NCBI RefSeq assembly: GCF_014203695.1
Contig: NZ_JACHJO010000004.1
Coordinates: forward strand, 124,001 to 188,000
Length of the DNA: 64,000 bases
Source of the DNA: Nocardiopsis algeriensis
Lineage (GTDB): Bacteria > Actinomycetota > Actinomycetes > Streptosporangiales > Streptosporangiaceae
Direction of reading: 5' to 3'
Below the pieces are notes generated by a model. It was not told where the DNA came from. It ran no database searches and saw only the letters and a list, made by a program, of their open reading frames with translations. The position numbers and the translations under genes are program-made. Positions 1-64,000 of the stretch are shown piece by piece (the first letter of the stretch is position 1; the number at the start of each line of letters is the position of its first letter).

Positions 1-1053
1 GCCGTCTCCCCCGACTTCCCCGCCTGGCCCGGACCCGCGGACGGCACCGTCCTGGAATGCGACATGCCAGGGCGTCCCAACAGCCGGGACCGGGAGGAGG
101 ACCTCCTGTGCACCTACCTGAGCGGAAGGAAGACCCCTGTCGGCCCGGGCACCCTTCTGAGCGAAGCCAACACGGCCCGTGTGTGGACGGCTCTGACCAA
201 CATGGGGACCGCCGTGCCCCGTGATGTGCGCGAGCGTTTCTCCGTCCTGTTGAAGGAGATCGCCCGATCCCCGGGAAGCGCCCTGTCCGACTACACCGCT
301 GCGGCTTCCTCCCCGGTCTCGGCGGTGTGGGCCCTCATCCTGTGCGGAGCGGCGAGCACCCTGCCCGAAGCGCATCCCGGCGAGGGCGAGCTGACCGCCC
401 TGTGGGAGCGCAACCCTGTGGCGGCGGTCCTGCTGTCACGGAACGCGATCAGGATGACGCCTCCGGACGCTTCGGGCAGCACGGTTCCCGAAGCGGTGAT
501 GAGGCGGTGCGGGAGCGCCGCCGAGCCCCTGCTCAGCGGCCTGCCCAGGCCGCTCGCACCGCAAGCACCCGGCGAACGCACCGGTGCGACCCCGACCAAG
601 CGGGAACTGGCCGATGCGCTGCGCTGCTCACCGGGGTCCCGGATCGGCTTTCTCGACCCGGCCGCAGAACAGCTCGCGGTGGAGCGCGCCGCCCGCCTCG
701 ACACCTCCCTGATCGGAGCACTGGCCGAGCAGGGCGCGGACGTGTTCCGCAGGGTCCACGGCATGTGTGCCCGCCAGGACACACGCTCGGCCAAGGTCCT
801 CACCCAGCTGCTGGCCCACCGCAGCAGGCTCTGCCCCGAGCCCGCCCGCAAGCTCCCGGCGCTCTCCCTGGCCCTGGCGGTCAACGCCCGTATGAAGGCC
901 CGTCCGGAGCCGCCGACGGACAGCACCTACCTGGGCACCAGGTACCGGACGCTGTGGTCCGATCTCGCCCGGGCGCTGCCGGAGCTGGCCGCCGTCGACA
1001 TCGTGCTGGCCGAACTCACGTTGACCGGCCTCGAGCGGGCACAGCTGCACTAG
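1..1053 (+). CDS. Unrecognised protein, 5' end outside the window, upstream of DUF1998 helicase
   Basis: The frame is open from the first base of the window, so the gene is treated as truncated at its 5' end. An ATG at 64 has no clear ribosome-binding site. I do not recognise the roughly 350 visible residues: they are soluble, Ala/Leu/Arg-rich and probably mostly helical, with no signal peptide, membrane segment or catalytic motif that I can see. The stop lies only 12 nt before the start of the large helicase, with a GCAGGAAG ribosome-binding site in the gap, so the two are almost certainly co-transcribed. By position it is probably a partner or accessory subunit of the helicase. That role is inference from operon structure only. 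Confidence 0.6.
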   Translation, partial: AVSPDFPAWPGPADGTVLECDMPGRPNSRDREEDLLCTYLSGRKTPVGPGTLLSEANTARVWTALTNMGTAVPRDVRERFSVLLKEIARSPGSALSDYTAAASSPVSAVWALILCGAASTLPEAHPGEGELTALWERNPVAAVLLSRNAIRMTPPDASGSTVPEAVMRRCGSAAEPLLSGLPRPLAPQAPGERTGATPTKRELADALRCSPGSRIGFLDPAAEQLAVERAARLDTSLIGALAEQGADVFRRVHGMCARQDTRSAKVLTQLLAHRSRLCPEPARKLPALSLALAVNARMKARPEPPTDSTYLGTRYRTLWSDLARALPELAAVDIVLAELTLTGLERAQLH

Positions 1054-1065
1054 AAAGCAGGAAGC

Positions 1066-4000
1066 ATGACCACTCCAGTCAACGCGATCGACCCGCTCGG
1101 GGTCAGCGATCTGATCAGCACCACCTACCGGCGCTACCTGCGCTCGCTCATGCCGCTGCGCGATCCGGCGCTGGCCGAGGCGCTGCGGGAGCAGATCGAC
1201 ACCAGTCCCCTGCTGAGCAAGGGACCGCTGCTGGAGGCCACTCCGCCCTACGCCACCGGGGCCACTCCCGGGCAACTCGTCGAAGAAGGGGTGCTCTCCC
1301 CCGGGTTCGCCGCCCCCGGCGGGCCCCGCATCAGCCTCGACCGCCCTCTGTACGCCCACCAGGAAGCGGCGATCCGCAAGGCCCGGGCCGGACGCAACCT
1401 CGTCGTGGCCACCGGTACGGGTTCGGGAAAGACCGAGAGCTTCCTGGTGCCGATCCTCAACGCCCTGGAGGAGGAACGCGAGCAGGGCACCCTGGGGCCC
1501 GGAGTGCGGGCGGTCCTGCTCTACCCGATGAACGCGCTGGCCAACGACCAGCTCAAGCGGTTGCGCGAGGAACTGCTGGCTGCCAGCCCCCACATCACCT
1601 TCGGCCGCTACACGGGAGAGACCAGGAACACCGAGCGCGATGCCCTGGAGCAGTTCCGCAAGATGCACGGTACCGAGCCGCTGCCCAACGAGCTGATCAG
1701 CCGGGAGCAGATGCGCGAGAACCCACCGCACCTGCTGCTGACCAACTACGCGATGCTCGAGTACCTGCTGCTGCGCCCCGCCGACCTGGACCTGTTCGAG
1801 GGCGAGCACTCCGGGCACTGGAGGTTCATCGCCCTGGACGAGGCACACGTCTACGACGGTGCCAAGGCGGCCGAGATCGCCATGCTGCTGCGGCGCCTGC
1901 GCGACCGGGTCGCCCGCGGCCGGGAGCTGCAGTGCATCGCCACCAGCGCCACCGTCGGCGACGACCCCGCCAAGGTCACCGAGTTCGCCTCGAAACTGTT
2001 CGACGCGCCCTTCGAGTGGGACGGCGACGACCCCGATCGCCAAGACCTGGTGACCGCCACACGCCGGCTGCCACGGGACATTCCCTCCTGGGGCCCGCTT
2101 CCCGTGTCCGCCTACGGGGAGCTGACCGGGTCGGAGGATCCGGGGTCGGCCCTGCGCGGGGTGGCCGCCTTCCACGGTGTGGTGCCGGACGATCCGGCGG
2201 TGCTGCTGGCCGGGGAGGCGCGCATGCGTGCGATGCGCGAGGCCCTGGCGCAGGGGCCGCGCACGCTCGCGGACCTGGCCGCCGAGGTGTTCGCCGACGA
2301 GCCCGAACCGCTCGAACCCGTCGAGCAGATCCGTGTCCTGGCCGAGCTGGTGGCCCTGGGCAGCCGTGTCCGCGACGTCGGCGGCAGCCCCCTGCTGTCG
2401 GCGCGCTACCACTTGTTCACCCGGGCCACCGACGGGGCATTCGCGTGCCTGGACGACGAGCAGCCGCACGTGTCCCTGGCCAGACACGAGACCTGTGAGG
2501 GGTGCGGGTCTCCGGCGTTCGAGCTGGGCTCGTGCCGCCGCTGCGGGGACGTCTACCTGGTGGGCTCGGTTCGGCAGGAGGGGAACGGCCCCAAGCGGTT
2601 CCTCCCCCAGCAGTCCCCGCACGAGAAGCTGGTGTGGCTCCGGCTGGGGCCGGCCGTGGACGTCGTGGACGACGACGAGGAGACTCTGAGCGGGGAAGCG
2701 GCCAAGGTGACGCTGCACAGCGAGTACCTGTGCACGGCGTGCGGCACCCTCTCCGACAGTCCCCACGACGCGTGCATCCAGGGGTGCCCGGGGCGTTCCC
2801 TGCGTGAGGTGCAGCGGATCAGCTCCCGCGGCACCGTCACCGAGCGCTGCCTGAACTGCGGGGCACTGGGCAGGGACACGCTCCTGCGGTTCCAGAGCGG
2901 CAGCGAGGCGGCCGTGGCGGTGGTGGCCACCTCGCTGTACCAGTCGCTTCCCGAGGACCCCGATCCACGAACTGCGGACCAACCGGGGGGCGGGCGCAAG
3001 CTGCTGATGTTCAGCGACAGCCGCCAGACGGCGGCGTTCTTCGCCCCCTACCTCGGCAACACCTACAAGGGCCTGTTCCAGCGCCGGCTCATCGTGCAGG
3101 GGATGCAGAAGCGCGGCGAGATCGAGGGCGGCCTGGCGGTGAAGGACGTCATCAACGACACGGTGAAGGCCGCCACCCGGGCCGAGTACTTCAAGGACCG
3201 CACCTCGAACCTGGAGAAGCTCACCGAGGTCGGACCGTGGGTGATGAGCGAGCTGGTCTCCAGCCGCGACCGCCAGAGCCTGGAAGGGCGGGGGCTGATC
3301 CGGGTCGAGCTGATGCGGCCGCACGGCGTGGAGGTGCCCCGGGCGTTCACCGACATGCTCGGCCTGTCCGAGGACGAGGCGTGGAACCTGTTCGGGGAGC
3401 TGATGCGCAGCGCCCGCCAGCAGGGGGTGCTCACCATGCCCGACGACGTGCCGGCCGACCACGAGGACTTCGCGCCCAGGCGCGGTCCGATCGCCATGCG
3501 CGAGGTCGGCTCCGATGCCAAGCGCAAGGTACTCAGCTGGTCGCCGACCGGGCGGACCAACGGCCGCCTCAACTACATGGAGCGACTCCTCGCCCGGATC
3601 GGTGCCCAGGTGGAGCCGCGCCTCGTGCTGCAGAAGGTGTGGGAGTTTCTGCACGGCATCGACAACGGCTGGCTGGCCTACCGGGACGACCGCACGCTGG
3701 GACGTGTCCGCCAGGTGGACCACGAGTACTTGAGGATTTTCCTCGTCGGCCCGGAGGAGACGCTGTTCCGGTGCGGCTCCTGTCGGCGCCTGCACTCGGT
3801 GTCGGTGCGCGGCGTGTGCACGACCGTCAACTGCGACGGCACGCTGGCCCCTGTCGCGGCCGGGGAGCTCGACCGGGAGGGCGACCACTACCGGGCCCTC
3901 TACCAGGAGCTGTCGCCCGTTCCGCTGCGCGCCGAGGAGCACACCGCCCAGTGGTCCTCCGAGAAGGCCGCGGAAGTGCAGCAGAAGTTCGTCGCGGGTT

Positions 4001-5757
4001 CGGTCAACGCGCTGTCGTGCTCCACCACCTTCGAGCTGGGCGTGGACGTGGGCGAGCTCCAGACGGTGCTGATGCGCAACATGCCGCCCACCACCGCCAA
4101 CTACGTGCAGCGGGCCGGGCGTGCGGGGCGCCGGGCCGCCTCCGCCGCTCTGGTGGTCACCCACGCGCAGCGCCGCTCGCACGACATGTTCCGCTACCAG
4201 GAGCCGGAACAGATGATCAGCGGGACGATGCCCACCCCCTATGTCCCGCTGACCAACGAGAGGATCGACCGCAGGCACGCGCACTCGGTGGCCCTGGCCG
4301 CGTTCTTCCGGCACTGGGCCCTGGGCAGCGGTGAGACCTGGTCCAAGGTGGGTGACTTCTTCCACCCCAAGGGGGGCAACGCCCCGGTGCACCGGGTCGC
4401 CGAGTTCCTGGACCCGGTCCCCGAGGAGATCACCGGCGCGCTGCTGCGGATCCTTCCCGGAGAGGTGTCCGAGGAGCTGGGGGTGAAGGACGGGTCGTGG
4501 GTGGCCGTGCTCACCGACATGCTCGAGGACATCCGCAAGGAGGTCGTCAACGACATCGACCACCTCGACAAGCGCCGCCAGGAGGCCGCGGACAAGCAGC
4601 GGTACGGGCAGGCCCAGCAGTTCGCCAAGACCATCAAGACCATCCGCACGCGCGGCCTGCTGGGTTTCCTGGCCACACGCAACGTGCTGCCCAAGTACGG
4701 CTTCCCGGTGGACACCGTCGAGTTGCGCACCAGCCACACGGGCGACCCGGTGGGGGCGGAGCTGGAGCTGGCGCGGGACCTGTCCACGGCGATTCACGAG
4801 TACGCGCCCGGTGCCCAGGTGGTCGCCGGCGGCAAGCGGTGGACGTCGGCGGGGGTGTACCGGATGCCGGGCAAGGAGCTCGTGGAGTACCACTACCGGC
4901 TGTGCGAGACCTGCGGTCACTACGAGGACTCGACCGAGAAGCTGGAGCCGGCGTGTACCGCGTGCGGGAACGCGCCGAACAGAGCTCCGGGGATGTACAG
5001 CATTCCCGAGTTCGGGTTCGTCGCGGACAGCAAGACGCATACGGCGGGGACCACTCCCCCGGAACGGGTGTGGCGCGGGTTCACCCAGGTGCGGAACCTG
5101 GCCGCGGAGCCGGAGGAGTACACGTGGCCGACGGCGCGGGGCGGTCTGGCCCACTGCCAGGCCGGCAGCCGGGGGCAGCTGATCGTGGTCTCCGAGGGCC
5201 GGCACGGCGGCGGGTTCTACCTGTGCCGGTGGTGCGGATGGGGTGCCTCGGTCTCCTCCAACCGGGCTCCTGCGTCGCACAACAGGCCCCTCACGCAGCA
5301 GCCGTGCCAGGGGCGGCCGGAGAAGCGCTCCCTGGGCCACCAGTACGAGACGGACCTGCTGTCGGTGGCCTTCGGAGGGCCGCTGAACCTGGGTTCGGTG
5401 GACGACGAGGTGCGCCAGTCGCTGCTGTACGCGCTGCTGGAGGGGGCCTCGGCCGCGCTGGAGATCAGCCGCGACGACATCGATGGCACGGTGTTCCACA
5501 GCGAGCGCGGGCAGAAGAGCCTGGTGCTGTTCGACACCGTCCCCGGCGGGGCCGGGGGTGCCGTGCGGATCGCGCAGGGGTTCCCGGAGGTGCTGCGGGC
5601 CGCACACGCGCGTGTGAACGACTGCGACTGCGGTGTGGAGACCTCCTGCTATGGGTGCCTGCGCAACTACCGCAACCAGAACGTGCACGACCGGCTTCGG
5701 CGCAGGGACGCGCTGCAGGCTCTGGAGCTGCTGCTCGTGGAGTCTGACGCCGGGTGA
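1066..5757 (+). CDS. Large DEAD/DEAH-box helicase with C-terminal DUF1998-type zinc domain
   Basis: A 1563-aa superfamily 2 helicase. Walker A (ATGTGSGKT) is near residues 115-123 and the DEAH box near 258-261, followed by SAT (motif III). The second RecA lobe carries the STTFELGVDVG and QRAGRAGRR signatures (motifs V and VI). Paired cysteines near residue 477 and several later CxxC pairs suggest inserted zinc ribbons. The C-terminus has clustered cysteines from about residue 1520 (CDC...CYGC), typical of DUF1998. DUF1998 helicases include MrfA in DNA repair and the helicases of DISARM, Druantia and Dpd loci. At about twice MrfA length, with an upstream partner gene in an island with other defence candidates, a role in restricting foreign DNA is more likely than housekeeping repair, but this is inference. 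The start at 1066 is supported by GCAGGAAG. Confidence 0.85.
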   Translation: MTTPVNAIDPLGVSDLISTTYRRYLRSLMPLRDPALAEALREQIDTSPLLSKGPLLEATPPYATGATPGQLVEEGVLSPGFAAPGGPRISLDRPLYAHQEAAIRKARAGRNLVVATGTGSGKTESFLVPILNALEEEREQGTLGPGVRAVLLYPMNALANDQLKRLREELLAASPHITFGRYTGETRNTERDALEQFRKMHGTEPLPNELISREQMRENPPHLLLTNYAMLEYLLLRPADLDLFEGEHSGHWRFIALDEAHVYDGAKAAEIAMLLRRLRDRVARGRELQCIATSATVGDDPAKVTEFASKLFDAPFEWDGDDPDRQDLVTATRRLPRDIPSWGPLPVSAYGELTGSEDPGSALRGVAAFHGVVPDDPAVLLAGEARMRAMREALAQGPRTLADLAAEVFADEPEPLEPVEQIRVLAELVALGSRVRDVGGSPLLSARYHLFTRATDGAFACLDDEQPHVSLARHETCEGCGSPAFELGSCRRCGDVYLVGSVRQEGNGPKRFLPQQSPHEKLVWLRLGPAVDVVDDDEETLSGEAAKVTLHSEYLCTACGTLSDSPHDACIQGCPGRSLREVQRISSRGTVTERCLNCGALGRDTLLRFQSGSEAAVAVVATSLYQSLPEDPDPRTADQPGGGRKLLMFSDSRQTAAFFAPYLGNTYKGLFQRRLIVQGMQKRGEIEGGLAVKDVINDTVKAATRAEYFKDRTSNLEKLTEVGPWVMSELVSSRDRQSLEGRGLIRVELMRPHGVEVPRAFTDMLGLSEDEAWNLFGELMRSARQQGVLTMPDDVPADHEDFAPRRGPIAMREVGSDAKRKVLSWSPTGRTNGRLNYMERLLARIGAQVEPRLVLQKVWEFLHGIDNGWLAYRDDRTLGRVRQVDHEYLRIFLVGPEETLFRCGSCRRLHSVSVRGVCTTVNCDGTLAPVAAGELDREGDHYRALYQELSPVPLRAEEHTAQWSSEKAAEVQQKFVAGSVNALSCSTTFELGVDVGELQTVLMRNMPPTTANYVQRAGRAGRRAASAALVVTHAQRRSHDMFRYQEPEQMISGTMPTPYVPLTNERIDRRHAHSVALAAFFRHWALGSGETWSKVGDFFHPKGGNAPVHRVAEFLDPVPEEITGALLRILPGEVSEELGVKDGSWVAVLTDMLEDIRKEVVNDIDHLDKRRQEAADKQRYGQAQQFAKTIKTIRTRGLLGFLATRNVLPKYGFPVDTVELRTSHTGDPVGAELELARDLSTAIHEYAPGAQVVAGGKRWTSAGVYRMPGKELVEYHYRLCETCGHYEDSTEKLEPACTACGNAPNRAPGMYSIPEFGFVADSKTHTAGTTPPERVWRGFTQVRNLAAEPEEYTWPTARGGLAHCQAGSRGQLIVVSEGRHGGGFYLCRWCGWGASVSSNRAPASHNRPLTQQPCQGRPEKRSLGHQYETDLLSVAFGGPLNLGSVDDEVRQSLLYALLEGASAALEISRDDIDGTVFHSERGQKSLVLFDTVPGGAGGAVRIAQGFPEVLRAAHARVNDCDCGVETSCYGCLRNYRNQNVHDRLRRRDALQALELLLVESDAG

Positions 5758-5790
5758 GGAGAAGAGACGGCGCCAGCCCGGCAGGGTGAC

Positions 5791-5842
5791 GAACGGGGGC
5801 AGCCCCGGCGAGACGGCTCTCTTGCCGGGGCTGCCCCCGTTC
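5791..5842 (+). terminator. Strong hairpin terminator after the helicase
   Basis: A perfect 19-bp inverted repeat (arms 5791-5809 and 5824-5842, 14-nt loop) lies 34 nt after the helicase stop and is followed by TTC-rich sequence. Its position and strength fit transcription termination of the helicase operon. Confidence 0.75.
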
Positions 5843-6078
5843 TTCACGGTGTTCGCGTTTCCCGGATGGCGGGAGGCGATCGGTGCCCGGGAGGGGTCCG
5901 TGCGCACCGCTGTCGTGGCGACCGTGGTCCACACTGTCTTCTGCACGGCCGCGGTACCGGTCTCCCAGCGGGTTCGCCCGGTGGAACCGCGGTGCGAGGT
6001 GGGCCCAAAGGGGCCGAGCACCGGCAGGAGCTGGACCCGGAAGCCGATCGCGGTCACGAAGACGATCGAGGAGAAGAC

Positions 6079-6483
6079 GTGAACGAGCGTGCCGACCACA
6101 CCGGATACATACGCGCCGTCATCGCCCACCTGGCCGAAGACGACGTACGCGTCACCAAAACCAGCATCGGCACCACCAGCGGGCTGAGGTGGGCCCAGCT
6201 GGACCTGGAGCCGGAGGACTGCCCTCGCCTGACCGACGGAGAGACGCACTACGTCGTGTCCTGGGACGAGGAGGAGGGATGGGGGGTCTGCGCTGCGCTG
6301 GAGCGCGGAGGCCGGTCAGAGATCTACCACCACGGATTGCGCGTCGACCCACCGGCAGCCACCGCCGCACTGTGGGTGCTGGGCAACACGCTGGAGTTCT
6401 ATCCCCCGCGCGAAGACGGCCCGTTCCGGCACCGCACCGACGCTTCCCCTGAGTTGGAGAAGTTCCTTGCCGACTTCTCCTGA
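6079..6483 (+). CDS. Small acidic hypothetical protein, DUF6292-like
   Basis: A 134-aa acidic protein. The GTG at 6079 is chosen over upstream in-frame codons because a GAGGAGAAG ribosome-binding site sits just before it and residue similarity to related proteins begins here. It has an N-terminal helix (GYIRAVIAHL), a central VVSWDEEEGWGV strand and a Pro-rich end. This arrangement resembles the actinobacterial DUF6292 family of unknown function, often found in accessory regions; the family assignment is from memory of the pattern and tentative. There is no catalytic motif. It is followed by another small gene on the same strand. Confidence 0.6.
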   Translation: MNERADHTGYIRAVIAHLAEDDVRVTKTSIGTTSGLRWAQLDLEPEDCPRLTDGETHYVVSWDEEEGWGVCAALERGGRSEIYHHGLRVDPPAATAALWVLGNTLEFYPPREDGPFRHRTDASPELEKFLADFS

Positions 6484-6630
6484 CCCCCTCGCCAGGATCA
6501 CCCCCGTATCCACCGCTGGCCCCGTGGAACGCGCCCGCGCCGGCCTGGTGCCGCTGGTAAGGCCGTCGGCCCGTCCCTGCGCCGACCTGCACCCCGACAT
6601 CGACGATCCCACGACAATCCAGGAGTAGGT

Positions 6631-6891
6631 GTGACCGACCCTTACCGGACCACGCACGAGACGACGATCGCCTACGACTCCCTCAAAGACACCGCCAACG
6701 CCCTCCAGGCCCGCTACATCGCTCTGTCCCGCGCCGCGACCGGGGATCCCGATCAGCAGCAGGCCTGGAACAGGCGGATACTGGCGGTGCGCGACGCGGT
6801 ATCCGGTGTGGACCCCGACGACAGGGAGGCGATCACCGCCCTGGCACAGAACCTCGGGCGCCGGCTGCGCGAGCTGAAGGGCACCGGCTGA
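6631..6891 (+). CDS. Small helical hypothetical protein
   Basis: An 86-aa protein starting at GTG 6631 with AGGAG five to six bases upstream. It is predicted to be almost entirely helical, with charged, evenly spaced Leu/Ala/Arg residues and no membrane segment. It follows the DUF6292-like gene by about 150 nt on the same strand. I do not recognise the family. The codon usage and ribosome-binding site support a real gene. Confidence 0.5.
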   Translation: MTDPYRTTHETTIAYDSLKDTANALQARYIALSRAATGDPDQQQAWNRRILAVRDAVSGVDPDDREAITALAQNLGRRLRELKGTG

Positions 6892-7020
6892 AGGACTCCG
6901 ACGTCCACCTGGACGACGAGCGGCTCGACCACGTCTTCGACCGGCCCACTGGCCCCTGGACCGTTCCCCGACGGTGCGGTCGTCGACACCGAGATCCAGC
7001 AGGCTTCGGCGTTGCTGTAG

Positions 7021-7200
7021 CCCTGCTTCATGGGCCGCAGGTATGCCGCTCGTCAAGCGGCGATTTTCTTGCGGCCCTGTGGTGCTCGGTCCTTGCGATG
7101 CTCGAAGTGCATCGCGCCCCTTCGTCTGGAGTGTTGCAACCACCACTAGAACCCAAGAAGGGCAGGACCCCGCATCTTCGGCTTCCATAGGACTCTGTTG
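7021..7200. mobile_element. Possible insertion-sequence end fragment
   Basis: This 180-bp stretch is less GC-rich than its neighbours and has no intact gene. It contains a TTGCAACCACCACTAG segment of the kind found at insertion-sequence ends, and it directly precedes the truncated TPR gene. I cannot identify the family or both ends, so it is listed only as a likely scar of a mobile element. Confidence 0.25.
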
Positions 7201-7240
7201 CGCGACCAGATCGGAATGAAACGGCCCTGGAGCGGACGAG

Positions 7241-7435
7241 ATGGCGGCCTTTGGGCCCGAGGACGCGCGGACGCTGGAGCTGCGGCACCAGATCGGAATG
7301 CTGGAGCTGGGCGCGGGCCGCCGGGAGGAGGCCGAGGCGACCCTGCGGGAGCTGCGCGGCGACCTGGTGCGGCTGCACGGCGTGCGGCACCCGGCGGTGG
7401 GCCAGATCGACGGGCTGTTGGCGGGGAAGGGCTGA
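7241..7435 (+). pseudogene. C-terminal fragment of a tetratricopeptide-repeat protein
   Basis: The 64-codon frame encodes a recognisable C-terminal TPR unit (GPEDARTLELRHQIGMLELG...HGVRHPAV). The pattern matches the last repeats of actinobacterial TPR proteins and TPR-bearing kinases, which are normally several hundred residues long. No upstream repeats or kinase domain are present. A 14-bp echo (ACCAGATCGGAATG) at 7204 and again at 7288 suggests a previous repeat was cut away. It is most likely a remnant left by insertion-sequence activity just upstream and probably non-functional. Confidence 0.55.
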
Positions 7436-7640
7436 GCCCTCCCCGTCCGGGGCCGGGGTTCCCGGCTCGCGCCGCCCGGTCGCTCGGTGGATGTTCGGGT
7501 TCGGTGGCGGTGAGGCGGCCGGTGCCGTCGTTCGTGGTGGAGGCGTCGGCGCCGGCGTCACAGAGCAGCCGGGCCCGCCCGCCTGAGCGAGCCCGGTCGG
7601 TCGGGTGCCGCCGTCCTCGCCGGACGGACGGCCGTGAAAC

Positions 7641-8390
7641 TCAGATCTGGTTCATGCCGCCGTCGACGTACAAGCTCGAACCGGTGATGAAGCTGCTCTG
7701 TTCGGAAGCGAGGAAGGCCACGGCGGCCGCGATCTCCTCGGGTTGTCCGAGTCGGCCCAGCGGCACCTGCGCGGCCAGCTGCTGCCTGAAGCCGGCGGCC
7801 TGTTCCGCGTCGGGAGCGAGCCCCGACAGGCCGGGGGTGTCGGTCGGGCCGGGGGTGACGGTGTTGACCCGGATGCCGCGTCCCTTGAGTTCGTTGGCCC
7901 AAGTACGGGAGAACGAGCGGGTGGCGGCCTTGGCCGCGGCGTAGGCACCGAACGCCTCCACACCGGAGTCGGCGTTGGTGGAGCCGTTCAGAATCACCGA
8001 GGCGCCGTCGTTGAGAAGCGGCAGCGCTTTCTGGACGGTGAACAGCGTACCTCGGACGTTGATGCCGAAGAGGGCGTCGAAGTGCTCCTCGGTGGTCTGC
8101 TCAAGTCGTGCGAACTCGGCGATGGAGGCGTTCGCGAACAGTACGTCCAGGCCGTGTCCTCGGTTGCGGACCGTCTCGTAGACGCGGTCCAGGTCGTCCG
8201 GGTTCGAGACATCGCCGATCACCGGGGTGGCCGCCGGACCGATCTCTTTGGCGGCTGCTTCGAGTTCGGTCCTGCGTCGGCCGGTGATGAACACGTGTGC
8301 GCCTTCGGCAGCCAGCCGTACGGCACTGGCCAGGCCGATCCCGCTGCTTCCGCCGGTGATCAGTGCGGTCTTGCCTTCGAGCAGGCCCAT
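7641..8390 (-). CDS. Short-chain dehydrogenase/reductase (SDR family)
   Basis: A 249-aa classical SDR predicted to be an NAD(P)-dependent oxidoreductase acting in the cytoplasm. The Rossmann motif TGGSSGIG is at residues 12-19, the NAS variant of the NAG motif near 87, Asn111, Ser137 and the YxxxK pair Tyr150/Lys154. The C-terminal GSSLYVDGG motif is complete, so the enzyme looks active. It is divergently transcribed from a TetR regulator with two palindromes in the 94-bp gap, a common arrangement in which the regulator represses the SDR and itself. The substrate is unknown; this subfamily is usually induced by small electrophilic or aromatic compounds. Confidence 0.88.
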   Translation of the reverse strand: MGLLEGKTALITGGSSGIGLASAVRLAAEGAHVFITGRRRTELEAAAKEIGPAATPVIGDVSNPDDLDRVYETVRNRGHGLDVLFANASIAEFARLEQTTEEHFDALFGINVRGTLFTVQKALPLLNDGASVILNGSTNADSGVEAFGAYAAAKAATRSFSRTWANELKGRGIRVNTVTPGPTDTPGLSGLAPDAEQAAGFRQQLAAQVPLGRLGQPEEIAAAVAFLASEQSSFITGSSLYVDGGMNQI

Positions 8391-8410
8391 GTCGACAACT
8401 CCTGTTGTTT

Positions 8411-8430
8411 TCTGTAGCGATCGCTACAGA
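8411..8430. promoter_or_regulatory. Operator 1, perfect 20-bp palindrome
   Basis: TCTGTAGCGATCGCTACAGA is a perfect palindrome 21 nt upstream of the SDR start, in the gap shared with the divergent tetR gene. Size and position fit a TetR-dimer operator; binding is inferred. Confidence 0.65.
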
Positions 8431-8445
8431 AATAGAACAGTAGCA

Positions 8446-8469
8446 CTTCTGTATGGATTGGTACAGAAG
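8446..8469. promoter_or_regulatory. Operator 2, inverted repeat before tetR
   Basis: CTTCTGTA and TACAGAAG half-sites are separated by 8 bp and lie 16 nt before the tetR start. They share the CTGTA/TACAG core with the palindrome at 8411-8430, which points to the same regulator and autoregulation. Confidence 0.6.
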
Positions 8470-8484
8470 AGGTAGAGTGCCGGT

Positions 8485-9093
8485 ATGAGGACCAGGCAGA
8501 ACGGCCGTACGGGTCGGCCCCGAGGATTCGACACCGACGAGGCCCTGGAGCGGGCCATGCTGGTCTTCTGGGAGCGCGGTTACGAGGGCGCCAGCCTGGC
8601 CGACCTGACCGGCGCGATGGGGATCTCCGCCACCAGCATGTACGCGGCCTTCGGCAACAAAGAGGAGCTGTTCCGCAAGGCCCTGGAACGCTACACCGAA
8701 GGCCCGGGCGCCTACCTGTCCCAGGCACTGGAGGAGCCGACCGCCCTCGCAGTCGCCACCGCGATTCTGACCGGCGCCGTCCGCACCACCACCCGCCCCG
8801 CCCACCCCCACGGGTGCATGGGCGTCCAGAGCGCGCTGACCACCGGCGACTCCGGGCGTGAGGTCCGCGACCTTCTCGCTGCCTGGCGCAACAACGGCTG
8901 CTCACGCGTCCGGGAACGGTTCCAGCGGGCCGTCGACGAGGGTGATCTGCCTCCCCAGGCCGACCCGGCCCTGCTGGCCCGCTACGTCGCCACCCTGGTG
9001 TTCGGCATCGCCGTGCAGGCCGCGAGTGGTGTCGGTCGCGACGAGCTCCAGGAGATGGCCGACGCCGCCCTGCGCAACTGGCCACTCTCCTGA
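8485..9093 (+). CDS. TetR/AcrR-family transcriptional regulator
   Basis: A 202-aa TetR-type repressor. The N-terminal helix-turn-helix spans about residues 20-65 (ALERAMLVFWERGYEGASLADL... followed by the ATSMYAAFGNKEELF recognition-helix region). The rest is a helical ligand-binding and dimerisation domain. It is divergent from the SDR, and the two inverted repeats between them are the probable binding sites. An AGAGGTAGAG ribosome-binding region precedes the ATG. The inducer is unknown. Confidence 0.88.
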   Translation: MRTRQNGRTGRPRGFDTDEALERAMLVFWERGYEGASLADLTGAMGISATSMYAAFGNKEELFRKALERYTEGPGAYLSQALEEPTALAVATAILTGAVRTTTRPAHPHGCMGVQSALTTGDSGREVRDLLAAWRNNGCSRVRERFQRAVDEGDLPPQADPALLARYVATLVFGIAVQAASGVGRDELQEMADAALRNWPLS

Positions 9094-9199
9094 GAACCCC
9101 GGCAGCGGTGGGAGGCGGTCCCGCACCGGCCCTGTCGGCTTGGGCCCCCTGTGCAGAGGAGCAGCACGGAAGCAGATGACGACCGGTGCTGACACACCG

Positions 9200-9775
9200 A
9201 TGAGCTCCCGGGCCCAGCGAGACCCCCTCCCGTGGTCAAAAAACGGCCGGAAACCGACCGTAGGAGGGGGGTTCGTCAAGGCCGCGCCCGTGCCGGCCGT
9301 GGCCTCCGGGCTGTTCGGCGGACATACGACGCACCGCTGTCCGTTCGCACCAGGGAACGCCGCTCTCCCCAGATCAACGCGGTGAACGCCCTGGCCTTCC
9401 CCGAGGCATGGCAGGTGGTGCGCATCGAGCGCCACCGCCGCCGGCACGGCATCGTCAAGGACAGCCGTGAGGTGGTCCTCGCCGTCACCGACCTGGACGC
9501 CCGCCAGGTCTCACCTGCGGAATTGACCGCGCACGCCCGCAAGCGCTGGACCGTGGAGAACCACGTGCATCATGTGCGGGACGTGGCCTTCAAAAGGACG
9601 CACGCCGCACCCGCACCGGAGCCGCCCCGGTCGTGCTGGGGTGCCTGACCGACACGTCCGCCAAGCCTTGACCGCTGCGGGGTGGAAGAACCTCGCATCA
9701 GCGGGCAGAGCCCACACCAGTCCGGACAAAGCCCTCGAGCTCCGCGGCACCACCCGGGACCAGCCCGTATGGATC
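9200..9775 (+). mobile_element. Degenerate ISAs1-family transposase remnant
   Basis: Two frames together encode the C-terminal part of an ISAs1-type DDE transposase. One (about 9232-9620) contains FPEAWQVVRIERHRRRHGI, VTDLDARQVSP and the RKRWTVENHVHHVRDV segment with the late catalytic Glu region. The other (about 9660-9770) contains LTAAGWKNLASAGRAH. A frameshift near 9600-9650 and the missing N-terminus show it is dead. No clear terminal inverted repeats are visible. A shorter scrap of the same kind lies at 28240-28370. Confidence 0.7.
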
Positions 9776-9821
9776 TGAAGCACGAGAACTCCGGGCCCTG
9801 CTTACAGATAGTGGCGCCTCG

Positions 9822-9892
9822 ACAATTCCATGACCCTTCAGACCCGTGCCCTTTTTCGCATGTCAGAACCCGGTCACGTCTTCGCGACTCGT
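9822..9892 (+). repeat. Dispersed ~71-bp repeat, copy A
   Basis: By eye about 80 % identical to 29057-29127; shared stretches include GACCCTTCAG and GCATGTCAGA. Both copies lie just after an ISAs1 remnant, so it may be the end of a degraded mobile element. Confidence 0.5.
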
Positions 9893-10035
9893 ACAGGCAT
9901 GGCGTTCGCGAGTTCCCCGACGAAGCACCAGAACTCCGGGACTCTGCCACCCTTGCAGTGCTTCGGCACGCGCATCAAGGACACCGGCAACGACATGTCT
10001 TACCCGCCTTGAGAGCAAGGAAGAGAATCAAACAA

Positions 10036-10893
10036 ATGTGGAGAGTTCTTTTCTACGTGACCCCGACCAGCCTTACTGTCGCTCTTGTTTTCTTTTTTCT
10101 GCTGTCGTGGGTGCTTGCTGTCGCCATAAAGAAAAGAGGAGCGAGCTTTTCGAGGTCTGCGCGAGCAGCCCTGGCGCTTGCCGCCTTCTCCTATGTTTTT
10201 CTCCTGTCGATCCTACCCCTCGGGGGAGAGCAACCTGGCTCCGGTAGGTTGATCCATTGGAATCCCCTTCATTTCATACACGACCACAACTCCGAGGGGG
10301 CCATCGAGGAGAGCTTCGGACAGCAGCTCTCAGACGGGAACACCGTGTACTACAGCCCGGACGAGCTACCTGCAGAGGAGAGGTCGGAAATCCAAAAAAT
10401 GTCCCCGTATGATTTCTTTGCCCACGGGAACATTGAGTCGGGCGTGATCGTGTCGAACCCCGAAGGGGACGTTGTTCCGCAAAGCCAGGGCCAGCACATT
10501 CTCACGGAAATATCTGAGGCCATAGAGGTGTCCAGCGAGCCTGTGCAATCCCAAGGCATGATCCTCGAGGAAAAGTCATTGAATTTCCTCTTGTTCGTAC
10601 CCCTGGGGGTTCTGGCTTATTTTTCTTTCTCTTCCCATGCCGCCCGAATGGCCACTGGCCCTGCAGTTTCTCTTTCCATTGAGGTGGTCCAATGGTCTGT
10701 GGCGTGGGGGCGCACTGCAGACACTGCCGACCTGCTGGCCAACTCTCTTGGCTCCTTCTTGGGAGTGGCTATGGGGATGCTGGCATCAGCGCTTGCCGTG
10801 CTGACCAGGCGAAGCGAAATAAATGGCGGAAGGCGTGCCGCCTCGGCTGGTCATGGTGCCGGTAGAAGACCAAGAGGTCGTCACGGTTCCTGA
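10036..10893 (+). CDS. VanZ-family membrane protein
   Basis: A 285-aa integral membrane protein. ATG 10036 is chosen because AAGGAAGAG precedes it and the hydrophobic N-terminal helix starts here. Hydrophobic segments lie near residues 5-30, 40-60, 185-215 and 225-255. VanZ features are present: an early ILPLGGE region, NFLLFVPLGVLAYF and the terminal EVVQWSVAWGRTADTADLLANS stretch. A long hydrophilic insert of about 110 residues between the first and second membrane halves is unusual for the family. VanZ proteins are linked to teicoplanin resistance and cell-envelope functions, but the mechanism is unknown. GC content is clearly lower than in neighbours, suggesting acquisition from elsewhere. 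Confidence 0.75.
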   Translation: MWRVLFYVTPTSLTVALVFFFLLSWVLAVAIKKRGASFSRSARAALALAAFSYVFLLSILPLGGEQPGSGRLIHWNPLHFIHDHNSEGAIEESFGQQLSDGNTVYYSPDELPAEERSEIQKMSPYDFFAHGNIESGVIVSNPEGDVVPQSQGQHILTEISEAIEVSSEPVQSQGMILEEKSLNFLLFVPLGVLAYFSFSSHAARMATGPAVSLSIEVVQWSVAWGRTADTADLLANSLGSFLGVAMGMLASALAVLTRRSEINGGRRAASAGHGAGRRPRGRHGS

Positions 10894-11151
10894 AGCGTTG
10901 CAGCAAACTCGGAACGAAACGGAAATGGAGGGGTTGCCCGCGGACCCGGTCGTCGGCCGGAGAGCTCCCGGACGCTCCCCGGCGCAGGTCCGTTGCCCGG
11001 TCTCCTCGGGTCTGCCGGGCGAGGGCTTTCGCGCCCTGGCGCACGCTCGTGACGGTTACACTGGGGCAACACTCGCATACAGGCGAGCCCGCCGGGTGCT
11101 GGAACACCACGACGGGCTCTGACCGACCAACCTGCTAGACCCAGGAAGGCG

Positions 11152-11170
11152 GCTAGGCATGGATCCTAGC
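11152..11170 (+). promoter_or_regulatory. Stem-loop enclosing the start codon of the 33-codon ORF
   Basis: GCTAGG (11152-11157) and CCTAGC (11165-11170) can pair across a 7-nt loop that contains the ATG at 11159. It could limit initiation of the small ORF and, through coupling, of the gene after it. This rests on base pairing only. Confidence 0.35.
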
Positions 11171-11260
11171 TTCATCGCGCTGCGTACCCGAAATCGGATC
11201 GCCGCCGACCCCCGCGTCTTCGGACGCACGGTGGGCACGCCCCGGGGAGGTGCCCGTTGA
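11159..11260 (+). CDS. Small 33-codon ORF coupled to the downstream gene
   Basis: The ATG at 11159 follows an AGGAAGG ribosome-binding site and the ORF encodes a basic 33-residue peptide. Its TGA stop (11258-11260) overlaps the TTG start (11257) of the next gene, so ribosomes finishing here could reinitiate there. It may be a real micro-protein or simply a coupling leader. No family is recognised. Confidence 0.4.
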   Translation: MDPSFIALRTRNRIAADPRVFGRTVGTPRGGAR

Positions 11261-12543
11261 GGGTTCACCGCACCCGGCACGACCGGCACTTCACAGCACT
11301 CCCCAACACGCTCCTGCGCGACCCGCGGCTGTCCTACCGGGCCCGCGGGGTCCTGGCCGAGCTCCTCTCCCGTCCCGACGGCCGGTGGGCCACCGCCGAC
11401 TCCCTCTCCCGCATCGCCAGGCATGAGCGCGGTGGCAGGGGCGAGGGCCGCGACGCGATGCGCGCGGTGTTCGCCGAGTTGAAAGCCGTCGGATACCTCG
11501 CCGCTGTCCGGGTCCGCAAGGACGACGGCACCGTCACCACCGAGCTGCACGTCCACGACGTTCCCCGGTTCCCGGGCGAGGTGCCCGAACACCCCGTTGC
11601 CGACCGAGGTGCGGGACACCAGGCGTCGGCTGGCCGGTCGCCGGTCCATCAGGCGTCTACACGAAGTACTGATGACGAAGAAACACCGTCCGTCCGGAAG
11701 CGGGAAACCACAGGACGCGCGCCCGCGCACGGTGCGGCACCGGAGCGGAGCGGCCCTCTCCCCCACAGCCATGAAGGTGCGACCGCCGAGCACTCGACGA
11801 CCCGGCCTGCGGCCGCGCCGCCGGGCAGCGGCCCGTCGATGTGGGCCCTGGGGGTGCTTGCCCTGGTTCCCGACGCCGCCCTGTACGCACCCGACCGGGA
11901 CCGGGCCGCCCTCGCCGGCCGTCTGGACACCCTCGCCAGGGCGGGTGTGCCCCGCGCCGACCTCGAACGCGCGGTACGGGGGTGGGAGGACACCGTCCGG
12001 CCGTTCGCCGCGCTGACGGTGCGCCTGGCCTCGCCGGAGAGCGTGCGCGCCTGGAACGCCCGCGCCGCTGCCCGCCCCGGCCCGGGGCACGGCTTCGGCG
12101 GGGTGCCGCTCGGCCGGGCCGCCGGGCACGGGGAGGAAACACCCGCGCAGCGGCCCCGGTTCGTCCTCGACTCCCAGGGCACGGCGGCACGGACCTGTCC
12201 CGTCCATCCGACCGTGCGCAACGTCCCCGGCGGGGCGTGCCGGGTATGCGGGCGGCCCTGCCGTACCGAGCCCGGCGGGCCGGTAGACGCCGGGAGCACC
12301 TCCCGAGCGGCGCCCGGGGCGGGCCCGCTCCCGGGTCTGCCGGTCGGTGTCGACGACCTGTTCTCCGTGCCCAAGTGCGACGACCCCCGGTGCTGCTCGG
12401 ACCGGTCCTCCCCCCGCTACCGGACCGTCACCCGGCTCGACGCCTCCGGAAGCAGGATCTCGGCCGTCCCCTGCCCCACGTGCGGACATCGCCTGGCGGA
12501 AGCATCGACGTCCTTGTCCACACCCGTTCCGGTTGCGGCCTGA
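11257..12543 (+). CDS. Winged-helix and zinc-finger protein of genomic-island type
   Basis: A 428-aa protein starting at TTG with GGAGGT eight bases upstream. Residues 1-110 form a replication-initiator-like winged helix (TALPNTLLRDPRLSYRARGVLAELL, then SLSRIARHERG). A long Pro/Ala/Gly-rich linker with low complexity follows. The C-terminal third carries cysteine/histidine clusters (CPVH...CRVCGRPC, CDDPRCCSD, CPTCGH) that look like two zinc-binding units. Such proteins occur in actinobacterial integrative elements and islands, where a DNA-binding or regulatory role is assumed. The overlap with the 33-codon ORF suggests translational coupling. The exact function is unknown. Confidence 0.7.
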   Translation: MRVHRTRHDRHFTALPNTLLRDPRLSYRARGVLAELLSRPDGRWATADSLSRIARHERGGRGEGRDAMRAVFAELKAVGYLAAVRVRKDDGTVTTELHVHDVPRFPGEVPEHPVADRGAGHQASAGRSPVHQASTRSTDDEETPSVRKRETTGRAPAHGAAPERSGPLPHSHEGATAEHSTTRPAAAPPGSGPSMWALGVLALVPDAALYAPDRDRAALAGRLDTLARAGVPRADLERAVRGWEDTVRPFAALTVRLASPESVRAWNARAAARPGPGHGFGGVPLGRAAGHGEETPAQRPRFVLDSQGTAARTCPVHPTVRNVPGGACRVCGRPCRTEPGGPVDAGSTSRAAPGAGPLPGLPVGVDDLFSVPKCDDPRCCSDRSSPRYRTVTRLDASGSRISAVPCPTCGHRLAEASTSLSTPVPVAA

Positions 12544-12670
12544 CACGGCTGGGACGGGTGTGCACCGTCTCGGGCGGAAGGGACGGGGTCAGGGCCGTTG
12601 CAGGCTCCCGCGCAAGTGGCGGGTGAGCCAGGTCAGGCGTTTCCAGTCCTCCGGGCTCGTGCCCTCGCAT

Positions 12671-12687
12671 CTCTCCCCAAAGGAGAG
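12671..12687. terminator. Weak hairpin between convergent genes
   Basis: CTCTCC (12671-12676) and GGAGAG (12682-12687) form a 6-bp stem with a 5-nt loop, and CCTTTTCC follows. It lies between the zinc-finger gene and the oppositely oriented paralogue array. It is a possible terminator for the plus strand. Confidence 0.3.
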
Positions 12688-12855
12688 GGCCATCCACCTT
12701 TTCCGTGATCCGATGTATGAAAAACCGAGCACATAGCTACCGATAAGAGTTCAAATGTCGTGGAGCAGGGCCACAACGGTATGGCCGACAGGCGGGGAGC
12801 GCAGGCCCGGCTCCACCGGAACACCAGCGACAGGGTGACTCGCGACAGGTGGTGG

Positions 12856-13674
12856 TCAGCGCTGGGCGATCTCTTTGAGCTCGTCCAGGCTTGCGGCAAC
12901 ACGCTCCTGGGCATCGGCGTCGATACGCCCTCCCCTGAGGTCCTCGGGAGCACCGATCCGTGAGCGCAAGGCCCGAAGCGGGGAAACACCGCTCTCCTGA
13001 AGGCGCATGAACTCGCCCACCCACCAGCGATGAGCACGGTTATGAACAACTTCCGGAGGGAGCAAAGGTTGGAAGTCTGCCGCGTCGTCGGTCACTGATG
13101 CCCACAGGTAGCCGATGAGATGTTCCCCCAGGCGCACAGGAATATAGCGGACCGGCTGGTCTGTGTAAGACCTGTAGGTCTTGCCGACCGTGACGGGTGC
13201 AAAGTCGTCCCAGCTGCCTCCAGCGGCAAGGGACATCGTGTCCTGAGGCTCCCCGCCTCTCTCTTCTGGAATCAGTGGGTCCTCGTGATCGGGGTTGGCC
13301 AGCCGCAGCAGCGCGTCGATGTCAGGGGCTCTTTCAATTCGAGCCGCTTCGGGTATACCGCCAGCTTCAGGGTGCTCGGAATATCTCTTCCAGCGCTCCA
13401 ACGCTTCCACCGGGGCGAGCCCCTCGCGGCAGGAGGACACAAGCCTTTCCTCCCAGTAGACCGCAGCGTCGATACGCGACCCGGTCTCCAGAGCCGATAT
13501 GACCACGACGTATCCCGCAGCGTGAGCCTCGAGGTCTGCAGAGCACCACACATAGCCAATCGTGACCCCTCTCAGCACCACTGGATAGTGCAGCACTGGG
13601 CCTTCGCAGAAATTTTCGTACTCAGCACGACGAATACCAGCCACCCCACTCATTTTTCTCTTACCAAGGTCCAA
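12856..13674 (-). CDS. Two-module hypothetical protein, paralogue 1
   Basis: A 272-aa protein of a family I do not recognise. A second ATG seven codons in is an alternative start. It contains two versions of one module. The first has LHYPVVLRGVTIGYVWCS and ends at GLAPVEAL. The second has RYIPVRLGEHLIGYLWAS and ends at GVSPLRAL. Both follow the plan PV-L-G-IGY-W-S, an acidic/hydrophobic stretch, then G-P-AL. The last 60 residues are almost the same as in paralogues 2 and 3. There is no signal peptide, membrane helix or catalytic motif. Its 3' DNA is about 90 % identical to that of the other two copies. An antitoxin or immunity role would suit tandem duplication, but that is speculation. Confidence 0.7.
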   Translation of the reverse strand: MDLGKRKMSGVAGIRRAEYENFCEGPVLHYPVVLRGVTIGYVWCSADLEAHAAGYVVVISALETGSRIDAAVYWEERLVSSCREGLAPVEALERWKRYSEHPEAGGIPEAARIERAPDIDALLRLANPDHEDPLIPEERGGEPQDTMSLAAGGSWDDFAPVTVGKTYRSYTDQPVRYIPVRLGEHLIGYLWASVTDDAADFQPLLPPEVVHNRAHRWWVGEFMRLQESGVSPLRALRSRIGAPEDLRGGRIDADAQERVAASLDELKEIAQR

Positions 13675-13725
13675 AAATCTTCTGCCCAGACAACAGCCGC
13701 GTCAATACGGGAAAGTGTGAATGTG
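13650..13725 (-). pseudogene. Remnant of a fourth paralogue
   Basis: In a frame different from paralogue 1, about 20 residues (TFTLSRIDAAVVWAED) match the SRIDAAVYWEE region of paralogue 1 and the equivalent positions of the others. A stop follows at 13650. No other part of the gene is present, so this looks like a leftover of duplication and deletion in the array. Confidence 0.45.
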
Positions 13726-13884
13726 TCCCCGGCTCGCCTTCCCGATAGCTCCTGAAGCACCGAAGACGTTCGTGTCGGACTCATGCTGGTGGTCAGGGCT
13801 TCGGTGCGCACACACCATTTCGAAACTTTCAGGCGAGATGTGTTTGCGGAGCAGGGCCACAACGGTAGGGCCCGCGTCCGAGGC

Positions 13885-14060
13885 GGTGGTCAGCGCTGGG
13901 CGATCTCCTTGAGCTCGTCCAGGCTCGCGGCAACACGCTCCTGGGCATCGGCGTCGATACCACCTCCCCTGGGGTCCTCCGGAGCACCGATCCGCGAGCG
14001 CAGAGCCTCGAGCGGAGAGACACCGCTCCCCCGAAGTCGCATGAACTCGCCGACCCACCA
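13885..14060 (-). repeat. 176-bp perfect direct repeat, copy 1
   Basis: Identical base for base to 14885-15060, exactly 1000 bp away, and covers the 3' ends of paralogues 2 and 3. Sequence on both sides diverges at once. Recent gene conversion or recombination is the simplest explanation. Confidence 0.95.
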
Positions 14061-14720
14061 ACCCCGGGCGCGGTTATGGAAAATCTCTGGGGGGAGCAAA
14101 GGCTGGAAATCTGCCGCATCGTCGGTCACCGATGCCCACAGGTACCCGATCACGCGGCCTTGCAAAAACACCGGGAGATAGCGTACCGGCTGTCTTGTCC
14201 GGGGGGCGTACGTCTTTCCTATTGTCTCCGGGGCGAAATTATTCCACCTGTCTATTTCGGGCCACAGCTGGGGTTCTCCACCTGTGACCGCTGGAAGCGA
14301 AGGATCAGAATAGTCAGGGTTGACCATGTCATCCAAGGTGTCGTTGTCCGGCAGCTCTTCGAGCTCGGCGCATACAGGCACGCGTCCGGCCGCTGGATGC
14401 CCCGGAAACTCCTTCAATGAAATCAATGCCTGGATCGGATCCAGCCCGCTTCGAAACGATTCTTCAAGCCGACCTTCCCAGACAATCAAAGCGTCTATTC
14501 TCTGCTCCAGCCCGAGCGCCGCCATCACTGGAGCGTAACCGGCTGCGCCGACCTCTGGACTTGCTGAACACCAAAGGTGCCCAATGTTCACACCTCGAAG
14601 TTCCACTGGAAGGTGAAGAATCGGGCCATCACACGAGGAATCGTAACTTGATTTTTCAAAACCAGGCGATATGAACACCACCGCCCCCCGTTCCAGGAAA
14701 AGCAGAACACCACACAACAT
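13890..14720 (-). CDS. Two-module hypothetical protein, paralogue 2
   Basis: A 276-aa frame. The ATG at 14720 lacks a clear ribosome-binding site, and a GTG about 15 codons in is a plausible alternative. The two modules are visible as LHLPVELRGVNIGHLWCS (about residues 34-51) through GLDPIQAL, and RYLPVFLQGRVIGYLWAS through GVSPLEAL. The C-terminal 57 codons plus the stop are identical at DNA level to paralogue 3. Middle sections diverge strongly and are less GC-rich, so the gene looks mosaic: variable front, homogenised back. Function unknown. Confidence 0.7.
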   Translation of the reverse strand: MLCGVLLFLERGAVVFISPGFEKSSYDSSCDGPILHLPVELRGVNIGHLWCSASPEVGAAGYAPVMAALGLEQRIDALIVWEGRLEESFRSGLDPIQALISLKEFPGHPAAGRVPVCAELEELPDNDTLDDMVNPDYSDPSLPAVTGGEPQLWPEIDRWNNFAPETIGKTYAPRTRQPVRYLPVFLQGRVIGYLWASVTDDAADFQPLLPPEIFHNRARGWWVGEFMRLRGSGVSPLEALRSRIGAPEDPRGGGIDADAQERVAASLDELKEIAQR

Positions 14721-14884
14721 CTGCTACACCCATGTCGCATTTCCGGCAGCTAGGCAGACATTGACACTGTATCCTGAACTCCCGGCAACAATAAGGTCCC
14801 TTTGGCCCAGATATCAACTTCTCGTGTCAACTCATATTTCCTGGGTATCGGTGGCTACCCCCAGGATTGCCCTGGAGAGGAGGT

Positions 14885-15060
14885 GGTGGTCAGCGCTGGG
14901 CGATCTCCTTGAGCTCGTCCAGGCTCGCGGCAACACGCTCCTGGGCATCGGCGTCGATACCACCTCCCCTGGGGTCCTCCGGAGCACCGATCCGCGAGCG
15001 CAGAGCCTCGAGCGGAGAGACACCGCTCCCCCGAAGTCGCATGAACTCGCCGACCCACCA
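14885..15060 (-). repeat. 176-bp perfect direct repeat, copy 2
   Basis: Partner of 13885-14060. It encodes the shared C-terminus of paralogue 3. Paralogue 1 carries a related but diverged version around 12852-13030. Confidence 0.95.
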
Positions 15061-15702
15061 GCCGTAGGCACGGTTGTGGACCACTTCCTGAGGCCGCAGA
15101 GGCTGGAAATCAGCTGCGTCGTCGGTTGCCGACGCCCAGAGGTAGCCGATCACGCGGCTTTGCAAGGACACCGGAAGGTAGTGGACCGGCTGGCCGGTCC
15201 AGGAGTCGTATGTTTTTCCTATGGTCTCCGGAGCGAAGTCGTTCCATCTGTCCATGCCGAACAACAGGAAATCACTGTCATCCTGACTCTGTTCGGGCTC
15301 GCCTCCGAGTTCCTCTGGGATCGGAATCGGAACGTATCCGGGTTCCACCACTCGGCCCAGGGCCTCCTCGTCAGGAAGTTCCTCCACCGGTGTTCCTGCG
15401 GGGACACCTCCGGCCTCAAGGTGTTCGGGTTCCTGCCTCCACAGTTCCAAGGCCTCCCGGGGCGGGAGCCCCTGGCGTGCAGCCTGGGCCATCCGCTCCG
15501 ACCAGACAAGCACCGCCTTGATCCGGTCTTCCAGATCGAGAGCAGAAATGACCATGGTGTACCCGGCAGCGTACTCCTCGGAATTCTTCGCACACCATAT
15601 ATGGGCGATCTTTTTTCCGGAAAGGAAAACTGGACAGTGGAGTATCGGGCCTTTGCAGGAACTTCTGTATCCAGCCCTCTCCGAACTGGACCTTTTGTCC
15701 AT
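14890..15702 (-). CDS. Two-module hypothetical protein, paralogue 3
   Basis: A 270-aa protein. ATG 15702 is chosen because GAAAGAGGAAGAG precedes it and the length then matches paralogues 1 and 2; the frame itself is open further upstream. Module 1 (LHCPVFLSGKKIAHIWCA through GLPPREAL) and module 2 (HYLPVSLQSRVIGYLWAS through GVSPLEAL) are both present. A short insert around EQSQDDSDFLLFGMDRW is specific to this copy. It is the first gene of the minus-strand array, which may be transcribed as a unit, although about 170-210 nt separate the members. Function unknown. Confidence 0.72.
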   Translation of the reverse strand: MDKRSSSERAGYRSSCKGPILHCPVFLSGKKIAHIWCAKNSEEYAAGYTMVISALDLEDRIKAVLVWSERMAQAARQGLPPREALELWRQEPEHLEAGGVPAGTPVEELPDEEALGRVVEPGYVPIPIPEELGGEPEQSQDDSDFLLFGMDRWNDFAPETIGKTYDSWTGQPVHYLPVSLQSRVIGYLWASATDDAADFQPLRPQEVVHNRAYGWWVGEFMRLRGSGVSPLEALRSRIGAPEDPRGGGIDADAQERVAASLDELKEIAQR

Positions 15703-16062
15703 CAGCTCTTCCTCTTTCGATGTCGGTCGTCCTGCAATGATTTTTGCGTCCGGGATCCCCAGCCCTTCGACCTGTCGGATCCCGGTTTCCCATGTCTCGT
15801 TCCCCTGGGAAGAAGCAGCTCCCGCCGGCAGGAACGCACTCCTGGTGCCCCGGAGGCCGTGGCCCCGTTCAGCACACCCGAGGTGGGGCGCTCGTGCAGC
15901 AGATCCACGATGGCGTGGCCGGTGGGCAGGGTGTAAGGGACTTTGGGATGTCGGCGGCAGGGCGGCCCTCGGGCGGGGAGACCCGCGACCAATCACCCCG
16001 TTCCGCCGACTCGGCGCACGGGGGTGCCCCGCCTGCGGACACCGCCGGGCAGGAACGCCGAA
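15703..16062. other. Gene-free stretch upstream of the paralogue array
   Basis: No convincing gene is seen in these 360 bp. The upstream part is moderately GC-rich and probably carries the promoter of paralogue 3, but no clear -35/-10 pair could be chosen. A minus-strand segment around 15885-15940 reads like a broken coding fragment (LPTGHAIVDLLHERPTSGV), with no family recognised. Confidence 0.4.
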
Positions 16063-16106
16063 GCCGGTCGCCCCGGCCGCTGTTCGATGCGGCCGGGGCA
16101 ACCGGC
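16063..16106 (-). terminator. Hairpin terminator of the giant ATPase gene
   Basis: GCCCCGGCCGC (16070-16080) pairs perfectly with 16089-16099 across an 8-nt loop. An outer GCCGGT/ACCGGC pair extends the stem to 16063-16106. It lies 11 nt beyond the stop of the minus-strand ATPase gene. Confidence 0.7.
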
Positions 16107-16116
16107 TCCGTGCGGC

Positions 16117-19100
16117 CTACAGTCCCCGGTGCTGCCAGCAGCGGGCCAGGAGCGGCTCGACCCGGTAGGTGTCCTCCTCGACCTGGTCGAACACGTCCAG
16201 GGCCTCCAGGCACGCCACCGCCGTGTCGGGGTCGGGGTGGGCCTCCCGGAGCCCGACCGCCTCGACCAGTTCACCCCGGCTCGTCGGACCGTCGATCAGC
16301 TCGATCACCGCGTCGAAGGCGGCGGCCAGGGGGCGGTGCGCGGTCAGGCCGACCTGTTCGACCAGGGCGGCCGCCCGCCCCGGCTGGGCCAGTTCCTTGG
16401 CCAGCCGCTCCAGGGCCCGCTTCTCCTGGTGTTCCTGGGCCAGCTCCTGGGCCCGGTCCACGAGGACCGGCCAGCCGCCGGTGATCTCCAGCAGGTGCTC
16501 CTGGCGCTCGGAGACGCCGAACAGCCCGGTGTCCCGGGACCAGACCTGCAGGGACAGCCGGTCGTACCGGCGCAGCCGCACCAGCCCCAGCCCGTCGCGC
16601 TCGGGTCCGGCCAGCAGCATCTCCCAGAAGTCGGCCTGGGTCGGGTCCGAGACCAGGACCACCGACCGGGTCACCCCGCGTCCGGTGGGGGTCCGCTCCA
16701 GGGCGGCCTCCACGCCGGCCAGACAGGTGCTGGCGCGGGAGGTGACCCGGGACAGGTCGGACAGGACGATGCGTCGCCGGCCCTTGCGGCCCTGCTCCAG
16801 GGCCTCCTCGTAGCGGCGCCGGTCCTGGGGCTCCTGGAGGTCGAAGCGGTCACCGAACTCGTCGCGGACCGAGCGGATCGTCTCGGTGACGTCGGCGATG
16901 CCCGTGGCCGGCGACCCCAGTACCAGGCGGACCTGGTTGGCGTGGTCACCGAGCAGGTAGTCCAGTTGGGCGGTGGTGAGCGGTGCGAGACGCCTGTCGC
17001 CCAGGGGGCGGCGGACGGTCAGCGCGATGGACTCCGCGGGCACGGCCTCGGAGTCGGCGTCCACCAGTGCGGTCATCACCGTGTCGTTGGTGCCCATCAT
17101 CCGCAGCGCGTTGGCCGAGCGCAGCCGCCAGCCGCGCAGGTCGCGGTTGTCGGCCAGCAGTCCCAGCCCCACCATCTCCTTGAGGTAGGCGCGGAAGGCC
17201 TCGGAGTCCAGGCCCTCGAAGCCCCGCCTCCAGTAGGACAGGCACTCCTCGCGCAGCTCCATCTCGGTCAGGCGCACGTCCAGCCCCCGCTCGTAGGCGT
17301 GGTGGGCGAGGACGTTGGCGATGATGTTGTAGCGCGGGTCCAGGTGCAGGGTGTCGCGGAAGGTCTCGATGATGTCGTCCCGCAGCTCCGGGTCTCCCTC
17401 CACCGCCTCCACGTCGGAGAGGGCGACGATGTAGGGCGGTTCGCTCCCGCCGGTCCCGGTCCTGCGCATGTCGTGCATGTGCCGGACCAGCCGGTCGCAG
17501 AACATCTGCAGGAGGAAGGGCTGGTAGGAGCAGTGGCCCAGGATCCGGTGGATGAGCTCCTCGCTCTCGAAGCGGAAGCCGAGCGCCCCCATGGGCCGGG
17601 TGACCAGGTCGTAGGCGTGGAACGGGCGCAGGTGCCCGATCATCGTCGGGCTCTGGGCCAGGTGCTTGAAGGTGTTGTTGGACAGCTTCGCGAAGCGCTG
17701 CACGGAGTGCAGGCCGGCGAAGACGACCTTGGCCCGGCTCTCGGCGCCCGCGAGCTGGCCGAGTTCCTTGAGGCGGCGGGTCTCCAGGAAGCGGGGGGCG
17801 TCCGCCTCGAAGAACCCGTCCGACTCGTCGAGCATGACGAGCAGCCTGCGCCGGGAGTCCGCGGTGAGCCAGGCCAGGACCCCCGCGCGCACCTGGTCGT
17901 ATGCCTTGCCCGTGTCCCGTTTGCCCGGCCTGGACACCACTCCCGCACCGCGGAGCTCGCGCAGCAGCACGTCCCACACCGCGTCCGCGCCCTGGGCTCC
18001 CTGTCCGATGGCGGCGGTGCTCAGCTCGATGTGCAGGGCGACCCGCTCGGGCTCCTGCTCGAAGGCGGTCTTGGCCGAGCGCAGGAGGGCCGACTTGCCC
18101 AGGCCCCTTCCGCCGAAGAGCACCTGGGTGTCCTCCGGGTCGATGACGGCCCGGCGCTCGCGGTCGCGTCCGTAGAACATCTCCGGCGGCACCAGCGAGC
18201 GCTTCTTGCGGGCGTAGGGCTGCACGGCGGAGAAGGGCAGCAGGACCGCCAGGGCGGTGTCGACCTGGCGGTTGCCGTGCGCGGCCAGGTAGGCCAGGGC
18301 CGCGTCGTCGACCACCACCACGGAGGTGTCGCTGTGCACCGCCTCCACGGCGAACCTGCGCCGGACCTCGGAGGGCATGGTGCCCATGTAGGCGACCAGC
18401 AGGGAGTCGCCGGAGGTGTCCTTGTCCACCCAGCTGCGCAGCAGTTCGGCGCGGGGCTGGCTCCAGCACACCATCACCCGCAGCCGGCCGTGGAGCTTGC
18501 TCCCGAACTGGGGGACCGTGGGACGGCCGTTCCAGGCCACCCTGGAGAACTCGAAGGATCCGCGGTCGAGCCCCTTGGCCGCCCGGAGCGGGTTGAGGGA
18601 CGCCGAGGCCGGGATGTCGTAGCCGAGCAGGCGCAGAGCCGGCACGAGGAAGGTGCGGACGGCGCGCGCACCGAGCTGGTTCCGCTGCCGGATGGGGGTG
18701 TCCCTGGCCTCCCTCCAGGCTTCCAGGGCGTCGGCGACCAGGTCGCGGGCGTCGGTGGACAGCCCCCCGAAGTCCAGGCCGGAGCCGCCCTCCAGGGGAA
18801 GGACGCCCCCGCGGCGGGCCATCTCCACCAGCTCCGCGGTGATCCCTCGTGGGAGCCCGTCGGGGACGCGGGGGAAGAAGTCGGGCAGTTCGCGCTCGTC
18901 GAAGGGTTCGGGGACGGACTCGCCGATCTCGCTGAAGTAGATGAGTTCCTCGGCCGTCAGCAGCTGGCCGTCCTCGATGAGGGAGCGGATACGCCTCTCG
19001 TCGACCTCGGGACCCTCCGCCCGCTTCACCAGCGCGTCCAGGCGTTCGGTGAGCCGGGACGCCGCCTCGCGGCGGTAGGCGGGCAGGTCGCGCGCGACCT

Positions 19101-22059
19101 GTTCGATCCGGGCCCGGACCGGGGCCAGGTCGGAGGCCTCGGTCACGGAGCCGACCTCGAGGAGTTCGGTGAGGTGGCTGTCCTGCTCCTCGCTGATCTC
19201 CTGCTGCAGACGGGCCCGGCCGAGCTCCGTGAGCAGCTCGTCCCGGGCCCGGGCGAGCCCGTCGCGGCTGCGCTTCTCCGCGGCGTCGATGCGGTCCCGC
19301 GCGTCCTGGGGCACGGGGGCACTGCCCTGCGGCAGTCCGCCCGTCTCGGCCAGGTCGACCAGATGCCGGGCGGCGGGGTAGCGCTCGCTCCGGATCTGCA
19401 GGTCGAGTGCCTGGGACCAGTCGAGCCCTGCGGCCGCGGCGAGTTGCGCGGAGGTGGTCCCCTCGGGGGCGCGCACCCGGCCGGTGGCCGGGTCGACGGT
19501 GGCGTGGGCAACCTTGAGGAGCTCGACGGTGAGCACGTGGTCGGGGAGGGGCTCGCCCTGGCCGGTCGGCACACCTCCGTCGACGAAGGCCGCGATCTCC
19601 CGGAGCGCTTCGGCGGCCGCGGCATGGGCGGCGCCCGCCAAGGTGGTGTGCGAGGAGTGCCCGGCCAGGGCCGCGGCGGCCTGGGGCGCGTGCCGGAGAA
19701 CGACGTGGCGCATCTCGACGAGGTCGTCGGTGGCCCATGCGCGGCTCCGGTCCTCACCGCGTTCCAGGGCGGACACCGCGTCGAGCCAGTCCGAGACCAC
19801 GGCCAGGGCGGAGCCGACGAGCGAGACGAGGTTGTTGCGGGCCGCGCCCTGCAGGACCCGGCTGGAGGGGCCGCGCAGGGCGGCGTCGGCCCGGTCGATC
19901 TCCTTGTTGAGGTTCTCCCGGCGGGTGAGGGCGACCAGGCGTTCGGCGACCTCCGCGCAGCGTGAGCGGTCGTCGTTCGCAGCGGCGTGGAGGAGGGAGC
20001 CGACGGGTCCCTGTTCGGCGAACCAGACCTGGGCCAGCTTGGTGGCCCTGCGGAACCGGAGGTTGTGCGGGGTCCTCAGCCGCTCCCCCGCCTCGTGCCG
20101 GACGCGGTCGAGCCGCTCCTCCAGCTGTCCGGCGTCGGCGAGGGTGGTGCCCAGCGGGTTGCCGACCAGCAGGCCTTTGAGGGCGCGCTGTCCGACGGCC
20201 TGGGCGATGGCGGACAGGTGCGGTTCCAGGTGGGGGGCCGCGTTGTCCAGGAGCGCCCCGGCGGTGGACTCGCCCGTGACCAGTGCCGTCCTGACCAGTG
20301 CCGGGACGGTGAGGATCAGGGCCGGGGTGTCTCCGGTGAGGTCGTCGGGGTCGAGGGCGGCGAGCTCGTCGCGCAGGCGCGCCGCACAGGGACCCGTGCC
20401 GCTGCGCAGCACGTCGGCAAGGGCGGCGATGCGCAGGGCGGCGCTCCGGGGTGCGGGATGTCCGGAGGTGTCGGCGATCGAGGCGGCGAGTGCGAAGCGG
20501 CGTTCGGTGACAAGACGGACCAGGACCGGTTCCGTTCCCTCGTCCACGGGGTCGGGCTGTGCGGGGGCCAGGGGTGCGGGGGCCGGCTGTTCGAGGTCCG
20601 GTGGCTCGGGGGCGGGTGGCTCAGGGGCGGGTTCCTCGGCCGGAAGGGGTTCGGGGAGCGCATCGGGGTGGTTCTTCGCGGCTGGTCCGGGGCCCGGTGC
20701 TCCGGGGTCCGGCGGCTCGGCGCGTCCGGGAGACGCGGACGCGACAGGACCGGGTGCCGGGGGCTGCGGCCGGCTCCTCTCGGTCTGCCGGAGGATCACC
20801 GCCAGGGGAAGGCTCGCGAGCTCGTCCGGAAGGCCTTTCATCGCCCTGCTCTGGAGCGCGGACATCCTGACGGGGTCGCGGCCTTCCTCGGTGGCCGAGA
20901 GCTCCACCAGTTCACCGAGGGCGAGCAGGGCCTCCCGCAGCGGCACTCCCTCTTCCGCCTCCGCGCCCTCCTCCACCAGGCCGTGCAGCACGGCGATCTG
21001 GTCCGCCGGGATGTCGGGCAGCTCCGCGAGGTCGAGCAGTGCCAGGATCCGGGCGTCGGCGTCCTCCCGCTCGGCCAGTGCCGCCAGTGCGGCGTCGAGG
21101 TCGGCGAACCGGGCCTCCGCTGCCGGTGCGGGCAGGTCCAGGTGCGCGGCGAGGCGGTCGAAGGCGGCGTTGTAGTCGGCGAGGGCGCGGAGAGGTGCCT
21201 CGGGGATTCGCTGCTCCCCGGTCAGGGCCTCGCCCAGGGCGGTGAGTGCCTCCTCTGCCTCGTGGTGGCACCGCTCCAGGTCGGAGCGTTGGCCGCGCAG
21301 GAGGTCGAGGGAGGGTGCGGGGTGTCCGGGCAGGTCCTGGGGTGCGGCAGCCGGGGTTTCGGCGGCTTCGGCGCCGGCGCTCATGGGCAGCTCCTCCGGT
21401 TCGGGGGCAGAGGGGTCGGGGGGTTCGTGGACGGGAGCGGATTCCCGGTACATGCGGTGGACGAAGTCGGGGGTGGCCTCGACGACCTTCCGCGCGGCAT
21501 CGAGCAGTTCGTCCAGGGCTGCGGGGTCGGCGCCGTTGCCGGGCCACCAGGAGCGGTCCGAGGCCCAGAGGAGTGCCCGTGCCCCCTCGGCGCTGGCGGT
21601 GACCGAGGCCCACAGGGTGCAGGCCAGCAGGGTGTCCGACCACTGCGGGGCGGAGGTGCGGGGGTGCGCGACCGAGCGGAGGATCGCGGACTTCACCGGA
21701 CCGGAGAGCAGGTCCACGGCATGGCACGCGTCATCGACCGGTACGGCCGTGAGCCGCTGTCTGACGTCGCGGCACAGCGACCGGGAGACCACGCGCGGGG
21801 CCAGTCTCAGTCCCAGGTGCCAGAGCGCGTACCGGCGCACGGGCGGCGGGGCCGGGGTGAGCAGGTTCGCGACGTCCTGTTCGCTCAGCGCGCCGAAGAC
21901 CTGGGGGCGGAAGCCGGCCAGGGCCGTGAGGGCCTCGGCGAGTCCGGCGAGCGCGGATTCGGCCTCTTCGGGGGCTGTGTATCCCTCCTCGTGGCGGAGG
22001 GGGGTGTAGAGGGGTTCCCGTATGCAGTGCGGACAGGAGGAACGGCGGTTCTTCGCCAA
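16117..22059 (-). CDS. Giant STAND/AAA-like P-loop ATPase, defence candidate
   Basis: A 1980-aa soluble protein. The N-terminus has one CPHC pair. About 400 helical residues follow, then a Pro/Glu/Ala-rich linker (roughly 420-510) and another 750 residues of Ala/Leu/Arg-rich helices. An alpha/beta segment (about 1180-1300) leads into a NACHT/STAND-like ATPase: FYGRDRERR, Walker A GGRGLGKSALL near 1316-1326 and Walker B LLVMLDESD near 1405-1412. Helical and winged-helix-like regions make up the last 500 residues. STAND ATPases with large sensor regions act in anti-phage defence (for example Avs proteins), and the size and island context suggest this, but no known effector domain (nuclease, TIR, protease) is recognised. 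It appears to be a single-gene unit with its own promoter and terminator. Confidence 0.75.
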   Translation of the reverse strand: MAKNRRSSCPHCIREPLYTPLRHEEGYTAPEEAESALAGLAEALTALAGFRPQVFGALSEQDVANLLTPAPPPVRRYALWHLGLRLAPRVVSRSLCRDVRQRLTAVPVDDACHAVDLLSGPVKSAILRSVAHPRTSAPQWSDTLLACTLWASVTASAEGARALLWASDRSWWPGNGADPAALDELLDAARKVVEATPDFVHRMYRESAPVHEPPDPSAPEPEELPMSAGAEAAETPAAAPQDLPGHPAPSLDLLRGQRSDLERCHHEAEEALTALGEALTGEQRIPEAPLRALADYNAAFDRLAAHLDLPAPAAEARFADLDAALAALAEREDADARILALLDLAELPDIPADQIAVLHGLVEEGAEAEEGVPLREALLALGELVELSATEEGRDPVRMSALQSRAMKGLPDELASLPLAVILRQTERSRPQPPAPGPVASASPGRAEPPDPGAPGPGPAAKNHPDALPEPLPAEEPAPEPPAPEPPDLEQPAPAPLAPAQPDPVDEGTEPVLVRLVTERRFALAASIADTSGHPAPRSAALRIAALADVLRSGTGPCAARLRDELAALDPDDLTGDTPALILTVPALVRTALVTGESTAGALLDNAAPHLEPHLSAIAQAVGQRALKGLLVGNPLGTTLADAGQLEERLDRVRHEAGERLRTPHNLRFRRATKLAQVWFAEQGPVGSLLHAAANDDRSRCAEVAERLVALTRRENLNKEIDRADAALRGPSSRVLQGAARNNLVSLVGSALAVVSDWLDAVSALERGEDRSRAWATDDLVEMRHVVLRHAPQAAAALAGHSSHTTLAGAAHAAAAEALREIAAFVDGGVPTGQGEPLPDHVLTVELLKVAHATVDPATGRVRAPEGTTSAQLAAAAGLDWSQALDLQIRSERYPAARHLVDLAETGGLPQGSAPVPQDARDRIDAAEKRSRDGLARARDELLTELGRARLQQEISEEQDSHLTELLEVGSVTEASDLAPVRARIEQVARDLPAYRREAASRLTERLDALVKRAEGPEVDERRIRSLIEDGQLLTAEELIYFSEIGESVPEPFDERELPDFFPRVPDGLPRGITAELVEMARRGGVLPLEGGSGLDFGGLSTDARDLVADALEAWREARDTPIRQRNQLGARAVRTFLVPALRLLGYDIPASASLNPLRAAKGLDRGSFEFSRVAWNGRPTVPQFGSKLHGRLRVMVCWSQPRAELLRSWVDKDTSGDSLLVAYMGTMPSEVRRRFAVEAVHSDTSVVVVDDAALAYLAAHGNRQVDTALAVLLPFSAVQPYARKKRSLVPPEMFYGRDRERRAVIDPEDTQVLFGGRGLGKSALLRSAKTAFEQEPERVALHIELSTAAIGQGAQGADAVWDVLLRELRGAGVVSRPGKRDTGKAYDQVRAGVLAWLTADSRRRLLVMLDESDGFFEADAPRFLETRRLKELGQLAGAESRAKVVFAGLHSVQRFAKLSNNTFKHLAQSPTMIGHLRPFHAYDLVTRPMGALGFRFESEELIHRILGHCSYQPFLLQMFCDRLVRHMHDMRRTGTGGSEPPYIVALSDVEAVEGDPELRDDIIETFRDTLHLDPRYNIIANVLAHHAYERGLDVRLTEMELREECLSYWRRGFEGLDSEAFRAYLKEMVGLGLLADNRDLRGWRLRSANALRMMGTNDTVMTALVDADSEAVPAESIALTVRRPLGDRRLAPLTTAQLDYLLGDHANQVRLVLGSPATGIADVTETIRSVRDEFGDRFDLQEPQDRRRYEEALEQGRKGRRRIVLSDLSRVTSRASTCLAGVEAALERTPTGRGVTRSVVLVSDPTQADFWEMLLAGPERDGLGLVRLRRYDRLSLQVWSRDTGLFGVSERQEHLLEITGGWPVLVDRAQELAQEHQEKRALERLAKELAQPGRAAALVEQVGLTAHRPLAAAFDAVIELIDGPTSRGELVEAVGLREAHPDPDTAVACLEALDVFDQVEEDTYRVEPLLARCWQHRGL

Positions 22060-22284
22060 GGGGAACGCTCCGCATCGTGTGGCTGGTGCAGGGGTTTGCG
22101 CGTTCGGCGCGGTCAGGAGGTGACCGGATCACCTCCTCCGCTTCGGGAGCGGGCCGCGAAGGCCTGTGAGCAGGCCGGGAAGAAACAAGAGGCGTCTCGG
22201 CAGGGGTGCTGCGGCGCAGGGAGAATCGCGGGCAAGCTGTCCGCCACCGTGCCACCTCCACCCGATCGGGCTTCTCGTGAGCAC

Positions 22285-22313
22285 ACTATCCCCAACCTCG
22301 TGAATACCGTCAA
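22285..22313 (-). promoter_or_regulatory. Sigma70-type promoter for the giant ATPase
   Basis: On the minus strand, TTGACG (22308-22313) and GATAGT (22285-22290) are separated by exactly 17 bp. The leader to the ATG at 22059 is about 220 nt. A 10-bp palindrome TGACATGTCA at 22326-22335 just upstream could be a regulator site. Confidence 0.6.
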
Positions 22314-22490
22314 CCACATTTGTGTTGACATGTCACGTTTGGGATCACAAGAACTTCTTGTCGGTTTCATGTAAGGAGGTGGCGCCGCCCGGCCCACCAG
22401 CCCCGAAAGCGGGACCGGGCCTCGCTACCCGGGTTCACGGCGGAGCGCAGGTCTTCCTGAGACGGAAAGGCCCAGGGCCGGGTGTCCGGG

Positions 22491-22973
22491 TCAGCGGGCG
22501 GGGAAGGGTGTGCGGGTCCGGTGCTGGGAGAACGGCTCTCCGGCGAGGGTGTGGACGAGTGCCTGTCGGCAGTAGGCGACCATGTCCTCGGGGAGTCGGC
22601 CGGTGGGGAACCAGGCGATCTCGGTGTGCTTGCGGGGTTCGAGGTTGGCGGGTGTGCCGTCCCACCGTGTGCAGGTGAAGAAGAAGTGCACCCAGCCGGC
22701 GCCCTCCTGGCTGTGCATGACATGGGCGAATTCCAGGTCCCCGGGGCGGACCCGGACGCCGAGCTCCTCGGCGCACTCGCGGACCGTCGCGGCGGCGACG
22801 TCCTCGCCGGGATCGACCTTTCCGGCCATTCCGGCGTGCCACAGGCCGGGGGCGTAGGCGGCGCCGGGTGCGCGCCGCGTCAGGAGAACCTCGCCGCCCC
22901 GCAGGAGGAACACGTGCGTGCTCAGAGCGGGGACGGCAGAAATACCGGGGATGTCGAACGTGTGTTTGCCCAT
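22491..22973 (-). CDS. NUDIX hydrolase
   Basis: A 160-aa hydrolase of nucleoside-diphosphate-linked compounds. The NUDIX box is complete: G-x5-E-x7-REC-AEE-LGV in the segment beginning GKVDPGEDVAAATV. The ATG at 22973 is chosen because the conserved NUDIX fold begins directly after it (THVFLLRGGEVLLTRR); in-frame sequence upstream is not conserved in type. The short form and the AYAPGLWHAG motif resemble MutT-like enzymes that act on nucleotides or alcohol-phosphate substrates. It is convergent or unrelated to its neighbours, and the substrate is not deducible. Confidence 0.85.
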   Translation of the reverse strand: MGKHTFDIPGISAVPALSTHVFLLRGGEVLLTRRAPGAAYAPGLWHAGMAGKVDPGEDVAAATVRECAEELGVRVRPGDLEFAHVMHSQEGAGWVHFFFTCTRWDGTPANLEPRKHTEIAWFPTGRLPEDMVAYCRQALVHTLAGEPFSQHRTRTPFPAR

Positions 22974-23086
22974 GGGGTCATCCTGCCGTGGAGCGGCAGT
23001 GGGGGTTGCCGTCCACGAGTATGGGCGCGATGTCGTTCCGCCGTGTCGGGGGCAGCGCACACGCCCAGGCCTCACCGAACGATGTC

Positions 23087-23114
23087 CCGCCACCAGCACG
23101 ACTGCTGGTGGCGG
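23087..23114. other. Perfect 12-bp hairpin in the NUDIX-UvrD gap
   Basis: CCGCCACCAGCA and TGCTGGTGGCGG form a 12-bp perfect stem closed by a CGAC tetraloop. No T-tract follows. The surrounding 520 bp (22974-23493) contains no supported gene. It could be a factor-dependent terminator, a structured RNA or the palindromic tip of a lost mobile element. Confidence 0.5.
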
Positions 23115-23493
23115 TGGAATGCACAGTGCTGCGGTCCGCGGCCAGGGAGCGGCGTGTTCACCAACGGGGTGCCCTCGACGGTCTGGGCCGAGGGGCCCTG
23201 TCCGGAAGCCTCGGGATGCCTCGGTACGTGGAAAGCCAACCGGTGAAGGTCAGGGGCGGGCAGGTTCGCTCTGCTCCGGGCGGCTGCAGACGCCGCGCGG
23301 GACCGCAGCGCGATCCTTCGCAGTGCGGGTGGCTTCTCCCGTGTCGGCCGTGAGCGGGTGTTTCTGTCACGGATGGGACAAGCGTGCGTCACCGGTCTCA
23401 CATGAGCAGCGCCGGGCGGGTAGGTTGGCCGTGATCTCTGGTACCCGGAACCGCGACGCGGGTTCCGCCCCCGACCACGGAAGACCGATCGCC

Positions 23494-25590
23494 GTGCCCC
23501 AGCTGGCCATCCACAAGGACTTCCTCACGGAGTTCGCCGCTCTCGACAAACCCGTGCGCGAGCGTGTCGCCGAGGTGTTCACCAAGTTCGAGCAGGCCAC
23601 CCACACCGGCCTGCACCTGGAGAAGATCACCGGAGCCCGCGACGACCGCTTCCGCACCATCCGCATCGACCAGTTCTGGCGCGGTGTCGTGCTGGCGCCC
23701 GAGAGCGGGGACACCTTCCTCCTGCTCAGGGTGCTGCCGCACGACAAGGCCTACGAGTGGGCCAAGACCCGCCGGGTGTCGGTGAACACCGCCACCGGCA
23801 GGATCGAACTGCGCGACGTGGCGGCGATGGACTCGGCGCTGCCCCAGCTGGAGAAGATGGCGGCCAAGGCGCCCGAGCGGCTGTTCGCGGGCGTCTCCGA
23901 CGCGGTTCTGCGCAAGCTGGGCGTGGACGAGCAGACACTGGGCTTCGCGCGCACCCTCACCGAGCCCTTCCAGGTGGAGGCTGCGCAGAGCCTGCTCCCA
24001 CCGGTGCAGTGGGAGGTGCTCTACGGCCTGGCCGCGGGGATGAGCCCTGAGCAGGTCTGGGAGGAGCTGGGCGCTCAGATCACCGAGGAGGTCGACCCCG
24101 AGGACCTGGAGGCGGCGCTGCGGCGCAGCCCCGAGCGGGTGCTGCTGGTGGAAGGGCCCGCCGAGCTCATGGCGGTGCTGGCCTCGCCCTTCGACCTGTG
24201 GCGGATCTACCTGCACCCGGCCCAGCGCTCGGCGGTGGAGGCCTCCTACCGGGGGCCGGCGCGGGTCAGCGGCGGGCCCGGGACCGGCAAGACCGTGGTG
24301 GCGCTGCACCGCGCCCACCGGCTGGCGCGGTCGGGCGGCCCGGTGCTGCTGACCACGTTCACCTCGACGTTGGCCGAGGCGCTGGAGGCCAACCTGGCGC
24401 TGCTGGCCGAGAGCAGCGGGGACGCCGAGGCGGCCGGGCGGGTGCGGGTGGAGCACGTGGACCGGCTGGCGCACCGGGTGTTCCGGGAGGCGCACGGGCG
24501 GCCGAACCTGCTGGTGCAGGCGCGCGAGCGGGAGCTGTGGCAGCGCGTCGTCGACCGGTTGGGGGTGGACCTGTCCCCCGCGTTCCTGGCCGAGGAGTGG
24601 CGCCAGGTGGTGCTGGCCCGGCAGGTGGGCTCGGCCGCGGAGTACCTGCAGGCCAAGCGCACCGGGCGCGGGCGCGCGCTGGCGCCCACGAAGAAGGCGC
24701 AGGTGTGGCAGGCGGTGTGGGAGTTCCAGAAGGAGCTGTCCGCGCAGGGCCTGTGGACGCACGAGACGGTGTGCGAGGAGGCCGCGCGGCTGCTGGCGGA
24801 CCGCGACGACAAGCCCTTCGCGCACGTGGTGGTGGACGAGGCCCAGGACCTGAGCGCCCACCAGTGGCGGCTGCTGCGCGCCGCGGTGGCCGAGGGGCCC
24901 GACGACATGTTCGTGGTGGGCGATGCCCACCAGCGCATCTACGGTCCTGGGATCACGCTGGGCGAGGTCGGGGTGAACGTGCGCGGGCGCTCCTCGAAGC
25001 TGTCGGTCAACTACCGCACCACCGGCGAGATCCTGGGGTGGAGCCTGGGGCTGATGCGCGGGCAGGCCGTGTCCGACCTGGAGGGAGAGCTGGACTCGCT
25101 GGCGGGGTGCCGCTCCGAGATGCGCGGGGCCGAGCCGTCGGTGAAGGGCTTCGCCACGTGGGATGCGGAGCTGGCGTACCTGAGGGAGACCGTGGGTGCG
25201 TGGATCGACGCGGGGGTGCTGCCCTCGGAGATCGGCGTGAGCGCCCGCTCCAACCGGGCGGTGGAGCAGGCCGTGCTCGCCCTGGAGGAGGCCGGGATCC
25301 CGGCGCGGGCGCTGGCGCGCGGCACCGCCGAGGGCGGCGGGGTGGCGGTCGGCACCATGCACCGGATGAAGGGGTTGGAGTTCCGGTGCCTGGCCGTGGT
25401 CGGCGCGGGGAGCGGACAGCTGCCCGAGCCTCGCGGCCTCACACCCGAGGAGGAGGACCCGGGTGCCCATTCCCGGGACCTGCTGCGCGAGCGCAGTCTG
25501 CTGTTCGTGGCGTGCACGCGCGCGCGGGAGCAGCTGAGTGTGAGCTGGCACCAGGAGCCCAGTCCCTTCATCGAGGCGCTGCTCTCCTAG
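23494..25590 (+). CDS. UvrD-type helicase with N-terminal RelE/ParE-like domain
   Basis: A 698-aa fusion. GTG 23494 follows GGAAGA, and family members begin at the equivalent MPQLAI sequence. Residues 1-100 resemble a RelE/ParE toxin fold (LDKPVRERVAEVFTKFEQ... RFRTIRIDQFWRGVVLAPESGDTFLLLRVLPHDKAYEWA). The rest is a superfamily 1A helicase: Walker A GGPGTGKT near 260-267, DEAQD near 448, VGDAHQRIYG, SVNYRTT, TMHRMKGLEF and FVACTRAREQL. All helicase motifs are intact. It would act on DNA ends or stalled forks. It is followed after 146 nt by a DUF262 gene on the same strand, and such pairs suggest a defence module. Whether the RelE-like part still cuts RNA is unknown. Confidence 0.85.
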   Translation: MPQLAIHKDFLTEFAALDKPVRERVAEVFTKFEQATHTGLHLEKITGARDDRFRTIRIDQFWRGVVLAPESGDTFLLLRVLPHDKAYEWAKTRRVSVNTATGRIELRDVAAMDSALPQLEKMAAKAPERLFAGVSDAVLRKLGVDEQTLGFARTLTEPFQVEAAQSLLPPVQWEVLYGLAAGMSPEQVWEELGAQITEEVDPEDLEAALRRSPERVLLVEGPAELMAVLASPFDLWRIYLHPAQRSAVEASYRGPARVSGGPGTGKTVVALHRAHRLARSGGPVLLTTFTSTLAEALEANLALLAESSGDAEAAGRVRVEHVDRLAHRVFREAHGRPNLLVQARERELWQRVVDRLGVDLSPAFLAEEWRQVVLARQVGSAAEYLQAKRTGRGRALAPTKKAQVWQAVWEFQKELSAQGLWTHETVCEEAARLLADRDDKPFAHVVVDEAQDLSAHQWRLLRAAVAEGPDDMFVVGDAHQRIYGPGITLGEVGVNVRGRSSKLSVNYRTTGEILGWSLGLMRGQAVSDLEGELDSLAGCRSEMRGAEPSVKGFATWDAELAYLRETVGAWIDAGVLPSEIGVSARSNRAVEQAVLALEEAGIPARALARGTAEGGGVAVGTMHRMKGLEFRCLAVVGAGSGQLPEPRGLTPEEEDPGAHSRDLLRERSLLFVACTRAREQLSVSWHQEPSPFIEALLS

Positions 25591-25736
25591 ACCATGCTCC
25601 CCGGACCGCCCCGGACCGCGCGGCCGCAGGACGTCTTCCCGCCGTCGCGGCCGTGCTCGCGGGGCGGGCGGTGCGGGGAGGACGACCCAGTGGCCTGCGT
25701 ACACGACGCCCCACCGAGCGGAGGAAACACCCCACC

Positions 25737-28013
25737 ATGGCGAAGCTGTCCCAGATCCTCGACCAGGTCGACTCCGAGACCATTCTCCTGCCGGAGTTCC
25801 AGCGCGGCTACGTGTGGAACCGCGACCAGGTGCGCGGGCTGCTCCGGTCGATGTACCTGGGCCATCCGGTGGGCAGCCTGCTCCTGTGGGAGACCGCCGA
25901 CCCCGCCGTGTCGGCGCGCGGCAGCTCCGCGGGAGCCGGTACCTATCAGATGCTGCTGGACGGCCAGCAGCGCATCACGTCGCTGTACGGGGTGATCAAG
26001 GGGAAGCCGCCGAAATTCTTCGACGGTGACGCCAAGGCATTCACCGGCCTGTACTTCAACGTGGACAGCCAGGAGTTCATGTTCCACTCCCCCACCCGGA
26101 TGTCGGGGGAACCGCGGTGGGTGGACGTCACCCAGCTGTTCGCCAAGGGCCCGGCCCGCTTCTTCGCCCGGCTGGCCTCCGAGTACGGCGAGGACCTCGC
26201 CGAGGCCTACCTGGACCGGATGAACCGGCTGCACCAGATCACCGAGCGCGAGTTCCAGCAGGAGAAGATCACCGGCGCCGACCGGGACGTCGAGGAGGTC
26301 GTGGAGATCTTCAACCGGGTCAACTCCGGCGGCACCAAGCTGTCCAAGGGTGACCTGGCCCTGGCCCAGGTGTGTGCTCAGTGGCCCGACGCGCGCAAGG
26401 AGATGCGGGCGGCCATCGACCGCTGGGAGAAGCGCGGGTACAAGTTCAACCTGGACTGGCTCCTGCGGACCACCATGGCGGTGGCCACCGGCAAGGCCCG
26501 GTTCGAGCAGCTGGCCAAGGTGGGCGCCGAGGAGTTCCGTGACGCGCTGGAGCGGGCGGTCGCCCACACCGACACGTTCCTGGAGGCGGTCGCGGGCCGG
26601 CTCGGTCTGGACCACGACCGGGTCCTGAAGAGCCGCGCGTCGCTGATCGTCGCGGTGCGGCTGCTGGAGCTCAACGGAGGCGAGTTCGACGACCGGTCGC
26701 ACCGCGACAAGGTCCTGTACTGGTACATGCACTCGGCGCTGTGGGGACGCTACAGCGCAATGACCGAGAGCACGCTGCAGAAGGACTTCGACACGGTGGC
26801 ACGCAGCGGGGTCGACGGGCTGATCGCGACGCTGGAGCGTTCGCGCAGCGGTGCGCTGGCGGTGCGCCCGCACGACTTCGAGGGCACGCAGGGGACACGC
26901 TTCTACCCGCTGCTGTACCTGCTGATGCGTTCGGGCAGCGCCCGCGACCTGGTCACGGGCCGAGAGCTCACCTCGGCGGCCCTGGAGTCGGGGAACCAGT
27001 TGCAGCGGCAGACGCTGTTCCCGACCGCGCTGCTGCGCGGTCACGACGCCAAGGCCGACGCGATCGCCAACTTCTGCTTCCTGGTCGACGGCGACCACCT
27101 GGGCATCGGCCAGGCGGCCCCCGAGGAGTACCTGGGCCGGATCGAGGCCGAGAACCCGGGGGTGCTGGCCTCGCAGTGGATCCCCGCCGACCCGTCGCTG
27201 TGGCGGGTGGAGCGCTACCGCGACTTCCTGGCCGCGCGCCGGGAGATGCTGGCCGAGGCGGCGCAGGCCTTCCTGGAGGGGCTCCGGGAGGGAACCGCCC
27301 CCGAGGAGGAGAAGCTGAGTCCGCTCACCGTGGTGGCGGAGGAGGCCGGCGACCCGCGCAGCGTGCAGGTGCGGACCCTGGTGGAGGAGCTGCGCGAGGC
27401 GGGGTACGCCGAGCCGGAGCTGGACACGGTGATCAGCGACCCGGGAAGCGGCCGGGTCATCGCCGAGGCGGAGGCGTTCTGGGCCGAGGGGCTGCAGCGG
27501 GGACTGGGCAAGCCGGTGGTGCTGGAGCTGGACCCCGAGCAGGCGGACCTGCCACGGCTCCAGGAGCTGGGGTACGAGGTGTTCACCTCGGTGGAGGCGC
27601 TGTCGGGGTTCGTGCGCCGCAGCGCGCAGGAGGCCTCCGGCACGCACCCGGTGGAGGTGCCCGCCGAGCCGGTCGGGTCCGCCGGGGAGGAGCACGGCGG
27701 CGGGGACGACACCGAGAAGGCCTTCCACCAGGCGATGGTGTCGGTCTACGAACGGGCCAAGGAGGAGGCGGGTTACACGCCGTCGTTCTTCCTGGGGATG
27801 CTCGCGGATCTGGGGGCGCTGGGGACGGCGCGCAAGCTGTTGGCCGCCCCGGCGGTCTCCGACGGGTTCTCCAACCTGTGGGAGCGGGGCCGGCTGGACC
27901 TGACGGTGGAGGCGGTGGTGCTGCGGCCGGAGTTCGCCGAGCTGTTCACCGCCGAGGAACTGGACCGGGCCCGCGGGCGCCTGGAGCAGTTCGGGTACGC
28001 GTTCGCGGGCTAG
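25737..28013 (+). CDS. DUF262 (GmrS-like) protein with extended C-terminus
   Basis: A 758-aa protein. ATG 25737 is preceded by GGAGG. The N-terminal ParB/Srx-like DUF262 domain has LLPEFQRGYVW, the DGQQR motif at residues 75-79 and FNRVNSGGTKLSKGDLALAQ, all characteristic. DUF262 domains hydrolyse nucleotides or recognise modified DNA in GmrSD, BrxU and related restriction systems. No DUF1524/HNH nuclease is seen, so it differs from GmrSD fusions. The last 95 residues (EKAFHQAMVSVYERAKEEAGYTPSFFLGML to the end) form a separate helical domain of a type that also occurs at the ends of other actinobacterial proteins. It follows the UvrD/RelE fusion and probably works with it; this is inference. 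Confidence 0.85.
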   Translation: MAKLSQILDQVDSETILLPEFQRGYVWNRDQVRGLLRSMYLGHPVGSLLLWETADPAVSARGSSAGAGTYQMLLDGQQRITSLYGVIKGKPPKFFDGDAKAFTGLYFNVDSQEFMFHSPTRMSGEPRWVDVTQLFAKGPARFFARLASEYGEDLAEAYLDRMNRLHQITEREFQQEKITGADRDVEEVVEIFNRVNSGGTKLSKGDLALAQVCAQWPDARKEMRAAIDRWEKRGYKFNLDWLLRTTMAVATGKARFEQLAKVGAEEFRDALERAVAHTDTFLEAVAGRLGLDHDRVLKSRASLIVAVRLLELNGGEFDDRSHRDKVLYWYMHSALWGRYSAMTESTLQKDFDTVARSGVDGLIATLERSRSGALAVRPHDFEGTQGTRFYPLLYLLMRSGSARDLVTGRELTSAALESGNQLQRQTLFPTALLRGHDAKADAIANFCFLVDGDHLGIGQAAPEEYLGRIEAENPGVLASQWIPADPSLWRVERYRDFLAARREMLAEAAQAFLEGLREGTAPEEEKLSPLTVVAEEAGDPRSVQVRTLVEELREAGYAEPELDTVISDPGSGRVIAEAEAFWAEGLQRGLGKPVVLELDPEQADLPRLQELGYEVFTSVEALSGFVRRSAQEASGTHPVEVPAEPVGSAGEEHGGGDDTEKAFHQAMVSVYERAKEEAGYTPSFFLGMLADLGALGTARKLLAAPAVSDGFSNLWERGRLDLTVEAVVLRPEFAELFTAEELDRARGRLEQFGYAFAG

Positions 28014-28030
28014 TTCGCCGATGGAGGTGT

Positions 28031-28082
28031 GGTGCCCTGGTCAGTGGTCGTCAGAGGCCAATGACCGCTTGACCGGGGCACC
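28031..28082 (+). terminator. Possible terminator after the DUF262 gene
   Basis: GGTGCCCTGGTCA (28031-28043) pairs with TGACCGGGGCACC (28070-28082) with one mismatch and a 26-nt loop. It starts 18 nt after the stop codon. No T-run follows, so it is only a candidate. Confidence 0.45.
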
Positions 28083-28239
28083 GGCCGGTCGGTTGTTCCG
28101 GATCGCGGCGTTGAACACGCCGATGCGCTGACTCAGTCAGGGCGGAAACGGCTCCAGCGCGTGTTCGGGCTCGTCATCATGCCGGGGCCTGACCAAGGCA
28201 GGGCCCAGCCCGGCGACGGCCCTTTCGATGGGGTACCGG

Positions 28240-28370
28240 ACGGTGGAGAACCGCGTGGATCATGTGCGGGGCGCGGCCGTCGAAGAGGACGCACGCCGCA
28301 CCCGTACCAAAGCCGTTCCGGTCGTGCTGGGGCGCCTGACCAATATCGCCTGCCAAGCGTTTGCCGCAGA
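28240..28370 (+). mobile_element. Short ISAs1-family transposase scrap
   Basis: The frame around GTVENRVDHVRGAAVEEDAR and RTRTKAVPVVLGRLTNIA matches the end of an ISAs1 transposase and is a relative of the 9200-9775 remnant. Nothing else of the element is left. Confidence 0.6.
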
Positions 28371-28396
28371 AACCTGCGGTCCTGATTCCCCAGCTA

Positions 28397-28524
28397 CGCC
28401 TCATTTCTCGTGATCTTGTATCTGGGGACAACTTCACCCCATCTCGCCGCCGTCCCGTAGGTCTCGCTGCCGTCCCACAGCCGGCCAAAGTGACCGCAAG
28501 TACAAGATCACCGCAAGAAACGCC
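28397..28524. repeat. MITE-like repeat, copy 1
   Basis: About 128 bp bounded by imperfect inverted repeats whose perfect inner part is GTGATCTTGTA (28410-28420) and TACAAGATCAC (28501-28511). The 102-bp core is 95 % identical (5 differences) to copy 2. It has no coding capacity. It looks like a miniature inverted-repeat element. Confidence 0.65.
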
Positions 28525-28682
28525 ACCGCACGGAATCGTGTGCGGCTCTTCCAGCTGAGGCAAGGGACGACTCCCGATTGGAACGAGAGACAACCCAGAC
28601 CGGATCAATCAGAACACAGGCCCAAACCCCCCACCCCAACCGAAAAGCCCGCGCCCTCCCTCCCGCTGCGATTCATCCACAT

Positions 28683-28810
28683 GGCCTATTTCCCCGTGAT
28701 CTTGTATCTAGAGACAACTTCACCCCATCCCGCCGCCGTCCCGTAGGTCTCACTGCCGTCCCACAGCCAGCCAAAGTGACCGCAAGTACAAGATCACCGG
28801 AAGAAAGGCC
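28683..28810. repeat. MITE-like repeat, copy 2
   Basis: Same orientation as copy 1 and 286 bp away. The end sequences form a 24-bp imperfect inverted repeat (20 of 24 match), from GGCCT at 28683 to AGGCC at 28810. A parent transposase with matching ends is not in the window. Confidence 0.68.
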
Positions 28811-28851
28811 ACTGGCCATGGTAGGGGTGAATGGAAACCTTCGGCCACGCC

Positions 28852-28923
28852 TGCGCCCGCGCTCGCTCCTGCGTCCACATCCGCGCCTGTGTCGATACCC
28901 GCACTTGTGTCCACACCCGGGCC
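28852..28923 (+). repeat. Four 18-bp imperfect tandem repeats
   Basis: Units start at 28852, 28870, 28888 and 28906, each of the form TGYGYCSRYRCYCGSRCY (for example TGTGTCGATACCCGCACT). If translated in one plus frame, they would give a 6-residue repeat such as CVHTRA, but no gene with a start and ribosome-binding site contains them. Confidence 0.6.
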
Positions 28924-29056
28924 TTGTTCCATTCGAGTCCGCCACCAGGTGGGACAAGGTCGGGAGCCGGTGTGAACTGCTCATGGTCCAGGTGGTCGAG
29001 GAGGTTGCGCAGGGTGTGCTTGTCGGTGGTGTGGCCTTATGGACAGCGGTTTCCCA
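28924..29056 (-). other. Broken coding-like fragment, unidentified
   Basis: On the minus strand this stretch reads GHTTDKHTLRNLLDHLDHEQFTPAPD without a start or ribosome-binding site. It looks like a leftover of a gene, possibly a transposase, but no family is recognised. It is part of the gene-poor zone 28083-29239. Confidence 0.25.
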
Positions 29057-29127
29057 ACAGTTCCACGACCCTTCAGGACCGTGCCCGTTGTTGCATGTCA
29101 GAGCTCGGTCATATCGCCGCAACCGGT
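29057..29127 (+). repeat. Dispersed ~71-bp repeat, copy B
   Basis: Partner of 9822-9892 and, like it, downstream of an ISAs1 scrap. No coding function is seen. Confidence 0.5.
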
Positions 29128-29239
29128 TCAGTTCCGGCTTCAGCACACCCCTCGGAAAAATGATGACTCCGGAGCCCTACTGCAAAGGCATCTGACACAT
29201 CCTCACCACCTGGCTTGCCGAACCCCTGACCTCCATTAA

Positions 29240-29647
29240 TTACTCTTGAAGGGGCCTGAAAGCAAGAGGATGGTCGTTGCCGTCAAAACGAGAGGCGACT
29301 TCCCATCTTGTTCTCCTGGAAATCAAATAGAAGATGAACTTCACCTTGCCGGGATTTTCTGACCACGTGGACTCAAATACATCTATGGCCGTACTGTACG
29401 GACCCGAGATAATTTCTTCGATGTGCACATGAATTTTACCGACAAGCTTATCATCAGATTCGATCCGAAACTCAAATGATCCCGAGGCATTACTCCACTC
29501 ACGCACCATTTCTGGGAAACCACGGAATGCGCAAGCAACCTCATCAAGACTGGCGGAAACTTCAATGAACTCAACCCTCGACAACATTCCCCCAAGACCA
29601 GACAATGGTGCGCCCGCTGCCCCGGCAGCGGACGATTGCTCCGACAC
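29240..29647 (-). CDS. Low-GC hypothetical protein
   Basis: A 135-aa frame starting at GTG 29647; an ATG at 29587 is equally possible and neither has a convincing ribosome-binding site. The protein is soluble with alternating strands and helices (FRGFPEMVREW, FEFRIESDDKLVGKIHVHIEEI, KVKFIFYLISRRTRWEV), a plausible compact alpha/beta fold. GC content is far below that of neighbours, which marks recent acquisition. The family is unknown. Confidence 0.5.
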   Translation of the reverse strand: MSEQSSAAGAAGAPLSGLGGMLSRVEFIEVSASLDEVACAFRGFPEMVREWSNASGSFEFRIESDDKLVGKIHVHIEEIISGPYSTAIDVFESTWSENPGKVKFIFYLISRRTRWEVASRFDGNDHPLAFRPLQE

Positions 29648-29775
29648 CAGGGCCGGATCCGATCATGGAGCGGTCCAGGCTCCTCGGTTCGAATCCGTCA
29701 CCGAACGGCTGTGAACATCCCGCGATGTCCGCACGGCTCTGAGCGGGGCCGTGCGGACACGTCGGTGTTCCCGGT

Positions 29776-30648
29776 TCAGACCCGTTCCACGGGTAGCCAC
29801 AGCTCGGCGTCGGCTCCGGTGCCGTCCTCGGTGCGGGCAACCCTCAGGATCTCGGGACCCTCGACGGCTCGGTAGGCCGGGTTGGCGGGGAACCACTCGC
29901 CGAAGGCGTCCGCCCACATCCGCTGCAGGCCCTGGGGGAACTCCGCCACGGGCACCGACCGGGGGAAGACCGCCCAGGTTCCCGCAGGCACCTCCAGGGT
30001 CTCCATGCCCTCTGCTCCTGGCGCCGAGGTCGCCGCGGCCTGGTAGTAGTCGATCTCGCTGCCCTCCTCCCGGTCGGGGGACAGCGCGGCGGTCACTCCC
30101 AGGACACCGCGCGGTTCCTGGTCGGACAGTTCCCCGATCCGGTCCAGGACCTCCCGGCCCAGTCCTCGGGTGAACTCCTCCATGGCCGGGTTGCGGCCCT
30201 CGTGGACGATCGGCACCCGTGCCCTGCGGCCCACGAGGCGGAAGGCGTCCTTGTCCACGATGCGGTACTGCATGCTTTCGCTCCCTTCGACGGTGAGGCG
30301 GAACCGTATCCGCGGTTGGGAGGAGAGCACCGCGCCGCTTCGGCGGGCCTCGCCGGGGCCCACACCGTGCACGGCGCGGAAGGCCCGGGCGAAGGCCTCG
30401 GCCGACCCGTAGCCGTGGCGTACCGCGATCTCGAGCAGGCTGTCGCTGCCCTCGAGCACGTCGGCACCTGCCAGGGTGAGCCTGCGCCGCCGCACGTACT
30501 CCGACAGCGGCATTCCGGCCAGGACCGAGAACAGGCGGCGCAGATGGTGTTCGGAGGTGAGCGCGATGCGCGCCATCTCCGCCGTGTCGACCGGCGCCGA
30601 GAGGTCCTCCTCGACCTTCTCCAGTGCCCGGTTGAGGTGTTCCAGCAC
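29776..30648 (-). CDS. AraC-family regulator with GyrI-like effector domain
   Basis: A 290-aa regulator. GTG 30648 is chosen because a strong GGAAGAGGAGG ribosome-binding site lies just upstream. The N-terminal 110 residues hold two helix-turn-helix units of AraC type (DTAEMARIALTSEHHLRRLF and LLEIAVRHGYGSAEAFARAFRAVHGVGP). Residues from about 130 form a GyrI/effector-binding domain, ending in AELWLPVERV. Proteins of this layout (Rob/SoxS-like) sense small hydrophobic or cationic molecules and activate transporters or efflux genes. The gene is divergent from the small membrane protein at 30871, a possible target. Confidence 0.88.
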   Translation of the reverse strand: MLEHLNRALEKVEEDLSAPVDTAEMARIALTSEHHLRRLFSVLAGMPLSEYVRRRRLTLAGADVLEGSDSLLEIAVRHGYGSAEAFARAFRAVHGVGPGEARRSGAVLSSQPRIRFRLTVEGSESMQYRIVDKDAFRLVGRRARVPIVHEGRNPAMEEFTRGLGREVLDRIGELSDQEPRGVLGVTAALSPDREEGSEIDYYQAAATSAPGAEGMETLEVPAGTWAVFPRSVPVAEFPQGLQRMWADAFGEWFPANPAYRAVEGPEILRVARTEDGTGADAELWLPVERV

Positions 30649-30870
30649 GGTGTCCTCCTCTTCCTGCACCACCGACCCTAGGAAGGGCGACCCCGTGCGC
30701 ACCCGACAGTTTCCGACCCGGTCCGGTCGGACTCGCGCGGGCGGCGGAGCGCCGTCCCGGAAAGAGGCTCCCCGGATCGGGGAACTTCCCGGAACCCGGC
30801 CGGGCGGAGAGGCGTCACAGCAGGCGGACGGCGGGCGTCGGGTGCCCGCCCCGAGGTGCGTGGAGCCGGT

Positions 30871-31254
30871 ATGCCATCCCCCGAGAACACAGATTCCCTG
30901 GCAGAACGGGTCAAGGGCGAGCTGGGCCGCTCAGCGGTGCGGGGCCTGTCCGGGTTCCTGCTGGGCGCCCTGGCGCTCGACCTGCTCGCCCTGCTCCTGT
31001 TGGGCTCCACCGAGTACTGGTACATGCACGTCGTGCTCCTGCTGGCGGGGCCCCCGGCCGCTCTGGTGCTGGTGGCCGAGTCCGAGCCCGATCCCGACGG
31101 GGTCCTGGCGCGCGCGGCCGGCGCGTGGTTCATGGTGGTGGCGTTCTTCTTCGTCCTTCTGGGTGCCTGGGGGCTCCTGGGGCCGTGGATGCTGCTGCCC
31201 GGCGCGGCCTCGGGAACGGCAGCCGTTCTGCTGTACCGGCGGGGCGTCCGGTGA
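30871..31254 (+). CDS. Small four-helix membrane protein
   Basis: A 127-aa protein. ATG 30871 has GGAG at proper spacing; a GTG 15 nt upstream is less likely. A short charged N-terminus is followed by about four hydrophobic segments (LSGFLLGALALDLLALLLLG, MHVVLLLAGPPAALVLVA, AWFMVVAFFFVLLGAWGLLG, MLLPGAASGTAAVLLY). It has no transport signature. It is divergent from the AraC regulator and convergent with the BASS gene, which ends 4 nt later. Function unknown. Confidence 0.65.
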   Translation: MPSPENTDSLAERVKGELGRSAVRGLSGFLLGALALDLLALLLLGSTEYWYMHVVLLLAGPPAALVLVAESEPDPDGVLARAAGAWFMVVAFFFVLLGAWGLLGPWMLLPGAASGTAAVLLYRRGVR

Positions 31255-31257
31255 TCC

Positions 31258-32202
31258 TCAGGCCTGCTCGGGTTCCTCCGGGGCGCGGCGGGCCCACCAT
31301 CCGGCCAGGAGCGAGCCGGACATGTTGTGCCACACGGAGAACAGGGCGCCGGGCAGGGCGGCCAGCGGGTTGAAGTGGGCGGTGGCCAGGGCGGCGGCCA
31401 GGCCCGAGTTCTGCATGCCCACCTCGATCGTCACGGCGCGGCGGGCGCTGTCGGGCAGGCGGCCGACACGGCCGGCCAGGTTGCCCAGGGCCAGACCCAG
31501 GCCGTTGTGGACGACGACGGCCAGGGCGAGCAGGGGGCCAGCGGTCAGGACGGCGCCGGCGTTGGCGCCGACGATCGCGGCGACCACGACGACGATGCCT
31601 CCCACCGAGACCAGGGGCAGCAGCGGCAGGATGCGTTCGACCAGGCGCGCGGCGGCCAGGCGCAGGAGCAGGCCCGCCAGGACGGGGACGAGGACGACCT
31701 GGACGATGGAGACGAACAGGTCGCCGGCGGGGACGGGCAGGGTGGAGCCGGCCAGGGCCAGGACGAGCAGCGGGGTGGCCAGCGGCGCGAGCAGGGTGGA
31801 GACCGAGGTCATGGCCACGGAGAGGGCGACGTCGCCGCGGGCCAGGTAGACGATGACGTTGGAGGCGGTACCTCCGGGGGCCGAGCCGACCAGGACCATG
31901 CCGACGACGAGCGCGGGCGGCAGGGCGAACAGGTGTGCCACGGCCCAGCCCAGGAGCGGCATGATCGTGTACTGGGCCAGGACACCCAGGAGGACCGCCC
32001 GGGGGTGGCGGGCCACGACAGCGAAGTCGGAGGGGCGCAGTGTCAGGCCCATGCCGAACATGATGACGCCCAGGAGCGGGGACACGTAGGGGGCGGCGAG
32101 GGCGGCCCGGTCGGGCAGAAGGAGCCCGGCGGCGGCCCCGGCCAGGACGAGCAGCGCGAACCACCGTCCGGCCAGATCGGCGATGCGGGTGAGGTGCGTC
32201 AT
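31258..32202 (-). CDS. Bile acid:sodium symporter (BASS) family transporter
   Basis: A 314-aa protein with about ten hydrophobic segments. BASS family hallmarks include FGMGLTLRPSDF, the GSAPGGTASNVIVYLARGD crossing motif and IEVGMQNSGLAAALA. The family transports organic anions such as pyruvate, pantothenate or bile acids with sodium. It starts at ATG 32202 and stands alone, downstream of and on the same strand as the jet genes, with a 219-bp gap where jetD would be expected. Confidence 0.85.
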   Translation of the reverse strand: MTHLTRIADLAGRWFALLVLAGAAAGLLLPDRAALAAPYVSPLLGVIMFGMGLTLRPSDFAVVARHPRAVLLGVLAQYTIMPLLGWAVAHLFALPPALVVGMVLVGSAPGGTASNVIVYLARGDVALSVAMTSVSTLLAPLATPLLVLALAGSTLPVPAGDLFVSIVQVVLVPVLAGLLLRLAAARLVERILPLLPLVSVGGIVVVVAAIVGANAGAVLTAGPLLALAVVVHNGLGLALGNLAGRVGRLPDSARRAVTIEVGMQNSGLAAALATAHFNPLAALPGALFSVWHNMSGSLLAGWWARRAPEEPEQA

Positions 32203-32421
32203 CGGTGTGCTCCCGGTGCGGGTTCGGGAGGGGGCGGGGCGCCCGTCCCCGTGCGGTTGCCTCCGTGTGCGGCCGGCACCGCCCGGTCAGGTTAGCGCTC
32301 CGCCCCCAGGCCCGCCGTACACGGGGCCACCCCTCCCCCGGCGCCCGCCCCGGGCCTGTTCAGCGGGGGTGCGCGGCGCTCCAGGTCCTCCAGGAGGAGG
32401 TCGGTGGCCGGCATCGGCCGC

Positions 32422-35400
32422 TCAGGCGGGTTGCTCCTCCTGCTCCCCGACCGTGACGGGAAGGGTGTCCTCGGTGGCCAGGGGGACGTGGCGGCTGGGG
32501 GTGAAACCGAGCAGGTGGGAGGCCAGGGCCTCGTTGCCGGAGAACCCCGCGTCGGCGTCGACGACCTGGGCGCCGTCCCAGAGCATGAGCATGGCCGAGA
32601 CGGTGTGGGCGGCCTTGTCGTGGTGCATGTCGTAGTGGGCGGCCATGGGGACGCTGTCGTAGTGCACCCACAGGTCGTGGCCGGTCATGAACACGTCCAG
32701 GTCGAAGGTGACGGTCAGGCCCATGAGTTCGGGCTTGTAGCGGTCGTCGATGCCGGCGAAGGCCTCGTCCAGGGCGATCAGGCGCGGGCAGTCGGGGCGG
32801 GCCGAGGAGTACAGGGCGTTGGCCGCGGCGAACAGCGGTAGGTGGATGGCCGCGGACTTCTCGCCGCCCGACATCTCCTCGTGGCGGCCCCGGGTCAGGC
32901 GCACCTCCTCCTGTCCGGGGACGGCCTTGCGCAGTTCGAAACGGTACCACTGCCGGTAGTCCAGGACCGCCGAGAGCACCTGCTTGTAGGTGGCCCTGGG
33001 GTGGGCGGCGCGGTGGTCGCGGATCAGCTCGCGCAGTGCGGCCCGCAGCTCGGCCAGGCCCGCGGGGCCCAGGCCGGCGCCGTCGCGGCGCACCAGGTCG
33101 GCCACGGCGCGCTGCCGGTCGGTGAGCCGGTCCGAGCGGGTCCAGCGGATGCCGATCTGCGTCCCGGAGGTCATGGGCCGCGAGCGGGTGTCGGCGTCCA
33201 TGCTCCGTACGAGGTCGCGGGCGGTGCGTACGCGGTCGTGGATCTGCTGGGCGACGGCGGAGAGCAGTTCGTCCTCCAGGACGCCCCGCTCCTCGTGGCG
33301 CAGCAGCGCGTCCTGCTCCTGGACGCGGTCGGCGAGCACGCGGGCGAAGGCGGGCAGGGGGTTGCGGCCGTTCTCGTCGCCGACGTGGACGGTGACGATG
33401 CCGCTGCCGTCGGCCTCGTGGTCGACCTGGTGTCCGTCGGCGGTGGCGCCGAGGGCGTCGGTGAACACGCGCAGTGCCTCGGACATGCGGGTGGAGGCCG
33501 AGCGCAGTGCGCTGTCGGAGACGTCGGCGTTGCCGACTGCTCCGGTGAGGGCGTCGAGGATCTCGGTGGCGCCCGGGGGCAGGACGGCGCGCACGGCCGA
33601 GGCCGGGTCGGCTCCCTCGGCCAGATGTGCGGCGGCGCGGTCGGCGGCCTCCTCGGCGGTGGGCCACGAGGTGGGCCAGGGGCGGTCGAGGGGGGTGTCC
33701 AGGAGCAGGGGCAGCAGGGCGGGCCGGGTGAGTGCGGCGAGGCCCTCGCAGTGCTCGAGCACCGAGCGCAGGGAGGAGGTGAGCGCCCGGCGGCCGCTGT
33801 TGACGCCCTCCTCCGCGCGGACGGCGTTCTCGCGTGCGGTGGCGGCCTCGGCGCGCAGCCGCTCGAGGTCGTGCCGGGCGCGGACGAGCTCCTCGCCGGT
33901 GGTGCGCAGGCGTTCCAGTGCCTCCTGGGCGGTGGCGCCGACGGCGTCCTGGCGGGCCTGGAGTTCGAGGAGTTTGTCCTGGTGCTCGGCGGTGCGGTCG
34001 CGGTGGGCGCTCTCGTCCTGTTCCAGGTCGGCGGTCAGGCGCGCGATCGCGGCCCTGCGCTGGGCCAGGTCGTCCTCGGCGCGGCCGGTCTCGGTGCGGG
34101 CCTCGTGCAGGTCGCGGGCCGCGGCGAGGAAGTCGTCCACGGCGGCGGCCACGGCCCGGACGCGGTCGGGGACGGCGGGCATGGCGCGCTCGGAGGCGGT
34201 GGCGTGCAGGCGGTGGCGGCGGGAGTCGCGTTCGGCGGTGGCCGAGTCCAGGCGGCGGCGGGCCCCGTCGTGGTCGGCGCGCCTGGCCGCCACGACGGTG
34301 GCGTGGTGTTCGACGGCCTTGAGGGCGCGGGCCAGTGGTGCGACGGCGGGCAGGTCGGCGCGGGCCGCGGTGAAGGCGCCGATCCGCTCGTCGGCCTCGG
34401 CCAGGCGGCGGTCGGCCTCCGCCGCGGCCGTGTCGAGTTCCTCGGCGCGGGCCCGGAGAGCGGCCAGGCGTTCGCGGCGGCGGGCGGCCCGGTTGGTGGC
34501 GCCGATGAACTCGGGGGCGGCCTTGGGGTGCAGGCCGGTGAGGACGCCGAGTCCGAAGCGGGCGCCGGGGCCGACGTGGGCGGTGCCGGGGGCGGGCGGG
34601 GTGTCGGCGAGGGCGATCGAGTGCAGGATCGCGGTGACCGCCTCGGCGGGGACGCGGTCCTGCTCCTCGGGGAGGAGGACGTCGGCGAGGGTGGGGCCGG
34701 CGGCGGGGGCGCCGGGCACGAGGTAGGCGTCGGCCTCCGCGCTGCCGTCCAGGAGGGAGGGGGTGGCGGAGGGGTCGGGGTGGACCCAGGCGGTGAGGAG
34801 ACCGGCTCCGTCGAGGGCGCCCTCGAGGGCGGCGGCGCGGGCGGGGTCGATGCCGTCGGCGAAGCGGACCAGCTGCCAGAGGGGGGCGCCGGGGCGGCCG
34901 GGGCGCGGGGCGGTGCGGGTGCGGTCGGCGGGCGGGGCGTCGTCGCGTTCGGCCGCGACGGCGGCGTGTTCGGAGCGCACCTGTTCCAGGTCGGTGGAGA
35001 GGCGGTCGCGTTCGTCGGCGAGGCGTCCGCGGTGGAGGACGGCCTCGGTGCGGGCCTGTTCGGTGAGGTCGGCGAAGACCTCGGCGGGGGTGGGGGCTCC
35101 GGGTTCGCCGAACTCCTCCAGGGCGCGGGCCAGGGGTTCGGTGTGGGCGGGGTCCAGGGGTCCGGGTCCGGTGGTCCAGCGCTCGGCCCAGCGGTCGAGG
35201 GCCTGGGCGGCCTGTGTGCGGGCGGCGGCCAGTTCCTCCTCGGCGCGGGCGGCCTCGGCCTCGGCCCGGGTGAGTCCGTCGGCGGCCTGGGCGGCGTCGG
35301 CCTCGGCGCGGGAGCACTCGGCGTCGGCCGCCTCCAGGTCGTCCAGGCGGGCGCGGACCGCCTCGACGTCCTCGGTGCGGGCGGCGGCGCGGGCCCGGGC

Positions 35401-36636
35401 GGTCCCGGGGTCGGCGAGGGTGTCGGTGCCCTCTCCGTCGGAGGCGATCCCGGAGCGTTCGGCGGCGTCGGCGAGGTCGGCGGTCAGGCGGTCGGTGTCG
35501 GCCCGGCGCTGTTCGATGCGGCGGGCCACCGCGGCGGCGTCCTCGCGCAGGCGGTCGACCTCCTCGGCCTGGCGGTCCAGGCGGCGGCGCTCCTGGGCCA
35601 GGGCGCGTCCGGTGTCGTCGCTGTGGCGCAGTTCGAGTTCGAGGGCGCGGGCGCTGCGCAGGGCCTCATCCTGTTCCAGGCCCTTGCGGCGGGCCTCCAG
35701 GTCGCGTACGAGGCGTTCGGCGGTCTCGGCCTCTGCGGTCAGGCGCTCGCTGTCGGCGGTGGCGTCGGCCAGGACGGCGTTGTGGTCGGCGATGTCGGCG
35801 GCCTCGGCGCCGGCGCGGTCCAGGGAGGTGCTCACCCGGGACAGCCGGTGGCGGGCGTGGGCGGTGAGGTAGGAGGTGTACTGGGTGGTGAAGGACTCCA
35901 CGGCGCGGTGGGCGGCCTCGGCGGTCTCGAAGCGGCGCTGGACGGCGGCGAGGTTGGCGAAGTCGCGGGCGGCCTGGTCGACGAGTTCCTCGTCGAGGGG
36001 GCTGAGTCCGGCAGTGAGGGTGTCGGAGACCTTCTCGGGGTCCAGGTCCTTGGCCAGCAGGGGGCGGCGCAGTGCCAGCAGCAGGTCCAGGAGCTGGACG
36101 TAGCGCTCGCCCAGGCCGAAGAGGCGGGCGTCGACGGCGGCGCGGTAGTCGGCGGCCGTGGAGTGGTGGCTGCCCTCGCCCAGGACGGCCTTGAGGCGGC
36201 GTTCGGTGAGGGGGCGCCCGTCGGCCGCGAGCAGGCCGAAGTCGGTGCCCAGGCGCTTGTCGGTGACGAAGAAGGAGGGGGTGACCCCGTCGCGGTGCTG
36301 GTGGGCGCGCAGGCCGATGACCAGGGTGACGGTCTCGGGCCGCGGCTGTGCGGGGCGGGCGAACTCCATCCACACGAATCCGTGTTCGGCGTCCCGGCCG
36401 CCGTAGAGGAGGTTGGACTTCATGGTGCGGTTCTGGCCGCTGAAGGGGTCCAGGCGCCGGGGGTCGGTGTAGCCGTCCAGGACGAACGGGAAGAGCACCT
36501 CCAGGGCCTTGGTCTTGCCCGAGCCGTTGTGGCCGCGCAGGACCAGCCGGCCGTCGGCGAAGACGAACTCCTCGTCGGCGTAGTCCCAGATGTTGATCAT
36601 CCCGGCCCGGGTGGGCTTGAAGCGCTCGCGGGACAT
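32422..36636 (-). CDS. jetC: Wadjet type II JetC, SMC-like ATPase (TIGR02680 type)
   Basis: A 1404-aa SMC/SbcC-like ATPase. The N-terminal head has Walker A GHNGSGKT at residues 35-42 after INIWDYADEEF. Long coiled-coil arms rich in Ala/Arg/Glu fill the centre, with a hinge-like section in the middle. The C-terminal head has the ABC signature MSGGEKSAAIHLPLFA and Walker B RLIALDEAFAGID. Together with JetA and JetB it forms a MukBEF-like complex that senses and extrudes small circular DNA. The ATG overlaps the jetB stop (TGATG), so the genes are translationally coupled. The nuclease subunit gene jetD is not found downstream. Confidence 0.9.
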   Translation of the reverse strand: MSRERFKPTRAGMINIWDYADEEFVFADGRLVLRGHNGSGKTKALEVLFPFVLDGYTDPRRLDPFSGQNRTMKSNLLYGGRDAEHGFVWMEFARPAQPRPETVTLVIGLRAHQHRDGVTPSFFVTDKRLGTDFGLLAADGRPLTERRLKAVLGEGSHHSTAADYRAAVDARLFGLGERYVQLLDLLLALRRPLLAKDLDPEKVSDTLTAGLSPLDEELVDQAARDFANLAAVQRRFETAEAAHRAVESFTTQYTSYLTAHARHRLSRVSTSLDRAGAEAADIADHNAVLADATADSERLTAEAETAERLVRDLEARRKGLEQDEALRSARALELELRHSDDTGRALAQERRRLDRQAEEVDRLREDAAAVARRIEQRRADTDRLTADLADAAERSGIASDGEGTDTLADPGTARARAAARTEDVEAVRARLDDLEAADAECSRAEADAAQAADGLTRAEAEAARAEEELAAARTQAAQALDRWAERWTTGPGPLDPAHTEPLARALEEFGEPGAPTPAEVFADLTEQARTEAVLHRGRLADERDRLSTDLEQVRSEHAAVAAERDDAPPADRTRTAPRPGRPGAPLWQLVRFADGIDPARAAALEGALDGAGLLTAWVHPDPSATPSLLDGSAEADAYLVPGAPAAGPTLADVLLPEEQDRVPAEAVTAILHSIALADTPPAPGTAHVGPGARFGLGVLTGLHPKAAPEFIGATNRAARRRERLAALRARAEELDTAAAEADRRLAEADERIGAFTAARADLPAVAPLARALKAVEHHATVVAARRADHDGARRRLDSATAERDSRRHRLHATASERAMPAVPDRVRAVAAAVDDFLAAARDLHEARTETGRAEDDLAQRRAAIARLTADLEQDESAHRDRTAEHQDKLLELQARQDAVGATAQEALERLRTTGEELVRARHDLERLRAEAATARENAVRAEEGVNSGRRALTSSLRSVLEHCEGLAALTRPALLPLLLDTPLDRPWPTSWPTAEEAADRAAAHLAEGADPASAVRAVLPPGATEILDALTGAVGNADVSDSALRSASTRMSEALRVFTDALGATADGHQVDHEADGSGIVTVHVGDENGRNPLPAFARVLADRVQEQDALLRHEERGVLEDELLSAVAQQIHDRVRTARDLVRSMDADTRSRPMTSGTQIGIRWTRSDRLTDRQRAVADLVRRDGAGLGPAGLAELRAALRELIRDHRAAHPRATYKQVLSAVLDYRQWYRFELRKAVPGQEEVRLTRGRHEEMSGGEKSAAIHLPLFAAANALYSSARPDCPRLIALDEAFAGIDDRYKPELMGLTVTFDLDVFMTGHDLWVHYDSVPMAAHYDMHHDKAAHTVSAMLMLWDGAQVVDADAGFSGNEALASHLLGFTPSRHVPLATEDTLPVTVGEQEEQPA

Positions 36637-38003
36637 CAGTTTCCTTCCAGGTCGATGCCGAGGGGCAGCATGCCGGTGTCGGGGCGTTCGGGGAGGGCGC
36701 CCTGGATGTTGCGGTAGCGCAGGGCCGCGGGCAGGACGAGGACGCCGCCGTCCACGGGCCGCACCAGGGACAGGTCGGCCAGCAGGCGCACGGCCGCGTC
36801 GAGCAGGCCGCGCGGGTCGCGCTGCCAGGCCGCGGTGAAGGAGGCGGCGCCGAACTCGGCGAAGAGCTCGTCGACCATGGCCTCCAGACGGCTGTGTTCG
36901 ACCAGGGGCGCCGGCGGGGGTTCGCTCGCGGGGGCGGGAGGTGCGGGCACGGTGTGGGCCAGTTCGGCGACCACGCCCCCGCGCGGCAGGGCGGCGTCGA
37001 TGCGCGCGGTCAGGTCGGCCTGTCCGGCGGCGGCCGAGGGCGGGGGCAGCCGGGTCAGGGCGGCCCAGGAGGTCTCCAGGAGGTCGGCGATCTTGGCGAT
37101 GAGCAGTCCGGCGGTGCGGGTGACGGCGCTGCCCCGTCCGGGGAAGGGGAGGTCGGTGAACCGGCCTCCGGCGTCGGCCAGCAGGACGCCCTCGGCGCGC
37201 CGCTCCACGGCCAGTCCGGTCAGGTGAGCGACGTCCTCGGCGGCGCCGCGGTCGCGCAGGAGCGCGGCGACCTCGGGTTCGACGTCGGCGTAGTGGACGA
37301 CGGGCTGCTCCACGAGCAGGCGCCGGGCCTTGCGGGCGGCCAGGTCGCGCGGCAGTTCGCCCGGGGGGCGGTGGGCGAGCAGGCCGGCGGCGCTGGTGAC
37401 GTGCTGGACGGGGCGGGTGGGGCGGAAGAGGAGCTCGCACACCTCGTGGTCGATGTCGAAGAGGGCGTCGGCCTGCCCGCGTCCTCCCGCCCAGGCCTCG
37501 ATGGAGCCGTCGGACAGGTGCAGGGCGCCGCGTTCGACCAGCCAGGTGCAGACGTCGACCAGGGCGGCCTTGTGGGTGCCGTCGGTGGGGTCGTAGCCGA
37601 GGCCGTCGATGTCGCGGGCGGCGGGGGTGAAGCGGTGGACGAGGTCGGCGAGGCTGGTCTCCACCTGGGAGCGCTGGAAGGAGGCCAGGACCAGGCACAG
37701 GTAGGCGAGGCGGCGCCGGTCGAAGGGGCGGCCGCCGCGGGCGAAGACCTGCTGCTGGGTGGGGTCGAGCGTGTCGAGCTCGCGTATCACGCGCACGTGG
37801 TCGGTGGTGGCCACCAGGGTGTAGCCGAACAGCTCGTGCAGGTCGTCGGTGAGCTGGTCGGCCCAGCGCAGCACGCCCGTGAGTGTGCCGGGGCGGGGCC
37901 GGGTGCGGGTGATGAGGTCGTGGACGAGTACCTGCCGCACGGCCTGCTGGTAGGACCCCAGGTCGGCGGGGTCGACACCGTGTGCGGGGCGTCGGCGTGC
38001 CAT
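36636..38003 (-). CDS. jetB: Wadjet type II JetB, KITE-like subunit (DUF2398/TIGR02678)
   Basis: A 455-aa protein with ATG 38003 after GAGGAAGAG. Sequence features fit DUF2398: YQQAVRQVLVHDLITR, then FDRRRLAYLCLVLASFQRSQVETSLADLV. Winged-helix domains are likely, as in the KITE subunits of MukBEF-type complexes. A Pro-rich linker occurs in the last third. It lies between jetA and jetC, 83 nt after jetA. Confidence 0.87.
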   Translation of the reverse strand: MARRRPAHGVDPADLGSYQQAVRQVLVHDLITRTRPRPGTLTGVLRWADQLTDDLHELFGYTLVATTDHVRVIRELDTLDPTQQQVFARGGRPFDRRRLAYLCLVLASFQRSQVETSLADLVHRFTPAARDIDGLGYDPTDGTHKAALVDVCTWLVERGALHLSDGSIEAWAGGRGQADALFDIDHEVCELLFRPTRPVQHVTSAAGLLAHRPPGELPRDLAARKARRLLVEQPVVHYADVEPEVAALLRDRGAAEDVAHLTGLAVERRAEGVLLADAGGRFTDLPFPGRGSAVTRTAGLLIAKIADLLETSWAALTRLPPPSAAAGQADLTARIDAALPRGGVVAELAHTVPAPPAPASEPPPAPLVEHSRLEAMVDELFAEFGAASFTAAWQRDPRGLLDAAVRLLADLSLVRPVDGGVLVLPAALRYRNIQGALPERPDTGMLPLGIDLEGN

Positions 38004-38086
38004 GTCTGCTCTTCCTCGTCGGGGCGGGTGGGGACGTGCGGCGCCCTCGCGCGGGCCCGGTGCGGGGCCCCGCGGGAGGGCTGCCG

Positions 38087-39664
38087 TCAGGGGCGGGGGC
38101 CGCGGGTGCGGGGGGCCAGTTCCAGGCGGACGCCCGGCAGGTGGAGGGTGCCGCGGGTGGTGCGCACGGTGGTTCCGGTGTCGCTGGGGTGCAGGCGCAC
38201 CAGGGTCCCCTCGTCGGTGCCGGTGGCCGAGGAGATCCGTCCGGCGACGACGGCACGCGACTCCAGGGCGCGGGTGAGCAGGCGCAGCAGGACGCGGGTG
38301 TCGCTGTCGTCGAGGACGCGGCCGGCGGCGCCCTCCTGTGCCAGGCGTGCGGCGGCCTGCCGGTCGGCGGAGCGGCCCTCGGCCTGGCGACGGCGTATCT
38401 CGGCCCGGGCGCCGCGGTCGTGGCGCACCGGCCTGGGGGCGCCGGCCGCGGGTGCCCTGCCGCTGCGGAAGAGGGTGACCGACACCTCCACGCCGGGGGC
38501 GTCCCACCAGGTGGTGCCCGGGGAGACGTCCTCCTCGTCGTCGTGGGTCGCGCCCAGGTGGCGGGCGGAGCGGGTGTTGAAGGCGGCGCCCATGAGGGCG
38601 TGGGCGGAGGCGTCGTCGGGGGTGCGGAAGACCCATGCGGCGAGGTGGCGCAGCTGGGTGGTGCGGTTGACGCCGCCGCGCCGGCTCTCGGTGATCTGGC
38701 GCAGCAGGGCGATCACGCCGGAGACGGCCGAGCGGGTGGCGTCGTGCAGCTGGGCGGCGCGGGTGGGTGCGCCGCCCTCGGCGACGAACCAGCCGCGCAG
38801 GGCCGCCCAGCGGCGCCGCCAGTCCTCCAGGCGTTCGGCGCGGTCCATGAACAGGCGTTCGTCGGCGTCGGCGGCGCGGGCCAGGGCGGTGGCGATGCCG
38901 GTCTCCTCCACCTCGCGCACCGCGCGCTCCAGGCGGGGCTGGTAGCGGTCGAGCTCGGCGACGAACTCGGTCATGTGGACCAGCAGCGCGTTCTTGTGGC
39001 GCAGGAAGGTGTCAGGCGAGGCGTCGGTGGAGCGCAGGATCTCGCCGAGGGTGACGTGGAACTGGGCGGAGCGGCGCCCCATGTCTTCCATGGCCGCGTC
39101 CAGGCGCGACAGGCGGCGGTAGACCTGTTCGGCCTGGCCGGTGCGGTTGGCGCGGGCCAGGGCCCGCAGGTCCTCCAGGACGTCGGAGAAGACCAGGCGG
39201 GAGAGGTTGACGTCCTCGGTGCGGGCGCCCAGGAGGTTCTCCACCGACCGGTAGGCCCGGTAGCCGAGTTCGCTGAACTGGTACACGGACTGGCGGTTGC
39301 GGTAGCTGGCGAGGTCGCCGGCGCGGGAGGCGTCGTCGAAGCGGTGCACGAGGCCGTCGTCGCAGAGGTTGTCCAGGCGGTCGCGCAGGCCCGCCGGGTC
39401 GGGCACGGGGACGTCCTCGCGGGCCAGGGAGAGTTCGCGCAGGACGGCGGCCACGTCCTCGGCGCCGGCCTGGACCTGGTGGACCTCGCGCAGGCGGTCC
39501 ATGGCCCGCAGGATCCACAGGTAGGTGACGTGGTCGTCGCGGCGGGTGAAGTTGAACAGGCGGAAGCGGTCTCCGACGGTGAGCGGGTCCAGGTCGTGTG
39601 CCCCGCGCTCGACCACCCGTGGCCCCCGTTCCCCGTGCTCTGAGCTCCGTTCCCGTCCGGACAT
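38087..39664 (-). CDS. jetA: Wadjet type II JetA, kleisin-like subunit (DUF2397/TIGR02677)
   Basis: A 525-aa protein. ATG 39664 is preferred over an in-frame GTG at 39724, though neither has a good ribosome-binding site. N-terminal FRLFNFTRRDDHVTYLWILRAM and the late QLRHLAAWVFRTPDDASAHALMGAAFNTRSARHL segment fit DUF2397, the kleisin-like subunit that joins the SMC heads and binds KITE dimers. It is first in the jetABC operon and divergent from an ABC-F gene with about 150 bp between starts. Wadjet protects against plasmids. Confidence 0.87.
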   Translation of the reverse strand: MSGRERSSEHGERGPRVVERGAHDLDPLTVGDRFRLFNFTRRDDHVTYLWILRAMDRLREVHQVQAGAEDVAAVLRELSLAREDVPVPDPAGLRDRLDNLCDDGLVHRFDDASRAGDLASYRNRQSVYQFSELGYRAYRSVENLLGARTEDVNLSRLVFSDVLEDLRALARANRTGQAEQVYRRLSRLDAAMEDMGRRSAQFHVTLGEILRSTDASPDTFLRHKNALLVHMTEFVAELDRYQPRLERAVREVEETGIATALARAADADERLFMDRAERLEDWRRRWAALRGWFVAEGGAPTRAAQLHDATRSAVSGVIALLRQITESRRGGVNRTTQLRHLAAWVFRTPDDASAHALMGAAFNTRSARHLGATHDDEEDVSPGTTWWDAPGVEVSVTLFRSGRAPAAGAPRPVRHDRGARAEIRRRQAEGRSADRQAAARLAQEGAAGRVLDDSDTRVLLRLLTRALESRAVVAGRISSATGTDEGTLVRLHPSDTGTTVRTTRGTLHLPGVRLELAPRTRGPRP

Positions 39665-39815
39665 TATGGCAGCGCCGGGAGGCCGTCCGCGCCGCCCGGA
39701 AGCCGCCCGGAAAAGGGGTTGCACCGCCGCGGGGCCGGATGGAAGCCTGCCGGGACGTGTGCGGGCGGCTGCCCTCGCGCGCCCTCTGTGCAGCCGATAC
39801 GTGTGGAGTCCGGTC

Positions 39816-41495
39816 GTGGGTCACATCGATGTCAACCAGGTGGGGCACACCCTGCCCGACGGGCGGGTCCTGCTGGACGGGGTGTCCTTCCGGGTGGGCG
39901 AGGGGTCCAGGACGGCGCTGATCGGTGCCAACGGCGCGGGCAAGAGCACCCTGCTGCGGATCGTGCGCGGCGAGCAGCGGCCGCAGGCCGGGGCGGTGAC
40001 CGTCGAGGGCGAGCTGGGGGTGATGCCGCAGTTCGTGGGGCACGTGCGCGATGCCACGACCGTGCACGAGCTGCTGGTGTCGGTCTCCCCCGCGGCGGTG
40101 CGCGAGGCGCACGCCGCCCTGGAGGCGGCCGAGGAGGCGATGATGCTCGACGACGGCGAGCGCACCCAGATGCGCTACGCCGAGGCGCTCTCCCGCTACT
40201 CCGACGCCGGCGGCCACGACGCCGAGGTGGTGTGGGACCAGTGCTGCACCGAGGCGCTGGGGATACCCTACGGGCGCTGCCGGTGGCGCGAGGTGCGGAC
40301 CCTGTCGGGCGGTGAGCAGAAGCGCCTGGTGATCGAGGCGCTGCTGCGGGGCCCGGCGCCGGTGCTGCTCCTGGACGAGCCGGACAACTACCTGGACGTG
40401 CCCGGCAAGCGGTGGCTGGAGGAGGCCCTGGCGGCCACCCCGAAGACGGTGCTGCTGGTCTCCCACGACCGGGAGCTGCTGAGCCGGGTGCCCGACCGGA
40501 TCGTCACGCTGGAGCTGGGGGCGGCGGGCAGCACCGCGTGGACGCACGGCGGCGCCTTCGGTACCTACCACCGGGCCCGCCGGGAGCGGTTCGAGCGGCT
40601 GGACGAGCTGCGCAGGCGCTGGGACGAGGAGCACGCCAAGCTGAGGGCGCTGGTGGCGGCCTACAAGCAGAAGGCCGCCTACAACTCGGACATGGCCTCG
40701 CGGTACCGGTCGGCGCAGACCCGGCTGCGGCGGTTCGAGGAGGCGGGGCCGCCGCAGAAGCGGCCCCGGGAGCAGAACCTGCGGATGCGGCTGCGGGGCG
40801 GGCGCACGGGGCGGCAGGCGCTGGTGTGCGAGAGGTTGGAGCTGACCGGGCTGATGCGGCCCTTCGACCTGGACGTCCGGTACGGCGAGCGGGTGGCGGT
40901 GCTGGGCTCCAACGGCTCGGGCAAGTCGCACTTCCTGCGGCTGCTGGCCCGGGGCGGCAGCGGTCCGGAGGCGGTGCCGACGGCTTCGGGGGAGCGGGTG
41001 GCACCGGTGGCACACACCGGTACGGCGCGCCTGGGCGCGCGGGTGCTGCCGGGGTGGTTCGCCCAGACCCACGAGCACCCCGAGTTCGCGGGGCGCACGC
41101 TGCTGGAGATCCTGCACCGGGGCGAGGGCGAGCGCCGGGGCCTGCCCCGGGACGAGGCCGGGCGGGCGCTGGACCGTTACGAGCTGGCGCGGGCGGCCGA
41201 CCAGGAGTTCGACACCCTGTCGGGAGGCCAGCAGGCGCGGTTCCAGATCCTGCTCCTGGAGCTGTCGGGTGCGACGATGCTGCTGCTGGACGAGCCAACC
41301 GACAACCTGGACGTGGTCTCGGCGGAGGCCCTGGAGGCGGCGCTGGAGTCCTTCGAGGGCACGATCCTGGCGGTGACGCACGACCGGTGGTTCGCCCGCG
41401 GGTTCGACCGGTTCGTGGTGTTCGGGTCCGACGGCGGGGTGTACGAGTCACCCGAGCCGGTGTGGGACGAGGGCCGGGTGCGGCGGGCCAGGTGA
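39816..41495 (+). CDS. ABC-F family ATPase
   Basis: A 559-aa protein with two ABC domains in tandem and no membrane segments. Domain 1 has Walker A GANGAGKST, signature LSGGEQKR and Walker B VLLLDEPDN. Domain 2 has GSNGSGKS, signature LSGGQQAR and LLLDEPTDNLD. The linker (about residues 240-330) is rich in charged helices and resembles the ribosome-probing linker. ABC-F proteins rescue ribosomes or give antibiotic resistance. GTG 39816 has GGAG upstream. The gene is divergent from the jet operon; a defence link is not obvious. Confidence 0.88.
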   Translation: MGHIDVNQVGHTLPDGRVLLDGVSFRVGEGSRTALIGANGAGKSTLLRIVRGEQRPQAGAVTVEGELGVMPQFVGHVRDATTVHELLVSVSPAAVREAHAALEAAEEAMMLDDGERTQMRYAEALSRYSDAGGHDAEVVWDQCCTEALGIPYGRCRWREVRTLSGGEQKRLVIEALLRGPAPVLLLDEPDNYLDVPGKRWLEEALAATPKTVLLVSHDRELLSRVPDRIVTLELGAAGSTAWTHGGAFGTYHRARRERFERLDELRRRWDEEHAKLRALVAAYKQKAAYNSDMASRYRSAQTRLRRFEEAGPPQKRPREQNLRMRLRGGRTGRQALVCERLELTGLMRPFDLDVRYGERVAVLGSNGSGKSHFLRLLARGGSGPEAVPTASGERVAPVAHTGTARLGARVLPGWFAQTHEHPEFAGRTLLEILHRGEGERRGLPRDEAGRALDRYELARAADQEFDTLSGGQQARFQILLLELSGATMLLLDEPTDNLDVVSAEALEAALESFEGTILAVTHDRWFARGFDRFVVFGSDGGVYESPEPVWDEGRVRRAR

Positions 41496-41511
41496 GGGCG
41501 CCCGCCGGGGC

Positions 41512-41543
41512 GGGCCGCTCCCCCGTGTCCGGGGGAGCGGCCC
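41512..41543. terminator. Convergent terminator between ABC-F and prpD-like genes
   Basis: A perfect 13-bp stem (GGGCCGCTCCCCC at 41512-41524 with 41531-41543) and 6-nt loop lies between the two stop codons, so it can serve both strands. Confidence 0.75.
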
Positions 41544-41550
41544 GGGCCCG

Positions 41551-42951
41551 TCAGCGGGTGCGGGACAGCTCCTCGGTGAGCGCGTCCGTCGAGGGCGCCT
41601 CTGCCAGCCCTCTCACCAGGGCGACGATCCGGTCGGGGTCGGCGACGCGCCGGCTCGCGTTGAGCCGGAACTTGGTCGCCAGCTCCTCCGCGGACAGCGG
41701 GTTGTCCGGTCCGCCGCGGTTGGCGGACACCCGCGCCTGCCGGCGTGTGCCGTCCTTGAGCACGGCGGTGAGGACCGCCGGGAACTGCCGGGGGAAGATG
41801 GCGTCGCACTCGGGGTCGGGCACGCACCTGACCTTGGCCGCCAGGGCCAGCCGCGCCGGGTCGGCCGCGGCCTCGTCGGTGAAGTCCTCGTGGAAGAGGC
41901 CCAGCCCGCCGCCGCCGAGCAGTGCCGCGGCGACGGTGTAGGGGCCGCTGAACGCGGCGTGGTAGCCCGAGCGCGGGCGGGCCTTCTCCTCGGCGGGTTC
42001 GCCGATGGTGCGCAGGACCGCCGTGGGCACGCCCAGTTCCAGCTCGACGACGTCGTCGGGGTCCAGGCCCTCGGCGCGCAGCCGCAGGGCGGCGTCCACG
42101 CCGGCGTGGGTGAAGTGGTTGCACGGGTAGGGCTTGAAGAAGACCCCGGGCAGCTCCCACTCGGTGGTGAACCCGTCGACGACGACGCCGGCCCGGCCGG
42201 CGTCACCGCAGAAGGCCTCCAGGAACCCGAAGCGCCCCTCCACCACGGTCGGCGGTCCGGTCAGGCCGTGCCTGGCCAGGTCGGCGGCCGAGACCCCGGC
42301 GTGGGCGGCCCAGCCGCAGTGGACCCGCTTGATGGTACCGCCGGTGCGGTTGGCCTCGATGATCCCCGAGCCCATGCTGGCGGCGATGCCGGCGGCGTGG
42401 GCGACACCGGCCGCGTCCAGGCCCTGGAGGAGGGCCGAGGCGACAGCGGCGCCGACCGCGCCGCAGATGGCGGTGGCGTGCAGTCCGCGTTCGAAGAAGA
42501 CGGAGTTGCCCAGTTCCTCGTCGTAGCCGGCCATGCCCAGGCGGACCGCGAGTTCGATGCCCAGGCCCGCGGCGTCCAGCAGCTGGGCCCCGGAGCGCCC
42601 GTGCGCCTGCGCGGTGGCCAGGGCCGCGGGGAGGACCGGGGCCGAGGGGTGCAGGACCGAGGGCAGGTGGGTGTCGTCGAAGTCGAGGGCGTGCGCCAGG
42701 GTGCCGTTGACCAGGGCGGCGGACGGCGCCGGGTAGCGCGTGCCGCCGGCCAGGGAGGTCGCGGCGGGGGTGCCGCCCCATTCGGCCGCGACGGCCTCCG
42801 CGACGCGGGCGGGCTCCTGGTCGGCCGCCGCCAGGCTGTTGCCGAGCAGGTCCAGGACCCGGCGGGAGACGTCCTCGCGCAGGTGGTCGGCGAGGCCCTC
42901 GGTGTAGGCGGCGTGGGCCAGGCGGCCCGCGGTGACGATCAGGCCGCTCAT
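41551..42951 (-). CDS. MmgE/PrpD family protein
   Basis: A 466-aa enzyme of the family that includes 2-methylcitrate dehydratase PrpD and cis-aconitate decarboxylase. Typical motifs are NGTLAHALDFDDTH, IAASMGSGIIEANRTGGTIKRVHCGWAAHAG, GRFGFLEAF and FFKPYPCNHFTHAGVDAAL. All expected core residues seem present. It is last in a four-gene minus-strand operon, overlapping the cyclase-family gene by 4 nt (ATGA). With the CoA-transferase and CitE-like lyase it may hydrate or dehydrate a branched di- or tricarboxylic acid. The substrate is unknown. Confidence 0.87.
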   Translation of the reverse strand: MSGLIVTAGRLAHAAYTEGLADHLREDVSRRVLDLLGNSLAAADQEPARVAEAVAAEWGGTPAATSLAGGTRYPAPSAALVNGTLAHALDFDDTHLPSVLHPSAPVLPAALATAQAHGRSGAQLLDAAGLGIELAVRLGMAGYDEELGNSVFFERGLHATAICGAVGAAVASALLQGLDAAGVAHAAGIAASMGSGIIEANRTGGTIKRVHCGWAAHAGVSAADLARHGLTGPPTVVEGRFGFLEAFCGDAGRAGVVVDGFTTEWELPGVFFKPYPCNHFTHAGVDAALRLRAEGLDPDDVVELELGVPTAVLRTIGEPAEEKARPRSGYHAAFSGPYTVAAALLGGGGLGLFHEDFTDEAAADPARLALAAKVRCVPDPECDAIFPRQFPAVLTAVLKDGTRRQARVSANRGGPDNPLSAEELATKFRLNASRRVADPDRIVALVRGLAEAPSTDALTEELSRTR

Positions 42952-43760
42952 GCGGACACCACCGCCAGGGGGCGCACCGGCGATCCGGTTCCGCCGACGA
43001 TCTTCAGGGGGCTCATGACGAACAGGAACTCGCCCACCCCTTCCCGGGACAGGTCCTCCAGCATCATGTGCTCGATGATGTGGATGCCGTTCTCCACCAG
43101 CAGCACCCGGTGCACGGGCAGGACGCTGTGCCCCTTGCCCGCGGGGATGTGCTCGAAGGCGGTGGTGTCGGCTCCCGCCGCCGAGATCCGGCGCTCGGCG
43201 AGCCACTGCCCGGCCTCCTCGGTGACGCCGGGGACCCCGTCGGACTGGCCCAGGTAGGCCTCGGCGTCGCCGAAGCGGCTCGCCCAGCCGGTGCGGACGA
43301 GGGCGACGTCGCCCGGGCCGGGCTCGGCCCCGCCGTGGGCGGCGGCCTTCTCCAGGTCCTCGGGGGTGATCCCGTAGCCGGGTTCGAGGCAGTCCACCCC
43401 GTAGGTGGCCGCCACGTCGAGCAGCACGCCCCGGCACACCAGCGGCTGCATCCGGTCGATGCCGTGCTCGGCGAAGCGGCCGTTGACCGTGGCCTCGGCG
43501 GCGTCGATCCCGCCGTTGAGGCAGCCCAGGTGGGAGACGTGCGAGAGGGCGTCGACGTGGGTGCCGACGTGGCCGCCGGTGATGATGAGCTCGTTGGCCG
43601 CCGACCCCCCGTCGGGGCGCACCATGTCGCCGTGCCTGCGGATCAGGGTCATGCGGAAGCCCGGGTGGTTGGGCGAGGAGGGCATTCCGGTGAACAGGGG
43701 CTGGGCCAGGTCGATGGTGCGCACACCGCCGCCGACCGCTGCCAGGAGCGGGTCTGTCAT
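42948..43760 (-). CDS. Cyclase-family metal-dependent hydrolase
   Basis: A 270-aa member of the family that includes kynurenine formamidase and isatin hydrolase. The metal and catalytic motif HxGTHxD...H is present: His64, His68, Asp70, His74. Other family signatures include DVALVRTGW and the C-terminal IHIIEHMMLEDL. These enzymes open amide or ring bonds next to aromatic rings. It overlaps both operon neighbours by 4 nt, so it belongs to the same pathway. A ring-opening step in N-heterocycle breakdown is plausible, by inference. Confidence 0.87.
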   Translation of the reverse strand: MTDPLLAAVGGGVRTIDLAQPLFTGMPSSPNHPGFRMTLIRRHGDMVRPDGGSAANELIITGGHVGTHVDALSHVSHLGCLNGGIDAAEATVNGRFAEHGIDRMQPLVCRGVLLDVAATYGVDCLEPGYGITPEDLEKAAAHGGAEPGPGDVALVRTGWASRFGDAEAYLGQSDGVPGVTEEAGQWLAERRISAAGADTTAFEHIPAGKGHSVLPVHRVLLVENGIHIIEHMMLEDLSREGVGEFLFVMSPLKIVGGTGSPVRPLAVVSA

Positions 43761-44620
43761 GGGTTCTTCTCCTCGTGTTCGGGGATGGGAGGGGCGGCGT
43801 CCAGGACGGCGCGGGCCGCGTGGACGACCGCGGGGTCGACGAAGCGGCCGTCGGCGGTCAGGAAGGCGCTCCGGCCCTCGGCGTCCGCCGCCTCCAGCTC
43901 GGCCAGCAGGGCGGCGGCCCGGGCGCGTTCGTCGGCACCGGGCGTGTAGGCGGCGTGCACCACCGGGATCTGCCGGGGGTGGACGACCGATCGGCCGTAG
44001 AAGCCCATGGCCCGGCCGCGCTCGCTGCCGGCGCGCAGTCCGGCCTCGTCCGCGACATCGGTGTGGACGCTCTGCACCGGGCTGGGCAGGCCGGCCGCGC
44101 GAGCGGCGTTGACCACGCGCGAGCGGGCCCAGTCCAGGGCCGCGTCCTCGGTGACGCGCAGGCTCGCGCGCAGGTCGGCCTCGCCCAGGGACAGGCCGGC
44201 GACCTGCGGGTGGGCGACGGCGATGTCGAAGGCGCGCTCGATGCCCAGGGCGCTCTCCAGGAGGATGTGGAGGGGGACCGGGGCCGGGGCCGCGGAGAGG
44301 GCGTCCGCCGCCCGCAGGACCTGGTCGGCCGACTCGGTCTTGGGCAGGCGCACCCCCGCGACCGGGACCTGCGCCAGCGCCCGCAGGTCCGCCTCCCCCC
44401 AGGGCCCTTCCAGGTCGTTGACGCGCACGTGGAAGGGGCGGTCGTGCCGCGCGGCCAGTTCCAGCACGGTCGCGCGGGCGGACTCCTTGGCCGCGGCGGG
44501 CACCGCGTCCTCGAGGTCGACCACGACCGCCTCGGCGGGGCCCGCCAGGGCCTTGGCCACCCGGTCCGGCCGGGTGGCGGGAACGTACAGCCAGCTGCGG
44601 GGCCGGGGCGAGCCGCTCAC
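43757..44620 (-). CDS. HpcH/HpaI-type CoA ester lyase (CitE-like)
   Basis: A 287-aa CitE-like lyase. The GTG at 44620 overlaps the previous stop (GTGA). Motifs are SWLYVPATRPDRVAKAL, VVVDLEDAVPAAAKESAR, LHILLESALGIERAFDIA and the metal-binding LGEADLRASL. Relatives cleave citramalyl-CoA, malyl-CoA or similar hydroxyacyl-CoA esters to acetyl-CoA and a keto acid. Directly downstream of a CaiB-type CoA-transferase, it likely cleaves the CoA ester made there, similar to itaconate degradation (transferase plus citramalyl-CoA lyase). No MaoC-type hydratase is present. Confidence 0.85.
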   Translation of the reverse strand: MSGSPRPRSWLYVPATRPDRVAKALAGPAEAVVVDLEDAVPAAAKESARATVLELAARHDRPFHVRVNDLEGPWGEADLRALAQVPVAGVRLPKTESADQVLRAADALSAAPAPVPLHILLESALGIERAFDIAVAHPQVAGLSLGEADLRASLRVTEDAALDWARSRVVNAARAAGLPSPVQSVHTDVADEAGLRAGSERGRAMGFYGRSVVHPRQIPVVHAAYTPGADERARAAALLAELEAADAEGRSAFLTADGRFVDPAVVHAARAVLDAAPPIPEHEEKNP

Positions 44621-45861
44621 GGCTCCCGCCTCGTGAGCCGCTCGATCTCCTCGGGCCCGACGCCGAAGCGGGCGAGCACCTCGGCGGTGTCGGCCCCCCT
44701 GGCCCGGCCGGTGCTGCGGATGGACCCGGGGGTCTCCGACAGGCGGAAGAGGACGTTCTGCATCTTCATCGGGCCGAGGTCGGGGTCGTCGACGGTGGTG
44801 ATGGTGTCCAGCGCCTTGAACTGGGGGTCCTGGAGGACGTCGCGGACGTCGTAGATGGGCGCGACCGCCGCCTGGGCCTCCTCGAAGGCCTTGACGACCT
44901 CGGCGCGGTCGCGCTGGGCGATCCATCCGCCGACGGCCTCGTCCAGCTCGTCGGCGTGGCGGGCCCGCTCGGCGCCGGAGGAGAACCAGGGCTCGTCGAT
45001 CAGCTCGGGGCGCCCCACCAGGCGCATCACGCGCTCGGCGATGCTCTGGGCGCTGGTGGAGACGGCGACCCAGCTGCCGTCGGCGGTGCGGTAGGTGTTG
45101 CGCGGGGCGTTGTTGGAGGAGCGGTTGCCCTGGCGCTGCTGGACCACGCCCAGCTGGTCGTAGACGGTGGGCTGGGGGCCCAGGACGGTGAGGATGGGCT
45201 CGGTGATGGCAAGGTCGACCACCTGGCCGCGTCCGGTCCTGGAGCGGGCGTGCACGGCCGTCATGACCGCGTAGGCGGTGGTGAGCGCGGCGATGCCGTC
45301 GGCGAGTCCGAAGGGCGGCAGGGTCGGCGGGCCGTCAGGTTCGCCGGTGATGGAGGCGAATCCGCTCATGGCCTCGGCGAGCGTGCCGAACCCGGGGCGG
45401 TGGGCGTGGGGGCCGAACTGCCCGAATCCGGTGACGCGGGCCAGGATGAGCCGGGGGTTGATCTCGCTGAGCACGTCGTAGCCCAGGCCCCAGCGCTCCA
45501 GCGTGCCCGGCCGGAAGTTCTCGATGACGACGTCGGCCCCGGCGACCATCTTCTTGAACGCCTCGCGCCCCTCGTCCGAGCCCAGGTACAGGTCGACGGT
45601 CTTCTTGTTGCGGCCGAGCATCTTCCACCACAGGCCGATGCCGTCCTTGGTGGCGCCGTGCGTGCGCACGGGGTCGCCCCTGTCGGGGTGTTCGATCTTG
45701 ATCACCTCGGCGCCGAAGTCACCGAGCATGGTGGCCGCCATGGGGCCGGCGAACAGGGTGGCGATGTCCAGCACCACCAGGTCGCCGAGCGCCTGTGCCG
45801 CGGGGGTCGCGGCCGTCTCGCCGGGAGAGGAGGCCTCGCGGCCTGTGTCGGGGCTGTCCAC
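44617..45861 (-). CDS. CaiB/BaiF family III CoA-transferase
   Basis: A 414-aa CoA-transferase. GTG 45861 is chosen for the AAAGGA upstream; the open frame extends 28 codons further without conserved sequence. Motifs are VLDIATLFAGPMAATMLGDFGAEVIKIEHP, ENFRPGTLERWGLGYD and LADGIAALTTAYAVMTA. It transfers CoA between carboxylic acids, such as succinyl-CoA to an itaconate- or mesaconate-like acid. It is the first gene of the operon and has a TTGAC-type promoter followed by an IclR-like operator just upstream. Confidence 0.87.
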   Translation of the reverse strand: MDSPDTGREASSPGETAATPAAQALGDLVVLDIATLFAGPMAATMLGDFGAEVIKIEHPDRGDPVRTHGATKDGIGLWWKMLGRNKKTVDLYLGSDEGREAFKKMVAGADVVIENFRPGTLERWGLGYDVLSEINPRLILARVTGFGQFGPHAHRPGFGTLAEAMSGFASITGEPDGPPTLPPFGLADGIAALTTAYAVMTAVHARSRTGRGQVVDLAITEPILTVLGPQPTVYDQLGVVQQRQGNRSSNNAPRNTYRTADGSWVAVSTSAQSIAERVMRLVGRPELIDEPWFSSGAERARHADELDEAVGGWIAQRDRAEVVKAFEEAQAAVAPIYDVRDVLQDPQFKALDTITTVDDPDLGPMKMQNVLFRLSETPGSIRSTGRARGADTAEVLARFGVGPEEIERLTRREP

Positions 45862-45918
45862 CCTGGTGGTCCTTTCTGCCGTGCCGAGTCTGCGAAGCGG
45901 GCGACTTCGACCGGGAGC

Positions 45919-45944
45919 GTTCCGATAGCTGGAACATGCTTCCA
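45919..45944 (-). promoter_or_regulatory. IclR-like composite operator before the CoA-transferase operon
   Basis: GTTCC-N7-GGAAC-N4-TTCCA. The inner TGGAA-N5-TTCCA (45930-45944) is a perfect inverted repeat close to the classical IclR box. It lies just downstream of the predicted -10, as a repressor site would. Matching sites are at 46075, 55974 and 58351. Confidence 0.65.
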
Positions 45945-45962
45945 CTCATCGACGCCACTTGA

Positions 45963-45992
45963 AATATGGCCCACATGGCGGACACAAGTCAA
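45963..45992 (-). promoter_or_regulatory. Promoter of the CoA-transferase operon
   Basis: Minus-strand TTGACT (45987-45992) and CATATT (45963-45968) with an 18-bp spacer. The same spacing and a similar -10 occur at 46029 and 58440. Confidence 0.5.
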
Positions 45993-46028
45993 CAAGATGG
46001 CTTCTATCAGCTATTTTCCCGAGAAGCC

Positions 46029-46058
46029 TTGACTGGCGAAGCGGGAAACTGGCATCTT
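46029..46058 (+). promoter_or_regulatory. Promoter of the flavoprotein operon
   Basis: TTGACT (46029-46034), 18-bp spacer, CATCTT (46053-46058). The -10 is weak, but the layout matches the divergent promoter and the one at 58440. Confidence 0.4.
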
Positions 46059-46074
46059 CGAGGACACGAGGGTC

Positions 46075-46099
46075 GTTCCCCAAAGCGAAACGTAGTTCC
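46075..46099 (+). promoter_or_regulatory. IclR-like composite operator before the flavoprotein operon
   Basis: GTTCC-N7-GAAAC-N4-TTCC, one base off the 45919 and 58351 motifs and with the same spacing. It lies about 10-35 nt after the likely transcription start. Confidence 0.55.
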
Positions 46100-46188
46100 C
46101 CACAGGTGCCGAAAGAGGGACACGCCAGAGCTCCTCGGGGCCGCACAGGCACCGGAGCGGCCCCTCCCCGGCCCGGAAAGGTCCGCCC

Positions 46189-47601
46189 GTGGCTCCCCCG
46201 CACAGCAGTTCCGATCCCAGCAGTGACGATGCCGTCGACCTGGTCGTGGCCGGCGCAGGAGGCGGGCTCGCGGGCGCCCTGCGCGCGGCCGACGCCGGGC
46301 TGGACGTCGTCGTGATCGAGGCCGGCGAGACCTTCCGCCGCGGCAACAACACCTCCATGTCCACCGCGATGATCCCCGGCGCGGGCACCCGCTGGCAGGC
46401 GGAGGCCGGGCTGGAGGACTCCCCCGCCGCATTCCTGGCCGACGTGCGCGCCAAGACCCGCGGCCAGGCCGACGCCGTGCTCGCCGAGGCCCTGACGGAC
46501 TTCAGCTCCGAACTCGTCACCTGGCTCGCGGACGGACTGGACCTGCCCATCGAGCTCGCCGCGGACATCTCCTACCCCGGCCACTCGGTGGCGCGCTGCC
46601 ACACCGTCCCCTCGCGCACCGGCGCGGAGCTGCTCGACCACCTGGTGGCCCGCGCCCGCGCCCACCCGCGCATCGACTTCCTCGTGCCGGCCCGCCTGGT
46701 CGGGGCCCGCACGCACGAGGGGCGGGTCTGCGCCGCGGTCGCGGAGTACCCCGACGGCACCCGCGAGGAGATCCCCGCCCGGGCCCTGCTGCTGGCCACC
46801 AACGGCTACGGCGCCGACAGCGACGCCGTCCGCGAGCTCATGCCCGAGATCGCCGGAGCCGTCTACCACGGCGGCGAGAACTCCCGCGGTGACGCCCTGC
46901 GCATCGGCAGGGAGCTGGGCGCGGCCACCGGATATCTGGACGCCTACCAGGGACACGCGGCCCTGGCCCGCAGCGCGGGCACCCTCGTGGGGTGGGCGAC
47001 GATCATGCACGGCGGCGTGCTGGTCAACACCGAGGGCCGCCGCTTCGGCGACGAGACCGTGGGCTACTCCGAGTACGCCGCGATGCTCGCGGCCCAGCCG
47101 GGCTCCGAGGGCTGGATCGTCCACGACGAGCGGGTGCACGAGCTGTGCACCGCCTTCGGGGACTACCGGGACACCGTCGAGCAGGGCGCGGTCGTCTCGG
47201 CCGAGGACGCCGCCGCCCTGGCCGAGCGCTGCGGACTGCCCGCCGACGCCCTGGCCGACACCCTGGCCCGGGCCGCCGAGCACGCGGTTCGGGGCAGCAC
47301 CGACGAGTTCGGCCGCGGCAACTGGGAGGCGCCTCTGCGCGCGCCCTACCGGGCCGTGCGCGTCGAACCGGCCCTCTTCCACACCCAGGGCGGTCTGGTC
47401 GTCGACGGCCGCGCCCGCGTCCTGCGCGAGGACGCGACCCCCATCGAGGGGCTGTACGCCTCCGGCGGTGCGGCCATCGGCATCTCCGGCCACGGGGCCG
47501 GCGGATACCTCGCCGGGAACGGGCTCCTGCCCGCCCTCGGCCTCGCCGTGCTCGCCGCGGACCACTGCCAGGAACGCCTCCTGGCGCACCGGATTTCCTA
47601 G
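46189..47601 (+). CDS. Fumarate reductase-like FAD-dependent oxidoreductase
   Basis: A 470-aa flavoprotein of the FAD_binding_2 type. N-terminal dinucleotide motif VVAGAGGGLAGALRAADAGLDVVVIEA; C-terminal LFHTQGGLVVD and GISGHGAGGYLAGNGLLPALGLAVL. Relatives include fumarate reductases, urocanate reductase and ketosteroid dehydrogenases. The GTG at 46189 follows GGAAAGG. No haem domain or signal peptide is present, so it is a cytoplasmic oxidoreductase. It lies upstream of a dihydroorotase-like gene (13-nt gap), and both may act on a cyclic N-compound. The IclR-like site upstream suggests substrate induction. Confidence 0.82.
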   Translation: MAPPHSSSDPSSDDAVDLVVAGAGGGLAGALRAADAGLDVVVIEAGETFRRGNNTSMSTAMIPGAGTRWQAEAGLEDSPAAFLADVRAKTRGQADAVLAEALTDFSSELVTWLADGLDLPIELAADISYPGHSVARCHTVPSRTGAELLDHLVARARAHPRIDFLVPARLVGARTHEGRVCAAVAEYPDGTREEIPARALLLATNGYGADSDAVRELMPEIAGAVYHGGENSRGDALRIGRELGAATGYLDAYQGHAALARSAGTLVGWATIMHGGVLVNTEGRRFGDETVGYSEYAAMLAAQPGSEGWIVHDERVHELCTAFGDYRDTVEQGAVVSAEDAAALAERCGLPADALADTLARAAEHAVRGSTDEFGRGNWEAPLRAPYRAVRVEPALFHTQGGLVVDGRARVLREDATPIEGLYASGGAAIGISGHGAGGYLAGNGLLPALGLAVLAADHCQERLLAHRIS

Positions 47602-47614
47602 AAAGGGACCCAGC

Positions 47615-49072
47615 GTGTCCGAATTCGACCTGATCATCAAGAACGTCACCGTGGTGCGTCCCGACACCGACACGGCCGAGCCCGGCGACATCGCGGTGTC
47701 GGGCGGGAAGGTGGCCCTGGTGTCCCCGGACATCGACGCCTCCCGCGCCGCGCGGGTCGTCGACGGCGGCGGCCGCCTGGCCTTCCCCGGTGCCGTCGAC
47801 GCCCACCAGCACTGGGGGATCTACAACCCCCTGGACGTCGACGCCCGCACCGAGAGCAGGGCGGCCGCGCAGGGCGGTGTGACCACCGGGCTGACCTACA
47901 TCCGCACCGGCCAGTACTACCTGAACAAGGGCGGCTCCTACGCCGACTTCTTCCCCGAGGTGCTCTCCCTCACCGAGGGCCGCGCCCACATCGACCACGC
48001 TTTCCACGTCGCACCGATGCAGAACAGCCACCTCGACGAGATCGGCTCCCTGGTCGACGACTTCGGGGTGACCTCGTTCAAGATCTTCATGTTCTACGGC
48101 GGCTACGGGCTGCACGGGCGCTCCAACGACCAGGCGTCGTTCCTCATGACCCCTCCCGGTGAGCGCTACGACCTCGCCCACTTCGAGTTCGTCATGCGCG
48201 CCCTGCAGAAGGTCCGCGAGGAGCGCCCCGCGATCGCCGACCGGCTGTCGCTGTCCCTGCACTGCGAGACCGCCGAGATCATGTCGGCCTACACCCGCAT
48301 GGTGGAGGAGGAGGGCGAGCTGAGCGGCCTGGCCGCCTACAGCGCCTCCCGCCCGCCGCACTCCGAGGGCCTGGCGGTCACCATCGCCTCCTACCTGGCC
48401 CACGAGACCGGCCTGCCCACCATCAACCTGCTCCACCTGACCTCGGCCAAGGCGATGGAGGCGGCGCTGGCGATGTCCAGGACCTTCCCCCACATCGACT
48501 TCCGGCGCGAGGTGACGCTGGGCCACCTGCTCAGCGACGTCGAGACCGGCCACCCCGTCGGAGGCAAGGTCAACCCGCCCCTGCGCCCGCGCGAGGACGT
48601 GGAGGCGCTGTGGAGGCACATGCTGGCCGGGGACGTCGACTGGGTGGTCAGCGACCACGCCTGCTGCAAGGACGAGATGAAGTTCGGTGAGGACCGCGAC
48701 AACATCTTCCTCGCCAAGTCCGGTTTCGGCGGGGCCGAGTACCTGCTTCCCGGCCTCGTCTCCGAGGGGCGCAAGCGCGGGCTGTCCGACCCGGCCGTCG
48801 CGCGCCTGCTGTCGTGGAACCCGGCGCAGCGCTACGGGCTGACCGCCAAGGGCACCATCGCTCCCGGCTACGACGCCGACATCGCGCTCGTGGACCCCGA
48901 GGCCTCCTGGACCGTGCGCGCCGAGGACTCCGAGTCCACCCAGGAGTACACCCCCTTCGAGGGGATGCGGATCGACGCGGCCGTCACCGACGTGTTCCTG
49001 CGCGGTGAGCAGATCGTCGAGTCGGGCAAGGTCGTCGGCGAGCCCCTCGGGGCCTACGTCCGGCGGGCCTGA
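47615..49072 (+). CDS. Dihydroorotase/hydantoinase-like cyclic amidohydrolase
   Basis: A 485-aa metal-dependent amidohydrolase. The start is GTG 47615 after AAAGGGA. The metal-binding His64-x-His66 (DAHQHW), Lys156 (probable carbamylated lysine in TSFKIF), His216 (LSLHCET), a LLHLTSAKA histidine and the SDHACC aspartate are all visible. These enzymes open cyclic amides such as hydantoin, dihydropyrimidines, allantoin or 6-oxo-tetrahydronicotinate (enamidase). Coupled to a flavoprotein gene, it suggests ring reduction then hydrolysis, as in anaerobic nicotinate or pyrimidine breakdown. The substrate is not proven. Confidence 0.85.
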   Translation: MSEFDLIIKNVTVVRPDTDTAEPGDIAVSGGKVALVSPDIDASRAARVVDGGGRLAFPGAVDAHQHWGIYNPLDVDARTESRAAAQGGVTTGLTYIRTGQYYLNKGGSYADFFPEVLSLTEGRAHIDHAFHVAPMQNSHLDEIGSLVDDFGVTSFKIFMFYGGYGLHGRSNDQASFLMTPPGERYDLAHFEFVMRALQKVREERPAIADRLSLSLHCETAEIMSAYTRMVEEEGELSGLAAYSASRPPHSEGLAVTIASYLAHETGLPTINLLHLTSAKAMEAALAMSRTFPHIDFRREVTLGHLLSDVETGHPVGGKVNPPLRPREDVEALWRHMLAGDVDWVVSDHACCKDEMKFGEDRDNIFLAKSGFGGAEYLLPGLVSEGRKRGLSDPAVARLLSWNPAQRYGLTAKGTIAPGYDADIALVDPEASWTVRAEDSESTQEYTPFEGMRIDAAVTDVFLRGEQIVESGKVVGEPLGAYVRRA

Positions 49073-49083
49073 GCCGTACGGCG

Positions 49084-49124
49084 GGCGCGGGCCCGGGAGA
49101 GCTCTCCTCTCCCGGGCCCGCGCC
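49084..49124 (+). terminator. Strong terminator after the amidohydrolase gene
   Basis: A perfect 18-bp stem (49084-49101 with 49107-49124) and 5-nt loop, 11 nt after the stop. Confidence 0.8.
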
Positions 49125-49161
49125 GTTGCCCCGGTCCGGCGGGCCTCCCCCCGCACGGCAA

Positions 49162-49191
49162 GGCGCCCCGGTGCGATCGCACCGGGGCGCC
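49162..49191 (-). terminator. Terminator of the FAD monooxygenase gene
   Basis: A perfect 30-bp palindrome centred on GATC, 14 nt beyond the stop of the minus-strand monooxygenase. Together with the hairpin at 49084 it separates convergent genes. Confidence 0.7.
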
Positions 49192-49205
49192 CTCGGGTCC
49201 GTTCC

Positions 49206-50396
49206 TCAGGCCCGGCTGACGAGCATGGAGCTCACCCGCAGGTACTCGCGGGCGCTCTCGGGGTCGGCGGCTGTGTCGCGCAGTTTGTCGTGGATCTGCC
49301 TGCGCTTGTCCGGCGACTTCTGCTGGAGGGTCTCCCAGTTGCGGTGGGTGGCCGCGCGCACGAGGTCGAGCGCGACACCGCGCCGGCGGTCGGAGTAGCC
49401 GGCCGCGCGGGAGGGGTCGCCGCCAGCCGCGGCCAGGATCGAGCGCGCGGCGTCCACGGCGTCGTGGATGCCGCTGTTCATCCCCATGCCCCCGAGGGGG
49501 TTGTTGAGGTGGGCCGCGTCGCCGGCCAGGAAGTAGGGGCCGACGCGGAAGTCGTCGGCCACGCGCTGGTGCACGTGGTAGAGGGAGGTGTGGGCCACCG
49601 AGTAGCCGCCGGGGTTGTCCGCGACCTTCTGCAGCCGCTCCTGCACGGCCTCGAGCGCGGTGACGGCCGCGGCCTCGGCGCCGTCGGGGACGGGGAAGAG
49701 CGCGCGCCAGTGCCGCGGGGTGCGCAGCAGGACCAGCCACTCCTCGGGGTCGGAGACGTAGTTGACCTCGCAGATGCCGGGCAGGAGCTCGGACAGGTCG
49801 TCGTGGACCGAGACCACCAGGAAGCGCTCGGGGTAGGTCATCCCCGGGAAGTCCAGCCCCAGGCACTTGCGGACGGTGCTGCTCGCGCCGTCGGCGGCCA
49901 CGACCCAGGGGGCGCGCCACTCGCGGGGCCGGTCCCCGCCGGTGCGCACGACGGCCGTGTCGCCCTCGCGTTCGGCCGACTCCACCGGGGCTCCGAGGAC
50001 GACCTCGACGTTGGGCATCCTCAGGAGTTCGCGGTGGACGATCTCGACCAGGTTCTGCTGCTCGCTCTGCAGCCGGTAGGGGAAGGCCGTCTCCGCCTTG
50101 AGGACGGACAGGTCGAACTCGGCGACGACGCCCTCGCGGCGGTCCCGGTACTGGTAGGAGCGCGAGACCAGGCCGCGCTCGTGCAGCTGGTCCACCACGC
50201 CGAGGTCGGCGAGGATCTCCAGTGTGGGCGGGTGGAAGGTGGAGGCCCGGGACTCGTTGAGGTCGCGCTCCAGGGAGGCCTCCGCCTCCAGGACCGTGAC
50301 GCGGCAGCCGGCCTGGGCCAGCAGGAGTGCCGCGGTGGCGCCCACCGGTCCGAGGCCGACGACCAGGACGGAGGGCGGGACAAATGTGGCGTTCAT
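49206..50396 (-). CDS. FAD-dependent aromatic monooxygenase
   Basis: A 396-aa class A flavin monooxygenase. GxGxxG is at residues 14-19 (GLGPVG), and the second FAD signature FLAGDAAHLNNPLGGMGMNSGIHDA is complete. A mid-protein VVAADGASSTVRK is the DG motif that binds FAD and NADPH. Relatives hydroxylate aromatic or N-heteroaromatic acids (salicylate, 6-hydroxynicotinate, 2-methyl-3-hydroxypyridine carboxylate). It is next to IclR-1, with a promoter overlapping the end of that gene and an operator-like site in its leader. A ring hydroxylation or cleavage role is likely. Confidence 0.87.
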   Translation of the reverse strand: MNATFVPPSVLVVGLGPVGATAALLLAQAGCRVTVLEAEASLERDLNESRASTFHPPTLEILADLGVVDQLHERGLVSRSYQYRDRREGVVAEFDLSVLKAETAFPYRLQSEQQNLVEIVHRELLRMPNVEVVLGAPVESAEREGDTAVVRTGGDRPREWRAPWVVAADGASSTVRKCLGLDFPGMTYPERFLVVSVHDDLSELLPGICEVNYVSDPEEWLVLLRTPRHWRALFPVPDGAEAAAVTALEAVQERLQKVADNPGGYSVAHTSLYHVHQRVADDFRVGPYFLAGDAAHLNNPLGGMGMNSGIHDAVDAARSILAAAGGDPSRAAGYSDRRRGVALDLVRAATHRNWETLQQKSPDKRRQIHDKLRDTAADPESAREYLRVSSMLVSRA

Positions 50397-50417
50397 TCGA
50401 TTCCTTGGGGTTCAAGC

Positions 50418-50435
50418 TCTCACAATGCAGGAATC
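50418..50435. promoter_or_regulatory. Probable IclR-1 operator, copy 1
   Basis: TCTCACAATGCAGGAATC, matching 51320-51337 at 17 of 18 bases. It lies in the leader of the FAD monooxygenase, downstream of its promoter. Confidence 0.55.
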
Positions 50436-50454
50436 GAATTTTCACTCTTTGGGA

Positions 50455-50484
50455 AGACTAGCTTCCGGAGTCTCCGCCTGTCAA
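50455..50484 (-). promoter_or_regulatory. Promoter of the FAD monooxygenase gene
   Basis: Minus-strand TTGACA (50479-50484) and TAGTCT (50455-50460) with an 18-bp spacer. The -35 overlaps the iclR-1 stop codon, so the monooxygenase has its own promoter. Confidence 0.55.
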
Positions 50485-51254
50485 CGCAGGCGGTCCAGCT
50501 CGACGCCGATCTCGACCGCCCCGCGGCGCACCAGGCCGATGACGCGCTCCCGCTCCTGCTCACCGAGCCGGAACAGCGGGCCGGCCACCCCCAGGGAGGC
50601 CACCAGGCGCCCCTGCTCCCGCACGGCCGCGGCCGCGCCCCAGATCCCCTCGTCGACCTCCTCGAAGCTCTGGGTCCAGCCGGTCTGCGCCACCGCCGCG
50701 ATCTCCTGCGCGCCCGGCACGCGCGGCTCCGACCCGCCGGCCCCGGCCCCCTCCCCGCCCAGCCGGGCGAGGTAGGCGTCGCGCTCGCCCGCGGGCATGC
50801 CCGAGAGCAGCACCCGCGCCGCCGACCCCAGGTGCAGGGGCATCGGCTGGCCGGGGTCGAACTGCAGCCGGACCGGATGCGGGGACTCGGCCCGGTCCAC
50901 GCACACCGCGACCGTCCCGACCCTGCGCACCAGCAGCGCGGTCTCGCCGCTCTCGGCGGCGATGCGCTCCAGGACCGGGCGGGCCAGCCGCTCCAGCCCG
51001 CCGAGGGCCACGCGGGCCGCGCGGGCCATTCCGATGACGCGCGAGGTCAGCCGGTAGCTCCCCGAGGCCTCCGCCTCCTCCAGCAGGCCGCTGTCGCGCA
51101 GCACCGACAGGTAGCGGTACGTCGAGCTGAGCGGCGCGTCGATCGCCTCCGCCAACTGGGACGCGGTCAGGGTGTGCCGCCTCTCGTCGAAGGCCAGCAG
51201 CAGTCCCAGCACCTTGCGCGAACTCTCCGCCCCGCTACGGCGTTCCGCCGCCAT
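50481..51254 (-). CDS. IclR-family transcriptional regulator 1
   Basis: A 257-aa regulator. ATG 51254 is chosen for its strong GGAGGGG site; an upstream ATG at 51284 is weaker. The N-terminal winged helix-turn-helix (VLGLLLAFDERRHTLTASQLAEAIDAPLSSTYRYLSVLRDSGLL) and C-terminal effector domain (GETALLVRRVGTVAVCVDRAES... GVAGPLFRL) are typical. It lies between the FAD monooxygenase (same strand, downstream) and the divergent Dabb operon. The shared TCTCACAATGYAGGAATC motif in both leaders marks these as its targets, by inference. Confidence 0.88.
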   Translation of the reverse strand: MAAERRSGAESSRKVLGLLLAFDERRHTLTASQLAEAIDAPLSSTYRYLSVLRDSGLLEEAEASGSYRLTSRVIGMARAARVALGGLERLARPVLERIAAESGETALLVRRVGTVAVCVDRAESPHPVRLQFDPGQPMPLHLGSAARVLLSGMPAGERDAYLARLGGEGAGAGGSEPRVPGAQEIAAVAQTGWTQSFEEVDEGIWGAAAAVREQGRLVASLGVAGPLFRLGEQERERVIGLVRRGAVEIGVELDRLR

Positions 51255-51267
51255 GCGCACCCCTCCC

Positions 51268-51296
51268 TTGACGGCGGCCGACACGCCGCCTAACCT
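51268..51296 (+). promoter_or_regulatory. Promoter of the Dabb/amidohydrolase operon
   Basis: TTGACG (51268-51273), 17-bp spacer, TAACCT (51291-51296). The operator-like site at 51320 lies just after the probable transcription start. Confidence 0.55.
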
Positions 51297-51319
51297 CTAC
51301 CAACAATTGAAAATAAGTC

Positions 51320-51337
51320 TCTCACAATGTAGGAATC
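51320..51337. promoter_or_regulatory. Probable IclR-1 operator, copy 2
   Basis: TCTCACAATGTAGGAATC, the partner of 50418-50435, in the iclR-1/Dabb intergenic region. Confidence 0.55.
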
Positions 51338-51394
51338 CAAGCAAGAATTTGTGGCACGCCCGCACACGGGCCCCGGAAGGCAAAGGAACACACG

Positions 51395-51691
51395 GTGATC
51401 CGGCACGTTCTTCTCCTGCAATGGACCACTGAGGCGACCACCGCCCAGCGCGAGGCCGCCCTCGACGGCTTCGAACGACTTCCCTCCCAGGTCCCCCACA
51501 TCCAGAACCTGGTGCTGGAGGAGGACGAGGGCCTGGCCGAGGGCAACGCCGACCTCCTCGTCACCATGGACTTCGCCGACGCCGAGGCCTGGCGCGCCTA
51601 CCAGGAGCACCCGGCCCACCGCGCGCTGATCGAGTCCGCGCTGCGCCCGATCCTGGCCCGGCGCTCCGCCCTCCAGCACCGCCTGCCATGA
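51395..51691 (+). CDS. Dabb-family (stress-responsive alpha/beta barrel) protein
   Basis: A 98-aa protein starting at GTG 51395. The sequence IRHVLLLQWTTEATTAQREAAL... EGNADLLVTMDFADAEAWRAYQEHPAHRAL is diagnostic of the Dabb fold, a dimeric ferredoxin-like barrel found in small monooxygenases and olivetolic-acid-cyclase-like enzymes. It overlaps the next gene by 4 nt. A role as a helper or small cyclase/monooxygenase in the same pathway is likely, but the reaction is unknown. Confidence 0.87.
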   Translation: MIRHVLLLQWTTEATTAQREAALDGFERLPSQVPHIQNLVLEEDEGLAEGNADLLVTMDFADAEAWRAYQEHPAHRALIESALRPILARRSALQHRLP

Positions 51692-52338
51692 CCGCGCCCA
51701 CGGACCGGGGGCCCGCGACCGAGGACTACACCCGCGCGGGCTTCTTCGGGGCGCTCGACCTGCCGCGCCGCCCCGCACTCGTCGTGGTCGACCTGGTCAA
51801 CGCCTACCTCGACCCCGACTCGCCCCTCTACGCGGGGGTGGAGGACATCGTCGACCGGGTCGCCGCGCTCGCCGAGGCCACCCGCGCGGCGGGGCTTCCG
51901 GTGGTGTTCACCTACGTGGGCTACCACGCCGACGGCTCCGACGGCGGCCTGTTCTACCGCAAGGTCCCCGCCCTGCGGCTCTTCGCCGAGGGGGCCGACC
52001 CCCGGTACGCCGCACCGCCCGAGCCGCTGCGCCCCCGCCCCGGGGACATCACGCTCACCAAGCAGTACCCCAGCGCGTTCTTCGGCACCCCGCTGGCCTC
52101 CACCCTGCGGGCGCTGGGGGCCGACGGGGTGATGGTCACCGGCACCAGCACCAGCGGCTGCGTGCGGGCCACCGCCCTGGACGCCCTCTGCCACGGGCTG
52201 AGCCCGGTCGTGGTGACCGACGGCGTCGGCGACCGCGCCCCCGGGCCCCACGAGGCGGCCCTGTTCGACCTGGGCGCCAAGTACGCCGAGCTGCTCACCA
52301 CCCGCCAGAGCATCGAGTGGCTGGAGGGGCTGCGATGA
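51688..52338 (+). CDS. Isochorismatase-family cysteine amidohydrolase
   Basis: A 216-aa cysteine hydrolase. The catalytic triad is visible as Asp35 (VVVDLVNAY), Lys125 (LTKQYPSAFFGT) and Cys158 (STSGCVRATALDA). The SAFFGT and TGTSTSGCVR elements match N-carbamoylsarcosine amidase and maleamate amidohydrolase (NicF) rather than true isochorismatase. It probably removes ammonia or a carbamoyl group from a ring-opened intermediate. It is overlapped by both neighbours (ATGA), so it forms part of a tight operon. Confidence 0.87.
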   Translation: MTAPTDRGPATEDYTRAGFFGALDLPRRPALVVVDLVNAYLDPDSPLYAGVEDIVDRVAALAEATRAAGLPVVFTYVGYHADGSDGGLFYRKVPALRLFAEGADPRYAAPPEPLRPRPGDITLTKQYPSAFFGTPLASTLRALGADGVMVTGTSTSGCVRATALDALCHGLSPVVVTDGVGDRAPGPHEAALFDLGAKYAELLTTRQSIEWLEGLR

Positions 52339-53243
52339 CTCCGCAGTCGCAGTCCCCCGGCGAGCGCCTGCGCTCCCTCCTGCACAGCGACCTCCCGGGG
52401 CCGTTCCTGGCCCCGGGATGCTTCGACGCGCTCTCGGCCCGCCTCGTGGAGGAGGCCGGGTTCGAGCTGGCACACGTCTCGGGTGCCGCCGTCTCGGCCG
52501 TCTCCCTGGGCCTGCCCGACCTGGGCTTCGTCGGTGCCACGGACATGGTCGACACCGTCGCCCGCATCCGCGAGGCGGTCTCGATCCCGCTCGTGGCCGA
52601 CGCCGACACCGGGTACGGGGGGCCGGTGCAGACCGCCCGCACCGTCCGCCGCTACGAGCAGGCCGGCGCGGCGGCCCTGCACATCGAGGACCAGGTGCTC
52701 CCCAAGCGCTGCGGCCACATGGCGGGCAAGGAGATCGTCCCCCTGGACGAGGCGGTCGCGCGCCTGGAGGCCGCGGTCGGGGCCCGCGGCGAGATCGCGG
52801 TGATCGCCCGCACCGACGCGCTCTCGGTCGCCGGCCCCGGCGAGGTGGTCCGGCGGGTCGCCGCCTTCGCCTCCTGCGGGGTCGACGCCGTCTTCGTCGA
52901 GGGCTCCCCGGACGAGGAGACGGCGAAGCGGGTCCGCGACGCCGCCCCCGGCGTGCCCCTCGTGCTCAACGCCTCCGAGAGCGGCACCGCCGACCCCGCG
53001 CCCGCCGGCGCCCACGCGGCGCTGGGCGCCCGGGTCGTGCTCTCCCCCGTGGCCCCGCTGCTGGCGGCGGCCGGGGCCATGCGCACCGCGCTGCGGGCCC
53101 TGCGCACCGCCGGCACCGCCGCGGGCACCGACCGCATGCCCTGGGACGAGTTCAACGAGCTGCTCGGCCTGGCCGGGCACGTCTCCCTGGAGGAGCGCCT
53201 GAGCGCGCGGCCCTCCCCGTCCCCCGATCCGACCTGGAGCTGA
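52335..53243 (+). CDS. Isocitrate lyase/PEP mutase superfamily C-C lyase
   Basis: A 302-aa TIM-barrel enzyme. Mg-binding DADTGYGG near residues 89-96, ED at 118-119 and the KRCGH loop at 124-128. A Cys in this loop is typical of C-C lyases (2-methylisocitrate lyase, 2,3-dimethylmalate lyase, oxaloacetate hydrolase) and not of PEP mutase. It likely cleaves a substituted malate- or citrate-type acid. The start ATG overlaps the previous stop. Together with the MmgE/PrpD protein elsewhere in the cluster, it could form a methylcitrate-cycle-like ending of the pathway. Confidence 0.85.
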   Translation: MTPQSQSPGERLRSLLHSDLPGPFLAPGCFDALSARLVEEAGFELAHVSGAAVSAVSLGLPDLGFVGATDMVDTVARIREAVSIPLVADADTGYGGPVQTARTVRRYEQAGAAALHIEDQVLPKRCGHMAGKEIVPLDEAVARLEAAVGARGEIAVIARTDALSVAGPGEVVRRVAAFASCGVDAVFVEGSPDEETAKRVRDAAPGVPLVLNASESGTADPAPAGAHAALGARVVLSPVAPLLAAAGAMRTALRALRTAGTAAGTDRMPWDEFNELLGLAGHVSLEERLSARPSPSPDPTWS

Positions 53244-53244
53244 C

Positions 53245-53988
53245 ATGACCACAGTCCTGGCACCGCGCGCCGTGTTCGGCGTCATCGTGCCCTCGACGAA
53301 CACCGTCGTCGAGGACGAGTACTACCGCATGCGCCCCGAGGGGGTCTCCTACCACGCGGGCCGCATCCTCATCGAGCACGCCGACCTCAGCGACCGGGCG
53401 TCCTTCGAGGTGTTCCTGGAGGGGCTGCGCGCCCAGATCCGGGGGGCCATCGACTCGGTGCTGACCTGCCTGCCCGACCACCTCATCATGGGCATGTCCG
53501 CGGAGACCTTCTGGGGCGGGGCCCAGGGCAACGCCGAGTTCGAGCAGTGGGTGCGCGACGTCTCGGGACTGGAGGTGACCTCCGGGGCCGCCGCCTGCGA
53601 CGCCGCCCTCAAGGCCCTGGGCGCCCGCCGCATCGGTGTCATCACCCCCTACCAGCCCATCGCCGACGAGCAGGTCCGCCGCTACTTCACCGAGATCGGC
53701 TACGACGTGGCGGCCGTCCACGGGCTCCGCTGCTCCTCGGCCACGTCCATCGCCCACGTCACCCCGGACGAGCTGGAGCAGGCGTTCCGTACCGTGGACG
53801 GCGAGGACGTGGACGTACTGGTCCAGGCGGGCACCAACCTCCCGGTGGTCGGGCTGGCCGACCGGCTGGAGCGCGAACTCGGCAAGCCCGTGATCGCCAT
53901 CAACTCCGCCACGGTCTGGCACGCGCTGCGCACCCGGGGCATCGACGACAAGATCATGGGAGCCGGCCGCCTGCTGCGCGAGCTGTGA
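53245..53988 (+). CDS. Asp/Glu racemase-superfamily protein, maleate isomerase-like
   Basis: A 247-aa protein with the fold and motifs of maleate cis-trans isomerase and arylmalonate decarboxylase (VPSTNTVVEDEYYRM; GARRIGVITPYQP; ALRTRGID near the end). Family enzymes use two cysteines, usually in CTS and CTNL contexts. Here the matching positions read MSA (about residue 84) and AGTNL (about 195-199), so both appear lost, judged by eye. Activity may therefore differ, for example a decarboxylase-like or non-catalytic role. It follows the lyase gene by one base. Confidence 0.8.
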   Translation: MTTVLAPRAVFGVIVPSTNTVVEDEYYRMRPEGVSYHAGRILIEHADLSDRASFEVFLEGLRAQIRGAIDSVLTCLPDHLIMGMSAETFWGGAQGNAEFEQWVRDVSGLEVTSGAAACDAALKALGARRIGVITPYQPIADEQVRRYFTEIGYDVAAVHGLRCSSATSIAHVTPDELEQAFRTVDGEDVDVLVQAGTNLPVVGLADRLERELGKPVIAINSATVWHALRTRGIDDKIMGAGRLLREL

Positions 53989-54040
53989 CCCCGGGCGCCC
54001 CGGGGCGCCCGTCCACCACCCGACCCAGGAAAGCGAACCG

Positions 54041-55726
54041 ATGACCCTTCACCGCGTGGCGGCGGCACAGTTCTTCTCCGGAACGGACACGGCCGCCAAC
54101 CTCGAACTGTGCACCGACCACATCAGGCGCGCCGCCGAGGGCGGCGCCCGGCTCGTGGTGCTGCCCGAGAACAGCAACCGGTTGCGCGACTACGCCGACC
54201 GCCAGGAGTGCTGGGAGCACTCCCCCACCCTCGACGGGCCGTTCGTCGACGGGCTGCGCGAGGCCGCCCGCACCCACGGCGTGTACGTGGCCGCGGGGGT
54301 CGACCTGCGCGGCGAGCGCGCCCCGGACGTCCACATCTGCTCGGTCCTCATCACCCCGGAGGGCGAGATCGCGGGCGTGCACCGCAAGCACGTCCTGTGG
54401 GACTACGAGTACACACTCTTCGTCCCGGGGGACGAGCCCTACCAGGTCCACGACACCGAGCTGGGCCGGATCGGGCTGCTGCTGTGCGCCGACGGCATCG
54501 TGCCCGACACCCCCCGGGCGCTGGCCCTGATGGGCGCCCAGATCCTGTGCAACTCGCTCAACTCCCGGGGCCCGGACGAGTACCGGGTGCACGTGCCGCT
54601 GCGGTCCATGGAGAACCGGGTCTTCCACGTCGCGGCCAACACCGTGGGCGGCCCCGCCGACGGCTGGCCGTGGATGGGCGGCAGCCAGATCGTGGCCCCC
54701 GACGGGACCCGGCTGGCCGATGCCGGGGAGACCGAGCCGGGGATCGTCTTCGCCGACATCGACCCGACGGAGGCCGACGACAAGGTGATGCCCGGCGTCG
54801 GCGACCTCTTCGCCTGGCGCCGCACCGACCTGTACGCGCCCCTGACCGCGCCGCTGGAGGAGCTGCCCGTGGCACGGATGTGCGGGCCGGCCCCCGAGGA
54901 CATGCCGTCCCGCCCGGTCCGGGTGGCCACGCTCCAGGTCAGCCACTTCCACAACACGGACTGGACCGTCACCCGGGCCGTGGAGCAGATCGCCTACGCC
55001 GGGCGGCGCGGAGCGGACCTGGGCGTCCTGCCGTCGCTCTTCTGCTTCGCGCCGGGCGAGGTGGCCGCCGACCCGGCGGGAGCCGCGGAGCTGTCGGCCC
55101 GGGTCCTGGAGCGCCTGTCCCGGGCCTGCGCGGACGCCGGCGTGTGGGTGGTGGCGCACCTGGTGGAGGAGGAGGCCGGCCACCACTACTCCACGGCCTA
55201 CCTCCTGGACCGGTCGGGCCGCGTCGTCCACACCTACCGCAAGACCCACCTGGACACCGGTGAGCGGGAGTGGGCCCGGCCGGGGGACCGGATCGACGTG
55301 GTCCGCACCGAGATCGGGACGATCGGCCTGATGGTGGGCGAGGAGGTCTGGGTTCCGGAGGTGGCGCGGCTGCTGACCCTGGCGGGAGCCGAGATCATCG
55401 CCCATCCGACCGACTGGAGCACACCCGAGGCCGCGCACGTGGCCGCGACCGAGCGCACCGAGGAGAACCGGGTGCACCTGGTCTCGTGCACCCGCCTGGA
55501 CAGCGCCGCCGAGGTCGGCAGCCAGGTCCTGCGGGCCGACGAGTTCGCCCCCGGACAGCCGATCGCGCTGATGCGCTACCCGACCGGGTACTGGTCGCGG
55601 CCCGGTTTCGAGGAGCAGCTGCTGGTGGAGCTGGACCTGCGCGAGGCCAACAGCAAGATGATGGGCCACCACCTGGACCCCGTGGCCACCCGCGCGCCCG
55701 AGCTCTACGGCATGTTCCTCGACTGA
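54041..55726 (+). CDS. Tandem nitrilase-superfamily protein, second domain degenerate
   Basis: A 561-aa fusion of two carbon-nitrogen hydrolase domains, twice the usual 270-300 aa. The first domain (about 1-275) has the full triad Glu43 (LPENS), Lys116 (HRKH) and Cys149 (LLCADG). In the second (about 290-561) Lys is kept (YRKTHL), but the Glu position is Ser (LPSLF) and the Cys position is GEE (LMVGEEVW), so it looks inactive. Nitrilase-family enzymes include N-carbamoyl-amino-acid hydrolases and amidases. The dead half may be structural or ligand-sensing. It follows the racemase-like gene by 52 nt and probably ends the operon. Confidence 0.88.
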   Translation: MTLHRVAAAQFFSGTDTAANLELCTDHIRRAAEGGARLVVLPENSNRLRDYADRQECWEHSPTLDGPFVDGLREAARTHGVYVAAGVDLRGERAPDVHICSVLITPEGEIAGVHRKHVLWDYEYTLFVPGDEPYQVHDTELGRIGLLLCADGIVPDTPRALALMGAQILCNSLNSRGPDEYRVHVPLRSMENRVFHVAANTVGGPADGWPWMGGSQIVAPDGTRLADAGETEPGIVFADIDPTEADDKVMPGVGDLFAWRRTDLYAPLTAPLEELPVARMCGPAPEDMPSRPVRVATLQVSHFHNTDWTVTRAVEQIAYAGRRGADLGVLPSLFCFAPGEVAADPAGAAELSARVLERLSRACADAGVWVVAHLVEEEAGHHYSTAYLLDRSGRVVHTYRKTHLDTGEREWARPGDRIDVVRTEIGTIGLMVGEEVWVPEVARLLTLAGAEIIAHPTDWSTPEAAHVAATERTEENRVHLVSCTRLDSAAEVGSQVLRADEFAPGQPIALMRYPTGYWSRPGFEEQLLVELDLREANSKMMGHHLDPVATRAPELYGMFLD

Positions 55727-55937
55727 GGCGGCTGCGCCGTTCCCTGCGGGGCCGTGGAGCGGTCGGCTACGGTGGGCGATGGAAAAAGGCCCCCCGTCGA
55801 CGATTCCGGCCTGTTCCACCCCGGCGGAAAACGGTACCTCTCTGTCGTCGGGCAATGGTGCGGGGCGATGAAATCGATGGTTTCCGCGCAGAAAAACTCG
55901 TCTACCCTGTTCCGTTCTCTGTGACAGCGTTACGGGA

Positions 55938-55990
55938 TATACTCTGCCTGCAACGAGCCAGACCATCAACGCCGTTCCTACATCCGGAAC
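55938..55990 (+). promoter_or_regulatory. iclR-2 promoter -10 and IclR-like operator
   Basis: TATACT (55938-55943) is a good -10 with a weak -35. GTTCC-N7-GGAAC (55974-55990) lies about 25-40 nt downstream, consistent with autorepression. The rest of the 336-bp gap 55727-56062 has no gene. Confidence 0.55.
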
Positions 55991-56062
55991 ACTCACGGCG
56001 TGGTGGGCATGAGCCCGCCACGCCGTGGCTCCCCCCTCACCTCCACTCCCAAGGAGCCCGCC

Positions 56063-56887
56063 ATGCCCGTCAGCGAGTCCTCTCCGAACGGCGCACCGAC
56101 GGCCACGACCGAGCGGCGCGCCTCCGGAAGCCAGACCGTGTCCACGGTGGAGCGCGCGGCCGACGTCCTCGTCCTGTTCGCCGAATCCGACTCGCCCACC
56201 CTCGGGGTCACGGAGATCGCCGACCGGCTGGGCACGTCCAAGGCCGCCGTGCACCGGATCCTGGCCTCCCTGCGCTCCCGGGACCTCATCCACCTGGACG
56301 AGGACAGCCGCCGCTACTCGCTGGGGACCACCGCCATGCGGCTGGGCGCGGCCTACCAGGAGCACATGGACGTCCGCCAGGTCGCCGCCCCGGACCTGCG
56401 CTCCCTCTCCCGGCTGACCGGCGAGACCACCACCCTGTCCGTGCGCGCCGGCGACGCCCGCGTCTACATCGACCAGGTGACCCCCCGGCGCGAGGTCATC
56501 ATGACCGTCCCCCTGGGCGTCCGCTACCCGCTGCACGCGGGCAGCTCCTCCAAGGCCTTCCTGGCCTTCCTCCCCGAGGCCGAGCGCGAGGCCTACCTGG
56601 CGCGCGAACCGCTCAGCTCGCTCACCGGCGAGACCGTGGTCGACACCTACGAGCTGCGCGCCGAGCTGGAGCGGATCCGCGAGGCCGGCCACGCCACCTC
56701 CTACGGCGAGCGCCAGGCGGGGGCCGCCTCCACCGCGGCCCCGATCCTCGACCACCGCAGCGAGCCCGTGGCGGTCATGAGCGTGTGCGGGCCGCGCGAG
56801 CGCTTCCTGGAGGAGGCCGAGGCCTGCGCCCAGGCCCTGGTGCAGACCACCCGGCGGCTCTCCGAGCGCCTGGGCTTCCGCGGCTGA
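56063..56887 (+). CDS. IclR-family transcriptional regulator 2
   Basis: A 274-aa regulator with a perfect AAGGAG ribosome-binding site before ATG 56063. Residues 30-95 form the winged helix (VSTVERAADVLVLFAESDSPTLGVTEIADRLGTSKAAVHRILASLRSRDLI); the C-terminal effector domain has PLHAGSSSKAFLAFLPE and SYGERQAGAASTAAPI. It is the best candidate to bind the GTTCC-N7-GRAAC sites in front of itself, the CoA-transferase operon, the flavoprotein operon and the methyltransferase gene, because the motif resembles known IclR boxes. Its effector is probably a pathway intermediate. Confidence 0.9.
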   Translation: MPVSESSPNGAPTATTERRASGSQTVSTVERAADVLVLFAESDSPTLGVTEIADRLGTSKAAVHRILASLRSRDLIHLDEDSRRYSLGTTAMRLGAAYQEHMDVRQVAAPDLRSLSRLTGETTTLSVRAGDARVYIDQVTPRREVIMTVPLGVRYPLHAGSSSKAFLAFLPEAEREAYLAREPLSSLTGETVVDTYELRAELERIREAGHATSYGERQAGAASTAAPILDHRSEPVAVMSVCGPRERFLEEAEACAQALVQTTRRLSERLGFRG

Positions 56888-56895
56888 GACGGACG

Positions 56896-56929
56896 AGGGC
56901 GCCGGACCCCCTCCGGGGTCCGGCGCCCT
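56896..56929. terminator. Bidirectional terminator after iclR-2
   Basis: A perfect 15-bp stem (56896-56910 with 56915-56929) and CTCC loop, then TTT. It lies between convergent genes. Confidence 0.85.
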
Positions 56930-56945
56930 TTGCGTACCGCTGGGG

Positions 56946-57221
56946 TCACAGCGCTCCGCTGATGCGCTCCTCCTGGTCCAGGACCGCGCCGAAGACGCGG
57001 CGCACGAACGCCGCGCGCTCGTCCTGGATGCGCTCGAGCAGCTCGCCGTCGGGGCGCAGCTCCTCGATCTCCTCGGGGGAGACCGCGCCCTTCTCGGCCA
57101 GCAGGTGCTCCAGGACCATGTTGCGGTCGCGCAGGATCCACACCTCCGAGGCGAGCTCGGTCACCATGCGGGCGATGTCGTCCAACCTCGTGCTGCCGAG
57201 GTAGTTGTCTGTCTTGCTCAC
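56946..57221 (-). CDS. Small helical partner protein, copy 1
   Basis: A 91-aa protein of unknown family. The GTG start at 57221 has GAGAGGAC upstream. It is clearly homologous to the protein at 63514-63789: the shared core is xTELASEVWILRDRxxVLExLLxExG followed by IEELRP, then an E-rich helix ending FVRRVFG. It is predicted to be fully helical. It lies 61 nt downstream of a methyltransferase-like gene on the same strand. The second copy is linked to a second such methyltransferase, so the two are likely to work as a pair, perhaps as a two-subunit enzyme. Confidence 0.75.
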   Translation of the reverse strand: MSKTDNYLGSTRLDDIARMVTELASEVWILRDRNMVLEHLLAEKGAVSPEEIEELRPDGELLERIQDERAAFVRRVFGAVLDQEERISGAL

Positions 57222-57282
57222 GGGAAGTCCTCTCTGCCTGGACCCGGCGCGCGGGCCGAGGGGGGTCGGGGGTGGCTGCGGC

Positions 57283-58335
57283 TCACGAACGGGGCTTGCG
57301 CGCCCGGTTGACCCAGGGGTAGTTGCCGGGGCCCACGCCGTAGGCCTCGACGTCGGTGAACCCGATCTGCTTGAGCAGGCCCGGGACGTCGAGCTGCAGG
57401 GCCGAGCGCCAGTAGGGCTCGCCCCGGTTCTCGGTCTCCCAGTCCAGGACAACGGCGCGGAACGCCTCCTGGTGCTCGTAGGGGGCCACGTCGCCGATGA
57501 CGATGTCGCCGCCGGGCTCCAGGACCCGGAACATCTCCCGCAGGATCGCCTCGGTCGCCTTGGGCGGGGTCTCGTGGAAGAGGATGTAGGCGGCGACCAG
57601 GTCCACGGAGGCGTCGGGCAGCCCCGTGTCCTCGGCCGGTGCCTGGATCAGCTCCCAGGCCAGGCCCTTCTCGGCCGCGGTGGCGTGGGCGTAGCGCAGC
57701 ATCTGGGTGGACAGCTCCACACCCACGAACTGGGCGTCGGGGAAGACCTTGCTGACCGAGAGCGCGAACCGGCCCGTGCCCACGCCGGGCTCCAGGATCC
57801 GGCGGTAGTCGCGCCGGGGCGCCTCCATCGCCAGGAGGGTGCGCTGGTCGTTGAGGTCCTCGCCGGTGCGCACCGCGCCCACGCCGCCGGGCTTGAGGAC
57901 GTAGTGGTAGCCGAAGTCCTGGGTGATGACGCCCATGAGGTCGTGGCCGTCCCAGCCTCCGGGGGTGAGGTGGAACCCGTTCTCCCAGTACGCGGGGACC
58001 TTGACGTCGGGGTTCAGGGTCAGGCTGCCCGGGGCGTCCGAGACGTCCAGCCACTCCTCGATGGCCGGACGCACCTCCTCCGCCGCCGGGATCGCCCGGA
58101 CATAGATCTCCTCGGCCACGTAGCGGGTGAGGAACCGGTCGAAGCGCCAGGCGCTGCTGTCGTCCAGGGCCTGGGCCACGGACTCGCGGCGGTCCCTGAT
58201 CTTGGTCGGGGGTTCGGGCACGGCCGCCGCGTACTCGGCGGCGGCCTTCTTCTGGAGCACTCCGCCGGCGTAGCCCTGGAGCGAACCCAGGAACTCCATC
58301 CCTGCGCGGCCTCGGTGGCGGACGGGCACGTCCAT
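57283..58335 (-). CDS. Class I SAM-dependent methyltransferase-like protein, copy 1
   Basis: A 350-aa protein. ATG 58335 follows AGGAGAGG. An unusual N-terminal region of about 160 residues has the conserved block YW-x3-FH-x-T-x-GGWDGH-x2-MG-x-I. A Rossmann methyltransferase core follows: ILEPGVGTGRFALSV (motif I), VGVELSTQML, DLVAAYILFHETP, VLEPGGDIVIGDVAPY. It is homologous over its length to the protein at 60308-61390. The acceptor is unknown. It is first of two minus-strand genes, divergent from the transporter operon, with an IclR-like box directly upstream. Confidence 0.8.
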   Translation of the reverse strand: MDVPVRHRGRAGMEFLGSLQGYAGGVLQKKAAAEYAAAVPEPPTKIRDRRESVAQALDDSSAWRFDRFLTRYVAEEIYVRAIPAAEEVRPAIEEWLDVSDAPGSLTLNPDVKVPAYWENGFHLTPGGWDGHDLMGVITQDFGYHYVLKPGGVGAVRTGEDLNDQRTLLAMEAPRRDYRRILEPGVGTGRFALSVSKVFPDAQFVGVELSTQMLRYAHATAAEKGLAWELIQAPAEDTGLPDASVDLVAAYILFHETPPKATEAILREMFRVLEPGGDIVIGDVAPYEHQEAFRAVVLDWETENRGEPYWRSALQLDVPGLLKQIGFTDVEAYGVGPGNYPWVNRARKPRS

Positions 58336-58350
58336 CAGCGATCCTCTCCT

Positions 58351-58375
58351 GTTCCACACAGTGGAACATCATTCC
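58351..58375 (-). promoter_or_regulatory. IclR-like composite operator before methyltransferase 1
   Basis: GTTCC-N7-GGAAC-N4-TTCC, same structure as 45919 and 46075. It lies between the promoter (58394-58421) and the gene, so binding would block transcription. Confidence 0.65.
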
Positions 58376-58393
58376 GGCAAATCCGGTTCCTAC

Positions 58394-58421
58394 ACGATAG
58401 CCACCTCCGCTCTCGTGTCAA
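58394..58421 (-). promoter_or_regulatory. Promoter of methyltransferase 1
   Basis: Minus-strand TTGACA (58416-58421), 16-bp spacer, TATCGT (58394-58399). Confidence 0.5.
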
Positions 58422-58439
58422 TGGGCTTTTTCTCCCCTC

Positions 58440-58469
58440 TTGACGTGTGGCCCACATCATGTCCATTAT
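58440..58469 (+). promoter_or_regulatory. Promoter of the ABC transporter operon
   Basis: TTGACG (58440-58445), 18-bp spacer, CATTAT (58464-58469). The spacer holds TGTGGCCCACA, an inverted repeat partly shared with the promoter at 45963 (TATGGCCCACA). Confidence 0.5.
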
Positions 58470-58472
58470 TCA

Positions 58473-58486
58473 TGGAACGGCTTTCC
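58473..58486 (+). promoter_or_regulatory. Partial IclR-like operator before the transporter operon
   Basis: TGGAA-N5-TTCC, containing the GGAAC-N4-TTCC core of the larger motif but without a well-placed GTTCC half. It lies directly after the predicted -10. Confidence 0.45.
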
Positions 58487-58673
58487 GTCCAGAGAAACAA
58501 TATCGATCTGGTTAAGCCGTGGAACCCGCCGTCACGGTGAGTATCGATCACCTCGAACCGGCCGCACGCAAGCGCCCCGAGCCCCGCGCACCCGTCTCGG
58601 AAACCGCACCGCAGGCCGGCGCCACCACCCCGCACAGCCGCCTCTCCCACCCCGAGGCGTACAAGGAGGAACG

Positions 58674-60239
58674 ATGATCGGACGCCCGATCCACTCCCAC
58701 GGCTCGGCGCCCTCCCCGGGCCGCCCCCGCCGACGCCGCACCGCTCTCCCCGGCCTCGCCGTCCTCACGGCCACCACCCTGCTCCTGACCGCATGCGGGA
58801 TGCCCGGTTCCTCCGAGGGCACCGGGGAGCAGGCCTCCCACATCACCGTGGGCACCTCGGTCACCGAGGACGCCATCAACCCGCTCAACAAGCAGTACGC
58901 GACCTTCCAGTTCAACGCCTTCGACGCCCTGGTCCGCCAGATGCGGGGCGACGAGGAGCCCCAGCCCCGCCTGGCCACCGACTGGGAGCAGGTCAGCGAC
59001 ACCCTGTGGCGCTTCACCCTGCGGGAGGGCGCCACGTTCCACAACGGCGAGCCGGTCACCGCCGAGGACGTCGTGTTCAGCTTCAACGAGATCCTCGAGG
59101 AGCAGTTCGCCAACGCGGCCTACATCTCCACGGTCGCCTCGGTCCGCGAGGGCGAGGGCGGGACGGTCGAGATCGAGACCAAGGAACCCGACCCGCTGCT
59201 GCTGTCGCACATCGGCCAGATCTTCATCGTCCCCAAGGCCCACTGGGAGGAGGTCGGCGGCGCCGACGGCTTCAGCGCCGACCCCGTCGGCTCCGGCCCC
59301 TACGAGATCACCTCCTTCGACCCCAGCACCGGTGTCGAGTACCAGGCCTTCGACGGCTTCTGGGGCCAGGAGCCGGCCACGGAGAAGGTCACGGTCCGCT
59401 ACATCGCCGACACCGGCGCCCTGTCCGCCGCGCTGGAGTCCGGGGAGATCGACATCGCCCACGAACTCGCCTCCGACGCCATCGAGACCCTCTCCGGGCG
59501 CGACGACATCCAGCTGCACAACGAGTTCAGCGGACTCCAGAACATGTTCCAGCTCAACACGGTGCAGGAGCCCTTCGACGACGTCCGCGTCCGCAGGGCC
59601 GCGGTCGCCGCCATCGACGCTCCCTCGATGATCGACGCGCTGACCTTCGGAGCCGGGATCATCGAGGACGGGCAGGTCTCCGCCGAGGGCGTGTTCGGCC
59701 ACTCCCCCGAGATCACCCGCCCCGAGTTCGACCTCGACCACGCCCGCGAGCTGCTGGAGGAGGCCGACGCGGTCGGCGCCGAGATCACCCTCTCGGGCCA
59801 GTCGCGCGACAGGACCCTGCTGGAGTCCATCGGCTCCCAGCTCGACGCGGCCGGGTTCGAGACCACCATCGAGGCCAACGAGATCGGCGTGTGGGTGGAG
59901 CAGTTCCGCAACGGAACCGACGCCGACATCTTCTACCGGGGCTCCTCCTACAGCGGTGTCTTCGACGCCGGACGCCCCTACTCCTTCATCTCCTCGGGCG
60001 AGCGCCCCTTCGTCGAGGACGAGGAGTGGACCCGGCTGTACGAGGCCCAGCGCACCGAGATGGACCCGGAGAAGCGCGAGCAGCTGCTGATCGAGGCCTC
60101 CGAGTACGTCCGCGACCAGGCCTACGTCCTCTACACCTTCGGCCGCCCCTCGGTCTCGGCCAGCCTGGCCGGCGTCGAGGGCGTCGACTACGGCGACGGA
60201 CTGGTCCTGCTGCTGGACGAGGCGGTCAAGACCGGCTGA
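58674..60239 (+). CDS. ABC transporter substrate-binding lipoprotein, peptide/nickel family 5
   Basis: A 521-aa extracytoplasmic solute-binding protein. ATG 58674 follows AAGGAGGA. A basic N-terminus, hydrophobic helix and lipobox LLLTAC near residue 41 mark a lipoprotein. SBP_bac_5 features include PLNKQYATFQFNAFDALV, LATDWEQVSDTLWRFTLREGATFHNGEPVTAEDVVFSF and GSGPYEITSF. Ligands of this family are oligopeptides, nickel chelates, opines or other small acids. It leads the operon with two ATPases and a permease, so the substrate is presumably that of the catabolic genes under the same regulator. Confidence 0.9.
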   Translation: MIGRPIHSHGSAPSPGRPRRRRTALPGLAVLTATTLLLTACGMPGSSEGTGEQASHITVGTSVTEDAINPLNKQYATFQFNAFDALVRQMRGDEEPQPRLATDWEQVSDTLWRFTLREGATFHNGEPVTAEDVVFSFNEILEEQFANAAYISTVASVREGEGGTVEIETKEPDPLLLSHIGQIFIVPKAHWEEVGGADGFSADPVGSGPYEITSFDPSTGVEYQAFDGFWGQEPATEKVTVRYIADTGALSAALESGEIDIAHELASDAIETLSGRDDIQLHNEFSGLQNMFQLNTVQEPFDDVRVRRAAVAAIDAPSMIDALTFGAGIIEDGQVSAEGVFGHSPEITRPEFDLDHARELLEEADAVGAEITLSGQSRDRTLLESIGSQLDAAGFETTIEANEIGVWVEQFRNGTDADIFYRGSSYSGVFDAGRPYSFISSGERPFVEDEEWTRLYEAQRTEMDPEKREQLLIEASEYVRDQAYVLYTFGRPSVSASLAGVEGVDYGDGLVLLLDEAVKTG

Positions 60240-60246
60240 CCCGGTC

Positions 60247-60272
60247 CCGGGGCGGTGCACGCACCGCCCCGG
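60247..60272 (+). terminator. Intercistronic hairpin after the binding-protein gene
   Basis: A perfect stem of 12 bp (CCGGGGCGGTGC with GCACCGCCCCGG), 7 nt after the stop and inside the operon. Such hairpins often raise binding-protein mRNA relative to downstream genes by partial termination or stabilisation. Confidence 0.55.
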
Positions 60273-60307
60273 TTCCCGCCCGCACCCGAGACGACCCAAG
60301 GAGCGAG

Positions 60308-61390
60308 ATGAGCACCGCACAGCCCACCGTCCCCGACGGCATGCGGGCCGATGTCGAACTGGCACAGCGGGGCCGGTCCGAGATGCAGTTCCTCCAGGCC
60401 ATGCGCGCGGGGCTCCGGCCCCTTCAGGCGCGTCTGCGCGAACGCCTGGAGAAGGAAGCGGCCCTGGAGGAGGCCGCCGGAGACATCGCCCGGCTGCGCG
60501 AGGCCGCCGACGAGGTACTGGCCGAGGACCCCCGCCTGGGGATCGCCGGCGCCGCCCTGCGCTGGAACCGCGCCGTCCTCACCCCCCGGGCGGTGGACGC
60601 GTTCGAGGAGCGGGCCGACGAGCTGGCCCCCAAGGCCGCCCCGCCCGCACCCGAGAAGATCGCCGACCGGGGCGAGGAGGCGGTGCCGCGCTACTGGCGC
60701 TACGAGTTCCACGGGACCGCCGGCGGCTGGGACGGGCACGAGCACATGGGCTTCATCCACCACGAGCTGGTGTACCGGTACCTGCTGGTGCCTTCCTTCC
60801 CCGGTGACATCTTCGGCCAGCGCACCCGGGTGGCGGAGCTCGCCCCCCGCGACACCTACACCGACATCTGCGATCTGGGATGCGGAACCGGCCAGTTCAC
60901 CCTGAAACTCGCCCAGGCCTACCCCGAAGCCCGTGTCACGGGGGTGGACCTGTCCCTGGCCGAGCTGCGCTACGCCCAGCGCCGCGCCGCCGAGGCCGGC
61001 ACGGAGTGGGACCTGGTCCGGGCACCCGCCGAGGACACCGGTCTGGACGGGGAGAGCTTCGACCTGGTGGCCTCGTTCATCCTGCTGCACGAGATGCCCC
61101 CGCACGCGATCCGCAAGGTCTTCGCGGAGGCGTTCCGCCTGCTGCGTCCGGGGGGCGACCTCGTCTTCTCCGACGTGGCCCCCTACCGCCTCCGCAGCCC
61201 CTACCAGGCCTGGTACGACGACTGGGACGCCGAGAACGGCCACGAACCGTGGTGGCGGACCGCGGCGACCATCGACCTCGTGGAGGTCGCGCGTACCGCC
61301 GGGTTCACCGACATCCGCCAGGAGGCGCTGGGGCAGCAGTCCTACCCCTGGGTCACCGTGGCCAGGAAACCGATGGAAGGCCTCGCATGA
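60308..61390 (+). CDS. Class I SAM-dependent methyltransferase-like protein, copy 2
   Basis: A 360-aa homologue of the 57283-58335 protein. AAGGAG precedes ATG 60308. The long helical N-terminus ends in RYWRYEFHGTAGGWDGHEHMG, then the core ICDLGCGTGQFTLKLA (motif I), VTGVDLSLAEL, FDLVASFILLHEMP, LLRPGGDLVFSDVAPY. It sits between the binding protein and the ATPase gene, which it overlaps by 4 nt, an unusual place for a methyltransferase in a dpp-type operon. It may modify the transported compound as it enters. The acceptor is not known. Confidence 0.82.
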   Translation: MSTAQPTVPDGMRADVELAQRGRSEMQFLQAMRAGLRPLQARLRERLEKEAALEEAAGDIARLREAADEVLAEDPRLGIAGAALRWNRAVLTPRAVDAFEERADELAPKAAPPAPEKIADRGEEAVPRYWRYEFHGTAGGWDGHEHMGFIHHELVYRYLLVPSFPGDIFGQRTRVAELAPRDTYTDICDLGCGTGQFTLKLAQAYPEARVTGVDLSLAELRYAQRRAAEAGTEWDLVRAPAEDTGLDGESFDLVASFILLHEMPPHAIRKVFAEAFRLLRPGGDLVFSDVAPYRLRSPYQAWYDDWDAENGHEPWWRTAATIDLVEVARTAGFTDIRQEALGQQSYPWVTVARKPMEGLA

Positions 61391-62400
61391 GCGACACCCC
61401 CGACATCCTCCGGCTGGACCGGGTCGGAGTCGGCCTGCGCACCCCCGGCGGCACCGCCGACCTGCTGCGCAACGTGTCCTTCTCCGTCGCCCGGGGCGAG
61501 ATCGTCGCGCTGGCCGGCGAGTCCGGTTCGGGCAAATCCACGGCGCTGCTGGCGGTCCTGCGGCTCCTGGCCCCCGGGGCGCAGGTCAGCGGCTCGATCC
61601 TCGTCGACGGCAAGGACATCGCGCCCCTGCGCGGGCGCGAGCTGCGCGCCTTCCGGTCCCGCACCGCCCGGATGGTCTTCCAGGACCCCTGGCGGGCCCT
61701 GCACCCGATGCACTCGATCGGACGCCAGCTCACGGAGTCGGCCCGTGCGGCGGACCCGACCCTGTCCAAGGAGGCCGCGCGCACCCTGGCGGGGGACATG
61801 CTCGCCCGGGTGGGCATCCCCGACCCCGGGACGCGGCTGCGCTCCTACCCGCACGAGGTGTCGGGCGGGCAGCTGCAGCGCATCGTGATCGCCATGGCCC
61901 TGGTCGCGTCGCCGTCGCTGCTGCTGTGCGACGAGCCCACGACCGCGCTGGACGTCACCACCCAGGCGCAGATCCTCGAACTGCTCCAGGAGCTCAACCG
62001 GGACCTGGGGATCACCGTCGTCCTGGCCACCCACGACCTCGACGTCATCGCCGACATCGCGGACCGGCTGGTCGTGATGTACGCCGGCTCCGTCGCCGAG
62101 GAGGGGCCGACCGGGCAGGTGATGGCCCGTCCCGAGCACCCCTACACCCGGTCGCTGCTGCAGGCCGCACCCGGCCGCCGCCCCGGGGAGCGGCTGCGGG
62201 CCATCGCGGGCCGTCCCCCCTCCCCGCTGGAGGTGATCGAGGGGTGCCCGTTCGCAGCCCGCTGCGAGCACCGGACCAGCATCTGCGCGACCGCGCCGAA
62301 CACGACCGTACCGATCGCAGGCGAGCCCGGCAGGCGCTCCGCGTGCGTACGCGTCACGGCAGGAACCGCACCGCCTTCTGCGGAAAGGAGGTCGGGATGA
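61387..62400 (+). CDS. Oligopeptide/nickel-type ABC transporter ATPase (DppD-like)
   Basis: A 337-aa ATPase. Walker A GESGSGKS near residue 47, Q-loop [10 protein letters not shown], signature VSGGQLQR, Walker [13 protein letters not shown] and the H-loop [13 protein letters not shown]. The C-terminal CPFAARC...C cluster is the Cys-rich tail of Opp/Dpp ATPases, which may bind a metal cluster. It overlaps the methyltransferase gene and the next ATPase gene by 4 nt each. Confidence 0.92.
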
Positions 62401-63509
62401 ACCCCGACCGCAGGACCGTCTCGCACGACGGGCCCGTACTGAGAGCGTCCGGTCTGGCCAAGCACTTCCGCATGGGCGGCCTCGGGCGCTCGCGCAAGGT
62501 GCTCAAGGCCGTGGACGGGGTCTCGCTGGAGATCGGCCGGGGCGAGACCCTCGGCCTGGTGGGAGAGTCCGGCAGCGGCAAGACGACCGTGGGCCGCACG
62601 CTGATCCGCCTGTACCCGCCCACGGCGGGGACGGTGGAGTTCGAGGGGCGCGACATCACCCGCAGCTCCGGGGCGCGGCTGCGCCAGGACGTCCGGCGCC
62701 GCATGTCCATGGTGTTCCAGAACCCCTCGACCTCCCTCAACCCCTACATGAGGCTGGGCGAGGCCCTCACCGAACCGCTGGTGGTGCACCGCATCGGCGA
62801 CGCCGCGCAGCGCCGCTCCCGGGTCGCCGAGATGCTGGAGCTGGTCGGGCTGGACACCTCCATGGCCGACCGCTACCCCCAGGAGCTCTCCGGCGGGCAG
62901 CGGCAGCGGATCGGCATCGCACGCGCGCTGATCACCGATCCGTCGCTCATCATCGCCGACGAGCCCACCGCGTCCCTGGACGTGTCCGTGCAGGCCCAGA
63001 TCGTCAACCTCCTGGGGGACCTCCAGAAGGAACTGGGTCTGGCCTACCTGTTCATCACCCACGACCTCGCACTGGTGCGGCAGATCAGCCACCGCGTGGC
63101 GGTGATGTACCTGGGCCGCCTCATGGAGACGGCCCCGGCGGACGCCCTGTTCACCGAGCCCCTGCACCCCTACTCGGCGGTGCTGGCGTCGATGCACCAG
63201 GACCGCGAGCACCGCATCGTGCCCCGGGGGGAGATCCCCTCCCCGATGTCCCCGCCCTCGGGATGCGTGTTCCGCACCCGCTGCCCGATCGCGCGCGAGC
63301 AGTGCGCCGAGCAGGTCCCGCAGCTGCGGGAGGCCGCCCCGGGCAGGTCCGTGGCCTGCCACTTCCCCGGCGAGCTGAAGCTCGACACGGCGGCCGCGAG
63401 CGTACGCCCCGAGCCGGCGGAGCTCACCTTCACCGACGTCCCGCCCACCACCGCACCGCCGCGTCCGGTCCCCGCCGGGTCCGTGCCGCACACCGGCGAG
63501 AAGGAGTGA
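62397..63509 (+). CDS. Oligopeptide/nickel-type ABC transporter ATPase (DppF-like)
   Basis: A 370-aa ATPase, partner of the DppD-like protein. GGAAAGGAGG precedes ATG 62397. Walker [11 protein letters not shown]-loop [10 protein letters not shown], signature LSGGQRQR, Walker [13 protein letters not shown]-loop [13 protein letters not shown] and the [14 protein letters not shown] tail. The last 50 residues are a Pro/Ala-rich extension beyond the usual end. It is followed 4 nt later by the small helical protein gene. Confidence 0.92.
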
Positions 63510-63513
63510 CCCC

Positions 63514-63789
63514 ATGCCAGGTTTCGCCAACGACGACGCCGTCCACCTGGACCGTCCCGAGCATCTGGACGCGCTCTTCGGGATCACCATGGAACTGGCC
63601 TCCGAACTGTGGGTGATGCGCGACCGGCTCGCCGTGATCGAGCAGCTGCTCGACGAGCGCGGCACCCTCACCAGGGACGACATCGAACGCACCCAGCCCC
63701 AGGGGGAGAACGCCGAGCGGCTGGCCCGCGAACGCGAGCGCTTCCTGACCCGGGTGTTCGAGTCCGCCGCGCGACCGGGAGGGAAGTAG
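63514..63789 (+). CDS. Small helical partner protein, copy 2
   Basis: A 91-aa homologue of the 56946-57221 protein, with the core MELASELWVMRDRLAVIEQLLDERG, an IERTQP turn and a terminal ERFLTRVFE helix. ATG 63514 follows GAAGGAGTG. It lies between the second ATPase and the first permease gene of the transporter, so it is made with the transport operon and the second methyltransferase. No known family; a subunit or adaptor role is inferred. Confidence 0.78.
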   Translation: MPGFANDDAVHLDRPEHLDALFGITMELASELWVMRDRLAVIEQLLDERGTLTRDDIERTQPQGENAERLARERERFLTRVFESAARPGGK

Positions 63790-63793
63790 CGCC

Positions 63794-64000
63794 GTGCTGC
63801 TCTTCCTCGTACGCCGCATCGCCCTCATCGCCTTCGTCGCGGTCGGCGTCTCCACACTGCTGTTCGTCCTGATCCGGCTCTCGGGCGACCCGGCGACGCT
63901 GATGGCACCCGCCGACGCCAGCGCGGAGGTCGTCGAGGCGACCCGTGTGCGCATGGGGCTCGACCGGCCCCTGATCGTGCAGTACCTGTCCACGATCGCG
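63794..64000 (+). CDS. ABC transporter permease (DppB-like), 3' end outside the window
   Basis: Starting at GTG 63794, 69 codons are visible before the window ends. The N-terminus LLFLVRRIALIAFVAVGVSTLLFVLIRLSGDPATLM and the following ATRVRMGLDRPLIVQYL are the standard start of DppB/OppB permeases: one membrane helix, then the GDP and GLDRP motifs. It is the first permease of the operon; a DppC-type partner should follow outside. Confidence 0.85.
   Translation, partial: MLLFLVRRIALIAFVAVGVSTLLFVLIRLSGDPATLMAPADASAEVVEATRVRMGLDRPLIVQYLSTIA

Follow-up and report, generated by a model that had tools for sequence, protein, structure and literature searches.

What are three neighbouring paralogues with nearly identical tails and widely differing heads for, and what keeps their tails alike? 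This question is raised by a 64,000-nt stretch of Nocardiopsis algeriensis DNA (GCF_014203695.1, contig NZ_JACHJO010000004.1, positions 124,001 to 188,000; hereafter the window), in which a sequence-only reading had described a tandem array of mosaic genes with a homogenised 3' end, and had proposed that they belong to a diversifying recognition or immunity family. Interbacterial antagonism through the T7SS is less studied in actinomycetes than in Firmicutes. Here we describe the array, the family to which it belongs and its association with ADP-ribosyltransferase (ART) toxins; this toxin class and its absence from the genome lie beyond what the sequence-only reading could see.

Results

Three full-length genes with two modules each

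The array is formed by three paralogues of one family, genes A, B and C, arranged in tandem in a single orientation on the minus strand (Table 1) and separated, according to their coordinates, by gaps of 211 and 236 bp. All three are full-length frames with intact modules and plausible starts, which were chosen because all the proteins then open 22 residues ahead of the same His. The GC content of the array is 61.5% vs 71.5% in the window, and its codon use is atypical; the gene finder calls only a part of gene C. Promoter and terminator scans gave consensus matches only, and no Rfam family was found in positions 7000-24000.

Table 1. Features of the array and of its surroundings (positions in the window)
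Feature	Position	Strand	Details
25-bp 3' flank, A copy, common with B	12762..12786	-	24/25 identical to 13848-13872
Gene A, two-module protein of the putative immunity family, 265 aa	12856..13653	-	open frame, ATG; modules 95.8 and 108.5 bits
Probable fragment of a fourth head module	13650..13725	-	protein-level match to A; weak at DNA level
25-bp 3' flank, B copy, common with A	13848..13872	-	24/25 identical to 12762..12786
Homogenised tract, gene B copy: last 57 codons and 5 bp past the stop	13885..14060	-	equals 14885-15060
Gene B, two-module protein of the putative immunity family, 262 aa	13890..14678	-	open frame; modules 76.1 and 114.0 bits
Gene B start, putative GTG	13890..14678	-	comparison with A and C
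Homogenised tract, gene C copy	14885..15060	-	equals 13885-14060
Gene C, two-module protein of the putative immunity family, 270 aa	14890..15702	-	open frame, ATG; modules 81.0 and 109.4 bits
Possible remains of an ART toxin gene's 3' end	15792..15839	-	best ART-profile match in the six-frame window, E 0.19
Remnant (C-terminal part) of a gene labelled kinase-like by eye, synteny marker	7232..7420	+	71% over 63 aa to L048.3
UvrD-type helicase and GmrSD_N genes, synteny marker	23494..28013	+	71% and 62% to L048.8 and L048.9; Pfam

When a profile was made from the last ~97 residues of gene C, it matched both halves of A, B and C, with 76-114 bits each. As this C-terminal profile also recognises the N-terminal halves, each protein consists of two copies of a ~97-aa module and a linker, in agreement with the two-module plan that had been proposed for the array. 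AlphaFold2 predicted the single module with high confidence (pLDDT 90.4, pTM 0.83) as three strands followed by two helices, one short strand and a last helix. The model of the whole gene C product reached pLDDT 83.3 and pTM 0.53, with low confidence in residues 127-160, which for the most part correspond to the linker. Searches with the gene C and module models returned no Foldseek match at E 0.001 and no VIA row at Z of at least 5, which does not show that the predicted fold is new. Because the N-domains of HipA/HipS kept returning at Z 3-4 in VIA with the two models (for the module, five HipA/HipS chains at Z 3.1-3.6 over 65-77 of 106 residues), a profile comparison was run with six HipA N-domains from genomes related to that of the window, and kinship was not supported (hhalign probability 1.9%). 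The DUF600 protein BH3703 and EsaG were among the weak Foldseek rows (E 0.3-2.8, TM about 0.1-0.17).

The family is not named in the databases that we searched. A, B and C have no match above the cut-off in Pfam or NCBIfam, nor does gene C in PADLOC, and the best PDB match by sequence was at E 0.36. No Pfam immunity family was matched by A, B and C or by 23 members of the family, a result that covers Imm41 only if it is present in the Pfam copy used; DUF600 (EsaG/Imm36) matched 0/23 members at E 0.1, and PF03747 (ADP-ribosylglycohydrolase) is absent from A, B and C. DUF2732, TIGR03382, DUF7360, SseB_N, DUF1541 and DUF6835 appeared as weak rows for one protein each and were taken as chance. Instead of single-copy, slowly evolving homologues in all relatives, we found matches in 17 of the 40 genomes of the genus, with one to three in each, and in genomes other than that of the window, the part that matches gene C is 29-58% identical to it. 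Matches were also present in 63 of 298 genomes drawn from the taxonomic family and in at least 12 of 296 drawn from the class, the latter with a different query and with up to 16 candidates per genome scored. Plasmids and phages gave no tblastn match with gene C; the named genome contigs gave no relatives when they were scanned with gene C alone, and six loci when they were rescanned with a narrow alignment.

Homogenised tails and divergent heads

Base-level comparison bore out the identity that had been reported between B and C, an exact run of 176 bp at an offset of exactly 1000. Its edges are sharp: towards the spacer, identity goes down to 3-7 of 20 bases over 100 bp, and towards the gene, to 10-18 of 20 bases over the next 200 bp. 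Inside the tract none of the 57 codons differs between B and C, while 24 of the 43 codons that precede it do (15 synonymous and 9 non-synonymous differences). When A is compared with B over the same 57 codons, 17 differ (12 synonymous, 5 non-synonymous). The probability of 176 consecutive matches is about 1e-21 at the rate found outside the tract and about 3e-9 at the A-B rate within it, and the identity of the B/C tract exceeds what chance or protein constraint would give.

The contrast between a variable head and a conserved tail was also confirmed, in a comparison that is based on two orthologues, those of Nocardiopsis sp. CC223A (G035) and Nocardiopsis sp. N85 (G015). Within the array, identity between the heads is 47-49%, and their identity to these orthologues is 45-60%; the head of gene C is nearer to that of G015 (60%) than to those of A or B (47%). 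The last 57 residues, on the contrary, are 89-100% identical within the array vs 68-72% to the same orthologues. As the tails are alike within the array and the heads are as diverged as those of orthologues, the tails evolve together (concerted evolution), and the heads are old lineages that apparently cross species. A 25-bp 3' flank is present in A and B and absent from C. As for the fourth copy that had been proposed at 13650-13725, it held at the protein level, where 0/2000 shuffles reached its score against A, 8/2000 against B and 24/2000 against C, but it was not convincing as DNA (8/300, 18/300 and 51/300 shuffles, respectively).

Association with ART toxins and the T7SS

To look at the gene context of the family we used 40 neighbourhoods from 36 genomes, which were picked from the genus and family match tables (these contain more places) before their neighbours were examined. 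An ART domain precedes a module on the same strand in 29 of the 40, with its end 82-272 nt upstream. The ART profile is not blind, because it was seeded with toxins of 12 of these 40 loci and then put through a single iteration; independently of this profile, Pfam names ADPrib_exo_Tox in all six ART-positive adjacent toxins scanned. We read these toxins, from their residues, as probable members of Tox-ART-RSE. The other 11 neighbourhoods have no ART domain within 300 nt: the nearest strong one in L057 is 2174 nt away, the upstream side is masked in L078, and the profile found none in L051, L053, L056, L059, L060, L064, L072, L080 and L086. The effector beside the family member in L056 had no Pfam match whatever. 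The family also led to some very large effectors; two of them were read through and contain ten ART domains each, of which five lack the complete catalytic set.

Sequence clusters that contain the T7SS core genes named below, or pieces of these genes, occur in 16 of the 40 neighbourhoods, and in 22 if the DUF6507 cluster is counted too. Pfam found WXG100, EccB, EccD with YukD, FtsK/SpoIIIE and an S8 protease in L049, EccD with YukD in L063, and DUF6507 in both L047 and L063, and WXG100_2 matches the N-terminus of the L082 toxin with a score below the cut-off. From the T7SS genes in these neighbourhoods we infer that the toxins are secreted by the T7SS. Thus, toxin and secretion genes, which the sequence-only reading had suggested looking for beside homologues, are present there, and its proposal of a diversifying recognition or immunity family gains support from the ART association.

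Further evidence comes from one family member, in L081, a protein of 1022 aa that contains two modules and two ADP-ribosylglycohydrolase stretches (E 3e-123) and adjoins an ART toxin; among the members scanned, PF03747 is fused to the module only in this one. An immunity role is favoured because the module and the hydrolase are joined there beside an ART toxin. Moreover, the family and ART domains co-occur in the genus (n=40; both in 14 genomes, the family only in three, G000, G002 and G039, ART only in six, neither in 17; Fisher p 0.001), so that 6 of the 20 ART-bearing genomes have no family match. In 19 toxin-immunity pairs, the identities of the two partners vary together (Mantel r 0.72 for the head and 0.70 for the tail, 0/5000 permutations), of which species relatedness alone could yield much. 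Because the tail follows the toxin about as closely as the head does, it is only the divergence of the head that points to it as the specificity part.

An array in a genome lacking the toxin

No ART domain was found in the window's genome either with the Pfam model or with a profile of 19 ART domains, and the two profiles pick the same 20 of the 40 genomes of the genus. A syntenic locus that bears a toxin is present in G035, with the order kinase-like gene (label by eye), DUF6177-type gene, immunity gene, toxin, DUF6507-type gene and the helicase/GmrSD counterparts; thus, the kinase-like gene lies on one flank of this toxin-immunity locus and the counterparts of the window's helicase and GmrSD_N genes on the other. 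In the window, the 63-aa kinase-like match is followed by other genes and the array, and then by the helicase/GmrSD genes, and the slot expected for the toxin and the DUF6507-type gene is occupied by two genes, one at 16117-22059 that encodes an ATPase-like protein of 1980 aa, and another of 160 aa, judged NUDIX-like by eye. Matches to other genes of the window are also found near the G015 locus.

No toxin gene interrupts the array, since the two gaps are too small to contain one, and there is no ART domain in the window or the genome. Given this and the toxin and immunity gene in the slot of G035, we consider the array an orphan homogeneous polyimmunity locus. A possible relic of a toxin gene lies about 90 nt upstream of gene C on the same strand, where the 3' end of the toxin would fall; its score was reached by 3/500 shuffles against the G015 toxin and by 29/500 against the G035 toxin, which is suggestive of toxin loss but no proof of it. 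The DNA upstream of gene C was not more similar to toxin 3' ends than shuffles were, and tblastn of the G015 and G035 locus proteins against the window gave no DUF6177, DUF6507 or toxin remnant at E 0.01.

Discussion

All these data make it likely, in our opinion, that A, B and C are cytoplasmic immunity proteins against T7SS-delivered ART toxins of related actinomycetes. In the relatives, the immunity gene directly behind the toxin gene would protect the producer; in the window's genome the toxin would have gone and the immunity genes would have been kept as an array that guards against the toxins of kin. The head module, which diverges, would probably set the toxin specificity, and the tail module would be held alike by recombination between the copies, supplying the frame and the homology for it; the tail may in this way offer the block of homology by which the array gains and loses copies and fits them with new heads. 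Judging by cytoplasmic immunity proteins already known, the module probably binds the ART domain and blocks its active site.

Other explanations of the same data have to be considered. Strong protein constraint alone, without recombination, could have made the tails alike, and between species, too, the tail module is the better conserved part (57-79% identity vs 45-60% for the heads). However, B and C show no synonymous difference in the 57 codons of the tract yet 15 in the next 43, and A and B have accumulated 12 synonymous changes across the same 57 codons; constraint is therefore no explanation of the B/C tract, and we find it scarcely credible as the sole cause, while it may account for part of the similarity of A. 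It is also improbable, if less so, that the locus is a dead relic in which the toxin has been lost, the copies are decaying and the tract identity comes from a recent duplication. The fragment copy, the atypical codon use and low GC content and the disturbed locus would agree with decay, but the three frames are full length, with intact modules and plausible starts, and old heads go with tails that are alike; one recent duplication is disfavoured because the heads would then be alike too.

Finally, the module proteins could serve the ART effectors as secretion chaperones or targeting partners instead of being immunity proteins, as family members adjoin effector genes, beside which small partner genes such as those of DUF6507 are also found. 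We regard this as very unlikely, since the modules are downstream of the toxin, while DUF6507-type genes are upstream in L047, L048, L063 and L065, and a chaperone would need neither tandem copies nor a fusion to an ADP-ribosylglycohydrolase. Nor would it call for the lack of an ART domain that is seen in several loci and in the window's genome.

The immunity reading relates the array to several known systems. Tandem recombining T7SS immunity genes of Firmicutes and polyimmunity loci are already known. The esaG and tipC genes are described as T7SS immunity genes that stand in strings, differ from one another and combine conserved blocks with variable parts, one conserved block of esaG spanning the gene end and the downstream spacer. 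Recombination between paralogues alters copy number and yields mosaics; that the variable part confers specificity and the conserved part is a frame or recombination homology is speculated there for EsaG and argued for TipC (PMC9484751). The array described in this work is likewise made of non-identical immunity-type genes with a conserved tail and a variable head, but we found no sequence relation (no DUF600 match among 23 members), and it differs in phylum, in the ART toxin class, in the two-module protein and in the absence of the toxin from the genome. The definition of homogeneous polyimmunity loci dates from 2012: tandem paralogous immunity genes in one orientation, uninterrupted by toxin genes, with short spacers that make one shared transcript likely; polyimmunity proteins have several immunity modules in one polypeptide (PMC3482391). 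A, B and C resemble both, being tandem genes of inferred immunity role in one orientation, with no toxin between them, and carrying two modules each; they depart from such loci in the module fragment between genes and in the lack of a match to a Pfam immunity family, and may do so in their gaps of 211 and 236 bp.

Defence against ART toxins by a binder and a hydrolase has been described for Bxa, a prophage-encoded Bacteroides ART toxin that is blocked by the binder Bsi and neutralised by the hydrolase BAH (PMC11699363). L081 would combine both activities in one protein, unlike Bsi and BAH, which are separate genes, one binder and one hydrolase. Imm41 and Imm-ADP-RGHD are listed as immunity families for Tox-ART-RSE, and ADP-ribosylglycohydrolases as enzymes that give immunity to one ART class (PMC3482391). 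The family shares with them the putative role against the broad ART class and, in L081, the glycohydrolase, but the glycohydrolase domain is missing from A, B and C, for which Pfam gave no immunity family either. What is new here is the module family, its two-module plan, its link to ART toxins in actinomycetes and the sharp contrast between heads and tails, none of which was described in the titles or abstract openings of the open-licence literature among the matches listed; nothing was found on DUF6507 or DUF6177 in this literature, and what it offered on several ART domains in tandem was unrelated.

It is conceivable, if rather doubtful, that these proteins represent a new immunity fold with trans-species head lineages, in which the tail, homogenised by gene conversion, would be a landing block for head swaps, and that Nocardiopsis would hold in this way an orphan repertoire against the toxins of its kin, including the giants with ten ART domains. 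In any case, a family without a name in Pfam or NCBIfam gains a testable job, that of an antidote to T7SS-linked ART toxins in actinomycetes. The array parallels esaG and tipC with an apparently independent origin, and its divergent heads and homogenised tails constitute a natural experiment on how antidotes track toxin variants.

Genomic setting of the array

The Wadjet genes and those for a UvrD-type helicase and GmrSD_N together give the region the look of a defence island (see the table). The GC content is 61.5% in window 12600-16110 as compared to 71.5% for the whole window, and the codon-model gene caller gave a weak coding signal over the same stretch, a combination that may indicate foreign or fast-evolving DNA. 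For the neighbouring 1980-aa protein, the sole Pfam match was AAA_22, below the cut-off, and neither NCBIfam nor PADLOC returned a match; in G035, the relative carrying a toxin and an immunity gene in the syntenic slot, the toxin occupies the place of this gene.

Features discussed in this section
Feature	Position	Remarks
1980-aa protein gene	window 16117-22059	upstream of array
UvrD-type helicase and GmrSD_N genes	window 23494-28013
Wadjet JetC2, JetB2, JetA2 genes	window 32422-39616	PADLOC
T7SS-type effector locus	G000:C6:110629-113803 = L098:2629-5803	window's genome
T7SS-type effector without ART domain, 128-aa gene, family member, in that order	L056 (G039) 2455-7650
Giant ART frame	G003:C18:25699-48768	ten ART domains; stop-to-stop
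Giant ART frame	G010:C47:67134-91355	ten ART domains; stop-to-stop
Module-hydrolase fusion, 1022 aa	L081:9248-12316

Effectors and family members at other loci

Elsewhere in the window's genome, a 926-aa effector with no match in Pfam is preceded by a partner gene that we labelled DUF6507-like by resemblance, so that an effector locus of such a kind is present there, without ART.

The giants of genomes G003 and G010 (loci L095, L096, L094 and L055) measure 7689 and 8073 aa, respectively, as stop-to-stop frames, share the same ART domain order and are directly followed downstream by two single-module family genes. The R, S/T and E residues are complete in five of the ten domains of each giant, whereas at least one is missing in the other five, and both types largely alternate. 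This alternation is reminiscent of ART toxins built from two such domains, of which one is inactive.

In L070-L074 and L076, family members are mixed in arrays with other genes, judged by eye to be immunity-like. A C-terminal match to a TNT toxin occurs in one gene each of L070 and L074. The gene order in L056 looks like a putative swap of the toxin end that left the older immunity gene in place. Finally, the L081 protein, which adjoins an ART toxin, joins family modules to two ADP-ribosylglycohydrolase stretches, and could possibly be a binder-plus-eraser antidote.
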